Origin: Scilla litardierei
Lineage: Eukaryota > Streptophyta > Magnoliopsida > Asparagales > Asparagaceae
Length of the DNA stretch: 64,000 bases
Direction: 5' to 3'
NCBI GenBank assembly: GCA_030789695.1
Contig: CM061138.1
Coordinates: forward strand, 181,699,051 to 181,763,050
Shown here in pieces: positions 1 through 64,000 of the stretch. Made by a program: the position numbers and the translations under genes. Position 1 is the first letter of the stretch. Every line of letters begins with the position of its first letter. The notes beneath the pieces were generated by a model. The model was not told the origin of the DNA. It was given only the letters and a program-made list of their open reading frames with translations, and did not search any database.

Positions 1-380
1 TTCAAGTTCCCCCAAATTTTAAGTTTTCCCGCAAAATTTTAAGTTTCCCCCCAAAATTGTCGTTGCCACCTAGGACAAACTTGCCACGTAGGATAAGATT
101 CAAAATCTTCAAAGGACTGGAAAAAATGGTTGGAAGGGAGGGAGAATAAAAGGTGTGGGTGGGTGTGTGGGGAGGATTCAGGGGCAAAAATTTAAAAATC
201 GGAGTTGTATGTGCAAAATTCCCCACCTCCTCTATTATCCCTCAAAATCTCATCGCTTATATTTTCTCTTATCCAATTTCCTCTTTTATATAATAGATAT
301 CCAAATTCTCTTATCCAATTTCTCATGTCCAAATTCTCTTATCCAATTTCTCTTGATAACATCCCTCTGTTGTATAATAG

Positions 381-381
<1 letters not shown>
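1..381 (-). mobile_element. Non-autonomous Helitron fragment (5' part, minus strand)
   Basis: The reverse strand carries the family's 5' terminus (TCTATTATA followed by an AGAGGGATGTTATCAAGAG block) ending at 381. A second partial copy of the same terminus lies near 282-300. The left side has the body sequence seen in the family elsewhere (TAGGACAAA, gene-free). The 3' end lies outside the window. No Rep/helicase coding is present, so it is non-autonomous. The family is assigned from complete relatives in this window that have a TC start, a terminal hairpin and a CTAG end. Confidence 0.7.

Positions 382-424
<43 letters not shown>
382..424. repeat. (TG)n microsatellite between inverted Helitron ends
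   Basis: A run of TG with a short TA lead-in. It forms the loop of a large palindrome whose arms are the two Helitron 5' ends on either side. Confidence 0.95.
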
Positions 425-427
<3 letters not shown>

Positions 428-667
428 ATACAACAGAGGGATGTTATCAAGAGAAATTGGATAAGAGAATTTGGACAAGAGAAATTGGATAAGAGATGAG
501 ATTTTGAGGAATAAGAGATGAGGTGAGAAATCTTGCACATACAACCTCGGTTTTTGCATTTTTGCCCCTGGACCCTCCCCCCCACACACTCCCACACTTT
601 TTATTCTTCCTCCCCTTTCCGACCATTTTTTCGGTCCACGTGCACGCGTGCACTGGTTATTTGCTAG
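425..667 (+). mobile_element. Short non-autonomous Helitron
   Basis: It begins with the family 5' block (ATAATACAACAGAGGGATG) and ends with a palindromic hairpin GTGCACGCGTGCAC (640-653), then CTAG at 664-667 and a host T. This is the diagnostic Helitron 3' structure. It is about 243 bp and has no coding capacity. Its near-twin on the minus strand at 48762-49003 has the same hairpin and length. Confidence 0.8.
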
Positions 668-672
668 TGTCT

Positions 673-726
673 ATGTATGTATGTATGTATGTATGTATGT
701 ATGTATGTATGTATGTATGTATGTAT
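673..726. repeat. (TATG)n microsatellite
   Basis: Perfect tetranucleotide repeat directly between the 3' end of one Helitron and the 5' end of the next. Confidence 0.95.
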
Positions 727-1139
727 ATTATAAAAGAGGGATGTTATCAAGAGAAATTGGATAAGAGATATTGGACAAGAGAATTTGGAAAGAGATATCT
801 ATATTACATTTGACACAGTTTTTTGAATCCTAGGGCTGACTAGGACAAGCTGACTAGGACAAAGGGGTAGATAAAAGACGGCCAGGATTTAATCTTGGAT
901 GATGAACGGTTAGGATTAAACTTTGAGATGACTTTTAGCTTTACTTGCAGATTTGCGGGTCCCATTTGGATTCTATTTGATTAAACTTTACTATTAACTC
1001 AACCTATTTGGTTGCGTGACATGGGGAAGAGCAAGAGACTTTATGGGGAAGAGCAATAGGCTTTATTGCGTAACACGGGGAAGAGGAAGAGGCTTTATGG
1101 GGGAGATCAACAGCTTTGCCGAACGTTCATTCAAGCCTT

Positions 1140-1800
1140 TTGATATCTCTCAGGAAGTAACCCCCCTGTTCTTTTGCCCTCCGTCGACCTCCCCTCCCCC
1201 TTCGACGACCTTGCTGTCCCTCTCTCCGATCCCGATGATCCCAAAACTCCCGAAGCCATGAGAAGACACCCCAAGAGGCCAAACCGCGAGGGCACCGAGC
1301 TGCGATCGTGACCTACGCCGTCGCCTACGCTATCGCCAAACCGCGAGGGAGAAGCGGAGCCTACGCCGGTGCGACCGGTCAGAATTGGACTCGCCGTCGC
1401 CTCTCCCCCGCGCTCGATCCCGCATCGCTTTCAGATCCCAACACTCGCCTTTCGCCAGCAAGAGTAGGCCTTGGGCTAAAAAGACGGTCCTCTTTTGTTA
1501 AATCTGAATAGGCCAGCAAGAGTAGGCCAGCAAGAGTCGCCTCTCCCCCGCATCACTTTGCTAAATCAGAATTTTACTTAATTTTGTGGGTTTTGTTCTT
1601 TTTTTGCAGGATTGTTTGAATGAAGGTTTTGTTAGAGTTGGGCCCAAACCAAAGTTCTTCCCTATTGTTGGATATCATTGATATAGATTTTAAGATTTTA
1701 AATATTTTTGTGAAAATTTTCATGTTCCCAGAATTGAGGGTTTTAAACGTGTACTTTTTTTGTTGCAATTTTTCTTCCTTTCATGTACAGGTTTGATGGA
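1140..1800 (+). other. Possible captured gene fragment inside the Helitron
   Basis: The base composition changes abruptly to C-rich sequence resembling a plant 5' leader and first exon, then to a T-rich stretch with two pyrimidine-tract/AG sites (TTTTTGCAG near 1609 and TGTACAG near 1790). This is exon-intron-like structure, and Helitrons are known to pick up such fragments. I do not recognise the parent gene, and no long ORF remains. Confidence 0.35.
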
Positions 1801-2499
1801 GCTGGGCATCAAGTTCAGATTTTGAAATTTCGAAATGTAGGGGATATCAAGTTCAGATTTGGCCCTTTCAGTCTCAAATTGCATGTCAGATTGCTTAGTG
1901 AAGGAGCATCAACAATAGGGAATTTGGTTGCTTGAATGTACAAAGAACTAGCATTAGGAACATTTGTTGTACATGGGAATGTTTGAGGAGTGATTTTTGC
2001 TGTTTAATTTGATTCCTGAAAATTGTGGATTAAATTATATCACTGTTGTTTTAAGAATCAAATTGAGATACATCTCACATTTGAATGCAAGTTGGGATTT
2101 ATGTAAAAATTTATTCATGTGGTGTTGGGAAGTTTGGAATAAAATACCAGAATTTTCTTCATTATGTTAAGCAGAACTAGATATCCTTCATCAAATATAA
2201 CAAGAGATGTCAAATGTATTTATGGATTGAAACATTAATTGTATGCTGCTTAGTCACGAGAGCCTCAGTCCTTCACATAGCAAAGCTTTAAAATGTATTC
2301 TCTTCAAATGAATGTATGTCATATTATCAGTCAAGCATGCCTTGCTATTGAGCTCCTTCATCGATTTACCTCACTATTTGATCAATTTTTAAGGTTAATC
2401 AGTTTTAAAATTTATGGGGTGTGCAAGTTCCATTTGATTCTATTTGATAGAATTAATATGTGGCTTGATATTCATGTGCAACAAGGTGAGAATAATTTT

Positions 2500-2935
2500 C
2501 CGCACTGAAGGCGGGCGCCTTCGGTGTCGAATTTTTTGTTCCGTGCCGAAGGCGCTTGCGCCAAATTTGTTGTTACGCGTCGAAGGCGCCAGCTTTTACG
2601 CTAATTTGGTTTTCCGCGTTGAAGGTGCCAGCATCGAATTTGTTGTTCCGCGTCGAATTTGTTGTTCTGTGTCGAAGCATTTGGCCCAATTTGTTGTTCC
2701 ACGTCGAAGGCGCATGCTTTTACGCTAATTTATTGCTCTGCGCCGAAGCCGCCCTCTTTTACGCTAATTTGTTGTTCCGCACCGAAAGCGCACATGACGA
2801 ATTTGTTGTTCTATGCTAATTTGTTGTTTCGCGTCGAATTTGTTGTTTTGTATTGAAAGCGCTTGCGTCGAATTTGTTGTTCCGTGCCGAAAGTGCCCAT
2901 GCCGAAGACGCCCGTGCTGCTAAATATTTTTACGC
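2500..2935. repeat. Degenerate GC-rich tandem array in the Helitron
   Basis: Variants of AATTTGTTGTTCCGCGTCGA followed by AGGCGC recur about a dozen times, alternating with TTTTACGCTAATTTG blocks. Short ORFs across it are only translations of the repeat. Confidence 0.8.
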
Positions 2936-3046
2936 TAATGTGTTGGTCTTTTAAATTTTGGCTGTGAAAATAATTTTTTGGGGACCAAAAATTTCGCGGG
3001 AGAAAATCTTAAATGAACCGTGCCCGAGGGCACGGGTTATGACTAG

Positions 3047-3502
3047 TCTATATTATAAAAGAGGGATGTTATCAAGAGAAATTGGATAAGAGCTATTGGA
3101 CAAGAGAAATTGGATAAGAGATATCTATATTATCTATATTATAAAAGAGGGATGTTATCAAGAGAAATTGGATAAGAGAAATTAGACAAGAGAAATTGGA
3201 TAAGAGATATCTATTATACAATTGACGTAGTTTTTTGAATTTTATCCTATGTGGCAGTTTTGTCCCAGTCATATTTTGGGTTGCTGACCGGGACGCCGAT
3301 GGAGGCCCGTGTGGGTTGGGTGGGGTGCTGGGCTTTGGTTTGGGGTGGGTTTTGGTGATTTTTTTGCATTTTAGTCACTGCTTTTCCTCCTTTTGCCCCT
3401 CAACCCTCCTCACTAACACACCCACGCTTTTTCACTTTGGCGACCTCATTTGCCCCCAGGCGACGACTGCCTCCGTGCCCTCAAGGCACGGGTAATTTCT
3501 AG
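3047..3502 (+). mobile_element. Short Helitron, head-to-tail with the previous one
   Basis: It starts with TCTATATTATAAAAGAGGG directly after the CTAG of the preceding Helitron. It contains a second copy of the 5' block near 3130. It ends with hairpin CCGTGCC/GGCACGG (about 3473-3491) and CTAG at 3499-3502. It is non-coding. Confidence 0.8.
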
Positions 3503-3517
3503 TGTATATATATATAT

Positions 3518-3900
3518 GAGGGATCAAATAACCCCCAAAAAATAACCCTCCCAAAAAACCCTAGCAAAAAGTCTATGCCCCATGTTTTTTCGGAAGATCT
3601 GAACCGTTCGTCTTGATCTCCACCCTCTAAAACCATGACCCACCAATTTTCAGTCCGATCCCATGTGTTTTGTCCATTCATCAACCCTTCGCAAAAGTTC
3701 TGTTCATGCGAAACCGTTAACTTTGGGTCGGATGGATGGACGAGCAAAACACATGGGATCGAGCTGAAAATTGGTGGATTATAGTTTTCGAGGGTGAAGA
3801 TCAAGATGAACAGTTTGGATCTTCCAAAAAAATAGGGGGCATAGACTTTTTGCTAGGGGTTTTCTTGGGGGTTATTTTTGGGGGTTATTTGATCTCCCCT
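3518..3900. mobile_element. Fold-back MITE with about 160-bp inverted arms
   Basis: The left arm (about 3518-3680) and right arm (about 3736-3899) are imperfect reverse complements. The outer ends share GATCAAATAACCCCC, and the inner parts share the CATAGACTTTTTGCTAGGG and CACATGGGATCG regions. The loop is about 55 bp. It has no coding capacity. It sits between a TA repeat and a TATG repeat, so the target-site duplication cannot be read. The superfamily is unknown. Confidence 0.75.
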
Positions 3901-4158
3901 GTATGTATATGTATATGTATGTATGTATGTATGTATATCATTTTTAGAAGAGTTTCTTAATGTTCAGTCTGTACTAGAAATGGTTGAAGAAAGAATTTAA
4001 GTCAAAGGCTTAACTACAATTCGAAAATGGGGAAACAGCTTACACCTTGTAAGCCTCAGTTTTCTATCATCCGAGCAAATATTGAGCTGCCAAGGTTCAA
4101 GCCGTTCACAGTTATTGAGAAAAATTATACACCACAAACATTCCTGGATTAAGGTTTA

Positions 4159-4725
4159 TTGGAAGGTGTTATAATTAAGGATCCAGACCATACAGATTAT
4201 TTTGGCAGGCAAGTAAGCATAGAAATTCTCAGTATGATGGCAGAAGTAGGATTAGTCAGTTTGCATATTGAATCCACTCCTCCTGAAAAGATAGTCACGA
4301 TTGAGCCATCTCAACATAAAATCTGGGTAATGAAACAACAAAAGGCTTATTTCCATCGACAAGATCTAGAAGAAAGAGAATTATGTACAGAGAGCCTAAA
4401 GCATCAACTGGAACACTGGAAAGCATATGTGTTAGGCTCAGATTTCTTATCCCATGAACATTTAGATTTCAAGTTATTTGCAGAAAGCCAAATCCAAAAA
4501 ATCTATGTTCCAGAAGAATGTTACCCCGGAGAAGTGACGATCAGAACAAAAACAAAAAATCAAAGCCTTGTAGACCAATATCAAGCCAAGTTTGAACATC
4601 TTATTGATCTTCAATATAGAAATTCAGGTGAAGATGGTCTCGATGAGATACTACAAGGTGAAGAGGACACGGGCAGCATGGATGAAATCGAACATGAAAA
4701 TCTAATCAACAGAATAGAGGACTAG
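4159..4725 (+). CDS. Caulimovirid-relic ORF upstream of the promoter (unidentified)
   Basis: This open frame of about 188 codons lies directly upstream of the pararetroviral promoter, where the last ORF of a caulimovirid genome would be. The same frame stays readable upstream to about 4030 except for one stop just before 4150, so the start shown is probably internal to a longer original protein. It is rich in Glu, Gln and Ile and ends in an acidic tail. I see no aspartic-protease, RT or zinc-finger motif. I cannot say whether it was a C-terminal part of the polyprotein or a separate terminal ORF. It is a fossil and probably not expressed as a functional protein. Confidence 0.4.
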   Translation: MEGVIIKDPDHTDYFGRQVSIEILSMMAEVGLVSLHIESTPPEKIVTIEPSQHKIWVMKQQKAYFHRQDLEERELCTESLKHQLEHWKAYVLGSDFLSHEHLDFKLFAESQIQKIYVPEECYPGEVTIRTKTKNQSLVDQYQAKFEHLIDLQYRNSGEDGLDEILQGEEDTGSMDEIEHENLINRIED

Positions 4726-4825
4726 CAGTAAAAGCCTAAACAGCATCTACAGCCTAGAAAGGGTAAAGGAGCCAGCGCACTCAGGAGACAAAGAAAAGAC
4801 AGCCAACAGATCACCTTTTTAGAAG

Positions 4826-5010
4826 AATCTGCTTTAGCATCGACCTTTGTGAAAGGAAAAGATATCTGTTTTAGCATCAAATCTGTTAAGCATCGCATCA
4901 AATCTGCTTTAGCATCACACTTTGTGAAAAGACATTTGCTTTAGCATTTGTTTTGTAAAAAGGGTTTTCTTCGCTACGAAGGAACTCTACCCCTCTCATC
5001 TCTATAAATA
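4826..5010 (+). promoter_or_regulatory. 35S-like pararetroviral promoter with TATA box
   Basis: TCTATAAATACC gives a clear TATA box at 5003-5010. Upstream, a CTTTAGCAT-type motif recurs about four times with TTTGTGAAA segments (about 4826-4950), resembling the repeated activator region of caulimovirid promoters. Transcription would run rightward into the leader and primer site. Confidence 0.6.
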
Positions 5011-5172
5011 CCTCCCTCTTGGAAGTAGGAAGGCAGAGTCTGCCATCTAGAAAATCTCTCTGTAAAAATTTCTAGCTTGCATGGTGAAGCATTTTCAATC
5101 CTTTTCAGTCCTTTTGTAAGCATGTGTGATATCGTCGGTTTCTTGTAAGTTGTAAGTCTATCCCTCTTGTTA

Positions 5173-5178
5173 AATAAA
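5173..5178 (+). terminator. Poly(A) signal AATAAA
   Basis: It lies about 140 nt after the expected transcript start. Caulimovirids place their poly(A) signal there, bypass it once and use it on the second pass to make a terminally redundant RNA. Confidence 0.5.
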
Positions 5179-5786
5179 ATCTTTCTTTGTGAAAACAATG
5201 TATATTATGTCTGAGTAGTCGCCCGAGGTTTCTTACTTCTTCTTGTTCCTCTCCTTGAGTTTTTATATTACTACATTTATTTCCTATACAAGGTAATAAA
5301 AATAAAAAAGAGGGAACTCTGGATACATTAGTTTCATATTTAGATCGGAAAAGAAACCCTGAAGCAGAAACTCTGTAATTGTGGCCCCCTTGAGAGCAGT
5401 GAAGTACCGCCGAGGCAAGGAATGCCGCCAAGGGAAAAACAGAAGTTCCAGTCGGGGAACTTAGAAGTTCTACTTCAGAGATTCTAACTGGCCTTGATAT
5501 AAATTAGTTTATTTAAAGTTGAATTTTTTATTTTTTCTATCCTAAAAGGAATTAAGTGTAAGAATTTTGAAAACAAGGATAGGAGAGAAACAGCTTACAA
5601 GAAGTAAGAAATTTCGTTTTTATCTAATTTAAAAACAACATCTTAAGGAACCACAGGGTGGGTGTCTTTATTCCGGTTTATTTGCATCTTTGCTACAGTA
5701 AAAAAAATTTGATACAGTAACCCCCCGGAAGCTAAAATGCTACAGTAAAAAAATTGCTACAGTAAAAAAACCCCGGAAAGCTAAAA

Positions 5787-5800
5787 TGGTATCAGAGCCA
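5787..5800 (+). other. Primer-binding site for initiator tRNA-Met (pararetroviral)
   Basis: TGGTATCAGAGCCA matches the complement of the 3' end of plant initiator tRNA-Met. Four GCTACAGTAAAAAA-type repeats and two copies of GGAAGCTAAAATG lie immediately upstream. Confidence 0.75.
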
Positions 5801-5808
5801 GAACCTGA

Positions 5809-6012
5809 ATGAAACGTGTAGAAGTAACTTATTATCGAAACGTGAAGGATTATTTTGAAACCATAGAACAGAAAATCTATAGGTACAAGTTATACCAGAG
5901 CTACAAATTTGATAAACACCTTGGTAAAGACGAAAGAAAAATAAGAGTTAAAACAAAATTACTCTGGAAGCAGATAGAACTCAGGCTTAGGTATTACCAA
6001 GTAAGAACTTAG
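5809..6012 (+). pseudogene. Small ORF after the primer site (caulimovirid relic)
   Basis: A 67-codon frame starting 8 nt after the primer-binding site, where the first small ORF of badna/tungro-like caulimovirids begins. It is very rich in Lys, Arg and Tyr. It ends at a TAG and the next frame follows after 12 nt, so it may be the front part of one broken ORF. No recognisable domain. Confidence 0.35.
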
Positions 6013-6024
6013 TTTAGAAACTTT

Positions 6025-6282
6025 ATGCAATCTATTAATTACTTAAGTTTAGAAACAAAGTTGGCAAGACATAACGTCAACACTCAGGGTAGTAACTTTC
6101 CTTGCTTTTTTGAAATAGATTTCAAACATAGCCTGCATAGTGACAACAAGAAATTAAATAGCTTAATAGATTTTCAAATAAACTTAGCACAATCTTTAGA
6201 AATAATAGAAACAACAAATAGAAAATTGTGGGAAATAGTCCACGATAACCTCGTAACAAAAATAAAATTTTACTTAAAATAG
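6025..6282 (+). pseudogene. Second small ORF of the caulimovirid relic
   Basis: An 85-codon frame close behind the previous one. It is hydrophilic, with a helix-prone C-terminal half. Between 6283 and 6470 a Lys/Glu/Leu-rich, coiled-coil-like frame is broken by several stops. Together these may represent the short ORFs that precede the large polyprotein in caulimovirids. Function not assigned. Confidence 0.35.
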
Positions 6283-6472
6283 AGCAAAATTTGGATTACA
6301 TAAAAAGCCAAAATAATAGCATAATCACAAGACTTAAAGGGTTAGAAGATCTTGAACAAGTTACTAAGGTTCAGCAAAAATAGGTAGAATTAACTAAAAG
6401 AGAGTTAAAACCAGTATTAGGAAAATAGAAAACATAGTAACTGAAGTAAAAAATATAGTAAATGGATAATAG

Positions 6473-6613
6473 ATGGAGGATAATCCCAATTATATTAAAG
6501 CCTTGAAAAACGTAGAAAAATATAATCCAGAACATATAGGCCTAACAACACACGTAGGAAACACCCAGTGTGATAGAATATATCCTAAGCAACACAACTT
6601 AGTCATAGCACTA
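6473..6613 (+). pseudogene. Start of a further caulimovirid ORF, cut by the copia insertion
   Basis: The frame begins at an ATG a few bases after a stop and reads for 47 codons before the copia LTR starts at 6614. The remaining codons to 6661 are read from LTR sequence. The position suggests the N-terminus of the large ORF, but too little is left to recognise a domain. The rest of the virus genome is not found on the far side of the copia element. Confidence 0.35.
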
Positions 6614-7346
6614 TGTAATGCCATACAAGCTACTGCACAAGTACTAGAGGGGGGTGAATAGTACATTAAAAATAACGAGGAGTATAATTCCTAATTATCG
6701 TGCAAACAACTATCAAATCAATTTGCGAAAGCTTAAATTGAAGACAACAACAAAAATAACAATGCTAACAATAGATATTACTGGTTTCGGATCCACCCAA
6801 GTCTCCCCGACTTGTTCCCGGTGATCCTACGTCCCAACCACCCGGATCCCCTCCGGATACTTGAGTTAGAAACCCTAACTCAAGATTTTCACTATGAAAT
6901 ACTTGTGAAAAACCTTCACAAGTCAAATCATACACAAAGTAATTTGTGACTCCCACAACCCGGGATCACAACCACACTCTCACAACCGAGAGTGAAACTT
7001 ACAATATGAAATTGAAATGAAATAAGAAACTTCTTACCGACAAAATACCTATGCCTTGAGTAATGCTTACGAATTAGGGCAAGGATGATTTGAGGAAGAA
7101 GAAGTGGCACCAAACCCTAGCTCCAAGATGTAGATCAGCGATGGAGAGCTATGGGGATGTTGGTGACCTAAAATCATGCACTTGGCTTGTAAGGTTTCAC
7201 ACTCAATGAATCTCTCTTTGGAAGTAAGAGTGAGGAGAGATTATTGAATGGAATGAAAGAGCTTTGAATGAGCTTGGAATGATTTCTCTTGATCTCTAAA
7301 CTTGCAATAATATCAGCCTTGACTGCAATGAATGCAGCCCAACAAG

Positions 7347-7355
7347 TATTTATAT
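7347..7355 (-). promoter_or_regulatory. TATA box of the copia LTR
   Basis: The minus strand reads ATATAAATA, about 65 bp downstream of the palindromic array. The matching site in the other LTR is at about 18231-18239. Confidence 0.7.
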
Positions 7356-7420
7356 GATAGAGGAGGGAGAGAGAGAAAAACGTTTCAATTAAAGCTCCAA
7401 CGGCTCTTTTCTGAACCTAA

Positions 7421-8083
7421 CTAGTCGGTCAAAGAACAACCACCGACCGACTAGTTCATCAACTAGTCGGTCGGTCAATTAACGTATACCGACTAATGAG
7501 TGAACAGAGAAAAGATCGAAGCACAGACATAAGGAACTAGTCGGTCCAAGAAGAGTAGCTGACCGACTAGTTTCACAACTAGTCGGTCGGTTACTCAACT
7601 GAGACCAACTAACAGATAAAACTGAAGTCTGAGCATAAATAGACTTAGTCGGTCCAAGAACAAATGTTGACCGACTAATTCACCAACTAGTCGGTCGCCA
7701 AATGAGCATAGACCGACTAACGATACACAGTAAGTTAGGTGAAAAATTGGCATGTACAGTAAAGGTAAACTAGTCGGTCCAAGAAGGAAAGTTGACCGAC
7801 TAGTTCATCAACTAGTCGGTCGATCAATGAACACAGACCGACTAATGATAAACAGTGGCTCAGGCTCAAATGTGCATGTACAGGAAAAGCTCAACTAGTC
7901 GGTCACAGAAGCATCACTGACCGACTAATTCACAAACTAGTCGGCCGGTGAGTCAACTTAGACCGACTAACTGTAAACAGTAAAGAGCTTAGAATTAACT
8001 GACAGAAACTAGTCGGTCCAAGAAGCTTTGCCGACCGACTAGATCACTATCTAGTCGGTCAGTTCTTCTTCTTGAACCAACTA
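7421..8083. repeat. Palindromic array in copia LTR U3 (six double-hairpin units)
   Basis: Each unit of about 80 bp is CTAGTCGGTC, 12-16 nt, GACCGACTAG, about 7 nt, CTAGTCGGTC, about 17 nt, GACCGACTAA. This gives two adjacent hairpins inside a larger inverted repeat. Units are separated by 35-50 nt of unrelated sequence. The array ends close to the TATA box. Palindromes in the promoter region are known from maize Sireviruses, with a different core sequence. Confidence 0.95.
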
Positions 8084-8487
8084 ACATGCACAAGAAGTCG
8101 CGAATCGAAGCGCGAAGCTTCGGGAAGGATTGTATGGACTTCTACTAAGATCCTAGATCTAAGATATGAGCGTTATGAAGATTTAGACCGTAAGACCTAC
8201 TCAAGGCTTAACATTCTACGAAAGAAGCTTAAAGACTACAAATAAAACTTGACGATACCGTCTTCAATAGCTTCAATCGAATCTTCATGACTTCTAAAAT
8301 GGTCCATAAGCTTCAACGAAGCTTTAGGCATACGATCACGTGCTTTGAGAAGTCTTGAGACGTCGTAATTGATATTCATATGAATTTGGCGACGATCTCC
8401 ATAACTGCGCTCACAAAGTGTTAGTACACGTTATATTTATGTTTGTTCATCATCCAAAACCAAATCCGGGGAGTCCAATATCCAACA

Positions 8488-8502
8488 TTCTCCCCCTTTT
8501 TG
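8488..8502 (-). other. Polypurine tract adjoining the 3' LTR
   Basis: The minus strand reads AAAAAGGGGGAGAA directly before the LTR's TGTTGG. Three further GGGGGAG tracts follow at about 8562, 8725 and 8806. Confidence 0.85.
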
Positions 8503-9484
8503 GTGATGACAAACCAACATAAATAATAATCAAAAATAATAATTCAAATGAAATTTACTTACTCCCCCTGCATTGATGACACGTTAATTCCAATTAAAAC
8601 AATAATAATACGCATCAAGGAGACGAGTGAAGTATATAAAATGAGAATCGATTATTGAAATATCGAATACCAAATGTAGGTTATTGAAATATCGGATTTG
8701 AAAATCCATTTATATATCTTAACTCCCCCTGAATCTAACATATCAAGTTAGATTCTTGGAATAATGCTTTAAATTTTCATTTAGCACATCGTTATTATTA
8801 TATCTCTCCCCCTTTGGCATACGCAAAAAGAGCGGGAGGATAACAACGACAACAACAATGGCCTCAAATTAAAAAGCACGGGAGTCGTAGAATACGACGA
8901 CGGTTCAAGTGGCACCAAAGATAAACTACGAATAAAATTAAGGCGTGTCAATGAAACCATAGTCGAAAATCGTAAAACGAAGTCATCAAAACTCAAATCA
9001 TTTTTACGGATTGAGTTATGGAATAAACTCTCCAATATCAACATTCTTGGTTAATTTAGTGCATGGAAAACAATTCTATGTTTCCATAGAAGAAATTTCT
9101 ATTAAACCAAGTTAATATCGTCGAGCGACGAAATCAAACATCAAAGACATAAAAGAAATTATAAATTGTGCACAATTGAATGAAATGTCAACTGCGATGT
9201 AGATATATAAAAGATATGAACCAGAGTACATCAAATATAAACATCACTGACATACAAAACATCGATCCACCGATCGGTGCACAAAATACATCATCATATC
9301 ACACAGATATCGGAGTGTCGCAGAACATACAACATCATTAAGGTACATCAAAATACATCATCAAAAGTATCAAAATACATCAAAAATACATCATCAAAAA
9401 GATCCAAAACCCCACTCTATCCTAACCAAACTCTCTCACACTAGATGTATCATCCAAGGAGCATCGGAGAGTCCTCAAAGAAGC
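8503..9484 (-). other. Non-coding spacer between accessory ORF and 3' LTR
   Basis: No gene is visible. It holds three extra polypurine tracts in minus orientation and, at about 9320-9400, short repeats of TACATCAAAA. The same segment recurs at 19388-20368. Confidence 0.8.
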
Positions 9485-11187
9485 TCAAGAGGAACCGGCA
9501 GGATCTGCAGCAGCAGGCTCTGCAGGAGAAGTGGTGGAAACTGGATCAGCAGGAACGTCTGGAAGGTCAACGGGAGCAACAGCAGAAGTGGCAATCTCTG
9601 GAGCAGCAACAGTAGTGGCCTCGGGAGCACCAGTCGGAGTATCCACCGCAGGAGCGGTGGCAACAGGTGTGCTCTCGGGGGCACCAGCAGACGAAGCAGC
9701 AACAGCAGCACCAGAAGTGGTAGCACCAGCAGCAGATGTGGTAGCAGCAGCAGCAGTGGCCTCAGCGCCACGAGCTAAAGAGGTGACAAGCTCATCGATA
9801 TCCTCATCATCCATCTCCTCATCCTCAGAAACAGGAGGAGGAAGCTGAATACCCATCAGACTAGCCATACGGCAAACTACCTCCTCGGTACGAGCCAAAC
9901 GAGACTCGTGATGACGAAGTAACCGAAGACATCATCAAGAGTGGTAGAGGGAGCAGCTGGGGCAGAGGCAGAGGCAGACGCTGAAGGTGTCGTCCTCTGA
10001 ACGTGACGGAGCACCGTAAGAGATTTCTTGACGGCCGTTGCGTTCAGGGGAGGACCAAGTGGACGCTCATCGTCAAGAGGCAATGTGACACGGAAGTGGC
10101 GAAAAACAAGGGTCAACAAGCATGGAAAGGGGATATGAGCCGATTTTGTGGACTTGCGAATACACTCGAAAGAGTCCATCTTATCGAGTATAATGCGAGC
10201 CCAGTTAATCGAGCTCCCCATGAAAATAGCATAAATTAGCTTCAAGAAGGGCTGGGACGGTAGAGATGAGGAGCCGTACTTGGGAAGCAAGCACGACTTC
10301 AGAATCAGATTCAGGACCCATGCATTTGGCTTGAAGGATTTGGAGGGCACGCCAATCATGGCGGGAGGAATCTGATGGAAAATCTCAGAGAGGATGGTCT
10401 GATCAAGGGAAGAAATATCATCAACAAAAATGTCTGAGGGGAGGAGGCCAGACGAGGAGATACCCAAAATCTCTCCTAAGATTTCTGCTGTGAGGACTAT
10501 AGGAGTCCCCAAAACAGTCGTCTCAACAGAGTGGGTCGCATCGTACTGACCCCGGATCCTATTGGCATAGAATAGTTTAACTAAACGAGGGTAGGGGTGA
10601 GTATTCGCCTTCGGGTCATATCGAAGGTAATCGAGAAGACCCGAGGACGAAAGAAGATCAGCTAGCCCTATGAAGTCACTAAACTGGACGAAATGCTCCA
10701 GAAGCAGCGGGCAATGTTCGATACGGTTGTAAGCCGCGAGACACATAGGGTCGTCACGACACAACGAGATATCGACACCGCCAACCGGCATCGGAGCCTT
10801 TCCCTTAGGCTTACGGGTAGACGTACGAGGTCGGGAACTAGACTCAGGATGGGTAGGAGGAGTGGGTTCCTTATGAGTCTCAGTCTCGGGAAAGTACTCG
10901 GTATCGGAATCCGAAGCACCGGGTGGAGTGGGAGCACGAAAAATAACTGGCTTGGGCTTGGGCTGAGATCGGGCTCGGGATTTCGCAGTCGCCGTCCTCT
11001 TACGCTTAAGAGGAGGCGAAGACGAAGAGGGTTGGGTGGTTTTCGAACGACGTCTAGGAGGGGTTCTCGAAGGTTGAACGGGATTCGTAGGGTTCGGTTC
11101 TACGGTCATCGGTGAGGGGCTAGATGGAGTGATCGGGATACGTGTACGAGCCATAATCGAGGCACGACACGACGCAAGAAAGATCAA
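9485..11187 (-). pseudogene. Accessory (env-position) ORF of the copia element, frameshifted
   Basis: Two overlapping frames (11187-9877 and 9898-9485) together span about 560 codons downstream of pol, the position of the Sirevirus env-like gene. A start at 11154 is also possible. The N-terminal third is rich in Ser, Pro, Arg and Lys with nuclear-localisation-like basic clusters. The middle (about residues 145-390) is a globular region resembling the 'putative plant transposon protein' domain common in accessory ORFs of plant retroelements; this assignment is from memory. The C-terminal part has an acidic patch, then an Ala/Thr-rich tail. No signal peptide or transmembrane segment is obvious, so an envelope role is not supported. 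A one-base frame change near 9915 is shared with the second copy at 20369-22071. Confidence 0.7.
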
Positions 11188-11505
11188 ATCTACGAAACCC
11201 TAGATGGTCGGAACCCTAGCAAACCCTAGGTTGAAATTAATAGAAACCCTAACCCTAGAGTTGAAAACTGAACCCTAGACAGGAGAGGGAGAGAGGGGGG
11301 TTACCCTAGGTTGGAGGTCGACGGCCGGCGACGGAGAGGATGGCCGGAAATGGGCCGGAGATCGACGGAAGACGAAAAGACACGAGGGAGGTTCGGGGGT
11401 TTTCGAGCTGGAGAAAAGATGGAGACCGACTAAAATGAAAAAGAATCGGTTAGATAATATTTAAGTCGGTCGAAATCGCGAAAAGACATGACTGCCCCTG
11501 AGCAC
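11188..11505 (-). promoter_or_regulatory. Leader-like region before the accessory ORF
   Basis: On the minus strand this reads as a typical plant 5' leader, with C/T-rich stretches and repeated CTAGGGTTT motifs ending at the ORF start. A weak TATA-like TTAAATATT lies at about 11455, directly after the palindromic array. It suggests a separate promoter for the accessory ORF. In the second copy the TATA-like site has a mutation. Confidence 0.4.
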
Positions 11506-11809
11506 TTAGTCGGTCACAGTTCAATGGCTGACCGACTAGATTACGATCTAGTCAGTCGGTTAACGAGCTTAAACCGACTAAGTGGAAACAGAGACCAGTC
11601 GAAGATTTCCTGAACGAGAATTAGTCGGTCTTCGCTCAAATACTGACCGGCTAGAACTCAATCTAGTCGGTCGATAAGTAAGCCTGAACCGACTAAAGAG
11701 TTAAGCTGGAGAGGAAACTCAAAATAGCTTGAGTTAGTCGGTCTGAGTTCATTAGCTGACCGACTAGATGTGAATCTAGTCGGTTGGTTGATGAACTGAG
11801 ACCGACTAG
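11506..11809. repeat. Internal palindromic array upstream of the accessory ORF
   Basis: Three more double-hairpin units of the same CTAGTCGGTC/GACCGACTAG type as in the LTR, here between pol and the accessory ORF. From 11810 to 12050 the sequence is AT-rich, with no gene. Confidence 0.9.
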
Positions 11810-12050
11810 ATGAGTCCAAAAATTGATAATTAAGTTCTCTCCTCAAAACACTTGGACGATACATCGCAATCCTCTCAAAAATCATCTAAACTACCCCATT
11901 AAACATCGAAATCTCAAATACGACATTCAAACATGAATTCGAGCAAAATTCAAAATATCACATAAAATCCCGAAAAATCCAATAAGTCTAGCATGAACGA
12001 AATATTGTGAAATATAATAGCATGCAAGATTATTGAATGAAACATGAATC

Positions 12051-14204
12051 CTATATCTCGGATTCACCCATAATCCACAATTCTCGACGCAACCGCACAA
12101 AGGATTCCTCCTTTAGGGGTTTCGTGAAAATATCGGCGATTTGCTTTTGGGTTTCAACGTACACTAAAATGATGTCCTTTTTAGCAACATGATCATCTAA
12201 AAAGTGGTGTCGGACATCTATGTGTTTCGAACGGGAATGGTGTACCGGGTTCTTGGAAAGACATATTGCACTTTGGTTGTCAACCATGATAGGGCAAGTA
12301 TCACAGTTTATACCAAAGTCTTTAAGTGTGTGTCTCATCCAAAGAACTTGAGCACACGCGGCACCGGCAGCAATGTATTCCGCCTCGGTGGTTGAAAGTG
12401 ATACGGAATTTTGCTTCTTGGAAAACCAAGAGACAATGGAATTTCCTATAAAATGGCAAGTGCCACTAGTACTTTTCCTGTCGGATTTGCATCCCGCATA
12501 ATCGGCATCACTATATGAGATTAACTCATACGTGCTAGATTTTGGATAAAGTAATCCAAAATCAAGTGTATAACTTAGATAACGGAAAATACGTTTTACC
12601 GCTACTAAGTGAGAATCCTTAGGTTGAGACTGATAACGAGCACATACGCATACGTCAAACATAATATCGGGCCTACTTGCGGTAAGATAAAGTAAACTAC
12701 CTATCATACCTCGATATAGACGAATGTCTACATCCTTACCGCCCGTATCCTTATCAAGATGCGTAGTCGTGCTCATTGGAGTCTTCTTTTCGGAGGCATT
12801 CTCCATTCCAAATCTCTTTAGCAACTCCACCGTATACTTCGTTTGGTGGATGAAGATTGCATCGTCCATTTGGCGAATTTGGAGACCTAAGAAATATTTG
12901 AGCTCACACATGTGGCTCATCTCAAATTGTTCCTTCATAACATTGGAAAACTCTTCGCAAAGAGCAAAGTTAGTAGCACCGAAAATGATATCATCAACAT
13001 ATATTTGAACTAAAATTATATCATTATTCGAATGCTTAACAAAAAGTGTAGAATCGGCTTCTCCCATTTTAAAATTCAAATCCAAAAGAAAATTATTTAG
13101 GCGATCATACCAAGCTCGAGGAGCTTGTCTCAAGCCGTAAAGTGCTTTCTTTAGTTTAAAAACATGATTTGGAAATTTTTCATTAATAAAACCCGGAGGT
13201 TGAGAAACGTAAACTTCCTCAACAACATCTCCATTTAAAAACGCACTTTTAACATCCATTTGAAATAATTTAAAATCCTTATGGCATGCAAAAGACAATA
13301 ATAATCTAATTGATTCTAATCTAGCTACCGGAGCGAAGGATTCTTCGAAATCAATACCTTCCTCTTGACGGTAGCCTTGAGCAACTAACCGCGCTTTGTT
13401 CCGGACGACGACTTGGTTTTCGTCGGTTTTGTTCTTGAAGATCCACTTTGTCCCTATGACGGTGTGGTTCTTTGATGGCAATGGAACCAGCTCCCAAACT
13501 TCATTCCTCTCGAATTGAATGAGTTCATCCTCCATGGCTAAGATCCAAGCGCTATCTTCGCATGCTTCATTAACATTCTTTGGCTCTATCGAGGAGGCAA
13601 AGGTACAATGAGCGAAGTAGTTCACTTGCGATCTCGTCTTGACACTATCATGGATATTGCCAATGACTTGCTCATGAGGATGGTCACGAACGGTATGAAG
13701 CCGTTTGGGAATACCTTGGTCACTATGAACATTCTCAACAACTTCATTAGACGGATTAGTCTCAATAGAATCAATAGAATCATTAGAGTTAGAATTACCA
13801 ATTGAATCACATAAGACATCCATAGAGTCATCATCATTAGTAATTCTAGTTGGAACAAATCCTTCATTAAATGACACATGAAGCGACTCCTCGATCGTTG
13901 AGGTTCGTTTGTTGAATATCCGGTAGGCTTTGCTACGCGAAGAATATCCAACAAAAATCCTCTCATCGGATCTTGGATCGAATTTGTCCAAACTACCATA
14001 CGTGTTCTTAATAAAACATTTCGAACCAAAAACACGAAAATGTTTAACTTGAGGCAACCTACCAAACAACAATCCATAACAAGTTTGTTTAGTGCCGGGC
14101 CTCAAAAGTATTCTATTAAACACATAGCAAGCGGTGTGTACCGCTTCCGCCCAAAATTGATGGCCAAGTTGGCTATCATCAAGCATAGTGCGAGCACACT
14201 CCAC
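12051..14204 (-). CDS. Copia pol: integrase C-terminus, reverse transcriptase, RNase H
   Basis: An intact 717-codon frame. In order: the end of the integrase core and the copia-specific linker ([20 protein letters not shown]), RT with the [10 protein letters not shown] entry motif and catalytic [10 protein letters not shown], the SRPDI connection, and RNase H ending in the LSTTEAEY...LWM motif. RT copies the element's RNA into DNA in virus-like particles and RNase H removes the RNA. The frame begins inside the integrase because a one-base frameshift near 14205 separates it from the upstream part. The sequence style fits the SIRE/Maximus lineage. Confidence 0.92.
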
Positions 14205-15097
14205 TGCGTCCTATTCTTTCTCTCAACTACACCATTTTGAGGAGGTGCACGAGGGAAAGAGAAGGTGTGTGTAATACCAATTTCATCACAAAATGTCTCA
14301 AAAGACTCATTCTCAAATTCACCTCCATGATCACTACGAATAGTGACAATGGTGGTTCCTAAGAGATTGTGTACTTTCTTAACAAAAATTGTGAAGTTTT
14401 CAAAAGCTTCATTTTTATTACACAATGAAAATACCCAAGTAAACCTAGAAAAGTCATCAACGATGACAAGTCCATATCTAGCATTACCTAATGAAGCAAC
14501 TCTAGTTGGCCCAAATAAATCTAGATGTAATAGCTCTAGATGTCGCTTAGAAGAAATGCTTTTCTTAGGTTTAAATGAAGATTTTGGAAGCTTGCCTCGT
14601 TGACACGAGTCACAAAAGCTTTTCTTTTGAAAGACAAGCTTAGGGAAGCCTCTAATAGAATTTAACTTGGAAAGCTTAAAAAGTGTTCCAAAGTTCACAT
14701 GACCAAAACGTCGATGCCATAAGTGTTGTTCACTTGTGTTGGCAATAAGACATCGTTCATGTGATCTTGGAAGATCTAGGATATATATATCCTTATGGCG
14801 TGTGCCAGAAAACAATAATTCATTATTATCTTTTCTTAAAATATGGCACATTCCTTTCGCAAAGTTAACTTTGTAACCTTTGTCACAAAGTTGACTTATT
14901 GAAATAAGATTGTGGTTTAATCCTTTAACAAGGTAAACATCACATATAATGGGTTTAGAAGGATTACCCACTTTACCAACACCTATGATGGTTCCGCTCT
15001 CGTTGCCTCCAAATACGACGCGGTTTCCATTTGCAATGGGAACCACTCCGGAGAGCAATTGAGCGTCATCCGTCATGTGTTTTGAACACCCGCTATC
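14102..15097 (-). pseudogene. Copia pol: protease end, GAG-pre-integrase and integrase core
   Basis: The protease catalytic motif LDSGCSKHM is encoded at about 15075-15097, just before the first ATG of this frame. Then come the pre-integrase domain (LWHRRFGHVN), a zinc-binding CDSCQRGK segment and the integrase core with HLDLFGP and VVERKNR. The protein would process Gag-Pol and integrate the cDNA. The frame shifts at about 14205 relative to the RT frame, so this copy cannot make a continuous Pol without a frame change. Confidence 0.85.
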
Positions 15098-15219
15098 GAG
15101 TATCCAATTCCCCTTGGAGCTAAATTTAAATTTGTTGCTCCTTTTCTTTTTCTTTTCCTTGAGTACCTAAAGATAGAAAATTTCATATCATGGTACCCAA
15201 GGTTATTGGGTCCAAAAGA

Positions 15220-15666
15220 TTAGACCTTTGGAAGCCAAGTCCAATTGGACTTAGACTTCCCCACATAATTTCTACTATGCACAACATCCGAAAAATAAGC
15301 ATTCATGTAAACTTGTTTTTCATCCATGCTTGTGTCCTTTGGGCTCCAAATAGTTAAAATCTTTGGAGCCCTCATCCTATTGGGTGCATGCATGCGTTGT
15401 TGGTTTCTACATGATGCATGTCGTGGATAGGCATAAGGAACATGATGGAATGGTGCATGTGGATAATTATTCATATGATGTTGTGGGTGAACATATGCAT
15501 GTGAGGGAACACGTGTGTGAGGGTGTCTCACATGGTGTGCACGTGCCCGTGAATGTGTTGCATAAAAATCATCATATGTGTGAGCCGGTGGAGTAGGACG
15601 TGTGTTCCTACGTGGCATAGTATTGGTGTACATATAAGCATGCCCCTTCTTTGGAGGTCCACCCAA
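15220..15666 (-). pseudogene. Copia Gag-Pol linker, His/Pro/Arg-rich
   Basis: A 148-codon frame with unusually many His, Tyr, Pro and Arg residues, between the zinc-knuckle Gag and the protease. Sireviruses have extended Gag regions of this kind. A stop and a frame change near 15800 separate it from gag, and a further stop lies before the protease motif. No independent function is known. Confidence 0.6.
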
Positions 15667-15804
15667 AGTGGGTTTCTTTCCGAAAGAGGGTGTGGACGAG
15701 GTGGAAGCACCATTGGTAGAAGAACTACCAATAGAGTGTTTGCTACCACTCGTTGAGTCACCGGAAGTTGGCCTAACAAAAGTAGTGGCCGATTTGGATG
15801 AACA

Positions 15805-17469
15805 TCACATCGTATACCCCAAGCCAATGTGGTGATTGGCCGGAAGTAAGTCACTTAGGATTTTATCCAAATGGTCCTTACCCTTATTGAATTTATTAAT
15901 TCGGCCTAATGTGTTCTCATATTTCTCGGTGAGAGAACGCATAGAAGTATCCAAGTTGGATACTTGCGATGTGAGCACATAAACAAGAGATTTGAGATTC
16001 TCATTCTCAATACTCAAAGTCGAGTTTTGAGAAGTCAAATCTGCTATCTTGTGATCCTCCGGATCTTCAATGCTAACATGTTCAAGTTGAGTCTTGAGAT
16101 TAACAATCTCATTCCTCAACCCTTCAACAACGGTGTCGTTGTTGGTGATGATAGTTTTAGGCGAGGTTTGAATGCTAGCTAGGTCATCTTTTACTTTAGT
16201 ATACCTATTTACTAATTTAGTATACTTAGACCATAATTGAGAATTAGCATTCCTAAGGTCATCCATAGTTACCTCATCGCCTTCGTCTTCACTATCATCG
16301 GAAGAGGAAGATCCTTGATCATTCTCCTCTCTTGCCATGAAGCACATGTGTGCTTGCTCCACTTGCTCATCGTCCGACTCTCCGCTTGAGGAATCCTCGG
16401 AGTCAGTGAATGTTGCTCCGACAAGCCCCTTTTTGTTCCCTTTCTTGTACTTCTTGGACTTGTCGAATTTCGGCGCCTTCCACTTCTCCTTTTGCTTATT
16501 TAGAGGACACTCCGCTTTCATGTGTCCTGGCTTGTTGCACTTGAAACACAAAGGAGAGGAGGAGGCGTTAGAAGAACCAAATTTAGCTTTGTTCTTATAG
16601 TTACCTTTTCGGAAGAAACGGTTGAACTTCTTGGCCATGAGTGCCATGGAATCCAAGTCCAACTCGTTTTTCGAGTCTTCATCATTGGTTGATGTGGATG
16701 TGGATGGAGCGGCCTTGAAAGCAATAGCCTTCTTCTTTGGCTCATCTTGCTTTAGGTAGGACTTCATCTTTTCCTGCAATTTTAACTTGATATCCTTGCG
16801 TACCTCGTATGACATTAAAGTACCCATTAGTTGAACTACGGTGTACTTATTCATATCATTACCTTCCTCGATGGCGAAGGTACGCTTTTCCCAAGAAGAA
16901 GGAAGTCATTCGATAAGCTTCGAACACTTCTCCTTTTGGGTGTAAGTTTTGCCAAGAGCCTCCAACTCGTTTATGATGTCGACGAAGCGAGCATAATACT
17001 CCTTCATCTTCTCACCCTGTTGCATATGAAACATTTCGTAATCTTTGTTAACAACTACGAGTTTAGAGTCTCTTACCCTACTCGTCCCTTCATGTAGTAT
17101 GAGGAGGGAGTTCCAAATTTGATATGCACTCTTACATGTGCATATCTTATTGAAGTCCTCGGGCTCCAATGCGCATTGCAAGGCGTTCATTGCCTTGGCA
17201 TTGCTTACCTCCGCGGTGACCTCTGCGGTTGTCCATTTCTCAAAGTCTTCTTCGGCGGGCTCGACGTATTCCTTCATCGTGGTCCTCCATAGAGATGCAC
17301 TCTGCAGGAAAGTTTCCATCCGGTATTTCCATTACCCGTAGTTGGTACCGTTGAAGAATGGAGGCCTCGTTGAGGAATGTCCTTCCATCACCGAAGATGC
17401 TCCTCCACGGTTCATGAAGGTGCCATAGTCGGAAGGTGGACGCACGGTCTTGTTGTCGTTGGCAGACAT
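15805..17469 (-). pseudogene. Copia gag with in-frame stops
   Basis: The true start is probably the ATG at 17467-17469, 12 nt after the primer site. The frame reads through a UBN2-type Gag domain to 15805, with a TAA near 17332 and a TGA at 16906-16908, each replacing one codon. A CCHC zinc knuckle (CFKCNKPGHMKAEC) lies near 16510-16550. A basic linker and an acidic, Ser-rich, coiled-coil-prone C-terminal region follow. Gag forms the virus-like particle and the knuckle binds RNA. This copy would need stop read-through to make full-length protein. Confidence 0.85.
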
Positions 17470-17480
17470 AGCTAAGTATC

Positions 17481-17494
17481 TGGCTCTGATACCA
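17481..17494 (-). other. Copia primer-binding site (initiator tRNA-Met)
   Basis: The minus strand reads TGGTATCAGAGCCA, two bases after the end of the 5' LTR (TTACA). Confidence 0.95.
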
Positions 17495-17496
17495 AA

Positions 17497-19371
17497 TGTA
17501 ATGCCCTACAAGCTACTGCACAAGTACTAGAGGGGGGTGAATAGTACTTTAAAAATAACGATGAGTATAATTCCTAATTATCGTGCAAACAACTACCAAA
17601 TCAATTTGCGGAAGCTTAAATTGAAGACAACAACAAAAATAACAATGCTAACAATAGATATTACTGGGTTCGGATCCACCCAAGTCTCCCCGACTTGTTC
17701 CCGGTGATCCTACATCCCAACCACCCGGATCCCCTCCGGATACTTGAGTTAGAAACCCTAACTCAAGATTTTCACTATGAAATACTTGTGAAAAACCTTC
17801 ACAAGTCAAATCATACACAAAGTAATTTGTGACTCCCACAACCCGGGATCACAACCACACTCTCACAACCGAGAGTGAAACTTACAATATGAAATTGAAA
17901 TGAAATAAGAAACTTCTTACCGACAAAATACCTATGCCTTGAGTAATGCTTACGAATTAGGGCAAGGATGATTTTGAGGAAGAAGAAGTGGCACCAAACC
18001 CTAGCTCCAAGATGTAGATCAGCGATGAAGAGCTATGGGGATGTTGGTGACCTAAAATCAAGCACTTGGCTTGTAAGGCTTCACACTCAATGAATCTCTC
18101 TTTGGAAGTAAGAGTGAGGAGAGATTATTGAATGGAATGAAAGAGCTTTGAATGAGCTTGGAATGATTTCTCTTGATCTCTAAACTTGCAATAATATCAG
18201 CCTTGACTGCAATGAATGCATTCCAACAAGTATTTATAGGATAGAGGAGGGAGAGAGAGAAAAACATTTCAATTAAAGCTCCAACGGCTCTTTTCTGAAC
18301 CCAACTAGTCGGTCAAAGAACAACCACCGACCGACTAGTTCATCAACTAGTCGGTCGGTCAATTAACGTATACCGACTAATGAGTGAACAGAGAAAAGAT
18401 CGAAACACAGACATAAGGAACTAGTCGGTCCAAGAAGAGTAGCTGACCGACTAGTTTCACGACTAGTCGGTCGGTTACTCAACTGAGACCGACTAACAGA
18501 TAAAACTGAAGTCTGAGCATAAATAGACTTAGTCGGTCCAAGAACAAATGTTGACCGACTAATTCACCAACTAGTCGGTCGCCAAATGAGCATAGACCGA
18601 CTAACGATAAACAGTAAGTTAGGTGAAAAATTGGCATGTACAGTAAAGGTAAACTAGTCGGTCCAAGAAGGAAAGTTGACCGACTAGTTCATCAACTAGT
18701 CGGTCGATCAATGAACACAGACCGACTAATGATAAACAGTAGCTCAGGCTCAAATGTGCATGTACAGGGAAAGCTCAACTAGTCGGTCACAGAAGCATCA
18801 CTGACCGACTAATTCACAAACTAGTCGGCCGGTGAGTCAACTTAGACCGACTAACTGTAAACAGTAAAGAGCTTAGAATTAACTGACAGAAACTAGTCGG
18901 TCCAAGAAGCTTTGCCGACCGACTAGATCACCATCTAGTCGGTCAGTTCTTCTTCTTGAACCAACTAACATGCACAAGAAGTCGCGAATCGAAGCGCAAA
19001 GCTTCGGGAAGGATTGTATGGACTTCTACTAAGATCCTAGATCTAAGATATGAGCGTTATGAAGATTTAGACCGTAAGACCTACTCAAGGCTTAACATTC
19101 TACGAAAGAAGCTTAAAGACTATAAATAAAACTTGACGATACCGTCTTCAATAGCTTCAATCGAATCTTCATGACTTCTAAAATGGTCCATAAGCTTCAA
19201 CGAAGCTTTAGGCATACGATCACGTGCTTTGAGAAGTCTTGAGACGTCGTAATTGATATTCATATGAATTTGGTGACGATCTCCATAAGTGCGCTCACAA
19301 AGTGTTAGTACACGTTATATTTATGTTTGTTCATCATCCAAAACCAAATCCGGGGAGTCCAATATCCAACA
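17497..19371 (-). repeat. 5' LTR of the copia element, shared with a second copy
   Basis: The partner of the 6614-8487 LTR (1,875 bp), ending at the primer site. Its outer end is followed by a polypurine tract and the accessory ORF of another copy, so it also serves as that copy's 3' LTR. Its palindromic array lies at about 18305-18967 and its TATA box at about 18231-18239. Confidence 0.9.
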
Positions 19372-22300
19372 TTCTCCCCCTTTTTGGTGATGACAAACCA
19401 ACATAAATAATAATCAAAAATAATAATTCAAATGAAATTTACTTACTCCCCCTGCATTGATGACACGTTAATTCCAATTAAAACAATAATAATACGCATC
19501 AAGGAGACGAGTGAAGTATATAAAATGAGAATCGATTATTGAAATATCGAATACCAAATGTAGGTTATTGAAATATCGGATTTGAAAATCCATTTATATA
19601 TCTTAACTCCCCCTGAATCTAACATATCAAGTTAGATTTTTGGAATAATGCTTTAAATTTTCATTTAGCACATCGTTATTATTATATCTCTCCCCCTTTG
19701 GCATAAGCAAAAAGAGCGGGAGGATAACAACGACAACAACAATGGCCTCAAATTAAAAAGCACGGGAGTCGTAGAATACGACGACGGTTCAAGTGACACC
19801 AAAGATAAACTACGAATAAAATTAAGGTGTGTCAATGAAACCATAGTCGAAAATCGTAAAACGAAGTCATCAAAACTCAAATCATTTTTACGGATTGAGT
19901 TATGGAATAAACTCTCCAGTATCAACATTCTTGGTTAATTTAGTGCATGGAAAACAATTCTATGTTTCCATAGAAGAAATTTCTATTAAACCAAGTTAAT
20001 ATCGTCGAGCGACGAAATCAAACATCAAAGACATAAAAGAAATTATAAATTGTGCACAATTGAATGAAATGTCAACTGCGATGTAGATATATAAAAGATA
20101 TGAACCAGAGTACATCAAATATAAACATCACTGACATACAAAACATCGATCCACCGATCGGTGCACAAAATACATCATCATATCACACAGATATCGGAGT
20201 GTCGCAGAACATACAACATCATTAAGGTACATCAAAATACATCATCAAAAGTATCAAAATACATCAAAAATACATCATCAAAAAGATCCAAAACCCCACT
20301 CTATCCTAACCAAACTCTCTCACACTAGATGTATCATCCAAGGAGAATCGGAGAGTCCTCAAAGAAGCTCAAGAGGAACCGGCAGGATCTGCAGCAGCAG
20401 GCTCTGCAGGAGAAGTGGTGGAAACTGGATCAGCAGGAACGTCTGGAAGGTCAACGGGAGCAACAGCAGAAGTGGCAATCTCTGGAGCAGCAACAGTAGT
20501 GGCCTCGGGAGCACCAGTCGAAGTATCCACCGCAGGAGCGGTGGCAACAGGTGTGCTCTCGGGGGCACCAGCAGACGAAGCAGCAACAGCAGCACCAGAA
20601 GTGGTAGCACCAGCAGCAGATGTGGTAGCAGCAGCAGCAGTGGCCTCAGCGCCACGAGCTAAAGAGGTGACAAGCTCATCGATATCCTCATCATCCATCT
20701 CCTCATCCTCAGAAACAGGAGGAGGAAGCTGAATACCCATCAGACTAGCCATACGGCAAACTACCTCCTCGGTACGAGCCAAACGAGACTCGTGACGACG
20801 AAGTAACCGAAGACATCATCAAGAGTGGTAGAGGGAGCAGCTGGGGCAGAGGCAGAGGCAGACGCTGAAGGTGTCGTCCTCTGAACGTGACGGAGCATCG
20901 CAAGAGATTTCTTGACGGCCGTCGCGTTCAGGGGAGGACCAAGTGGACGCTCATCGTCAGGAGGCAATGTGACACGGAAGTGGCGAAAAACAAGGGTCAA
21001 CAAGCACGGAAAGGGGATATGAGCCGATTTCGTGGACTTGAGAATACACTCGAAAGAGTCCATCTTATCGAGTATAATGCGAGCCCAGTTAATCGAGCTC
21101 CCCATGAAAATAGCATAAATCAGCTTCAAGAAGGGCTGGGACGGTAGAGATGAGGATCCGTACTTTGGAAGCAAGCACGACTTCAGAATCAGATTCAGGA
21201 CCCATGCATTTGGCTTGAAGGATTTGGAGGGCACGCCAATCATGGCGGGAGGAATCTGATGGAAAATCTCAGAGAGGATGGTCTGATCAAGGGAAGAAAT
21301 ATCATCAACAGAAATGTCTGAGGGGAGGAGGCCAGACGAGGAGATACCCAAAATCTCTCCTAAGATTTCTGCTGTGAGGACTATAGGAGTCCCCAAAACA
21401 GTCGTCTCAACAGAGTGGGTCGCATCGTACTGACCCCGGATCCTATTGGCATAGAATAGTTTAACTAAACGAGGGTAGGGGTGAGTATTCGCCTTCGGGT
21501 CATATCGAAGGTAATCGAGAAGACCCGAGGACGAAAGAAGATCAGCTAGCCCTATGAAGTCACTAAACTGGACGAAATGCTCCAGAAGCAGCGGGCAATG
21601 TTCGATACAGTTGTAAGCCGCGAGACACATAGGGTCGTCGCGACACAACGAGATATCGACACCGCCAACTGGCATCGGAGCCTTTCCCTTAGGCTTACGG
21701 GTAGACGTACGAGGTCGGGAGCTAGACTCAGGATGGGTAGGAGGAGTGGGTTCCCTATGAGTCTCAGTCTCGGAAAAGTACTCGGTGTCGGAATCCGAAG
21801 CACCGGGTGGAGTGGGAGCACGAAAAATAACTGGCTTGGGCTTGGGCTGAGATCGGGCTCGGGGTTTCGCAGTCGCCGTCCTCTTACGCTTAAGAGGAGG
21901 CGAAGACGAAGAGGGTTGGGTGGTTTTCGAACGACGTCTAGGAGGGGTTCTCGAAGGTTGAACGGGATCCGTAGGGTTAGGTTCTACGGTCATCAGCGAG
22001 GGGCTAGATGGAGTGATCGGGATACGTGTACGAGCCATAATCGAGGCACGACACGACGCAAGAAAGATCAAATCTACGAAACCCTAGATGGCCGGAACCC
22101 TAGCAAACCCTAGGTTGAAATTAATAGAAACACTAACCCTAGAGTTGAAAACTGAACCCTAGACAGGAGAGGGAGAGAGGGGGGTTACCCTAGGTTGGAG
22201 GTCGACGGCCGGCGACGGAGAGGATGGCCGGAAATGGGCCGGAGATCGACGGAAGACGAAAAGACACGAGGGAGGTTCGGGGGTTTTCGAGCTGGAGAAA

Positions 22301-22430
22301 AGATGGAGACCGACTAAAATGAAAAAGAATCGATTAGATAAGATTTAAGTCGGTCGAAATCGTGAAAAGACATGACTGCCCCTGAGCACTTAGTCGGTCA
22401 CAGTTCAATGGCTGACCAACTAGATTACGA
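19372..22430 (-). mobile_element. Truncated second copy of the same copia element
   Basis: From the LTR outward it repeats 8488-11546 at about 99% identity: polypurine tracts, spacer, accessory ORF, leader and the first part of the internal palindromic array. It breaks off at 22430 inside the array. The LTR-internal-LTR-partial internal order indicates recombination between LTRs of two elements. Confidence 0.85.
20369..22071 (-). pseudogene. Second copy of the accessory ORF
   Basis: Near-identical to 9485-11187, with the same two frames (22071-20761 and 20782-20369) and the same frame change. There are only a handful of amino-acid differences, mostly in the low-complexity N-terminus. A leader with CTAGGGTTT motifs precedes it. 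Confidence 0.7.
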
Positions 22431-23968
22431 TAACGTACGTTATACACTTATACCCAACATAGTCAGTCAAATTCATGCACGTATTTTAATCTTATATATA
22501 AGCATACATCCCTTATATAACTACTACTTACCTAATCACAAATCAATATTTCAGATACTCATATAAGGATGGTCTCACACTTAGCAAATACAATCATTGC
22601 TCTACGTATAGATAGCTACCTATGCACAAACAACATGGGTATACAACTCCCTAATATTTCCTAGTGCACATCCAACCAACACATCAACTCATGTGGTCAC
22701 ACCACACCATTATTAATCAAGCTTCACTATATCTAATATACATTCACCCCTACTACAGTTTCACAATATATAGTCATTCAAATACATGCAAATAGTTCAC
22801 CATATATTCACATCACGTACGGTCCTATAACTGTATTTACGACACGCCACATATATTATAGTCACCAATAACTATAACTAAGCACATACTTACCCGTGCA
22901 TGGTGCACACCCATACACGCTAACATTTCATTTACATACACCAATCATACCATTATATATCCAGTACATCTGCACACATAGTTTAGCTAGCACACATACG
23001 TTCACACAGGCAAGTCCTTAGTAATTAACTATACCACAAGACCAACTCCTATAACTATATACTGGTGTAGCGACCCACAATCATGTGTGTAACACAACCA
23101 GGCACAAACACTCCTATCACTATACATACATCAACATTGCTATATTCAACTACAAACATACATTCAATATACTTAGAGTATACCCACTCAAGCTTGAGTG
23201 AGACTCAATACACATATCAGACTATTCTATATACGTAACACGGCATTCATACCTATACCAATACCACTCCAATATTTATACGTCTACCAATACAACCATA
23301 TACATACCTTAAGTCAATCACACTTAATATTTAGTCAGGTAATACTCACATAGTTCAATCACTCTATATACCATAATAATAATACAGACATCAGCACACG
23401 TATAATTATAATACACTCCTTAATACATACGCATTCATCGTATAGTCACACACATGTAACATATATATTCACACCCTAGCCTACTACCTCTAATTAGTAT
23501 ACTAACACATCTATACGTACACAATCAAGATGTGCAATAGTCGTGTATACCTCACGGTATGCACGCATGCAACATCCCGTAAGAGCAAGCAATACCAATC
23601 AAAATTATAATCCTACTACCATATGTATACCTCCTATATACTCATGCAACAAAACATAACTACTTACGTCTAAGCACAATACATACCTACATACGAGCAC
23701 ATACACATACGTACTAACTCATGGGTCATATAATAGGCCTACTTACTTATCTATATGTACACCTATTATCATCACACCTATCAAACACGTAGCTTTACCA
23801 ATCATTTTATTTCAACCATTACAAGTATCTCTAATTACATACACCCCATTAGATATTCCACCACTAACTCTTGTATACACAGGTATCCCCAGTATGGTAT
23901 AGCTAACCACACTCAAATCTATAAATACTAACACACAAACAACTTCATAATATCACGAATAACTCCGA

Positions 23969-23970
<2 letters not shown>
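22431..23970. other. AT-rich stretch without genes
   Basis: 1.5 kb of A/T/C-rich sequence full of ATACA and CATAT words, with no ORF of note. It begins with the palindrome AACGTACGTT right at the copia break. It may be decayed retrotransposon sequence. I see no LTR or TIR boundary. Confidence 0.6.

Positions 23971-24031
<61 letters not shown>
23971..24031. repeat. (TA)n microsatellite, Helitron target
   Basis: A run of about 30 TA units directly before the Helitron 5' end. A short TA run resumes right after its 3' end at 25853. Confidence 0.95.
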
Positions 24032-24034
<3 letters not shown>

Positions 24035-25852
24035 ATTATATAAAAGAGGGATGGTATCAAGAGAAGTTGGATAAGAGAATTTGGACATGAGAAATTGGAT
24101 AAGAGAGTTTGGATATCTATTATATAAAAGAGGGATGTTATCAAGAGAAGTTGGATAAGAGAATTTGGACATGAGAAATTGGATAAGAGACTTTGGATAT
24201 CTATTATATAAAAGAGGGATGGTATCAAGAGAAGTTGGATAAGAGAATTTGGACATGAGAAATTGGATAAAAGACTTTGGATATCTATTATATAAAAGAG
24301 GGATGGTATCAAGAGAAGTTGGATAAGAGAATTTGGACATGAGAAATTGGATAAGAGAATTTGGATATCTATTATATAAAAGGGGATGTTATCAAGAGAA
24401 GTTGTATAAGAGAATTTGGACCTGAGAAATTGGATAAGAGAAATTGGATATCTATTATATAAAAGAGAGATGTTATCAAGAGAAGTTGGATAAGAGAATT
24501 TGGACATGAGAAATTGGATAAGAGAATTTGGATATCTATTATCTATTATATAAAAGAGGAATGTTATCAAGAGAAGTTGGATAAGAGAATTTGGACATGA
24601 GAAATTGGATAAGTGAATTTGGATATCTATTATCTATTATATAAAGAGGGAAGTTATCAAGAGAAGTTGGATAAGAGAATTTGGACATGAGAAATTGGAT
24701 AAGGGAATTTGGATATCTATTATCTTTTATATAAAAGAGGGATGTTATCAAGAGAAGTTGGATAAAAGAGTTTGGACAAGAGAAATTGGATAAGAGAATT
24801 TGGATATCTATTATCTATTATATAAAAGAGGGATGTTATCAAGAGAAGTTTGATAAGTGAATTTGGACATGAAATATTGGGTAAGAGAATTTGGATATCT
24901 ATTATATAAAAGAGGGATGTTATCAAGAGAAGTTGGATAAGAGAATTTGGACAAGGGAAATTGGATAAGAGAGTTTGGATATCTATTATATATTCTATAA
25001 AATAGGGATGTTATTAAGAGAAGTTGGATAAGAGAATTTGGACAAGAGAAATTGGATAAGAGAATTTGGATATCTATTATCTATTATATAAAAGAGGGAT
25101 GTTATCAAGTGAAGTTGGATAAGAGAATTTGCACATGAGAAATTGGATAAGAGAATTTGGATATCTATTATATAAAAGAGGGATGTTATCAAGAGAAGTT
25201 GGATAAGAGAATTTGGACATGAGAAATTGGATAAGAGAATTTGTATATCTATTATATAAAAGAGGGATGTTATCAAGAGAAGTTGGATAAGAGAATTTGG
25301 ACAGGTGAAATTTGATATCTGTTATCTACTATATAAAAGAGGGATGTTATTAAGAGAAGTTGAATAAGAGAATTTGGACCTGAGAAATTGGATAAGAGAA
25401 TTTGGATATCTATTATCTATTATATAAAAGAGGGATGTTATCAAGAGAAGTTGGATAAGAGAATTTGGACCTGAGAAATTGGATAAGAGAATTTGGATAT
25501 CTATTATATAAAAGAGGGATGTTATCAAGAGAAGTTGGATAAGAGAATTTGGACATGGATAAGAGACACCCAACCCCACTTTTTATTCTCCCCCCCTTTC
25601 CAACCATTTTTTTCTGGTCCTTTGAAGATTTTGAATCTTATCCTACTAGGACAAAGCTTTGTCCTACGTGGCAAGTTTGTCCTAGGTGGCAATGACAATT
25701 TTGGGGGGACTTAAATTTTGGGGGGAACTTAAATTTGGGGGAAAACTTGAAATTTTATGAGAAAACTTGAAATTTGGGGGAACTTGATATTTGTGGGGGA
25801 AAAAACTTGGCCATTAAATAAACCGTGCCCTATGGGCACGGGTATTGACTAG
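24032..25852 (+). mobile_element. Helitron with about 18 tandem copies of its 5' end
   Basis: It starts TC at 24032 after an A, and ends with hairpin CCGTGCCC/GGGCACGG (25823-25841) and CTAG (25849-25852) before a T, the standard A/T insertion. From 24032 to about 25560 an 83-92 bp unit (TATATAAAAGAGGGATGTTA, then TGGATAAGAGAATTTGG blocks) is repeated about 18 times. Only the last copy continues into the Helitron body and 3' end. There is no coding sequence; ORFs across the array are repeat translations. Confidence 0.85.
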
Positions 25853-27749
25853 TATATATATATATCACACCATATGCAAGCATCAATATACTATGGGGGC
25901 AAACTCATTCAAGCCCACGTACACAACTTGGGTACGTGCACTACGACTACGTCATAAGGTCCAAGGCCTACTAACAACTTAGAGTTGACACAGACATTGA
26001 CGGACACTAAAGCCTAAGCAATAGAGGGAGGTCGAGGTCGAAAGCGTGACGAGGGAAGGATCGATAAGCACGAGTTCAGATAGGACGAATACGAGGAGAC
26101 AGCTTGATTAGACGAAACATTGACTCAATGGTGATGTTTAGGTTGAGGGAAAGGGGAATGTAGTGATGCTTAAATAGGATACAGAAAAGAAAATAGGGTG
26201 AATAGCATAAGCTAAAATACGCGAAATCTGAAAACTGTTGTAACTCAAAAGTTGGGATCCTCATCTGTATAAAATATTTGAAGATCGATAAAGCGGGTTG
26301 TTCAAAATAAGTTTAACAAATATTCATAATAAGAGAAAATGTTTTATTGGCTTATCGAAAATCATTAAGAAAAGGAAGTAAATCATTCACACGTACATTA
26401 AGGACGTAGTTTATAGAAAATATTATACGGCAGTAATTTAATATAATTTTGGTAAGAATTTTTGAAATTCAAGAATGAAATAAAGTAACTGAAGAATTTA
26501 AGCTCGTGTTTTAAACGCTTTCAAAGTCTTTAAGCCAGGGAAAGAAAATTTAAAATGATCAATAGTGGAACTACTTTTAGAGGAACCAGGATGTGCAAAA
26601 ATTAAAACTGGTTTACACAAAACTCTTAGCATACGAGAACAACGAACCTGGTACGGATAAAAATAATTGAAATTCATTTTAGTCTTGAAATTTTTCTAAA
26701 AGCACGTAGGGTGAGCGGAAAGATAATAATAATAACTTGGTAGTAGAATTATCAAAATTGATAGCAAAACTTTAAAATCAAATCATGGAGGGTCTAAATC
26801 AGGAAGTAGTTATGAAATAATAATTTTACAAAAATCTGAAACAGGAAAACGATGAGCATAACATCGACTGGCTGAAAACTAAAATTCCAGGTGACTTTGA
26901 AAAGTATATTAAAAGGAAGCGCGATGTGTCATTTGAAAGGCATAATAAGAAAGGAAATTATAAGTCGAAGTGGACAAAATAAAAGTACGGTTCAAAATAA
27001 AATTAATATATGAAAGGGAAAGTGTATTTTCATAGGTACAAAAGTGTAGGCTGGGAAAATACCATAAGCTAGTATTCAAAATTTCGAAAAAGGTCTAAGA
27101 GTTCAAGTCAACGAAGGAGTATGAAATATAAGATATATATATTAAAAATTTGAACAAATTTAAACTTAGGAAAAGAGGAAATCGAAAAATACTTTCAGAA
27201 GATTCAAGGTTTGTAATGGAGAGGTTCGAAAATTGACGACGATCGTCATGAGGCGATCTCGTGAATCGAGGCAAGGAAATTGGTCGGATGATCAAAACAT
27301 ACATACGCCTAGGATATGAATCAGGAGAGTCTACGGGGAAAACTCCTACGGTCGACCAACTAAAGATTAAGAACTAAGCGCTAAGACTTTCTAAGGAGCT
27401 AGACGGAAACGAAATGCGTTCAGCTTGGTCCGAAATCGATGAACCCAAGCGAACGACTAAAGGAAATTCTAGAAGTCTAATATGGTCAGAGGTAGACAAG
27501 GACCACTAAGGTAACTCATACGATGATTAAATCAATTGCTGACAGTGAGTCTAACTAACAGTCAGGGCCTCTATCTAGCAAACACAGACGTCTAGCTAAG
27601 TCTTCTTACCACCTAGTGACATAGGAAAATAACTAGACTCAGGGCTCATGACTCGGATGTTGTAATTTATTTAATGGACATTCCGTTATTATCGTTGTTC
27701 CGTTAATTCACAATTGCAAGACGGACCTGCATGGGCCACCAACAAAACC
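25853..27749 (-). mobile_element. Internal remnant of a minus-strand gypsy element
   Basis: The right end (about 27600-27749) is the leader of a gypsy element: primer site 27723-27741 and a stretch alignable to 36508-36650. At the position of the other element's gag ATG this copy reads GTG, and no gag follows. From 25860 to 27600 the sequence is A/G-rich with no ORF or recognisable domain. The element is non-autonomous or replaced, and its 3' LTR is missing. Confidence 0.55.
27723..27741 (-). other. Primer-binding site matching tRNA-Ile
   Basis: The minus strand reads TGGTGGCCCATGCAGGTCC, complementary to the 3' end of plant tRNA-Ile(AAU). It is 8 nt from the LTR end and identical to the site at 36516-36534. 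Confidence 0.65.
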
Positions 27750-30664
27750 TGTCACGCCCCGCTTCCCAAAAATGTGGAGGCAAAGCGTGAGAAGGTCCGC
27801 TCAGACTTGAAGCTGCAAAGCTGCAAGTCCGATAAGCGTCAATCAAATTTAAAACTGCAGGTCCTTGCAACGCGAACGAAACAAAGATAATAATAATGAA
27901 ATGAGACAAAAGAGATATCTCAGAATATCCATAAAATAAGTTTCAACATCACAGAAAAAGCCACCAGGCTAAAAGAAAAGGAGTCTAAAGGCCCACACAT
28001 GGCCAACGAAAAGTACAACGTACAAAACAAAGGTGCCACGCACCGACAACTAACAACAAAACCTAAAACAAAAGAAAACTCAGCAAGTCACTAAGAAAGG
28101 TCACCGATGTCCACAAAGCTCCTCCTGGGCAGACATGGACTCAGGCTCAGCGTCAGCAAAACATCACGTACTCAGCAGCGGTCTCTAGCTCAGGGTCTAA
28201 CATGTGACACCCAAAAGAGCAAGGGGCACATGTCAGCAAGTCTACCAGAGACTTGTGCAAGGAAACTGAAAGTAAAGCAACCTAGCAGTTCTAGCATGAT
28301 GCAATGACATGGCAGTTAAAGTATGAGTGCAGCAGGTAAGGAAAAACAACAAGTAAACTAGCATGGCATGGCAAGTGTGGCAAGACTATAAACATTTACA
28401 AGGGTTTCTCTAGTCACGTTTTCATGTCATGTGCAGAGTTTACGCCTTACAGCTGAAATAGCTTACTTTCACACTGAGTGGCCGCTTAACTCCGCCCCAA
28501 ACCCAGAGTTTACGCCTTACAGCTGTAGTTGCTGATCAGGCAGACTCCCAGTTGATTGGCCGCTTAACTCTTACCCCTCCCACATGTATCGATCCAGGGC
28601 CTTACCCCCGACGGTAATGTTCGCTTCTGGATCACGAGCCAGGAAGTGTTTTTTCATGATGGCATAGGGGTTCACCTAGCCCTGGACAAGCAAGTACAAG
28701 TATGTAGCGTGTGCTACGAATGCAATATTCAATGCATGGATGACATGGCATGGCAAGTAGTAAAGCGTACAGGTTAGGAAAGTAAACATGACAGTTTAGT
28801 ATGCATGATTAACAAGTTTAAAGAGTTGGATCTAGCTTCGTTGTCAAGCTAGATCAATTAAGGTGACGGATCTAGTTTCGTTGTCAAACTAGATCAAGTA
28901 GGCGTCTAGCCAGCTATCATTTCACTGACTAGTCTCTTTTACGCTAAAAACAAGGAAGTGGCCTAAAAACATGGCCCTACACAAGAGTTGGCAAGTTTCA
29001 CTTGCCTGCAAGTACAACGTCTGAGAAACACCGTCCAAGAGAGTCCAAGTCACAAATAACCTACGTGCACAAGTCCACCGGCCTAAAGTCCATATTATTA
29101 ATCTTGATTAGTGAATTTAAAACATTTAAAATACTTTTAAAACATCAATTTTAGTCTTGATTAACAGGCAATAGGTTGGGGGTCCTAGGGGCAAAGCGTT
29201 ACCTCAACACGACGCGAAAGCTACACTGGCGTCGGGTAGCGACGCCAGGGGTTGGAATAAAAGAACACGCTCCAAGTCCTGATTCCAATATAGGTCCCTC
29301 GCTGGAAAGTTCAGAGCATCAACTGGAGCAACGGTTCCAGATTCCAAAGCTAGCACGTGCGACGACGGGCTACGACGTGTCGCAACGTCGTACGTGACAA
29401 TTCCTCGAAGGGCAAGCACCTAGGTGGGGCCCACAGTAGTCCTAGGGACCTATGGGGGTCCCACAATACCTCTGGAGAACTTGGGGGGCCCACGGTGGCA
29501 AGTGGTGGGACGGGTACGGGGTTGCGACGTTTGGCTCTCGGTCGTACAGCCTCGGTGCGGGGGATTCCATCGGTCGGTGCGAGGGAACGAGGCTTGTGCA
29601 GCGCTTGGTCGGTCGCAGTGCGACGGGGGCTTGGTTCTCTCGGTCGGAGCGGGGGAGGCCATCGGTTGGCGCCTTGGATGCGGGGGCTTGGGCGCTGCAC
29701 CGTTGCAACCGTTGCAACGTTGCGGAGAGCGGGCGATGCGGGCGAGAGCATCGGTCGGGCACGGAGCAGTGCGGAGTGACAGAGCGGGGAATTGCAGCGG
29801 TGCGGGTGCGGAGCGGAGCGGGGAATTCCCTCGGTCTGACCGAGAGATTCTCTCGGTCGGACACGGGGATGCGAGCGGGGCGATGCAGAGCGGCTGTGCG
29901 AAGCTTGGTGCGAGCGGGGCAGCGGTCGGTGCGGGGAAAATGGGCATGTTTCTTCAGTCGGTGCGGGGCTTCTTCGTCGCAACGTTGCGACGATTCGTCG
30001 CAACGTCAAATTTGGGTTTTGGAAGCGGCTAGGGTTATTTTCTTGCGAAAATAGGTCTTCCTAGGGGTTGTTTATATAGTGTAGATGGGTTGACTAGGTC
30101 TAGGGCTAATCCTAATGGGATTAGGAGTTTGAAATAATTTAAAATCCAAATCTCACCAACTCCAACTCACCCAAGGCCTAGGTGGGGCCCAAATGAGCTG
30201 GAAATTGGCTCAAAAATTATTTAAAACGTTTTAAACTCAAATAAATTTTCCTTGGCCGAAATTAATTTAAAAATTAATTATTAAAAATATTATAAACCTT
30301 GTTAAAAATATAAAAGTGGTCAAATAAACTCCAAAAATTATAAAATAAATATCGGGGTGACCGTGATGACGAAAGTAGGCTAACTAAGAAGAAGGATCAC
30401 AATTTCGACGTCGGACGACGAAACTAAAAATAGAAACGTCTCCCGTCAAAAGTGAAAATCACAACGTCTCTTCGAGTAAGATTAAATTGTGGGAAAACGA
30501 ATCGAGAAACGTCGTTCCAAAATAGTGCCACTATTTAATACTCTCAGAGACGTTCACAACGGCATATCACAACAAAGTGTTCACAAACAAATAGAGTCTA
30601 AAAAAACACGTGCACGGCCAAAAGCACGTGCATGAACAACGTATAACGAAAAGTGGTCGTTACA
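27750..30664 (-). repeat. Gypsy LTR, minus strand (2,915 bp)
   Basis: It runs from TGTCACGCC to GTCGTTACA on the plus strand. A TATA box lies at 30071-30079 (minus). The transcribed part holds the conserved hairpin set (28704-28717, 28829-28855, 28869-28895, 28906-28932, 28990-29006). The LTR is related to that of the element at 33966-47169 in its 3' half, but its U3 lacks the TAGTCGGTC array. A G/C-rich segment at 29350-30030 has CGTTGCAACG palindromes. It interrupts an older LTR: the undisturbed relative at 47780 reads GGAAGAGGAGGG, and AAGAG follows at 30665. Confidence 0.8.
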
Positions 30665-31291
30665 AAGAGGAGGGTGCACGTGAAGCCTAGGAACTTAACA
30701 TAATATGGTTAAAATAGGGTGGAGGACAGCCTGGGCTTGTTTGGGTTACACCTATTGATATTGTAGAATAGTCAAAGGGAGAGGGAGAAGTGATGTGAGG
30801 GAGAAATCATGGGGAGATGTATAAGGGTTGTTAGGATTCGTTGGGATAGACATCAGGTAGGTTAGAAATTTTTAACAGATTAGATTTTATTAATAATAAA
30901 AAAAGATTTGATTTAATGGGCCACGCTTTGATTTCCAACCTTATCATTATTTAGAAAGATCTGCTAATTAATATTGGTTGGAAATTAAGGTAGTTAATAA
31001 TTATTTAATTAATTTCTTTTTTTTATTTATAACGTACAGATCCTTCAAACTCAATAATAATAATAATAAAATTGTTTTAATGATTAAAAATGATTTTAGC
31101 AGATTGGTCTCCCGACGCCCAAAAATTACAAGGAAAATACCGAGGCGCTCGCGCCTCTGAGAGGATTGTGAAAGCGGTGTTCGATCGCGCATTCGAGCTA
31201 TGGAGAGCACTAATAAAAATCAAAATATGGGAACATGCACACGAAACAGAGATACGCGCTATAATGCAAACGATCGGAAAGCGACCGTTAC
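30665..31291 (-). repeat. Fragment of an older minus-strand LTR (5' start)
   Basis: Near-identical to 47780-48406 (about 620 bp). Its right end, CGACCGTTACA, is the LTR start in minus orientation. Its left part was displaced by insertion of the 27750-30664 LTR. Confidence 0.75.
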
Positions 31292-31977
31292 ATTCTACCC
31301 ACCTTAGAAATGATTCCACCCTCGGAATCACTTATACTAATAACAATAATATCTATATACCCTTATACCCGCAACTCTCATATTCCACATAATGATCGCT
31401 AAACCTACAACTTCAACCAGCGTTCCGCAACAATTCATCATTACTCGTCTTTTCACTGGATAACGCTACGACTAAACTCACACCCTAACACTTAACTATA
31501 GACCCATCACTCCCGTTCCAATTTCCAACACCAAGTTCTCATAAAATTATAATCATCTTCTCATACCATACTACTCCACTAAACATCATCGCTCAATAAC
31601 ATTTTTAAATTTCCCAATCTCTTCCCAATATTAATCAATCGCTAAAATGATGTTCTAGCCAATCACCAATCTAAGACAAAAACTTTGTCTATCTTATAAT
31701 ACCTTTCCCAAATCAACAATCGCCTTGTCCTCCATATATGCTTCGTCATATCGTCCACAAATTTATCCGTCAAAAATTGAACTATCAAAATCTCATCTTA
31801 TCCTTACTCACTATAACTAATCCCAACCAATATTAAATCCGCCAACCTAACCATCCATTCATCTCAACACGTCATGTTATTCCCAATGTCTTCTCACGTC
31901 AACTTAATAATCATGTCTTGATGCTTCAAATGTTCTACTCATTCTCATGATTACCCAAACTCATACTATACCCTTTC
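31292..31977. other. Gene-free stretch
   Basis: A/C/T-rich, no ORF, no repeat recognised. It lies between two minus-strand LTR fragments and may be decayed retrotransposon sequence. Confidence 0.5.
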
Positions 31978-33965
31978 GTAGTCGTAGCGTGTGCTACCAA
32001 CCACGGGACTAACCTAACAGGTGTCAAGACAAATCGGGACATGGCGGGACAAGACAAGACAAGTGTGACACGAAAGGGTTCACGCCTTACGGTTCGAGGG
32101 GGATCAGACCCTCTTACCGTGCGCACGCTCAACCCTACCCCAAACCCAAGTATTCAAGACGTGGCAAGACAAGGGATCACTCGCTCTAGCTTGGCGAGTG
32201 CCCTATTACCCTCTGGGCTGTGTAACAAGACAAGGGATCACTCAGAGAGTGCCCTATTGCCCTCTGGGCTGTGTAACAAGACAAGGGATCACTCGGAGAG
32301 TGCCCTATTGCCATATGGGTTGTGTAACAAGACAAGGGATCACTCGGAGAGTGCCCTATTGCCCTCTGGGCTGTGCAAGACGGGACGTGACGTGACAAGA
32401 TAGGAAAGGTTATTCTAGGGTGTCCACACGCACGCACGCACAATATAGTCCTACGATGTCAAAAGTTGTTGTTGTCGGGCTCAGACTTCATCGTCAAGTC
32501 TGAGCCGTCAAGGGACGTCCCGGACGCTATCATTTCACGTCCGGTTCTCTTTGTTCACAGTTAACAGTTCTAACAAACTAAGGCCTAAAGCATGGCCAAA
32601 AGTGCAAGTGGATACACTTGCCTGCGGTGGCGAGTGTGTCGTCTGTCCGGGTCGTCTCGTCCAGTCGTCTCGTCCGCGGTAGTCCATCTGAAAAGGGGTC
32701 ACGGCGACGGTGTCAGGTCGCGATTTTCAATAAACCTATTTAGGTTTTGTTTCTAGGTTGTCGGGACTACCCTAATCGTCAAAGTCACAATTTTGATGTT
32801 TTATCAACCTAAATCGACCACTACCCTATGTGCACAGAAAATTGTCTGATGGTCGATTTTCTACAGTGACAACATTTTACTGGTGTGAAAACGTAAATTT
32901 AATTGTAGTTGTCTAGTTTTAGTTAGGTTTTCGGTTTCGCTACGGTGGGGGTTGTGCTACGAGTTAGGGGAACCAACCTCTCCGGCGTTTGACGCAGAAT
33001 GGACATAGAGTCTGAACGTTGACAGATCTGAACGGCATGGCAACGAAACATCTCCTTACGGCAACGGTAGATTTACGGCAATGAAGGCGAGGAGGGGCAG
33101 CGAGGGAAGGTGAAACAGCGAGCAAGGGCAGATCTGCGAGCGAGGGGCGTCGTCAAAGGCGCCCAACGGCTACGGAAAGAGCAGACAGCGAAGATGAGCC
33201 CGGTAGCGGTCCGTCTGTTTTTGATGATTCTGGGTGACCAGGTAATTGCAACGGGGGCACCGCATAACTGCGTTATTAAATTTGTAACATTAAGCTAAAA
33301 GAATCCTTAACTTAATAAAATATTTTCAAGCTTACTTATAATAATGTATTATACTCTTAATATATAAACTGCTAACATGCATTTTAATATAACTGACATA
33401 TGATACCACTATCATTATGACTGCGATAAAATATTATAAATAAACTAACTGTAGGTTATAACAAATGTACGTCATACAACTTTTGTATAATTGTACGTAA
33501 TATAAAATTACGTACACATATAAAATAACAAATAGCAAATGCATTATTCTGCCTCAACCACCAAGTTTATGTTCATAAAGGATGTCACTGTTCATTTGCA
33601 TGTGAACTCCAAATAGTATGCATTAGATTACACTGTTATAAAATAGGTATTGTTCGTTAATTCATTTCCATATTTCCTAACACTATACAACTTTTACACC
33701 CATACTCGGTTCCTTTCTTTTAACAACATATTGATATAAAATAATATGGTGCACCGCAGATATTACTAACTATGTAAATGTATAAATTAGCCGTTGTTAT
33801 CTAATAACAACTTACGCGTTCAGTACTTTGCATCACCTTAGCAGGCGATGGCAGCGATGGTTCGAAGACGCCGCAGTGGTGGTCCGGCCTACGGGTCTCT
33901 TCATTGGCGGTGGAAAGATGGCGACGAGAGTTCCTGACGTCAATGTCGAAAGCGTGGAGGGTCTC
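31978..33965 (-). repeat. Old minus-strand LTR, left half
   Basis: It resembles the reverse complement of the solo LTR at 39576-42859. Shared landmarks are GTAGCGTGTGCTAC (31984-31997), hairpins at 32478-32506, 32520-32544 and 32604-32621, and the region around 32700-33000. It continues at 47175 on the other side of the large gypsy element. A 590-bp AT-rich segment (about 33241-33830, no gene) interrupts it. The outer 3' end is missing. Confidence 0.65.
32190..32395. repeat. 51-bp tandem repeat, four copies, inside the LTR
   Basis: Units share GTAACAAGACAAGGGATCAC. The equivalent place in the solo LTR (41823-42050) has four 56-bp units with a different core but the same AGTGATCCC and GTTACAC ends. 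Confidence 0.9.
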
Positions 33966-34233
33966 TGTAACGACTGGTTTTCATGTATCTGGATTTATTA
34001 TATTATATTATATGTTTTGGTGGATTTTCTCCTCATGTGTGGTTTTCGTCCCCGTAGCTTTCATTTTCGATCGTTTCGTCGTATTTTCTTAGCTTCTTCC
34101 GTTGATCGTCGATTTCGGAGTAAGTCCTTCGTGACGGGCTTCATATCGGTCATATCTTATTGTTAGATCAAGCCTAGGAGTCTTAGGAATCGATCCCGGA
34201 GCTTCGCACTCCATTTCGGGACTTTTTGTGCAC

Positions 34234-34766
34234 ATTAGCCGGTGTAAGAAGGGGCACCGACCGACTAGATGATGATCCAATCGGTCAGAAAACCTTCTTG
34301 AACCGACTGGTTGGCTTTGTAAATTATTCAGGAGTTACTGTTTATCGTTAGTCGGTCTAAAAACATTGGTCCACTGACTAGGTTGCAAACTAGTCAGTCA
34401 GCAATCGTTCTTTAACCGTCTAGCTCTATGATCATTTTTGATACCAAGTACTATTCATTCTTAGTCGGTCTAAGAACGTTCATCGACCGACTAGATTCGA
34501 AACTAGTCGGTCAGTAGTTGTTCTTTGACCGACTAAATCTAAATCCTATTTTTGTACAGGAGTTACTGTTTGGACTTAGTCGGTCTGCGTTGGTCAACCG
34601 ACCGACTAGTTCCCAAACTAGTCGGTCAGTGGTTGCTCTTTGACCGACTAATTCATTTCCCAGATTTTTTCCTAATTTCGCTGCTTGGTGTTAGTCGGTC
34701 ACAGCTAATCGACCGACCGACTAGTTGCCAAACTAGTCGGTCAGCCAACCTTCTTTGACCGACTAA
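34234..34766. repeat. Palindromic array in gypsy LTR U3 (five double-hairpin units)
   Basis: Each unit is TTAGTCGGTC, about 14 nt, GACCGACTAG, about 7 nt, CTAGTCGGTC, about 14 nt, GACCGACTAA. This is the same design as in the copia LTR, including the spacer words TCTAAGAAC and GTTGTTCTTTGA. The 34-nt segment 34503-34536 (reverse complement) matches copia 7421-7454 at 31 positions. The first two units are the most decayed. The array ends about 45 bp before the TATA box. Confidence 0.95.
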
Positions 34767-34810
34767 ACAGTACAGGAAACCCTAGTTTTGCCCTAGCCGC
34801 CACCAAACTC

Positions 34811-34818
34811 TATAAATA
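34811..34818 (+). promoter_or_regulatory. TATA box of the gypsy LTR
   Basis: TATAAATA followed by a C/T-rich start region. The 3' LTR has the same site near 45471. Confidence 0.8.
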
Positions 34819-35272
34819 CCCCTCCAAACATTTTCTTCTTCTTCTTCAACTCTAAACCTAATTTCTCCCCCATTGAGCCCCCTACTACCTCAAACCATTA
34901 TTCCTTCATCCCAAGCCCAAAATCCATCATCCAAACCCTCACTTAACACATTCTACCTCTCATCTTCCTCAAATTTTCATCAAACCCCCAAAATCCCCCA
35001 AAAACCCCATTTCTCCAAACTTCTCCATCCATTTCCAGATCTGAACCCTAGGTTCCCCGGAGCGTTTCTTCTGTTGCCGTGCTTGCTCGGCATCATTCTT
35101 CTACTTCCGATACGGTAATAATCGATCTCTTAATGTTTTCATGACCTGTTGTGTTTTTGTGAAACCCTAATGAAATGAATGTTGTTTTGATGATTGTTTC
35201 TCCATAACAGCGACTTCCCCGTAGATTAGCGTCCGTGAGACGAACCCTCGTTGATCGTCATCCTCGGTGCTA

Positions 35273-35687
35273 GGCAAGTGAAACTTGCCACTTAGGGTTT
35301 GGGCCATGTCTTAGGCCATTTGCTTATTGTAGGCGTAAAAGAGACTAGGCGACGAAATGATACTCGCCTAGGCGCAATTTCGGGAACTAGCTTGACAATG
35401 AAGCTAGGACCGCCATGTATCATGTTGCATAACTATCATGTCATGTTTAATTTTGATTAACGGTGCGCGAATTAATTGTCATCCATGCTATCCATGCTGT
35501 ATGTCGCATTCGTAGCACACGCTACAATACTTGTGTTTCCTGGCCCGTGTTCCAGAAACGGGCTACGTGAGTTGGTTGATAGCCAATGCCCGATCCACTT
35601 GCTTACCGGCTAGGCACCTGCGTTGCAGGCATAACCCTACGCCATACTTGTTAAATACACTTCCTGGCTCGTGTTCCAGAAGCGAGC
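35273..35687 (+). ncRNA. Conserved hairpin chain in the LTR leader (candidate structured RNA)
   Basis: Six stem-loops in order. HP0 GGCAAGT/ACTTGCC (35273-35289). HP1 CTAGGCGA/TCGCCTAG around loop GAAATGATA (35345-35371). HP2 CTAGC/GCTAG around TTGACAATGAA (35387-35407). HP3 GTAGC/GCTAC (35512-35525). HP4 GCCCGT/ACGGGC around TTCCAGA (35543-35563). HP5 GCTCG/CGAGC around TGTTCCAGAAG (35667-35687). HP0-HP3 recur in order in three other LTR families here, with altered but still paired stems and unchanged loops. The chain starts about 460 nt downstream of the TATA box, so it is transcribed. Its role is unknown; packaging, dimerisation or translation control are guesses. Confidence 0.6.
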
Positions 35688-36515
35688 ATTTCGTGTTCGG
35701 GGTAATTCCCTGGCTCAATACACGTGGAGGGGTAGAGATAAACGGTCACTTGAGCTTAGGAGTTGGCCCGATCAGCCACTCTAGCCAACAGGCGGAATCT
35801 CTGTGCACAACTTGTTTTATTGACTTGTTCACTTGACGTGAACCACTTGACTTGTACTTGTCCGTGTTCTACTTTTTATCCATGACATACTTGCTACTTG
35901 TACTTCCCTTTACTTGTCACTTCCATACTATACTTGCCATGACATGCATCATACTATAACTGCTAGGTTGCTAGTTTACCTTACCTTCAGTTTCCTTGCC
36001 CAAGTCTTTTAGACTTGCTGACATGTGCCCCTTTAGTCTTTTGGGTGACACATGTTAGATCCCGAGCCTGAGTCTGTTGTTGAGGATGAGGTGTTTGCGG
36101 ACGTCGTGCCCGAGTCTGTGTTTGGCGAGGAGTACGTGGACACTGGGGACCAGTCCTAGTGTCTTCGTTGAGCTTTACCTTTTTGTTTAGACTGCTGTTT
36201 TGTTGTCGGTGCGTCTCACCTATACTTGGTTACGTTGTTCCTTTTATTGGCCTTGTTCTGGGCCTTTAGACTCTTTTTTTTAGCCTGGTGGCTTTTCTGG
36301 ATGTCGAACTTAATTTTCTTGTTGGACCTTTTATGAGATTTGAGATTTTATTTCTGTCTCTCCATGTGTTATCATTATTGTTCCGTTTGTGGTTACAGGG
36401 ACCTTCTTATGTTTTATTGACGCTTATCGGGTTTGGGGCATCACAGCTCCACTCTCGTGCGAACCTTCTCACGTCTCGTCTCCATTTTAGGGAAGCGGGG
36501 CGTGACAGGTTTTGT

Positions 36516-36534
36516 TGGTGGCCCATGCAGGTCC
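36516..36534 (+). other. Primer-binding site matching tRNA-Ile
   Basis: TGGTGGCCCATGCAGGTCC, 8 nt after the LTR end. It is complementary to the 3' end of plant tRNA-Ile(AAU) as I recall it (...CCTGCATGGGCCA plus CCA). Confidence 0.65.
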
Positions 36535-36650
36535 CTTCTGTAACTGTGATTATCGAAATAGCGATAATAATATTAGAATGTCCAATAAACTAAGTTCGAC
36601 GTCCGAGTCATAAGCTATGAGTCTAATTGTTTCGTTTTCTGTGACATTAG

Positions 36651-37782
36651 ATGGCAGGAAGGCGAATCACCCGTGGTGGTGGTAGTGGTGCGCCCCCTCA
36701 TGACGAGGAGCCTGAGCGGGAACCCACCAATGGGGAGATGATGCGGATGATGCTTCAGATGATGCAGGTGCAGCAAGGCGTGCTCCTGCAAGTCCAGAAT
36801 GCTCCGGCTGGTCGAGCTCCTCGGGCGGTTCCGGAGGCGCCTCGCTCCGAGCCGGGAGCGAAGCAATTTTGGGAGCTGGGTCCTGCATATTTTGATGGGT
36901 CTGAGGGTCCTCTGGCTACTGATGAGTGGATTCGGAACATTGAGGATAACTTGAAGATGGCCAAGATCACCCCGGCTGGATGGGTTGATTTGGCAAAGCG
37001 GCAACTCAAGGATAACGCTCGGAACTGGTGGGATGCAGAAGAGAAGATGTTGGTGGAACCGATAGCTTGGGCTACCTTTAAGTCCAGGTTTGATGAGGAG
37101 TTCTTTCCGAAGGCTGCTAAGAAGGAGATGCTACAGTGGTTCATTGATCTGAAGCAAGGGAGCTTGACGGTGGACCAGTACTACCAAGAGTTCACTAGGT
37201 TGAGTCGGTTCGCACCGAAGATGGTGCAGGATGCTGATGAGAGGGCTCAGAGGTTCCTGCAGAGACTTGCTTTGGAGCTCCAGAGTTTTGTGTCTTCCTC
37301 TAATCTGGACTCTTATCAGAAGGTTCTGGTCGCTGCAAGGAGGCAGGAGCTGAACCTGAGTCAGAGGAGGGGACATGTTTCTGGTGCTGGGAAGAGGCCT
37401 ATGGAGCAGGCCAGGGCGGTGGTTAGGCCTGGTTTCAAGCCTAATCAGCCAGCTCAGTTCAAGAGGCCAGGAGGGCCTATTCTGAAGACTTGCCATTTCT
37501 GCGGTAGGACCGGGCACGCCAAGGATCAGTGTAGGAGATTCCTGGGCCAGTGTGTCGTCTGTGGGGATCCTACCCATGCCATGAAGGATTGTCCGAGGTC
37601 GAAGCAGCCTTGGCGGGGACCTATTGCTGCTCAGCCATTGCAGCAGAGAGCCCCTGTGCCCGCTGGACGTGGAGCACCCCTTGTTCCACAGAGACAGGCC
37701 TTTCGGCAGGCTGTTCCACCGAGAGGGCAGGCCTTTCTGATGACTGAGGAGGAGAGCATGGCCGTGGACGAGGTTATTACAT
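36651..37782 (+). CDS. Gypsy gag (exon 1 of gag-pol)
   Basis: Starts at the first ATG after the primer site and encodes 377 residues plus one base before a predicted 5' splice site. It contains the retrotransposon gag domain (WWDAEE and FDEEFFPKAAKKEM segments, residues about 120-165) and two CCHC zinc knuckles, CHFCGRTGHAKDQC and CVVCGDPTHAMKDC, near residues 282-315. The second has the spacing C-x2-C-x4-H-x4-C. Gag assembles the particle and binds RNA. Without splicing, the frame ends at 37883 after about 33 unrelated, hydrophobic codons and does not enter the protease. The frame is intact. Confidence 0.9.
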
Positions 37783-37895
37783 GTAACGCTCATTCTAGCT
37801 ATTTTTCTTCCTTAGTTAGTTTGATTGTTGATTATGTTGGTTGCTTGCTCATGTTTGTTGCTAGAATAGGATTTGATTGTTAGACTGTTTGCTAG
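37783..37895 (+). other. Predicted intron between gag and protease
   Basis: GTAACG at the left and TTTGCTAG at the right, 113 bp, T-rich. Removal joins T to GT to make a Cys codon and fuses gag in frame to the protease region. The downstream ORF has no ATG at its start, as expected if it is an exon. Confidence 0.65.
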
Positions 37896-39575
37896 GTGTG
37901 GTTTTGGTTTGCACATTTCCTGCACGAGTCCTCTTTGACTCAGGTGCGTCGATGTGCATTTTGGCCCGGAGCTTCGTGGAGAAGCATTCCTTGTCGACGT
38001 CCTCTCTTCCTAAAAGTTGGAATATCGTCACAGGGAACGGTGTGGTCTCGGTGCATCGTGGGTGCAATTCTTGCCCGTTGGTGGTTTGTGGACGTGAGCT
38101 TTGTGCTGATTTCATTGTCCACGACATCATTAACTACGATGCAGTCCTTGGGATGGATTGGCTTGCGAGCTTCTATGCTACGATTGACTGTCGGAGGAAG
38201 AAGGTGGTGTTCGAGATTCCCGGACATCCAGTATTTGAGTTTAGTCGAGGTAGCAGTTCGCTGGGTCCGGTCAGATTTCGGACCAGACCGGTGGAGGTTG
38301 TGGCTATGCGGATGGAGTTGGAGAGGCCAACTATGGTGCGAGATTTTGATGACGTCTTCCCCGAGGAGACGTCTGGATTGCCGCCTGATCGAGCTTTGGA
38401 GTTTTCTATTGATCTTATTCCAGGTGCGCAGCCCATTTCGAAGGCACCATATCGTATGGCGCCAGCAGAGTTGGAGGAATTGCGTAGGCAGTTGGATGAG
38501 CTTATGCAGAAGGGTTACATCAACCCTAGTGTGTCTCCGTGGGGAGCACCGGTGTTGTTGGTGAAGAAGAAGGATGGTTTGCGTCGCATGTGCGTGGAAT
38601 ATCGGGAGTTGAATGCGGTGACCATCAAGAATAAATACCCGTTGCCTCGCATCGATGATATCTCTGATCAGCTGGGAGGATCGAGGGTGTTTTCTAAGTT
38701 GGATTTGAGGAGTGGTTACCATCAGTTGAAGGTGAAGAAGGATGATGTGCCGAAGACAGCTTTCAGGACGAAGTATGGACACTATGAGTTTGTGGTTATG
38801 CCTTTCGGCGTAACTAACGCACCCGCAGTTTTCATGAATCTGATGAACTTGATTTTCTATGACTTTTTGGATAAGTTTGTCGTTATCTTTATTGACGACA
38901 TTCTGATCTATTCGAAGTCAGAGGAAGAGCATGCCTCGCACTTGAGGACGGTGTTGGAGATTCTGAGGAAGCATCGGTTGTATGCTAAGTTTTCGAAGTG
39001 CGAGTTTTGGTTGGACAGAGTTGCTTTTCTCGGGCATGTGGTGACTGGAGATGGTATTTCAGTGGATCCCGAGAAGATTAGGGCCATCAGGGAGTGGCCT
39101 GTTCCGTCGTCTGCGTCTGAGATTCGGAGTTTCCTTGGTTTGGCGGGATATTATCGGCGTTTCATTAAGGATTTTTCACGTATTGCGGAGCCTATGACCA
39201 GGTTGACGCGGAAGGATGTTGCTTTTGTTTGGTCGGGCGATTGTGAGGATGCCTTTGGTGTTCTGAGGGAGAGACTGACGACTGCCCCTGTTCTTGCTGT
39301 GCCTAATCGCAGTGGAGGATTCGAGATCTTTTGCGATGCTTCTGGCAAGGGTCTTGGTTGTGTTTTGCATCAGCATGGACATGTTGTAGCTTACGCTTCT
39401 CGTTAGCTCAAGGTTCATGAGAAGAATTACCCGACGCATGATTTGGAGTTAGCTGCTGTTGTGTTTGCGCTCAAGATTTGGAGGCACTTCTTGCTGAGTG
39501 AGAAAGTGAAAATCTTCACCGATCACAAAAGCTTGAAGTATATTTTCACCCAGAAGGAGCTCAACATGCGACAGT
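37896..39575 (+). pseudogene. Gypsy protease, reverse transcriptase and RNase H (first part of pol)
   Basis: The aspartic protease has VLFDSGAS at about residues 9-16. RT carries [19 protein letters not shown], the LDLRSGYHQ motif and the catalytic FIDDILIYS. RNase H starts with [13 protein letters not shown]. The frame hits TAG at 39404-39406, where relatives have Gln (ASRQLK), then continues readable to 39575, where a solo LTR is inserted. The protein would mature Gag-Pol and make cDNA. With the stop and the insertion, this copy cannot make full Pol. Confidence 0.9.
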
Positions 39576-42500
39576 TGTAACGGCCGCTTTCCGACCGTTC
39601 GTATTTTTTCCTGCGTGCACGTGCTTTATCGTGCACGTATTTTATTTGGTTGTTTCTGAGCTCCGGCATATGCAATGTGATATGCCATTGCGATCGTTTC
39701 GGGGTGTTGGATTTTATTGTAATTTTTGGGAACGTCGTTGGACGGCTCGTTTTCTCGCAAAACGACTTTGAACGATAGGGGCGTTTTAGTCATTTGACTC
39801 AAAACGCCGTTTCCAATTTTACGTAAATTCTTGGTAGGCATTACGCATGATCGGACACCGTAGCCCCGTACTTCTTGTCTCCACGATCGTCCCGGTATTT
39901 TCGGAATATTTTTCTGATGCCCGTAGTGGAAGATATCCCCTAATCAATTTCAACTGTTGATTAGCCTCTAATCAAATCCAAAATTCTGTTGCTAATCAAA
40001 TCTCATGGGATTAGTACGTATCATGAGATTTGATTCTGCCACTACCCTCACCAATACTTCCCCACTTTGTACACCTCCTCACTCACCCTCTCTCCTAGTC
40101 ACCCCTAAACTATACCCCTCTTTAAAATACCTATAGCAATTCATCTCTTCTAAAACCCAACCATGGCTGAAATTTAAACCTCATGCAAACCCAACTTTGG
40201 CCGCCCACTACTCCTCCTCCGGCCACCCACGGCTGCCCCTAGCCCCCCTAGGTCGTCCACCAGGTCCCCCACCTCCTTCTCCTCCCTCTCCTCCTCCCAA
40301 AGAGCCTCAAAACTCCATGAAAACCACACAAAACACAGCCCGGGCCAGAACTGCGCCCCGTCGGAAAACACCGCCGGCCGGCCACCTCCGGCCACCCCCT
40401 CCGGCGAACACCACCCCCGATCAACTCCTCTCTGACCCCCCAAGCATCTCCACCTCCTCTTACCCTCTTCCCTCATCTCTATCTCCCTCAAAACGCTTTC
40501 AAACACACCCCAAACGATAGTTTTACAGATCTGTGCCACCGCCGGAAAAACTCACGCCCACTGGCCATCCGGCCACCTACAATGACCACCCTATCGCCCT
40601 TGGATTCCTATCAAAACCACCTACCAACTGCAATTTTCCTCACGCTCATAGCCTACCTGTAGCTCCCGGAATCCTCGTCGGAACACGTCGCATCCGCTGT
40701 TTTTCACAGATCTGGAAGCTGAACTTCGCCATCCGCGCATGGCCACCTCCGACCACCCCCTGCGACAACTCCACTGCCGTTGGCTTCGTCTTGAAGTCCT
40801 TTACCCACTGCAAATTTCAGTTTCCACTGTTCGTCTCTGAAATTTCACTGAGACGCGCGACAACGGACGTGGCGCGAATCTGTCCTCCCCGGCTTCTCAC
40901 GGCCGCCCACCGCCATGCGCTCGCGCCGTCGGTCATCCACCGGGCCGAGCATCTTCCTTTGGTCCCACTTCATCTACCAACAGCCCCCTTGGACTCTCGG
41001 AGTTCACGTGCGTTTCCGCACGCACGTACTTTTAGCCGACGTCGCCGTTATCGTGAAGAACCGTTGCGCTACTCGCAACGGGAAGGAGATCACTGATTAG
41101 CTCGTTATTTCATGTCACCACCCCGTTATCCAGAGGTACCTCGTTGTGCTACCCGCGACCGAGGAGTTCCAGACGACGCCGACGTTGCGTCGTTCAGACC
41201 CGACTTCCGCTTGTTGGACGACATTACGAGGTTAGTTTCCCCTAACTCATAGCACAACCCACACCATAGCAGAACTGAAAACCTAACTAAAATCGGCAAC
41301 TTAACTCATTAAATTTATTTTCTGCTCCCTTAAAACGATGTGGAACCGTAGATCGACGAATGGACTATTTGACTGTGCACATAGGATAGAATCGTCGAAT
41401 AGGGTTGAACATCAAAATGTGACTTCTGACGAATAGGATAGTCCCGATAACCTAGAAACGAACCCTAATATGACTTGATGAAATTGCGACCTGACATCGT
41501 CGCCGTGACACTGTTTCAGACGGACTACCGCGGACGCGACGACTGGACAAGACGCCCCGGACGGACGACACACTCGCCATCGCAGGCAAGTGTACCCACT
41601 TGCGCTTTTGACCGTGTCTTAGTCTTAAATTGTGGAACTGTTAGACTGTGAGTGCTGAGAACCGGACATGAAATGATAGCGTTTGGGACGCCCTTGATGG
41701 CTCAGACTTGACGACGAAGTCTGAGCCTGACAACAACAACTGTTGACATCATAGGACTATCTTGCGTGTGCGTGCGTGTGGACACCCTGGAATAACAACT
41801 CCCTACACTTGTCATGTCGTGTCCTGTTACACAAAAAGCCTTCGGGCGTTTCGGATGCTTTTCCCCGCGGAAGTGATCCCTGTTACACAAAAAGCCTTCG
41901 GGCGTTTCGGATGCTTTCCCCCGCGGAAGTGATCCCTGTTACACAAAAAGCCTTCGGGCGTTTCGGATGCTTTCCCCCGCGGAAGTGATCCCTGTTACAC
42001 AAAAAGCCTTCGGGCGTTTCGGATGTTTCCCTAGCGGAAATGATCCCTGTAAATCTTGTCCCGAGTTCCTGGGGTTGGGGTTGGGTTGAGCGTGTGCACG
42101 GTAAGAGGGTCTGATCCCCCTCGAACCGTAAGGCGTGAACCCTTTCGTGTCTCACTTGTCTTGTCTTGTCTTGTCCCGTCCCGTCCCGACTTGTCTTGAC
42201 ACCTGTAGGTTAGTCCCGTAGTTGGTAGCGCACGCTACGACTACTACCTGTCCCGTTTTACTTTCCTGCTGTGTTACTTCCTGTTGTGTTACTCTGTTAT
42301 AATCACAGCATGCTAATCAACCAGTAAACTGTTGTGAAATAGAACCTCAGCATGCTAATCAACCAGTAAATCGTTGTTTAAAGTTCGGTGCACTTGCAGT
42401 AAAGTCTAACCCTTCTTGTAGACTTTACCTGACGTACAGTTCCTTTCTCTTGGGTGCTGTACGTCAGGTGTTCAGCCAGAGTTCGTGGACGAGGCAGACT

Positions 42501-42859
42501 CACTGGAGTACGAGGAGCCGAGGACATCGACCCAGAGTACGTGCTTGACAAGGACCAGACCTTGAGGTCTTTTAGTCGTCACTTTCAGAGGTTACTACTT
42601 TCAGTTTACTTTTAGATAGTTTGTTGCCACGCTTAGGCTTCTTTTTAGACTTTGTACTTGTTGGATATTATATCTCTAATTTAATGAATGCATCTTCCTT
42701 TCCGTACTTTCTGTTGTTACGAACTTTATTAATGCAAGAACCTAAAACTTTTAAAATGATACCCCTACAGACGCTTATTGGGTCCGAGCTCTTTAGCTCC
42801 GGCCTAAGCGGGCCTTAGTCACGCTTCGCCTCCGTCGTTTTGGGAAGTGGGGCGTGACA
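39576..42859 (+). repeat. Nested solo LTR of another gypsy family (3,284 bp)
   Basis: It runs TGTAACGGCC to GGGGCGTGACA, flanked by the 5-bp duplication ACAGT (39571-39575 and 42860-42864). No internal region is present, so it is a solo LTR left by LTR-LTR recombination. It carries the conserved hairpins at 41586-41603, 41662-41686, 41699-41727 and 42225-42238. The C-rich middle (40190-41100) has frames of 107 and 187 codons that I regard as non-coding leader sequence. Confidence 0.95.
41823..42050. repeat. 56-bp tandem repeat, four copies, in the solo LTR
   Basis: Units begin CCTGTTACACAAAAAGCCTT and contain CGGGCGTTTCGGATG. They lie between conserved hairpins HP2 and HP3. Confidence 0.95.
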
Positions 42860-43604
42860 ACAGTGTCGGTGGTTGGAGCTCATGGCGGATTATGAGATTG
42901 ATCTGCAGTATCACCCTGGTAAGGTGAATGTGGTTCCTGATGCGCTGAGTAGGCTTCCAGCGGTGATGATTTTGACTTCGCAGTGGAGATTGCAGCAGGA
43001 TTTTTACGAGTCTGGTGTTGAGATTGTTCTTCCTGGGGAGGCTTCTTCGTTGATGAGTATGCAGATTCAGTCGACGATTGTGGATCGGATCAAGGCTGGC
43101 CAGGCCGAGGATCCGAAGCTGGTGAAGATTCGGGAACAGGTAGAAGCCGGTCTGCAGACTGACTTTTTGATTCATGGGGATGGCTCGCTGAGGTTTAGAG
43201 CCAGGTTGTGTGTGCCAGCTGGGGATGTTAGAGAGGAGTTGATGGTGGAGGCACACAGTTCGCCGTATTCTGTGCATCCTGGAGGGACCAAGATGTACAA
43301 GGATCTTCGTCTGAACTATTGGTGGCATGGTATGAAGAGGAGTATGGCTCGGAGTGTAGCCAAGTGTTTGATTTGCCAACAAGTAAAGGCGGAGCATCAG
43401 CGTACGGCAGGATTACTACAACCGCTTCCGATTCCGGAGTGGAAGTGGCAACACATCACTATGGATTTCGTGACTGGACTACCTCGAAGTCCGAAGCAGA
43501 ATGACGCGATTTGGGTGATCGTAGATAGATTGACCAAATCCACGCACTTTATTCCGTTCCGAGTGGGACAGTCCATTGAGGCGCTAGCAAGGAGATATAT
43601 GGAG
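42860..43604 (+). CDS. Gypsy pol: end of RNase H and integrase N-terminal half
   Basis: Resumes after the solo LTR with WLELMADYEIDLQYHPGK, the junction of RNase H and integrase. Then come the integrase zinc-binding H-H-C-C region (CLIC at its end) and the first catalytic Asp in TMDFVTGLPRS. It ends at a predicted 5' splice site after ARRYME. Without splicing, 19 further codons lead to a stop. Integrase inserts the cDNA into the chromosome. Confidence 0.88.
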
Positions 43605-43675
43605 GTAAATTCTTTTACTCTCCGTTTTTATTTACTTTTCCTAGTTTGGATAGTGATGTAACGTGAATCATGCAG
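43605..43675 (+). other. Predicted intron inside integrase
   Basis: GTAAAT to ATGCAG, 71 bp, T-rich. Removal joins MEG|AGG-type sequence as ARRYME plus EVVRLHGVP, exactly matching the continuous motif of related chromovirus integrases. Confidence 0.7.
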
Positions 43676-44578
43676 GAGGTCGTACGACTTCACGGAGTCC
43701 CCGTGAGTATCGTGTCGGACAGAGACACGAGGTTCACATCTCAGTTCTGGCAGAGTTTGCAGAAGAGTTTGGGTATGCATCTGAGTTTCAGCACGGCATA
43801 CCATCCGCAGACGGATGGCCAGTCCAAGAGGACGATTCAGATCTTGGAGGACATGCTGAGGGCGTGCATGTTGGATTTCAAGGGTTCGTGGGAGGACCAT
43901 CTACATCTGGTGGAGTTTTCTTACAACAACAGCTTCCAGGCGAGTATTGGCATGGCGCCTTTCGCCGCTCTTTATGGGAGGAAATGTCGATCGCCATTGA
44001 GTTGGGATGACGTTGGTGATCGTGAGCTGTTGGGACCTGAGATGATTGTGGAGGCCGTGGATATTGTCAGGAATATCCGGGAGAGGTTGAGGATTGCTCA
44101 GGACCGTTTTAAGCATTGGGCAGATGCTAAACGCCGTCCTTTGGAGTTTCAGCCTGGGGATCATGTGTTTCTGAGGATTTCCCTGAATCGTGGAGTGATT
44201 CGTTTTGGGAAGCGAGGAAAGTTGAGCCTGCGATACATTGGACCGTTTGATATTTTGGAGAGGGTTGGCGAGGTAGCTTACCGCTTAGCCTTGCCGCCAT
44301 CTTTGGAAGGAGTTCACGATGTTTTCCATGTGTCGCAGCTTCGTCGATACATCAGCGATCCATCTCATGCTGTGGATTTCTCGGAGATTACCGTTCGCCC
44401 TGATATGATGTATGACCAGCATCCAGTGCAGATTTTGGACAGGCGTCAGAAGTCACTTCGGAACAAGGTCGTCGATCTTGTTAGAGTGATGTGGCAGCAC
44501 GGTTCGCCGGGAGAGTCTACTTGGGAGAGAGAAGATGAGATGCGAGAGCGCTACCCACTTTTGTTTCCGGACACGTGA
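43676..44578 (+). pseudogene. Gypsy integrase C-terminal half with chromodomain-like tail
   Basis: Continues the integrase core: [15 protein letters not shown] supplies the second catalytic Asp. The third catalytic position in [13 protein letters not shown] is Lys (codon 43826-43828) instead of the Glu of active relatives, so strand transfer should be abolished. Downstream are the GPY/F-like segment ([15 protein letters not shown]), FHVSQLRRY and a C-terminal chromodomain-like sequence ([18 protein letters not shown]) that in chromoviruses targets integration to heterochromatin. The frame is otherwise open to its natural stop. Confidence 0.88.
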
Positions 44579-44611
44579 GTGTTGGGAAATTCCGAGGACG
44601 GAATTTTTCTT

Positions 44612-44624
44612 AAGTTGGGGAGGA
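44612..44624 (+). other. Polypurine tract of the gypsy element
   Basis: AAGTTGGGGAGGA directly before the 3' LTR's TGTAACGACT. It primes plus-strand cDNA synthesis. Confidence 0.9.
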
Positions 44625-47169
44625 TGTAACGACTGGTTTTCATGTATCTGGATTTATTATATTATATTATATGTTTTGGTGGATTTTCTCCTCATGTGTG
44701 GTTTTCGTCCCCGTAGCTTTCATTTTCGATCGTTTCGTCATATTTTCTTAGCTTCTTCCGTTGATCGTCGATTTCGGAGTAAGTCCTTCGTGACGGGCTT
44801 CATATCGGTCATATCTTATTGTTAGATCAAGCCTAGGAGTCTTAGGAATCGATCCCGGAGCTTCGCACTCCATTTCGGGACTTTTTGTGCACATTAGTCG
44901 GTGTAAGAAGGGGCACCGACCGACTAGATGACGATCCAGTCGGTCGGAAAACCTTCTTGAACCGACTAGTTGGCTTTGTAAATTATTCAGGAGTTACTGA
45001 TTATCGTTAGTCGGTCTAAGAACATTGGTCGACCGACTAGGTTGCAAACTAGTCGGTCAGCAATCGTTCTTTAACCGACTAGCTCTATGATCATTTTTGA
45101 TACCAAGTACTATTCATTCTTAGTCGGTCTAAGAACGTTCATCGACCGACTAGATTCGAAACTAGTCGGTCAGTAGTTGTTCTTTGACCGACTAAATCTA
45201 AATCCTATTTTTGTACAGGAGTTACTGTTTGGACTTAGTCGGTCTGCATTGGTCAACCGACCGACTAGTTCCCAAACTAGTCGGTCAGTGGTTGCTCTTT
45301 GACCGACTAATTCATTACCCAGATTTTTTCCTAATTTCGCTGCTTGGTGTTAGTCGGTCATAGCTAATCGACCGACCGACTAGTTGCTAAACTAGTCGGT
45401 CAGCCAACCTTCTTTGACCGACTAAACAGTACAGGAAACCCTAGGTTTGCCCTAGCCGCCACCAAACTCTATAAATACCCCTCCAAACGTTTTCTTCTTC
45501 TTCTTCTTCAACTCTAAACCTAATTTCTCCCCCATTGAGCCCCCTACTACCTCAAACCCTTATTCCTTCATCCCAAGCCCAAAATCCATCATCCAAACCC
45601 TCACTTAACACATTCTACCTCTCATCTTCCTCAAATTTTCATCAAACCCCCAAAATCCCCCAAAAACCCCATTTCTCCAAACTTCTCCATCCATTTCCAG
45701 ATCTAAACCCTAGGTTTCCCGGAGCGTTTCTTCCGTTGCCGTGCTTGCTCGGCATCATTCTTCCACTTCCGATACGGTAAAAATCGATCTCTTAATGTTT
45801 TCATGACCCGTTGTGTTTTTGTGATACCCTAATGAAATGAATGTTGTTTTGATGATTGTTTCTCCATAACAGCGACTTCCCCGTAGATTAGCGTCCGTGA
45901 GACGAACCCTCGTTGATCGTCATCCTCGGTGATAGGCAAGTGAAACTTGCCACTTAGGGTTAGGGACATGTCTTAGGCCATTTGCTTATTGTAGGCGTAA
46001 AAGAGACTAGGCGACGAAATGATACTCGCCTAGGCGCAATTTCTGGAACTAGCTTGACAACGAAGCTAGGACCGCCATTTATCATGTTGCATAACTATCA
46101 TGTCATGTTTAATTTTGATTAACGGTACGCGAATTAATTATCATCCATGCTATCCATGCTGTATGTCGCATTCGTAGCACACGCTACAATACTTGTGTTT
46201 CCTAGCCCGTGTTCCAGAAGTGGGCTACGTGAGTTGGTTGATAGCCAATGCCCGATCCACTTGCTTACCAGCTAGGCACCTGCGTTGCAGGCATAACCCT
46301 ACGCCATACTTGTTAAATACACTTCCTGGCTCGTGTTCCAGAAGCGAGCATTCCGTGTTCGGGATAATTCCCTGGCTCGATACACGTGGAGGGGTAGAGA
46401 TAAACGGTCACTTGAGCTTAGGAGTTGGCCCAATCAACCACTCTAGCCAACAGGTGGAATCTCTGTGCACAACTTGTTTTCTTGACTTGTTCACTTGACG
46501 TGAACCACTTGACTTGTACTTGTCCGTGTTCTACTTGTTATCCATGACATACTTGCTACGTGTACTTCCCTTTACTTGTCACTTCCATACTATACTTGCC
46601 ATGCCATGCATCATACTATAACTGCTAGGTTGCTAGTTTACCTTACCTTCAGTTTCCTTGCCCAAGTCTTTTAGACTTGCTGACATGTGCCCCTTTACTC
46701 TTTTGGGTGACACATGTTAGATCCCGAGCCTGAGTCCGTTGTTGAGGACGAGGAGTTTACGGACGCCGTGCCCGAGTCTGTGTTTGGCGAGGAGTACGTG
46801 GACACTGGGGACCAGTCCTAGTGTCTTCGTTGAGCTTTCCCTTTTTGTTTAGACTGCTGTTTTGTTGTCGGTGCGTAGCACCTATACTTGGTTACGTTGT
46901 TCCTTTTGTTGGCCTTGTTCTGGGCATTTAGACTCTTTCTTTTAGCCTGGTGGCTTTTCTGGATGTCGAACTTAATTTTCTTGTTGGACCTTTTATGAGA
47001 TTTGAGATTTTATTTCTGTCTCTCCATGTGTTATCATTGTTGTTCCGTTTGTGGTTACAGGGACCTGCTTAAGTTTTATTGACGCTTATCGGGTTTGGGG
47101 CATCACAGCTCCACTCTCGTGCGGACTTTCTAACGTCTCGTCTCCATTTTAGGGAAGCGGGGCGTGACA
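44625..47169 (+). repeat. 3' LTR of the gypsy element (2,545 bp)
   Basis: Partner of 33966-36507. Palindromic array at about 44894-45424, TATA near 45471, upstream ORF 45535-45780, hairpin chain from about 45934. The array here is less decayed than in the 5' LTR. Confidence 0.95.
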
Positions 47170-48406
47170 GTCTCGCTGGGGGTTGCGGGCTGGGAGAGGG
47201 ACGGCAGGCCGCTGGAGGGAGAGAGAGGCGGAGCGACAGCAACTGGCCGTGCGGGTGGCTGGCTGATCATCGGATGGCTGCCATGGCGGACTGTAGGGGC
47301 GAGGAGGAGGCTCCGAGGGCGGAGGGGAGGCTCCGACGTCGGGATCCGACGAAGTGAATGGCAGCAACCCAAGGGAACATGGGGAGCGTGGCTGGAGTTG
47401 GGCACCACCGAAGGTTGCTGCGGTTCCTGGCAGCGAGGGGAAGACATGGCGGTGGCGCGGGTCGGCCTGAGGGGAGATAAGGCAGGGAGAAGACGACTGG
47501 GGTTACGGTGGTGGCGTGCGGTGGACAGAGGTGATCAACGGGGAGGGCGACAGGGCTGTGCGGTGCGGTTGGCGTGAAGGTATGGATGAGGCAAGGCGAC
47601 GTACGGGCTGGAGGTCGATAAGGCCAGAGGTGGGTCTGGCCGGTGTCATGCTCGGCGGCTGAGATGGAATAAAGCCCGGACATGAGGGGGAAACTCGCCA
47701 GGTAGAGGTTTGCCGCAAGTTAGAGGGAGAAGAGCACGTGAAAAAAAGAAAAGGCTTGGAGCTAGGGTTGTGTTTTCAAAGAGGAAGAGGAGGGTGCACG
47801 TGAAGCCTAGGAACTTAACATAATAGGGTTAAAATAGGGTGGAGGACAGCCTGGGCTTGTTTGGGTTACACCTATAGATATTGTAGAATAGTCAAAGGGA
47901 GAGGGAGAAGTGATGTGAGGGAGAAATCATGGGGAGATGTATAAGGGTTGTTAGGATTCGTTGGGATAGACATCGGGTAGGTAAGAAATTTTTAATAGAT
48001 TAGATTTTATTAAATATAAAAAAAAGATTTGATTTAATGGCCACGATTTGATTTCCAACCTTATCATTATTTAGATTGCTAATTAATATTGGTTGGAATT
48101 TAAGGTAGTTAATAATTATTTAATTATTTTCTTTTTTTTATATAACATACAGATCCTTCAAACTCAATAATAATAATAATAATTGTTTTAATGATTAAAA
48201 ATGATTTTAGCAGATTGGTCTCCCGACGCCCAAAAATTACAAGGAAAATACCGAGGCGCTCGCGCCTCTGAGAGGATTGTGAAAGCGGTGTTCGATTGCG
48301 CGTTCAAGCTATGGAGAGCACTAATAAAAATCAAAATATGGGAACACGCACACGAAACAGAGGTACGCGCTATAATGCAAACGATCGGAAAGCGGCCGTT
48401 ACAAAA
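47170..48406 (-). repeat. Old minus-strand LTR, right half
   Basis: Continues the LTR interrupted at 33965 (GTCTC is present on both sides). It ends GCGGCCGTTACA at 48406, the LTR start in minus orientation. 47780-48406 is near-identical to 30665-31291. 47175-47760 is G-rich with only shadow ORFs. 48407-48564 is AT-rich with a TA run and no gene. Confidence 0.7.
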
Positions 48407-48529
48407 ATTATACATAAAGATCACTTGATAGATAGAACAAGATGGACGGTTCCGATTGATGATTTGGAAAATATTTTTGGCTAGTTCAAGATATAAATAT
48501 CTCATCTCACCATCTCACCATCTCATTTT

Positions 48530-48564
<35 letters not shown>

Positions 48565-48568
<4 letters not shown>

Positions 48569-48730
48569 ATAATGGGTATCATATGCCATATGAGAGGGTC
48601 TCTCATATTCACTCTCACATAAAGGAGGCAAGTACAAGCTCACATGGGCTTGTACTTGTTGTACTTGCCCCCTTTATGTGAGAGGGAATATGAGAGACCC
48701 TCTTATATGGCATATGGTACACGTTATTCT
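48565..48730. mobile_element. Small fold-back MITE (166 bp)
   Basis: Two arms of about 75-80 bp pair almost completely. The outer ends share AGAATAA, the middle shares ATATGCCATAT and AGAGGGTCTCTCATATT, and the inner ends share GGCAAGTACAA. It is flanked by TA-rich microsatellites. Family unknown. Confidence 0.8.
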
Positions 48731-48761
48731 ATATATATACATATATACATATACATATATA

Positions 48762-49002
48762 CTAGCAAATAACCCGTGCACACGTGCACGTGGACTGGGA
48801 AAAACGGTCGGAAGGGGGGAAGAATAAAAAGTGTGGTTGAGTGTGGGAAGGGTCCAGGGGCAAAAATGTAAAAACCGGGGTTGTATGTGTAAAATTCCCA
48901 ACATCCTCTCTTATCCCTCAAAATATCATTTCTTATCCAATTTATCTTGTCCAAATTCTCTTATTCAATTTCTCTTGATAACCTCCCTATTTTATAGAAT
49001 AG

Positions 49003-49003
<1 letters not shown>
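48762..49003 (-). mobile_element. Short Helitron, minus strand (242 bp)
   Basis: On the minus strand: TCTATTCTATAAAATAGGG start at 49003, a palindromic GTGCAC-type hairpin and CTAG at 48765-48762. A close relative of 425-667. The host dinucleotide is A/T. Confidence 0.8.
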
Positions 49004-49033
<30 letters not shown>

Positions 49034-49300
49034 TGTATGTATGTATATGTAAGTATGTATATGTATATATGTATATGTATACTCATGTCCAAATTCTCTT
49101 ATCCAATTTCTATTGTCCAATTTCTCTTATCCAATTTCTCTTGATACCATCCCTATTTTATAGAATAGATGTATGGATATGTATGTATGTATATATATGT
49201 ATGTATGTATGTATATGTATGTATATACTCTTGTCCAAATTCTCTTATCCAATTTCTCTTGATAACATCCCTATTTTATAGCATAGATATGTATACATAT
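49004..49300 (-). repeat. Two orphan Helitron 5' ends separated by (TATG)n
   Basis: Segments 49081-49169 and 49227-49290 are minus-strand copies of the Helitron 5' block without a body or 3' end. They are separated by TATG/TATA microsatellite runs (49004-49080, 49170-49226, and beyond 49290). Confidence 0.8.
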
Positions 49301-49504
49301 GTATATGTACATATGTACATATACATATGTATGGATGTTTTGATACCCAAATGGTGTTTGTTTGACCTGAAATTTTGTGGGGAGCTACATAACAAGTATA
49401 TCTACCTACTGCAAAAAAATTCAAAAAAATACTTTAAAACCCCGAACAGAGGGGGTGTTCGCAGGTAATTCTGCTGCGCACGTTCGTAGGTACATTTTTG
49501 GGTG

Positions 49505-49680
49505 TATATATATATATGTATGTATGTATGTATGTATACATACACACACACATATATATACATACATAGATATAGATACATACATACATACATATATACA
49601 TACACACACATATATAGATACATACATAGATATATATATATACACACACACGCACACACATACACACATACATATACACT
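49505..49680. repeat. Compound microsatellite (TATG, CATA, CA)
   Basis: Alternating tetranucleotide and dinucleotide runs. All ORFs here are translations of the repeat. The stretch 49300-49504 between microsatellites shows no gene. Confidence 0.95.
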
Positions 49681-50420
49681 ATTCAAACATACCTTCGTCC
49701 TCAATTAATTTTGTTTGCGCACAATTTGCAACTTTGCCCCTAATGTTATCTTTGCTTATTTGTACCTGAAAACGCTTAACAAACAGATCAAAATATTCAT
49801 AAAGGTTTGTTATCATCATACAAGAAATCAAATATCGTTGTATCCAACACCATGTAGCATGTCAAGTACATGTGCCAAGTATCCAATACCAAATATCAAG
49901 CAACTAGTATCCAATTCATGAAGCATAACGGTTGACATATGTAATCTAGTGAATCGTGCGGTGAATGAAACAATTGTGGTATTCAGTTACATACATCAGA
50001 ACATATAAACACTTACCCAACTGGTATAGGCATTCAAAACAAAACCCAACAATAAAAAACAAGCCAAAAAAATTTTAAACAAAAGAAATTAAAATATTGA
50101 CACCTTTGGGTCAGATTGAGCAACACAACTCAACCAAACTACCTACTAGCTCAATGGGATGAATCGCCACGGCCGGTATAAAACCACAAAATAAATAAAA
50201 GAAATGATATTTTATTTTGAAATCTTTAGGAAACTGAATGGTAAAAGCTACTTCGGAAAAACCAGTAGTCCAGCAACGAAAAACACACGGGACATTCGCT
50301 AAATCTGAACCAATCATCCACCAAAAATAACACAAAACAGATACAAAAACTGAACCCAGACTGCACCCGAATAGCCATCGAAAATACCATAAAACAGATT
50401 CAAAAACGGGACCCAAACTT
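49681..50420. other. AT-rich stretch without a supported gene
   Basis: No domain-bearing ORF. The part 50270-50415 contains loose repeats around ACTGCACCCGAATAGCCA that resemble the 33-bp repeat at 63476-63565 beyond the split LTR, so the two may once have been contiguous. Confidence 0.5.
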
Positions 50421-51169
50421 TGTAATACTTTGTGTGAAATACTGTAATTGTGTATGCGTCTATACTTGTATACTTGTATGTATATCTACATTGTATGTAT
50501 TTTATCTTTGTGTGTATTTGTGTATGTATACATTGTTGTATGTATGAATAGTGGCATGATTGTAATTATATACCCAAGTTGAGGGGCAATTTCTTAGAAT
50601 GGTATTCTTGTTAATAGCTAGAAGATGTAAGGTTAGAATAGTCATTTATGCTTCTTGAGTTAGTAAAGAGTATTAGTGTCTTTTCCTATATGTCATGACA
50701 AATAATTATTTTCCAAAATTCGATTTTCGTCAACGTGACACATATATGGACACTAAGCTAGGTTTTGGGTGTGTCATGAGACATATGGCCTCTTCAAGGA
50801 TTTTTGGATAAAGGGGAATTTAGAAAAAGGGAAAGGAAAATGCAAGATGAGAAAATGTTTTCATACCTCTATTTTTCTTTCTTTTCTCATTTTCTTATGT
50901 GAGAATTGGTTAGGGTTTAGAGCTTAGAATGATGAAGATGTCACCTAAGGTAAGCTCTCCTTCCTTTTATCTCCTTTCTTTTGTGGTGGCTAAATCATCA
51001 CATGCCCCTTGATGTTCATCAATCCCATTTTTTCATGCTAGGTGAAAGCTTTAAGAGGAATGGGAAAAGATGGCATCTTTGCTTGATTTGGATTCTTGAG
51101 TTTGCTAGAGGTAGGAGTTCATAACTCTAAATACTCATGTGGAATAGTATGTTTGGGATTGGGGATGTC
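50421..51169 (+). repeat. Probable LTR, left part (split by the Athila element)
   Basis: Begins TGTAATACTTTG. It is continued at 61505 to GGACGTGACA at 63472. The join across the Athila target site is seamless. No 5-bp duplication was found around the outer ends, so the left boundary is tentative. Confidence 0.4.
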
Positions 51170-52730
51170 TGACCGCCCGCCCGTTTGGCACTCAAATTGG
51201 GACGGGGATACTAGGATTAAAATTTGCAACTGCAAGCGCACGTTGTCGAGGTGTGGCTTGGGGGTCGAACACAGGGAGTCGTGTGTGTACTTGTGAGCAA
51301 TTAATATCCTGATCACCCGGTGTGTGAGCTAGCTTAATCGCTTGATGGGTTGTCACGATAGAAAATTAATGCAAAAAGGTGTAAGAGATAAAAAATGCAA
51401 CCTAGGACCTTGGCTTCCGCCCTATCATGAGTTCTCACTATTGCGACCGACGGATAGGAATGTGATCGGATTCTTGGGTTTAGCGGTGAGACGTTGCCTC
51501 TAATAGTGGTACATAGCGTCCCATGGGCCCGATATTCCGGTCGATGCCCAGGATGATACGCTAGGTCTACCCGGTTTCGGACGGTGGGCATTCCCATGTC
51601 TAGCACCGACTGACTCCGGGAGCACTAAGCTCGCAACGATTTCTCCCGACATTTCATCCAAGCCGTTCCCACACGTGAGGAATCAATGTCTACGCTAGGG
51701 GTGTCAGCTGTGGCTAGGGAATCAAACTCCTGTTTTATTTCACCTTGGCCCGACGGTCAAAGGCGGTCTTTCTCCCGCCAGTGACAATAAAATGCCCCCG
51801 TGTAACCATCTAAATCCTTATATCCTATCGAATCCCTGATCCTATGGTCGTTCTAGGGAGAACCCAGAAGGGGCTTCCACCAATGTCCCAGATTTAGAAA
51901 CTACTCACTAATCATGGCAATAGAAGCAACAAAACAAATTTCAGCCATCAAAATGAGAATCAAGCAATAAACTACTGTAGCAAATGGTATTGATAATGCA
52001 ATATTAAAGTACCAAAACGATCAAGAAACTTACAAGAAAATAAATTCGAAGCAGCCAAAACCCCCTAAAACAGCTTAAGAAAATAGGGATTATGTTTTCT
52101 GGGAAACCTAGGGCTATTTATACATTTTGGCAAGATACCAGGGAATATTCCCACTAAAAGACAAAAATAAACGCTCACCCGATCAGTTGAAACATCAACC
52201 GATCGGGTGAGGCAGCGGTTGGACTTGGTCTTTGGCTCTGAAAATCCTCACCCGATCGCTGAACCGATCAGATGAGTCGTTGGGTTCTCGAGCTGGGGAA
52301 GCATCTGCTACAGGTGACCCGATCGGTTGACAAGTCAACCGATCGGGTGAACTTTGCACTCAAAAACAGCAAGCTGTGTCGGATACACCCGATCGCTGAA
52401 CCGATCGGGTGGAGTTGGCTTCTTCCTCGGGTCAGATACGGGCGCACGAACCGATCGGATGAAACTGTCCACCCGATCGGTTGAGAGCTGATACGTGGTT
52501 TCTCTTGATGATTTGCTCTCAGGATCTCGTGCGACACCTCCCGTTGCTCCGGGGACTCGTGATGTTAGCATTGTATGTCCCCTATGCCAGCAAGATCCTG
52601 CAAAAGCACAAAAACACAACGAAAGTGAAAAGGAACTAAAAATCACAAAAAGACGGACTCAAAATAACGAAAAACGACGGGAAATCACGGAGAAGACGTG
52701 CGTGAATATATAAAATATAAACGCACGTCA
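51170..52730 (-). repeat. 3' LTR of the Athila element (1,561 bp)
   Basis: In sense orientation TGACGTGCG to GGCGGTCA. TATAAATA on the minus strand at 52115-52122. The palindromic CCGATCGG array lies directly upstream at 52175-52485. Confidence 0.95.
52175..52485. repeat. Palindromic array in the Athila LTR
   Basis: Repeated CACCCGATCGGTTGA and its reverse complement TCAACCGATCGGGTG, arranged as adjacent hairpins, ending about 55 bp before the TATA box. The same array in the 5' LTR is at 60951-61260. Confidence 0.9.
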
Positions 52731-54280
52731 AAATCCCCCAAGCTGAACCCTTCCTCGTCCTCGAGGAAGACGAGTGAGAGTAGGAGCTCGGAGGGGAAAA
52801 TAAAAAGAAAGAAACAGAATAAGGAAAGGAAATCCTAGATCCCCCCGTCAGAGCCAACGAAAACTAATACGCCACACTAAGCAAGCATGCGATAAGCATC
52901 AAACTAAACCCAGGAATATGAGTCCCTACCAGTGTCGTGGGTCCACACAGTGAAGCGCAAGTGAGTGAGGTCGTGAGCTAGCACACTGTGTAACTATCTA
53001 AATTGTGCAATAAAGCTCCATATACACATACCCATGGAATGACCCAAATATCGAATCAATTCGAGTTAGCGGTGAATAATAGCTCAAGCATGCATGAGAG
53101 TAGAGTAAGAATAGAAACATATCATGTGTCACTCGGTGCAAATTCTCGCCTAGATGATCGCAAGAAAGCTTCTATGCCAAGTGTTTGAAAACGAAAGGGG
53201 TTGAGTAAGTGTGGAGGAGCGCACTCGGTGCAAATTCTCGCCTTCACTGTATTCTCGTCGGTAGTAGTAATATTCACAATAGGATTTTTTTTTGGGTTTT
53301 GGGTATTTGTATTTTTTTTGGATTTTGTCTATACATGTTCTTTCTTTTCTCCCCTTTTTTTCTTTTTTCCCCTTCTTTTTTCTTCTTTTTTTTGAATTAT
53401 GGATTTTGGCAAAATTGAGTACTCACCCAAGTGGAAGAACAGTACACGACGAGGAGATTTGCACCAAGTAAAACAAAAAAGAATTCGAATTCTAAACACT
53501 TGGGTAAAAGGAAAAATTTTCGCAGATCAGAGCATAAGCAGAATGGGTTATCCTAGTCCTATTGGTAGCATCCTGACACATGCAAATTGAAGCGTAAATA
53601 TATAGATGATTCATGCATAAAGAAGCAGACAGTGGAGGCAAAATACTGCATATTCGAAATTGAAGCATGATAGTCAAGGGGTCATCCAAGGACAGGCATA
53701 TAAAAAAATCACAACGTAGAAGCACACCAACTAGCTAGTCACGACACACAACTCACACAAAAGCAAAGTGGACACACGGAGCATAAAATGCAATAGGACT
53801 CGGCTTCCTAGGGTTAGTGAGAATGATTGTCGTAGCTAAGCTAAGTGTGTGTGGTTCCGTGGCAGTTCATCATGTGAGGTCACCTCTAAGAGAGTGAGAA
53901 TAAAAGGATGGAAAGAAAAAGAAAACCACGATAAAAATGACTCAAAACGGTGAAAAGACATGACTGACGCACAACTGATGCACAAAGTGCAACTCCCCCA
54001 AGCTGAACGTTGCATTTCCCTCAATGCAATAGGAATAAATACGAAAGGGCAACGAAAGATGGGAGGGAAGTACGCACCGACAAATAAACGGGAAAAACAT
54101 GAAAAACACACAAAAAGAGACATAAAAAATAAAGAAAATAAATACCAAGATGAACTATATAAAAGACATATACACAGATACACAAAACAAACACACATCA
54201 AACAAGTGACAACACGACAACAATCACAAAAAAATTATTTCCCCCAAGCTGATCTCAACGATGCTATAAAAAAGATGTGA
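52731..54280 (-). other. Non-coding region with three polypurine tracts
   Basis: GCTTGGGGGA-type tracts on the minus strand lie at 52733-52745 (next to the LTR), 53995-54007 and 54240-54253, each with the shared word CAGCTTGGGGG. No gene. A pyrimidine-rich run lies at 53280-53395, and CACTCGGTGCAAATTCTCGC occurs twice (53129 and 53222). Confidence 0.7.
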
Positions 54281-56245
54281 TCATGGTGATGCAAAACAAA
54301 TGGCTAGGGGGAAAATCAGGAAAAAGGAAAACCAAGGTGCAGGAGCGGCAGGCTCCTCATCCTCCTTAGAAGAGGCTGGAGGGGTGTGGGAGGGAGAGGT
54401 GATGGGCGTGCAAAGAAGTGAAGAAAGGGGTGGAGATGGTGGACGTATGGGTGCGGTGGTGGTGTGAATGATGGGTGGAGTGTCGGTGGTAATGGAAGGT
54501 GAGAGGGATACGGCGACTGATGAGAATGGTGTGGGTAGTGATCTAGCGCGCACATCGATCTGTTTTTTGCGACGCGAGTATGCCGTGTAGATGGAGGTGA
54601 AAGGTGGTGGGAGTGGTGGGTCAGTGGTAGTGGTGGTGGGAGGGGATGATCATCGAGGAGGCAATGGAGGATGTTATGGGAGTGGAGTCAGTGGTGGAGG
54701 ACCGTGGACATGGGTAAGAATGCGGAGAATGGCGGCGACGTTTCGCTCGAGTGCGAGGAAACGTGGATGTGATAGGAAAGAAGTGGATGGATCCGAGGAG
54801 GTGGAGGAGGATGCTCCAGCGCGCAAGGCAGCCATCTCGACCTCGAGAGCAAGGCGAGCAGAAGTAGCGCAGCACACGGTAGGGTGCGTGTCGGAAGCAA
54901 TGGGTGTGTCGACATGAGAGGCCAGGCCGTACAGAGCCGTGATCAGGGCCTCGGAAGAAACGGTAGTAGCAGCCGGGATGGTGACAGTAGGTCCAGCCCC
55001 GGTGTCTCCTCTGAACTCAGGGATATCCTGCTCGCCCAAGTGGACGGCAGGGGAAAGTGGTCTAGGAGCGTCAGGGAGAAGAAACTGAAGGTGTAGCCCC
55101 CCATAAACTCAGGATCTGGTGGAAAAGACCAATCTCCTGGAAGCTTGATGGTAACACGATCAGGGTTGGGGAGAATGGTGTAAGGAGTAAGGGGGATGGC
55201 CATAATGGAAAGCAAACCGACCGCCGCCCAGCAGTTTGATCATATGGGTGTGCCTCAGGACATCGATATCAAAACAGGTGGATCATGGGGCACGGGGCAA
55301 ATCGGGGGGAATCACGATGTTGAAGGGAGGGTGTAGTACAATAATAGTGATGAGGCCACTGCAGCAATATTTACCTTTGTTTGCGCGGCTAATATCAATG
55401 AGCTTTTGAATCAGCCACACACCGGCATTGATGCGTATGCGCGGTGCCTTGAAGGTAATCCCATCAACACCTGGAATGTAAGGAAAGGTCATCGCCCATA
55501 GAATGAATAAATTTGGGATGGCCACAATGCCGGACTCATCCTGTGCAAAAGAATGTGCTCGAGATGATGTTGTGGGCGAGACGGAAGACCGGGTGGATAG
55601 TAGAGGAGGCCTTGGCCTTGCCCTTAGGGTAATGGTCGTCCAATGTGAGGCGTCCCCAAAAGAAGTCGACGTCAAAGCCGGCATGTAATTCATTGGGGAG
55701 GATGCTGCCCTCAAGATTAGGGAAACCGAAAATGTCGTTGATGGTGGTCACTGGGGCGCGGAAGTTTCGGTTTCGAAGGCAAAAATCGATATTTAACCCC
55801 CCCCCCTCAATTTTGATAGTGGAGAGAAATTCTAATGTGAGAGCCGGGAAGGATAGGGCATGGGAGTGGAAGAAACCAAGCCAACCTAAGTTTGCGAATA
55901 GGGATTCGACTTCGGTGAAAACACCGAGTTCGTGTAGGGTTTGATCATGGGCAAACTTGGTGGCTAGGTGAGAACGTCGGCTGAGGCGAGAATAGAAATC
56001 TTTATGTGCTTGGCTCATAAAACAACTCCATGTGGTCTAGGCATTGGGTCTACCACAGGCACGACAGGTTGGGGTTGTGGTTGGGTAGGCGGTGGTGGAG
56101 GAACACGTCCATGCGTAGAACGTGGGGCCTGTTGTCTCTTGTGAGACGGTTCCTCCTCCACCATGATTTGCTTACCCTTGTCTTTGTCTTTTGCCATGAT
56201 TTTGCGGCGATTGGGTGTGATATGCAGGATGATATATGGATGCAT
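54281..56245 (-). pseudogene. Athila ORF1-like accessory protein, frameshifted
   Basis: The frame starts MAKDKDKGKQ near 56196 (or at 56245) and runs through several frames: 56245-56015, 56018-55536, 55714-55283, 55215-54943 and 55039-54674. The joins are one-base frame changes near 56018 and 55555. The middle part (FYSRLSRRSH..., then TINDIFGFPN and the WAMTFPYIPG/INAGVW region) resembles the Athila ORF1 family, an accessory or env-position protein of unknown role. The N-terminus is basic and Pro/Gln-rich; the C-terminal part is Ala/Ser/Pro-rich. No clear transmembrane segment is seen. 54281-54553 is a Pro/Ser-rich tail of doubtful coding status. Confidence 0.65.
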
Positions 56246-56628
56246 GCAACAAATGACAAAGTGACATATAAAAATCCCTGGGCAATGTAAAAATTAAGCT
56301 ATGGAGCGAGTTTACCCAGCGATGATGTGACTCCTAGCTCCCAAAAGACCTCACGATGCACGATGGAGTGATTCGAGGAGCCGCTGCACGCCAATCCAAA
56401 GAGAACGGAATTTTTTGAAAATTTGGGGTTAGGGCTAGGGTTTTGAGGCGATTTGTGGATCGAACGTGGTTGACGGAGGGGATTTATGGTCGGAAAGTAG
56501 TGGAGGAAGTGGGGAGAGGCGATTGGGAGTAGTGGGAGTGATGGAGGAGTTCGATTGGGAAGAAGGGGAGATGAACCGCTCGAACGGGAATTCTGGAGGC
56601 CGGGTGAGGGAGTGATATATATAGGGGT
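56246..56628 (-). promoter_or_regulatory. Putative internal promoter and leader for the Athila accessory ORF
   Basis: The minus strand has CTATATATATC (56616-56626) immediately downstream of the palindromic array. It is followed by a C/T-rich leader with CCCTAGCCCTAACCCC and a possible leader intron (GTAAAC to GCCCAG, about 56319-56281), then the ORF start. Confidence 0.45.
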
Positions 56629-56630
56629 GT

Positions 56631-56900
56631 GGGTGAACCGATCGGGTGAAAATCACCCGATCGGTTGGGATAAATTTTCAAAAATTCCTTTGGATCAGCT
56701 ATTACAGGTCAACCGATCGGTTGATTTTCACCTGATCGGTTGGCCGCTCTTCGAAAAATCACCCCAAATTTCTGTTTTCACCACCCGATCAGCGACCCGA
56801 TTGCCTTCTCCATCACCCGATCGGTTGACTCTCCAACCGCAGCTGGCTACTAACTGAAATGGTCCACCCGATCAGTTGATGTATGAACCGATCAGGTGGG
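56631..56900. repeat. Internal palindromic array upstream of the Athila accessory ORF
   Basis: At least three CACCCGATCGGTTGA / TCAACCGATCGGGTG hairpins, the same motif as in this element's LTR. 56901-57252 has no supported gene. Confidence 0.85.
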
Positions 56901-57252
56901 GCAAATCCTGCACAAAAAGTATAAAAATTGCTAAGTATCCTTACAAAAATTCCCACAGCAGTATTTATTCACAAAAATTAGTAAACTAATCCTATCTAAA
57001 AATGACAGAAGTTCAGAACATGGGTTGCCTCCCATGAAGCGTTGTTGTTTATAGTCGTTTGCTCGACTCCTGATATGATATTCAGGGGGGTTTATACGGG
57101 TAACGCCCAACGGTCGGCATCCTCTCAACTGTTGGGGTGAAACTCCTGATTGTTGATAGCGACGACAGGTGAATGGTCTTGACAACTCCCCCATTGGTGA
57201 TATCCGGGGGTTTCTCTTTTGTGCTTGCGATGCTCGCCACTCTTTTCAAAAT

Positions 57253-58182
57253 CTAAACCTCGTCAGCGGTGAGCATCAGAGGCTCTTTCCACTTGCTCTT
57301 TGTTCGAGCTCTCTTTCCAGGTCCGGGGGGGGTTGATGGTGAGACACATTCCAGCTCAAGAAGTTTCTCTCCATCCAGACTAGTCTGCTCCTCGATTCCA
57401 TCCCAGCCTTCAGGGGGGTTCCTTGAAAGAACTTCCCAAGCTCCTGCTTCAATTACCCGCTCTTCTTCTATTTCCAGGAGGTTACATTTGGGTTCCTCCG
57501 GTGGTGACTTTATCGACAGCGCCAAGTCAAATTCTACTTTTTGATCTCCGACGTTTAAGGACAATTTCCCCTTCTTAACGTCGATGAGTACGCCAGCAGT
57601 TGCCATAAAGGGTCTTCCGAGGATAATCGGAGTGTGATTATCCTCAGGCATATCCAAAACCACGAAATCGACTGGCACGTGCACACCGCGGACATTGACT
57701 GGTAAGTCGTCGACTACTCCCACCGGGTACTTCACTGATCGATCTACGAGCTGAATGGTCATCCCCGTAGGTTCAAGGTCACGCATATTGATCCTCTTGT
57801 ATAGCGATAAGGGCATCAAACTTACACTCGCTCCCAGATCGACAAGTGCTCTATTAATTGATACCTCCCCTATGGAGCACGGGATAGAGAAACTTCCTGG
57901 GTCCCTCAGTTTCGGCGGATTTGCTCGTTGGATTAGGGCGCCACATTCTGCCGTAAGGACCACTTTCTCTTTTCTTGTCCCCTTCGTTACCAGCTCCTTA
58001 AGGAATTTTGCATACGAGGAAATGGTCTCGATCGCTTCCAGAAACGGGATTTGCAGACTCAGGTCCTTCACCATCTCGAAGAACTTGCCATACTTTTTTG
58101 GCCTTGGCAAGCCTCTGTGGAAACGGTACTGAAGGTTTGAAAACCCTTGCGTCGTCGCCTTCATTCTTCTTCTTCTCTTCAT
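57253..58182 (-). CDS. Athila protease region of gag-pol
   Basis: An open frame of about 309 codons. Near residues 105-125 lies the retropepsin-like motif VDLGASVSLMPLSLYK, the Asp-Leu-Gly variant usual in plant Athila/Tat elements, with the ILGRPFMATAG flap partner about 75 residues later. It would process Gag-Pol. The frame ends where RT should begin, and no RT motif follows on either strand. Confidence 0.8.
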   Translation of the reverse strand: MKRRRRMKATTQGFSNLQYRFHRGLPRPKKYGKFFEMVKDLSLQIPFLEAIETISSYAKFLKELVTKGTRKEKVVLTAECGALIQRANPPKLRDPGSFSIPCSIGEVSINRALVDLGASVSLMPLSLYKRINMRDLEPTGMTIQLVDRSVKYPVGVVDDLPVNVRGVHVPVDFVVLDMPEDNHTPIILGRPFMATAGVLIDVKKGKLSLNVGDQKVEFDLALSIKSPPEEPKCNLLEIEEERVIEAGAWEVLSRNPPEGWDGIEEQTSLDGEKLLELECVSPSTPPGPGKRARTKSKWKEPLMLTADEV

Positions 58183-59754
58183 AAACTCCCTCCAGAGTCA
58201 CGGGGCTCGACGTAGAAGCTCCACTGTTGTTCACTTCCATATTTGGTTTCTTATTGACAAGCGGTGCTTCATTGTCTTTCTCGGCCCCCGCGCCGGAATC
58301 ATCATTCCACTCCTTAAGACAATGGCGGAGACATTTGCTTGACCATGTGTCAAGGCTAGAGTTTGGCTTGGTCCCCTTGGGTTCACCTCCGGCTGATCCG
58401 ACAGTTGCCCTTATGCCTTCTGAAGGTTGGCCACTTGTAACCCCAGCTGGGTCACTTGATCGGCCAAGGCCTTCTGCCCAAGCTGTAGCTGATGCTTCTC
58501 CGGATTCGCAATATACTGAGTCAGGATGCTCTCAATAGGAGAGACCACTCGTTGATTGTTGGGGCGGAGGTTGCTGATTTCGAGGAGGGTACTGTTGATA
58601 CATTTATTGTAGAGGTTGATGGGGCTGATATAGCTGCTGCTGCTGAGGTTGCTGAGGTTGCTGAAGTTGCTGGTACGATGCCCTGTAGCTGAAATTGGGA
58701 TGGTTCCGGTTGTTGGGAGAGTATGCATGATTGGAACTCGTCCTCGGTGGATAAGGTGCATTTCCCGTCGAATTGTAAAATAGGGCACTAGCTTGATCCA
58801 CGGGCTCGGAGACGTCTCCAATGTCAAAATCTCCCATTACTTCAGTTTCTACTGCTGCTACATACTGAGGGTTGGCGCCACCGGCTCCAACCATGAATGC
58901 TGAAATCTGAGTCGAAATCAAATCAAATTTTCTTGACAGTTTATCTACTTCCTCAACTCGATGAATTCCTCCAGCTTTCGGTGTAGCTCATTAATCGCTC
59001 CACCTCGCATTGTTCGATGCCATATTTTCCAGAATATTTCCGGCATCTACTTCATTTCTTGCCATGAAGGATCCACCCGCTGCGGCATCCATGGAGGACT
59101 TCAAGTCGTCCCTCAGTCCATTGTAAAACAAGTTTATGATCTGCCAGTGGGGGAGCTCATGGTGAGGACATTTTCTCTGCATTTCCTTGTACCTCACCCA
59201 CGCTTCATGCAGGGACTCATGGCTCGCTGGGAGAATGAGGAGATTTCGCTCCTTAGCTTCATCGTCTTCCCTGGAGGAAAGAACTTGTTCAGGAATGCAT
59301 TTGAGAGCCGCTCCCAGGTTGTGAACAAGTTGGGGTCCATTCCCATCAGCCATTGCTTCGCCCTGTCTCGCAGAGAGAATGGGAACAATCTCAACCGAAT
59401 AGCCTCGGTTGATACGCCATTGATTCTGAACGTCTCGCACTTCTCCAAAAAAGAGTCCAGGTGCTCGATCGGATTCTTCATAGGTGCTCCAGAAAATTGG
59501 TCCTGCTGGATCCAAGCCACGAGTGATGGCTTCAGCTTGAAATTTACGGTAGTAATGGCCGGAGGTCGGATGCTGGATGTGGACCCAATGGACAACATCG
59601 AGTACTCAAGCAAGGACTTTTAAGGAGTGATATTTTCTGCCATGGCGGCAATTTCTTCTCTTCTTCTCCTCTCTGCGTTCAATCGCCTCACGATGGCGTT
59701 GATCTCGGGATCTAGAGGAACTAAGTCGTCAAGACTTCTCGAGTTCCTACGCAT
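58183..59754 (-). pseudogene. Athila gag, frameshifted
   Basis: The start is at 59752-59754 (MRRNSRSLDDLVPLDPEINA). The frame passes a stop near 59622 and then gives the retrotransposon gag domain (HLDSFLEKCETFRINGV, RLRLFPFSLRDRAKQWL, NAFLNKFFPPGKT). A frameshift near 59220 moves it to the frame ending 58991 (LHEAWVRYKEMQRKCPHH, NLFYNGL). Further frame changes cross the Gln-rich segment (58604-58921) and the coiled-coil-prone part (58411-58827). Typical Athila Gag, not translatable as one protein here. Confidence 0.8.
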
Positions 59755-59918
59755 GAAAATCAAGATGTACTGTGAAGCACGTATGGTATGATGCCAAATA
59801 AAAACAAAAATAAAGAATAAAGAATAAAAATAAAAGTGTAGAATGTAAAAATTATCATTGGGTAAGGATGTGAGCTAGTCTCAGGATGACAGGGTCCTAA
59901 ATGTAACAAGCATGCTGC

Positions 59919-59937
59919 CTCCCCGGCAACGGCGCCA
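59919..59937 (-). other. Athila primer-binding site (tRNA-Asp)
   Basis: The minus strand reads TGGCGCCGTTGCCGGGGAG, complementary to the 3' end of plant tRNA-Asp(GUC), the usual primer of Athila/Tat elements. It is 7 nt from the LTR. Confidence 0.95.
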
Positions 59938-59944
59938 TAAAGCT

Positions 59945-61504
59945 TGACCGCCCACCCGTTTGGCACTCAAATAGGGACGGGGATACTAGGATTAAAATTT
60001 GTAACCGCAAGCGCACGGTGTCGAGGTGTGGCTTGGGGGTCGAACACAGGGAGGTGTGTGTGTGCTTGTGAGCAATTGGGATCCTGATCACCCGGTGGGT
60101 GAGCTAGCTTAATCGCTTGATGGGTTGTCACGATAGAAAATTAATGCAAAAGTTGTAAGAGATAAAAAAGGCAACCTAGGACCTTGGCTTCCGCCCTATC
60201 ATTAGTTCTCACTATTGACCGACGGATATGAATGTGATCGGATTCTAGGGTTTAGTGGTGAGACGTTGCCTTTAATAGTGGTACCTAGCGTCCAATGGGC
60301 CCGATATTTCGATCGATGTCCATGATGATACACTAGGTCTACCCAGGTTCGGACGGTGGGCATTCCCATGTCCAGCATCGACCAACTCCGAGAGCACTAA
60401 GCTCACAACGATTGCTCCCGACATTTCATCCAAGCCGTTCCCACACGCGAGGAATCAATGTCTACGCTAGGGGTGTGAGCTGTGAATAGTGAATCAAACT
60501 CCCGTTTTATTTCCCATTGGCCCGACGGCCAAAAGCGGTCTTTCTCCCGCCAGTGACAATAAAACGCCCCTGCGTAACCATCTAAATCCATATATCCTAT
60601 CGAATCGCTGATCCTATGGTCGTTCTAGGGAGAACCCACGAAGGGGCTTCCACCAATGTCCCAGATTTAGAAACTGCTCACTAATCATGGCAATAGAAGC
60701 AACAAAACAAATTTCAGCCATCAAAATGAGAATCAAGCAATAAACTACTGTAGCAAATAGTATTGATAACGCGATATTAAAGTATCAAAATGATCAAGAA
60801 ACTTACAAATGAAAATATATTCGAAACAGCCAAAAACCCCTAAAACAGCTTAAGAAAATGGAGATTACGTTTTCTGGGAAACCTATGGCTATTTATACAT
60901 TTTGGCAAGATGCCAGGGAATATTCCCACAAAAAGACAAAAATAAACGCTCACCCGATCAGTTGAAACATCAACCGATCGGGTGAGGCAGCGGTTGGACT
61001 TGGTCTTTGGCTCTGAAAATCCTCACCCGATCGCTGAACCGATCGGATGAGTCGTTGGGTTCTCGAGCTGGGGAAGCATATGCTACAGGTGACCCAGTCA
61101 TTTGACAAGTCAACCGATCGGGTGAACTTTGCACTCAAAAATAGCAAGCTGTGTCGGATCCACCCGATCGCTGAACCGATCGGGTGGAGTTGGCTTCTTC
61201 CTCAGGTCAGATACGGGCGCACGAACCGATCGGATGGAACTGTCCACCCGATTGGTTGAGAGCTGATACGTGGTTTCTCTTGATGATTTTCTCTCAGGAT
61301 CTCGTGCGACACCTCCCGTTGCTCCGGGGACTCGTGATGTTAGCGTTGTATGTCCCCTATGCCAGCAAGATCCTGCAAAAACACAAAAACACAACGAAAG
61401 TGAAAAGAAACTAAAAATCACAAAAAGACGGACTCAAAATAACAAAAAATAACGGAAAATCACGGAGAAGACGTTGTGAATATATAAAATATAAACGCAC
61501 GTCA
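59945..61504 (-). repeat. 5' LTR of the Athila element (1,560 bp)
   Basis: Partner of 51170-52730. Palindromic array 60951-61260, TATAAATA on the minus strand at 60890-60897. Confidence 0.95.
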
Positions 61505-63472
61505 ATGTCTACGGCATTGCGAATGTTGTAGTGGTTGCAATTGGTGTTGTTGTAGTGTCATTGTTCTTGGTGTGGACATGGTTGTGGTGTTGTGTGGTTG
61601 TGGTGTTGTGTGATTGTGGTGTTGCGAGTGTGATGGTCTGTTTCATTTGCCAGTTCTGTCCCGTGAATTCATGTATGCATAACTTTTAACCTAATGCTCC
61701 AAAAATGATGATTGAAGATAATTCGGAAAGCTAATTTAGTTAGCTACAACTTCCATTTAGATACTAAGTTCAAAATATGCCTGGAACTAGACTTAAACTG
61801 ATAGTTGTTAACATAATTTCATTTCTGCCAGCATTTTCTTATTGCGATACTCTGTTTCTGCTTTTGTGATGAGTATAACTTTAGTTTTGGGTCTCCAAAA
61901 AGTATGATCTAATATGATCTGTAAAGCACTTGAAGTTAGCTTCAGCTTTCGTTTAGATACCGAACCCGTATTATGTCTATAATTAGACTTAAATGGACAA
62001 TTTTTAACTGTGTGTCAATTCTGGACAGACTTTGATGTTTTCATTTATTATATTGAATTCAACTATGCATAACTTTTGTATAATGCTCCATAAATTATGT
62101 TTTAATATAATTTGGAAATCTTTTTAAGTCCTCTCCAACTTTCATGCTGGGACCAAACTCAAATTTAGCCTATAAATAGACTGTAACTGCTGATATTCAT
62201 ATGTATGTCAGTTTTGGGTAGATTCTACCACTCTGTATTGTCCAGACCATAACTATCTCCATGGTTGTCCAAAATTTACGTTCTTAGACAAGCTGGAAAG
62301 ATAATTAATTCATATACAACATTTATGTTGAACATTAGATCAGAATACAACTGTAATGGACTGATATTGCTTGATTCTTTCAGAGAACAGACTCAAATCA
62401 GATTCTGAGTCTGCGTCAGTTTTCATGTTTACAGATGTGTGCATGTGTTATGTGTGTGTTGTGGACTCCATGTCATGCATGTACACGTGAATTTGAATGT
62501 GCTGACTGAAATGTGAAATGCATGCATAATGCTCTTATACAAGTGAATGCAATGGCATGTTGTTCTTATGCATAGTGATTTGGATAGATGCTTATTAATA
62601 AATGATATGAAACCATGAGCCAAAATATGAAATGATATGCGTTATGATAGAAAGAATGGCTACATGTTCCAAAGTGCTACATTGAGCCAAAGTGTCACGG
62701 TATGAGTTGGGGGAATTCGTCGGGGCCACCTCTTGATCCTAATAGGAGCCACCTCTTGATGCCATGCTAGCTTAGCCGATGGAATCCCATAGGCCATGCA
62801 TTGCATTTCATATTTGCATCATGTGCGTCAGTGTGTATCGTGTGCATTATCTATAAAGTATTGCATGTGGTGTGATATGTGTGTTGTGCATTATATGCTA
62901 ACCATGTGCAAGTATTGTTTACCTTACTTGGTTGTGCACTTTCATTTGTTGTTTACTTGGTTGCTCCTTTTGCTTTTTCACTTACCATGTTCACTGGTTG
63001 CACTTTTCTTTTATGCAGCACAATGTCAAACATAGTCTTTGCATATTAAAGGTGTGTATTCCTGCTGGACACGCTTTGACGTGTCCTCCCCCTTTTCCCC
63101 ACAGGTACCATAGTTTTTCCTGGCGAGTGCTATCTTTGAGCTAGAGTGCATCGCATATTATATGGAGTGTGTTGTACATGTGTGCACAACTATGAGTGGT
63201 GTGACATTGGGTTTTGTATATCTATGTGATTGAGTTGTATTGTATAAATGTTGTTTATATACATGAGATGATTTCTTTTTTATGTGTACATGTGTCCTGT
63301 GTTTGGCTTTGGATTATGTTGGAGCAGTATATGTACTCTCCCAGAATGTGCGCAGTAGCCTACCTCTCTTTTCTGTTCCTCTATTTTCTCCTATCCTCTC
63401 TTCACCATCGCCTCTGCAGGGTGTTGTGAGCGGATTCGTACTGTCCGGGTATCCTGAGAGCAGGACGTGACA
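61505..63472 (+). repeat. Probable LTR, right part
   Basis: Ends CAGGACGTGACA at 63472, like the other gypsy LTR ends in the window (GGGGCGTGACA). GCCACCTCTTGAT occurs twice near 62730-62765. AT-rich, with no gene. 61680-62400 has loose repeats around CAACTATGCATAACTTT. Confidence 0.45.
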
Positions 63473-64000
63473 ACCAGCCAACAGAATCACCCAAAAACTG
63501 CACCCAAATAGCCACCAGAATCACCCAATTCTGCACCCAAATAGCCACCAGAATCACCCAAAAATTGCACTGAAACAATAAAACAAAGCCACAGAAAAAC
63601 ATCTAGGGGACACCTATAGGGACAGCCATGGGACACCTAACAGACAGCCACAAGAGGAATAATCCACAAAGGAAAAACGGCCGAGCAAATCGACGGATAA
63701 CTGGCAGCAAAATTTCCCCCGGCGGCTGGTGGAGTTGAAAAGAAAAGGACAACCACAGAAAATATTAGAGATAATGGTGAAGGTCGCCAATACGTCTCGG
63801 GTTACCGGGGATATTGAATCAATGGGGATGGCCCCTCGATTCTAACCCTACGTCATGCCCCAAACATATACAACCGAAAAAGAAGCAAACCCCAGCCATG
63901 GCGAAGATCACCGAAGTCTAAAAATGCATGCAACACATTTAAACATTTAATTGAAAGCTTTAGAGGGGTCGAATCTAACATTCACTGGAGTTCACGCGAG
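63473..64000. other. Window end: 33-bp tandem repeat then unique sequence
   Basis: 63476-63565 holds about three copies of a unit with CCACCAGAATCACCCA and TGCACCCAAATAG. The rest (63566-64000) shows no supported gene. Confidence 0.6.

Follow-up and report, generated by a model that had tools for sequence, protein, structure and literature searches.

Hairpins with near-invariant loops and covarying stems in long terminal repeats of Ty3/gypsy elements of Scilla litardierei

In long terminal repeats (LTRs) of Ty3/gypsy elements of Scilla litardierei lies a chain of hairpins that stand in a set order, with conserved loops and with paired changes in their stems. The likeliest role of this chain would be packaging or Gag recognition. 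The account preferred here, tentatively and at somewhat under an even chance, is that a chromovirus-like Ty3/gypsy genomic RNA carries the chain as a conserved RNA domain of its LTR-derived leader, and that Gag reads the loops and packages that RNA. Structured leaders of LTR elements are already known; within Rfam and the open-access literature searched, this chain is new.

The window and its elements

The window, by which is meant the whole stretch of 64,000 nucleotides analysed, contains a nest of Ty3/gypsy LTRs and comes from a 3.68-Gb genome made up of 7266 contigs. The chain stands in it five times, with two copies in LTR family A, one in family B and two in family C; the original prediction had counted four LTR types, a figure to be corrected to three families, the two C copies being 81% alike over 615 aligned bases. 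Element A is bounded by a 5' LTR at 33966-36507 and a 3' LTR at 44625-47169 (both plus strand, 97.3% identical), with TG..CA ends and a 5-bp target duplication, GTCTC, at 33961-33965 and 47170-47174. Its gag, protease, reverse transcriptase, RNase H and integrase follow in Ty3 order, in gag, protease-reverse transcriptase and integrase frames, the last with SH3_Tf2-1, and pol is split by a solo LTR of family C (39576-42859, plus strand, ACAGT on both sides). The solo LTR is similar to a partial C LTR at 31978-32980 (minus strand; the extent is that of the aligned part). At the integrase end a candidate chromodomain gives a Chromo match below the cut-off (E 0.0022, 18.3 bits, cut-off 25.1). The elements are chromovirus-like, probably of a Tekay/Del-like kind. 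The family B LTR lies on the minus strand at 27750-29700, where 27750 is the LTR end and 29700 a provisional upstream limit, and carries its chain at 28829-29006.

By eye, no initiator-tRNA primer site was found after A's 5' LTR at 36508-36560. Directly after the LTR stands GGTTTTGTTGGTGGCCCATGCAGGTCC, identical in A (36508-36534, plus strand) and B (after 27750, minus strand), kept although the LTRs of A and B are only ~74% alike, and unlike the usual initiator-tRNA primer site. Self-priming of A was rejected as a candidate: Watson-Crick complementarity between the sequence after the LTR and the leader as assumed reaches 8 bases at most.

Several other repeats occupy the window. Tandem palindromic TAGTCGGTC/GACCGACTA arrays at 34223-34771 and 44882-45430 (plus strand) and at 7419-8180 and 18303-19064 (minus strand) lie upstream of the TATA box in A and in a Ty1/copia-type element (RVT_2) that is otherwise seemingly unrelated. 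Repeats of 4.9 kb, 98.7% identical (6613-11547 and 17496-22431), surround a Ty1/copia-type polyprotein, and both contain a Transposase_32 frame. The stretches 30665-31292 and 47785-48403 are 95% identical; on the minus strand the former starts with TGTAACGGTCGC, which resembles another LTR start, and has no chain match. Within the C LTRs, between HP2 and HP5, tandem 51- and 56-base repeats with small palindromes of their own lie at 31978-32378 and 41823-42050, with units that differ between the two copies.

Hairpins and covariation in the window

In the 5' LTR of A (plus strand) the chain opens with HP0 (35273-35289, GGCAAGT/ACTTGCC) and HP0b (35302-35317, GGCC/GGCC, loop ATGTCTTA) and continues with HP1 (35345-35371, loop GAAATGATA) and HP2 (35383-35411, core 35387-35407, loop TTGACAATGAA). 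HP3 (35512-35525, GTAGCACACGCTAC), two copies of HP4 (35543-35563, GCCCGT/ACGGGC, and 35667-35687, GCTCG/CGAGC) and the HP5 domain (35735-35801) follow. In A's 3' LTR, HP1 and HP2 lie at 46007-46033 and 46045-46073 (plus strand). On the minus strand, B has HP0 at 28990-29006, HP1 at 28906-28932 (CTAGTCAG/CTGGCTAG) and HP2 twice, at 28869-28895 (GATCTAGT/ACTAGATC) and 28829-28855 (GATCTAGC/GCTAGATC), the two copies differing by a paired change from T-A to C-G adjoining the loop. The solo LTR of C (plus strand) has HP1 at 41662-41686 (CCGGAC/GTTTGG), HP2 at 41699-41727 (GGCTCAGAC/GTCTGAGCC), HP5 at 42083-42142 and HP3 at 42225-42238; the partial C LTR (minus strand) has HP1 at 32520-32544 (CCGGACG/CGTCCGG) and HP2, with the same GGCTCAGAC/GTCTGAGCC stem, at 32478-32506. 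The stems and loops of HP1 and HP2 were thus found at the coordinates originally claimed for them. The HP1 loop GAAATGATA occurs eight times in the window, five times in the chain and three times elsewhere (48924, 50201, 62629), whereas shuffled windows contain it 1.10 times on average and reach eight in 0 of 100 cases; TTGACRAYGAA occurs exactly six times, every time in the chain.

Across the five window copies, 11 of the 20 HP1 and HP2 pairs show changes on both sides with pairing held, as against 0-2 for slid partners, and 90% of the cells of these 20 pairs are paired (slid partners, 17-49%), with a covariation score of 0.615 for HP1 and HP2 together. Letter shuffles reach the 11 both-sided pairs in 1 of 500 trials; the pair-type count is not exceptional and, because 383 of 500 letter shuffles reach it, is uninformative in these five copies. 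Given no structure, RNAalifold returns exactly the HP1 and HP2 helices, and does so again in a 414-column alignment. When the HP0-HP2 columns are shuffled and the best helix anywhere is kept (1000 trials), the six compensatory pairs that HP1 has in one helix are never reached and the four of HP2 are reached once. Between A and C, 16-17 of 40 stem sites are identical, as against 14-15 of 16 loop sites. Dinucleotide shuffles that fold as well as the five copies number 0, 0, 0, 1 and 0 of 200, and the covariance model gives these copies, the same five that trained it, 82.7-91.4 bits.

Beyond the hairpins originally claimed, the chain includes HP0b, a lower stem below HP1 in the A and B types, HP4 (twice in A) and the HP5 domain. 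In the genome rows inspected, HP0 and HP0b can be made out upstream, in some rows decayed (for example L209), and HP0b has the paired variants GACC..GGTC (L241, L242) and GACT..AGTT (L254). In the A and B types HP1 sits on a 4-bp lower stem (in A, 35333-35375, plus strand, GCGT/GCGC) with an 8-base purine bulge, AAAAGAGA in 21 of 33. This stem pairs in 128 of 132 cells, a figure that re-dealt arms equal in 230 of 2000 trials because the arms are so uniform, and it has no counterpart in the C types, where 12 of 72 cells pair. HP3 is present in all five window copies, as claimed; the claimed position does not hold throughout, since in C it lies 91-95 bases past the HP5 anchor and not beside HP2. 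The HP3 stem is identical throughout the five window copies, with no covariation, and a regular expression matched it in 15 of the 32 copies that offered sufficient sequence. HP4, which a search with its loop word located in 11 of 32 copies, might alternatively be folded as a pseudoknot. The HP5 anchor was found in 22 of 32 copies, and its outer stems read GAGAT/ATCTC in A, GAGTT/AACTC in B and GGGTT/AACCC in C. HP4 and HP5 are to be regarded as leads, because their registers were placed manually and C's HP5 arm was misaligned by MAFFT.

Copies across the genome

In the whole 3.68-Gb genome, exact matches to the two-loop pattern number 63,710 (31,964 plus and 31,746 minus), as against 0 for the reversed pattern. 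The first 100 matches all fall within the initial 7.2 Mb of contig C1. A partner on the same strand lies 6.0-7.9 kb away from 65 of them, and one on the opposite strand 5-9 kb away from 4, as LTR pairs would give. Fifty loci from this one genome were analysed, comprising the 30 initial matches and 20 picked for variety among the 100; together with the window copies they make 55 matches, 51 of them distinct, and the 45-copy alignment drops L210, L219, L228, L231, L235 and L238, which are close to rows that were kept. In that alignment both-sided changes occur at 17 of 20 pairs and in 191 cells (slid partners, 2-7 pairs and 5-22 cells), and 90.5% of cells are paired (slid partners, 17.7-45.4%). 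Of 500 letter shuffles, 8 attain the 17 pairs, 95 the number of pair types and none the other three measures. RNAalifold again returns both helices, with 14 pairs, 12 of which have compensatory cells. Fully paired 7-bp stems make up 12 of the 27 distinct HP1 stems and 10 of the 24 distinct HP2 stems, and a single HP1 pair occurs as G-C 19 times, as C-G 18 times and as A-T 11 times. Among distinct stems the paired fraction is 0.905 for HP1 and 0.899 for HP2, and re-dealt 3' arms attain at most 0.751 and 0.815 in 2000 trials. On a tree of flanking sequence, at least 38 Watson-Crick replacements fall over 17 of 18 pairs, a number that is only approximate because the tree was built on a short stretch, up to 100 bases upstream. 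With the covariance model, 50 of 50 genome loci, picked through both loop words, score at least 58.3 bits.

Given the many tandem repeats in these LTRs and the duplication of HP2 and HP4 in some copies, the chain might be thought a functionless by-product of duplicated palindromes. The covariation of HP1 and HP2, seen under the column-shuffle null, with re-dealt arms, in the 45-copy alignment and on the flank tree, speaks against this, and the idea is very improbable for the chain; it is unlikely for HP1 and HP2 in particular, while HP3 and HP4, which have no independent support, may still be such by-products.

Candidates from outside the genome were rejected. In viral contigs the two-loop pattern was matched by 51 stretches, none of them with two good stems, and a second pattern by 37; the covariance model found three matches in these 88 viral loci, at most at 16.1 bits. 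That they score so low indicates that, where ancestry is not shared, the loop words come without the stems. The 14-base HP3 word was found in at least 120 viral-contig stretches, as chance would lead one to expect for such a word. A reverse transcriptase pattern gave 11 matches in viral contigs with no relative among them, the bacterial and archaeal genome contigs gave 0 matches, and a search for Gag homologues gave two proteins, without genomic context.

Loop constancy and its proposed reader

Because the first genome sample was selected by loop words, it is uninformative on loop constancy. A pattern on HP0, HP0b and HP2 that leaves the HP1 loop free has 29,442 plus and 29,420 minus matches in the genome. 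Among 30 loci found in this way, many of which overlap the first sample, the HP1 loop is GAAATGATA in 23 (5 of them counted by word in the sequence, automated hairpin placement being off there) and differs by one base in 7, comprising GAAAGGATA in two copies, on a new and fully paired stem, and five single cases. The loop had been called invariant; near-invariant is hence the better term. When the A-type HP1 stem is fixed and the loop left free, there are 9644 plus and 9677 minus matches, with the exact loop in 92 of the 100 listed, a sample that is a weak guide to selection as it lies within one family. For HP2, loop constancy outside the window was measured only in samples picked by that loop.

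Near-fixed loops on exchangeable stems are the trace expected of a protein that reads loops, and Gag is the natural candidate because every subfamily that uses particles must keep such a signal. The working form would then be RNA and the reading protein the element's own Gag. HP0, HP0b, HP1 and HP2 would display their near-fixed loops (GAAAUGAUA and GACRAYG) on stems in which the helix counts and the sequence does not, and the Gag of the element would select and package its genomic RNA through those loops, a psi-like role. Several conserved hairpins, as expected of a psi-type signal, are present. If the Gag proteins of different subfamilies, or particles that they share, read one signal, this would account for the loops being the same in all of them. 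Whether HP0-HP0b-HP1-HP2 forms a single psi signal common to many chromovirus subfamilies, read by Gag and kept alike by cross-packaging while its stems drift in pairs, is more doubtful, and we regard this wider proposal as possible but not probable.

Predicted position in the leader and the form under selection

In element A the order is TATA box, chain and gag, with the TATA box TATAAATA at 34811-34818 (plus strand), upstream of the chain and ~460 bases before HP0. With the chain so placed and ahead of gag, genomic RNA should carry it. The original prediction assigned the chain to the leader as lying downstream of a TATA box, which fits element A; across copies the argument weakens, for of 32 copies 21 have a TATAWAW in the 1400 bases upstream and 11 have none.

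The main rival to packaging is that the chain decides what becomes of unspliced RNA, acting in nuclear export or in the regulation of splicing, and we consider it improbable though the strongest of the alternatives. Intron-like, AT-richer stretches lie just upstream of the chain in A, C and, by eye, B: the candidate introns, all with GT and AG ends and all read by eye, span 35115-35210 in A (69% AT), 41231-41519 in C (59% AT) and about 29037-29205 in B (minus strand, AT-richer). Likewise, an AG stands immediately 5' of HP0 in most genome copies inspected. The RNA transport elements of mouse IAP and MusD resemble the chain in being structured RNA of LTR elements and serve export; PMC12786077 calls it unclear if export motifs exist in plant elements. 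Against export or splicing control, these splice sites are only candidates, and the candidate intron is kept in five of five window LTRs, so that packaged RNA would need to escape that splicing. A further alternative is that the chain helps ribosomes to gag by internal entry or by shunting across a long leader. A has 30 ATGs from its assumed start (34838) up to gag (36651); splicing could remove these instead, and the chain lies more than 1 kb from gag. This role in translation ranks last among the three functional alternatives and is decidedly unlikely.

Between these two in rank stands the possibility that selection acts on DNA, either as a cruciform or as an either-strand site for transcription, chromatin or integration, which we hold to be unlikely and only slightly less so than a role in translation. 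The original prediction took the paired changes as a signature of RNA structure. The changes themselves hold in the larger alignment; the attribution to RNA is less firm, since G-U and A-C deviations are about equal (18 to 14 in HP1 and 6 to 5 in HP2, or 11 to 13 and 5 to 5 when each distinct stem is counted once), and these counts show no strand preference in the genome and window copies. Similarly, the antisense strands of the five window copies fold almost as well as the sense strands, with 0-2 of 200 dinucleotide shuffles matching them. A level count would be seen either with a sense-RNA signal hidden by the decay of old copies on both strands or with a function in DNA, and equal counts are also what one would expect if most copies are dead and so decaying. 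Free stem letters combined with constrained loops would, in addition, be unusual for double-stranded binding sites.

Relation to known systems

At gathering score, Rfam 15 (4227 families) has no match in the chain, and its sole match in the whole window is snoR71, a plant C/D snoRNA, at 59154-59259 (42.8 bits). A permissive Rfam search had no match in 35200-35900 and gave one weak antisense snoR121 in 28400-33000 (20.9 bits, cut-off 50); 41-42.3 kb and A's 3' LTR were searched at gathering score only. In the open-access literature searched, no title or abstract describes such a chain. Retrozymes are plant retroelements that have a hammerhead-ribozyme RNA motif in their LTRs and are thus, like the chain, a case of structured RNA in plant LTRs; in contrast to them, the chain has no match to the hammerhead core in the LTR stretches searched with Rfam.

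A functional parallel to the proposed packaging by Gag is offered by the retroviral psi leaders of MMTV, MPMV and HIV-1, in which, as in the chain, several hairpins follow one another ahead of gag. The chain differs in that its loop sequences are other ones, a long LTR encloses it, and no dimerisation palindromes were seen in the loops of HP1 and HP2. For MMTV and MPMV, PMC8096270 and PMC7674771 indicate that unpaired purine-rich stretches matter for packaging. Other LTR retrotransposons offer further parallels. In barley BARE (Ty1/copia), conserved signals are said in PMC3735527 to serve dimerisation and packaging; BARE, like the chain, concerns signals of a plant LTR retrotransposon, and belongs to another superfamily. 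Yeast Ty1 has, according to PMC5454406, a kissing-loop structure in its leader that is used in dimerisation and packaging, again a leader RNA structure of an LTR retrotransposon, in this case of another superfamily and host.

Implications

Little is known about the way in which plant LTR retrotransposons pick out their genomic RNA. With more than 60,000 exact matches in one genome and without an Rfam match, the chain is a defined candidate for such a signal, open to bench experiments. Its structure can also serve to locate LTRs that have diverged in sequence. If the wider proposal of one signal shared by many subfamilies and read by Gag is true, the chain would be a psi system of plant Ty3/gypsy elements, with the same loops kept over tens of thousands of copies.
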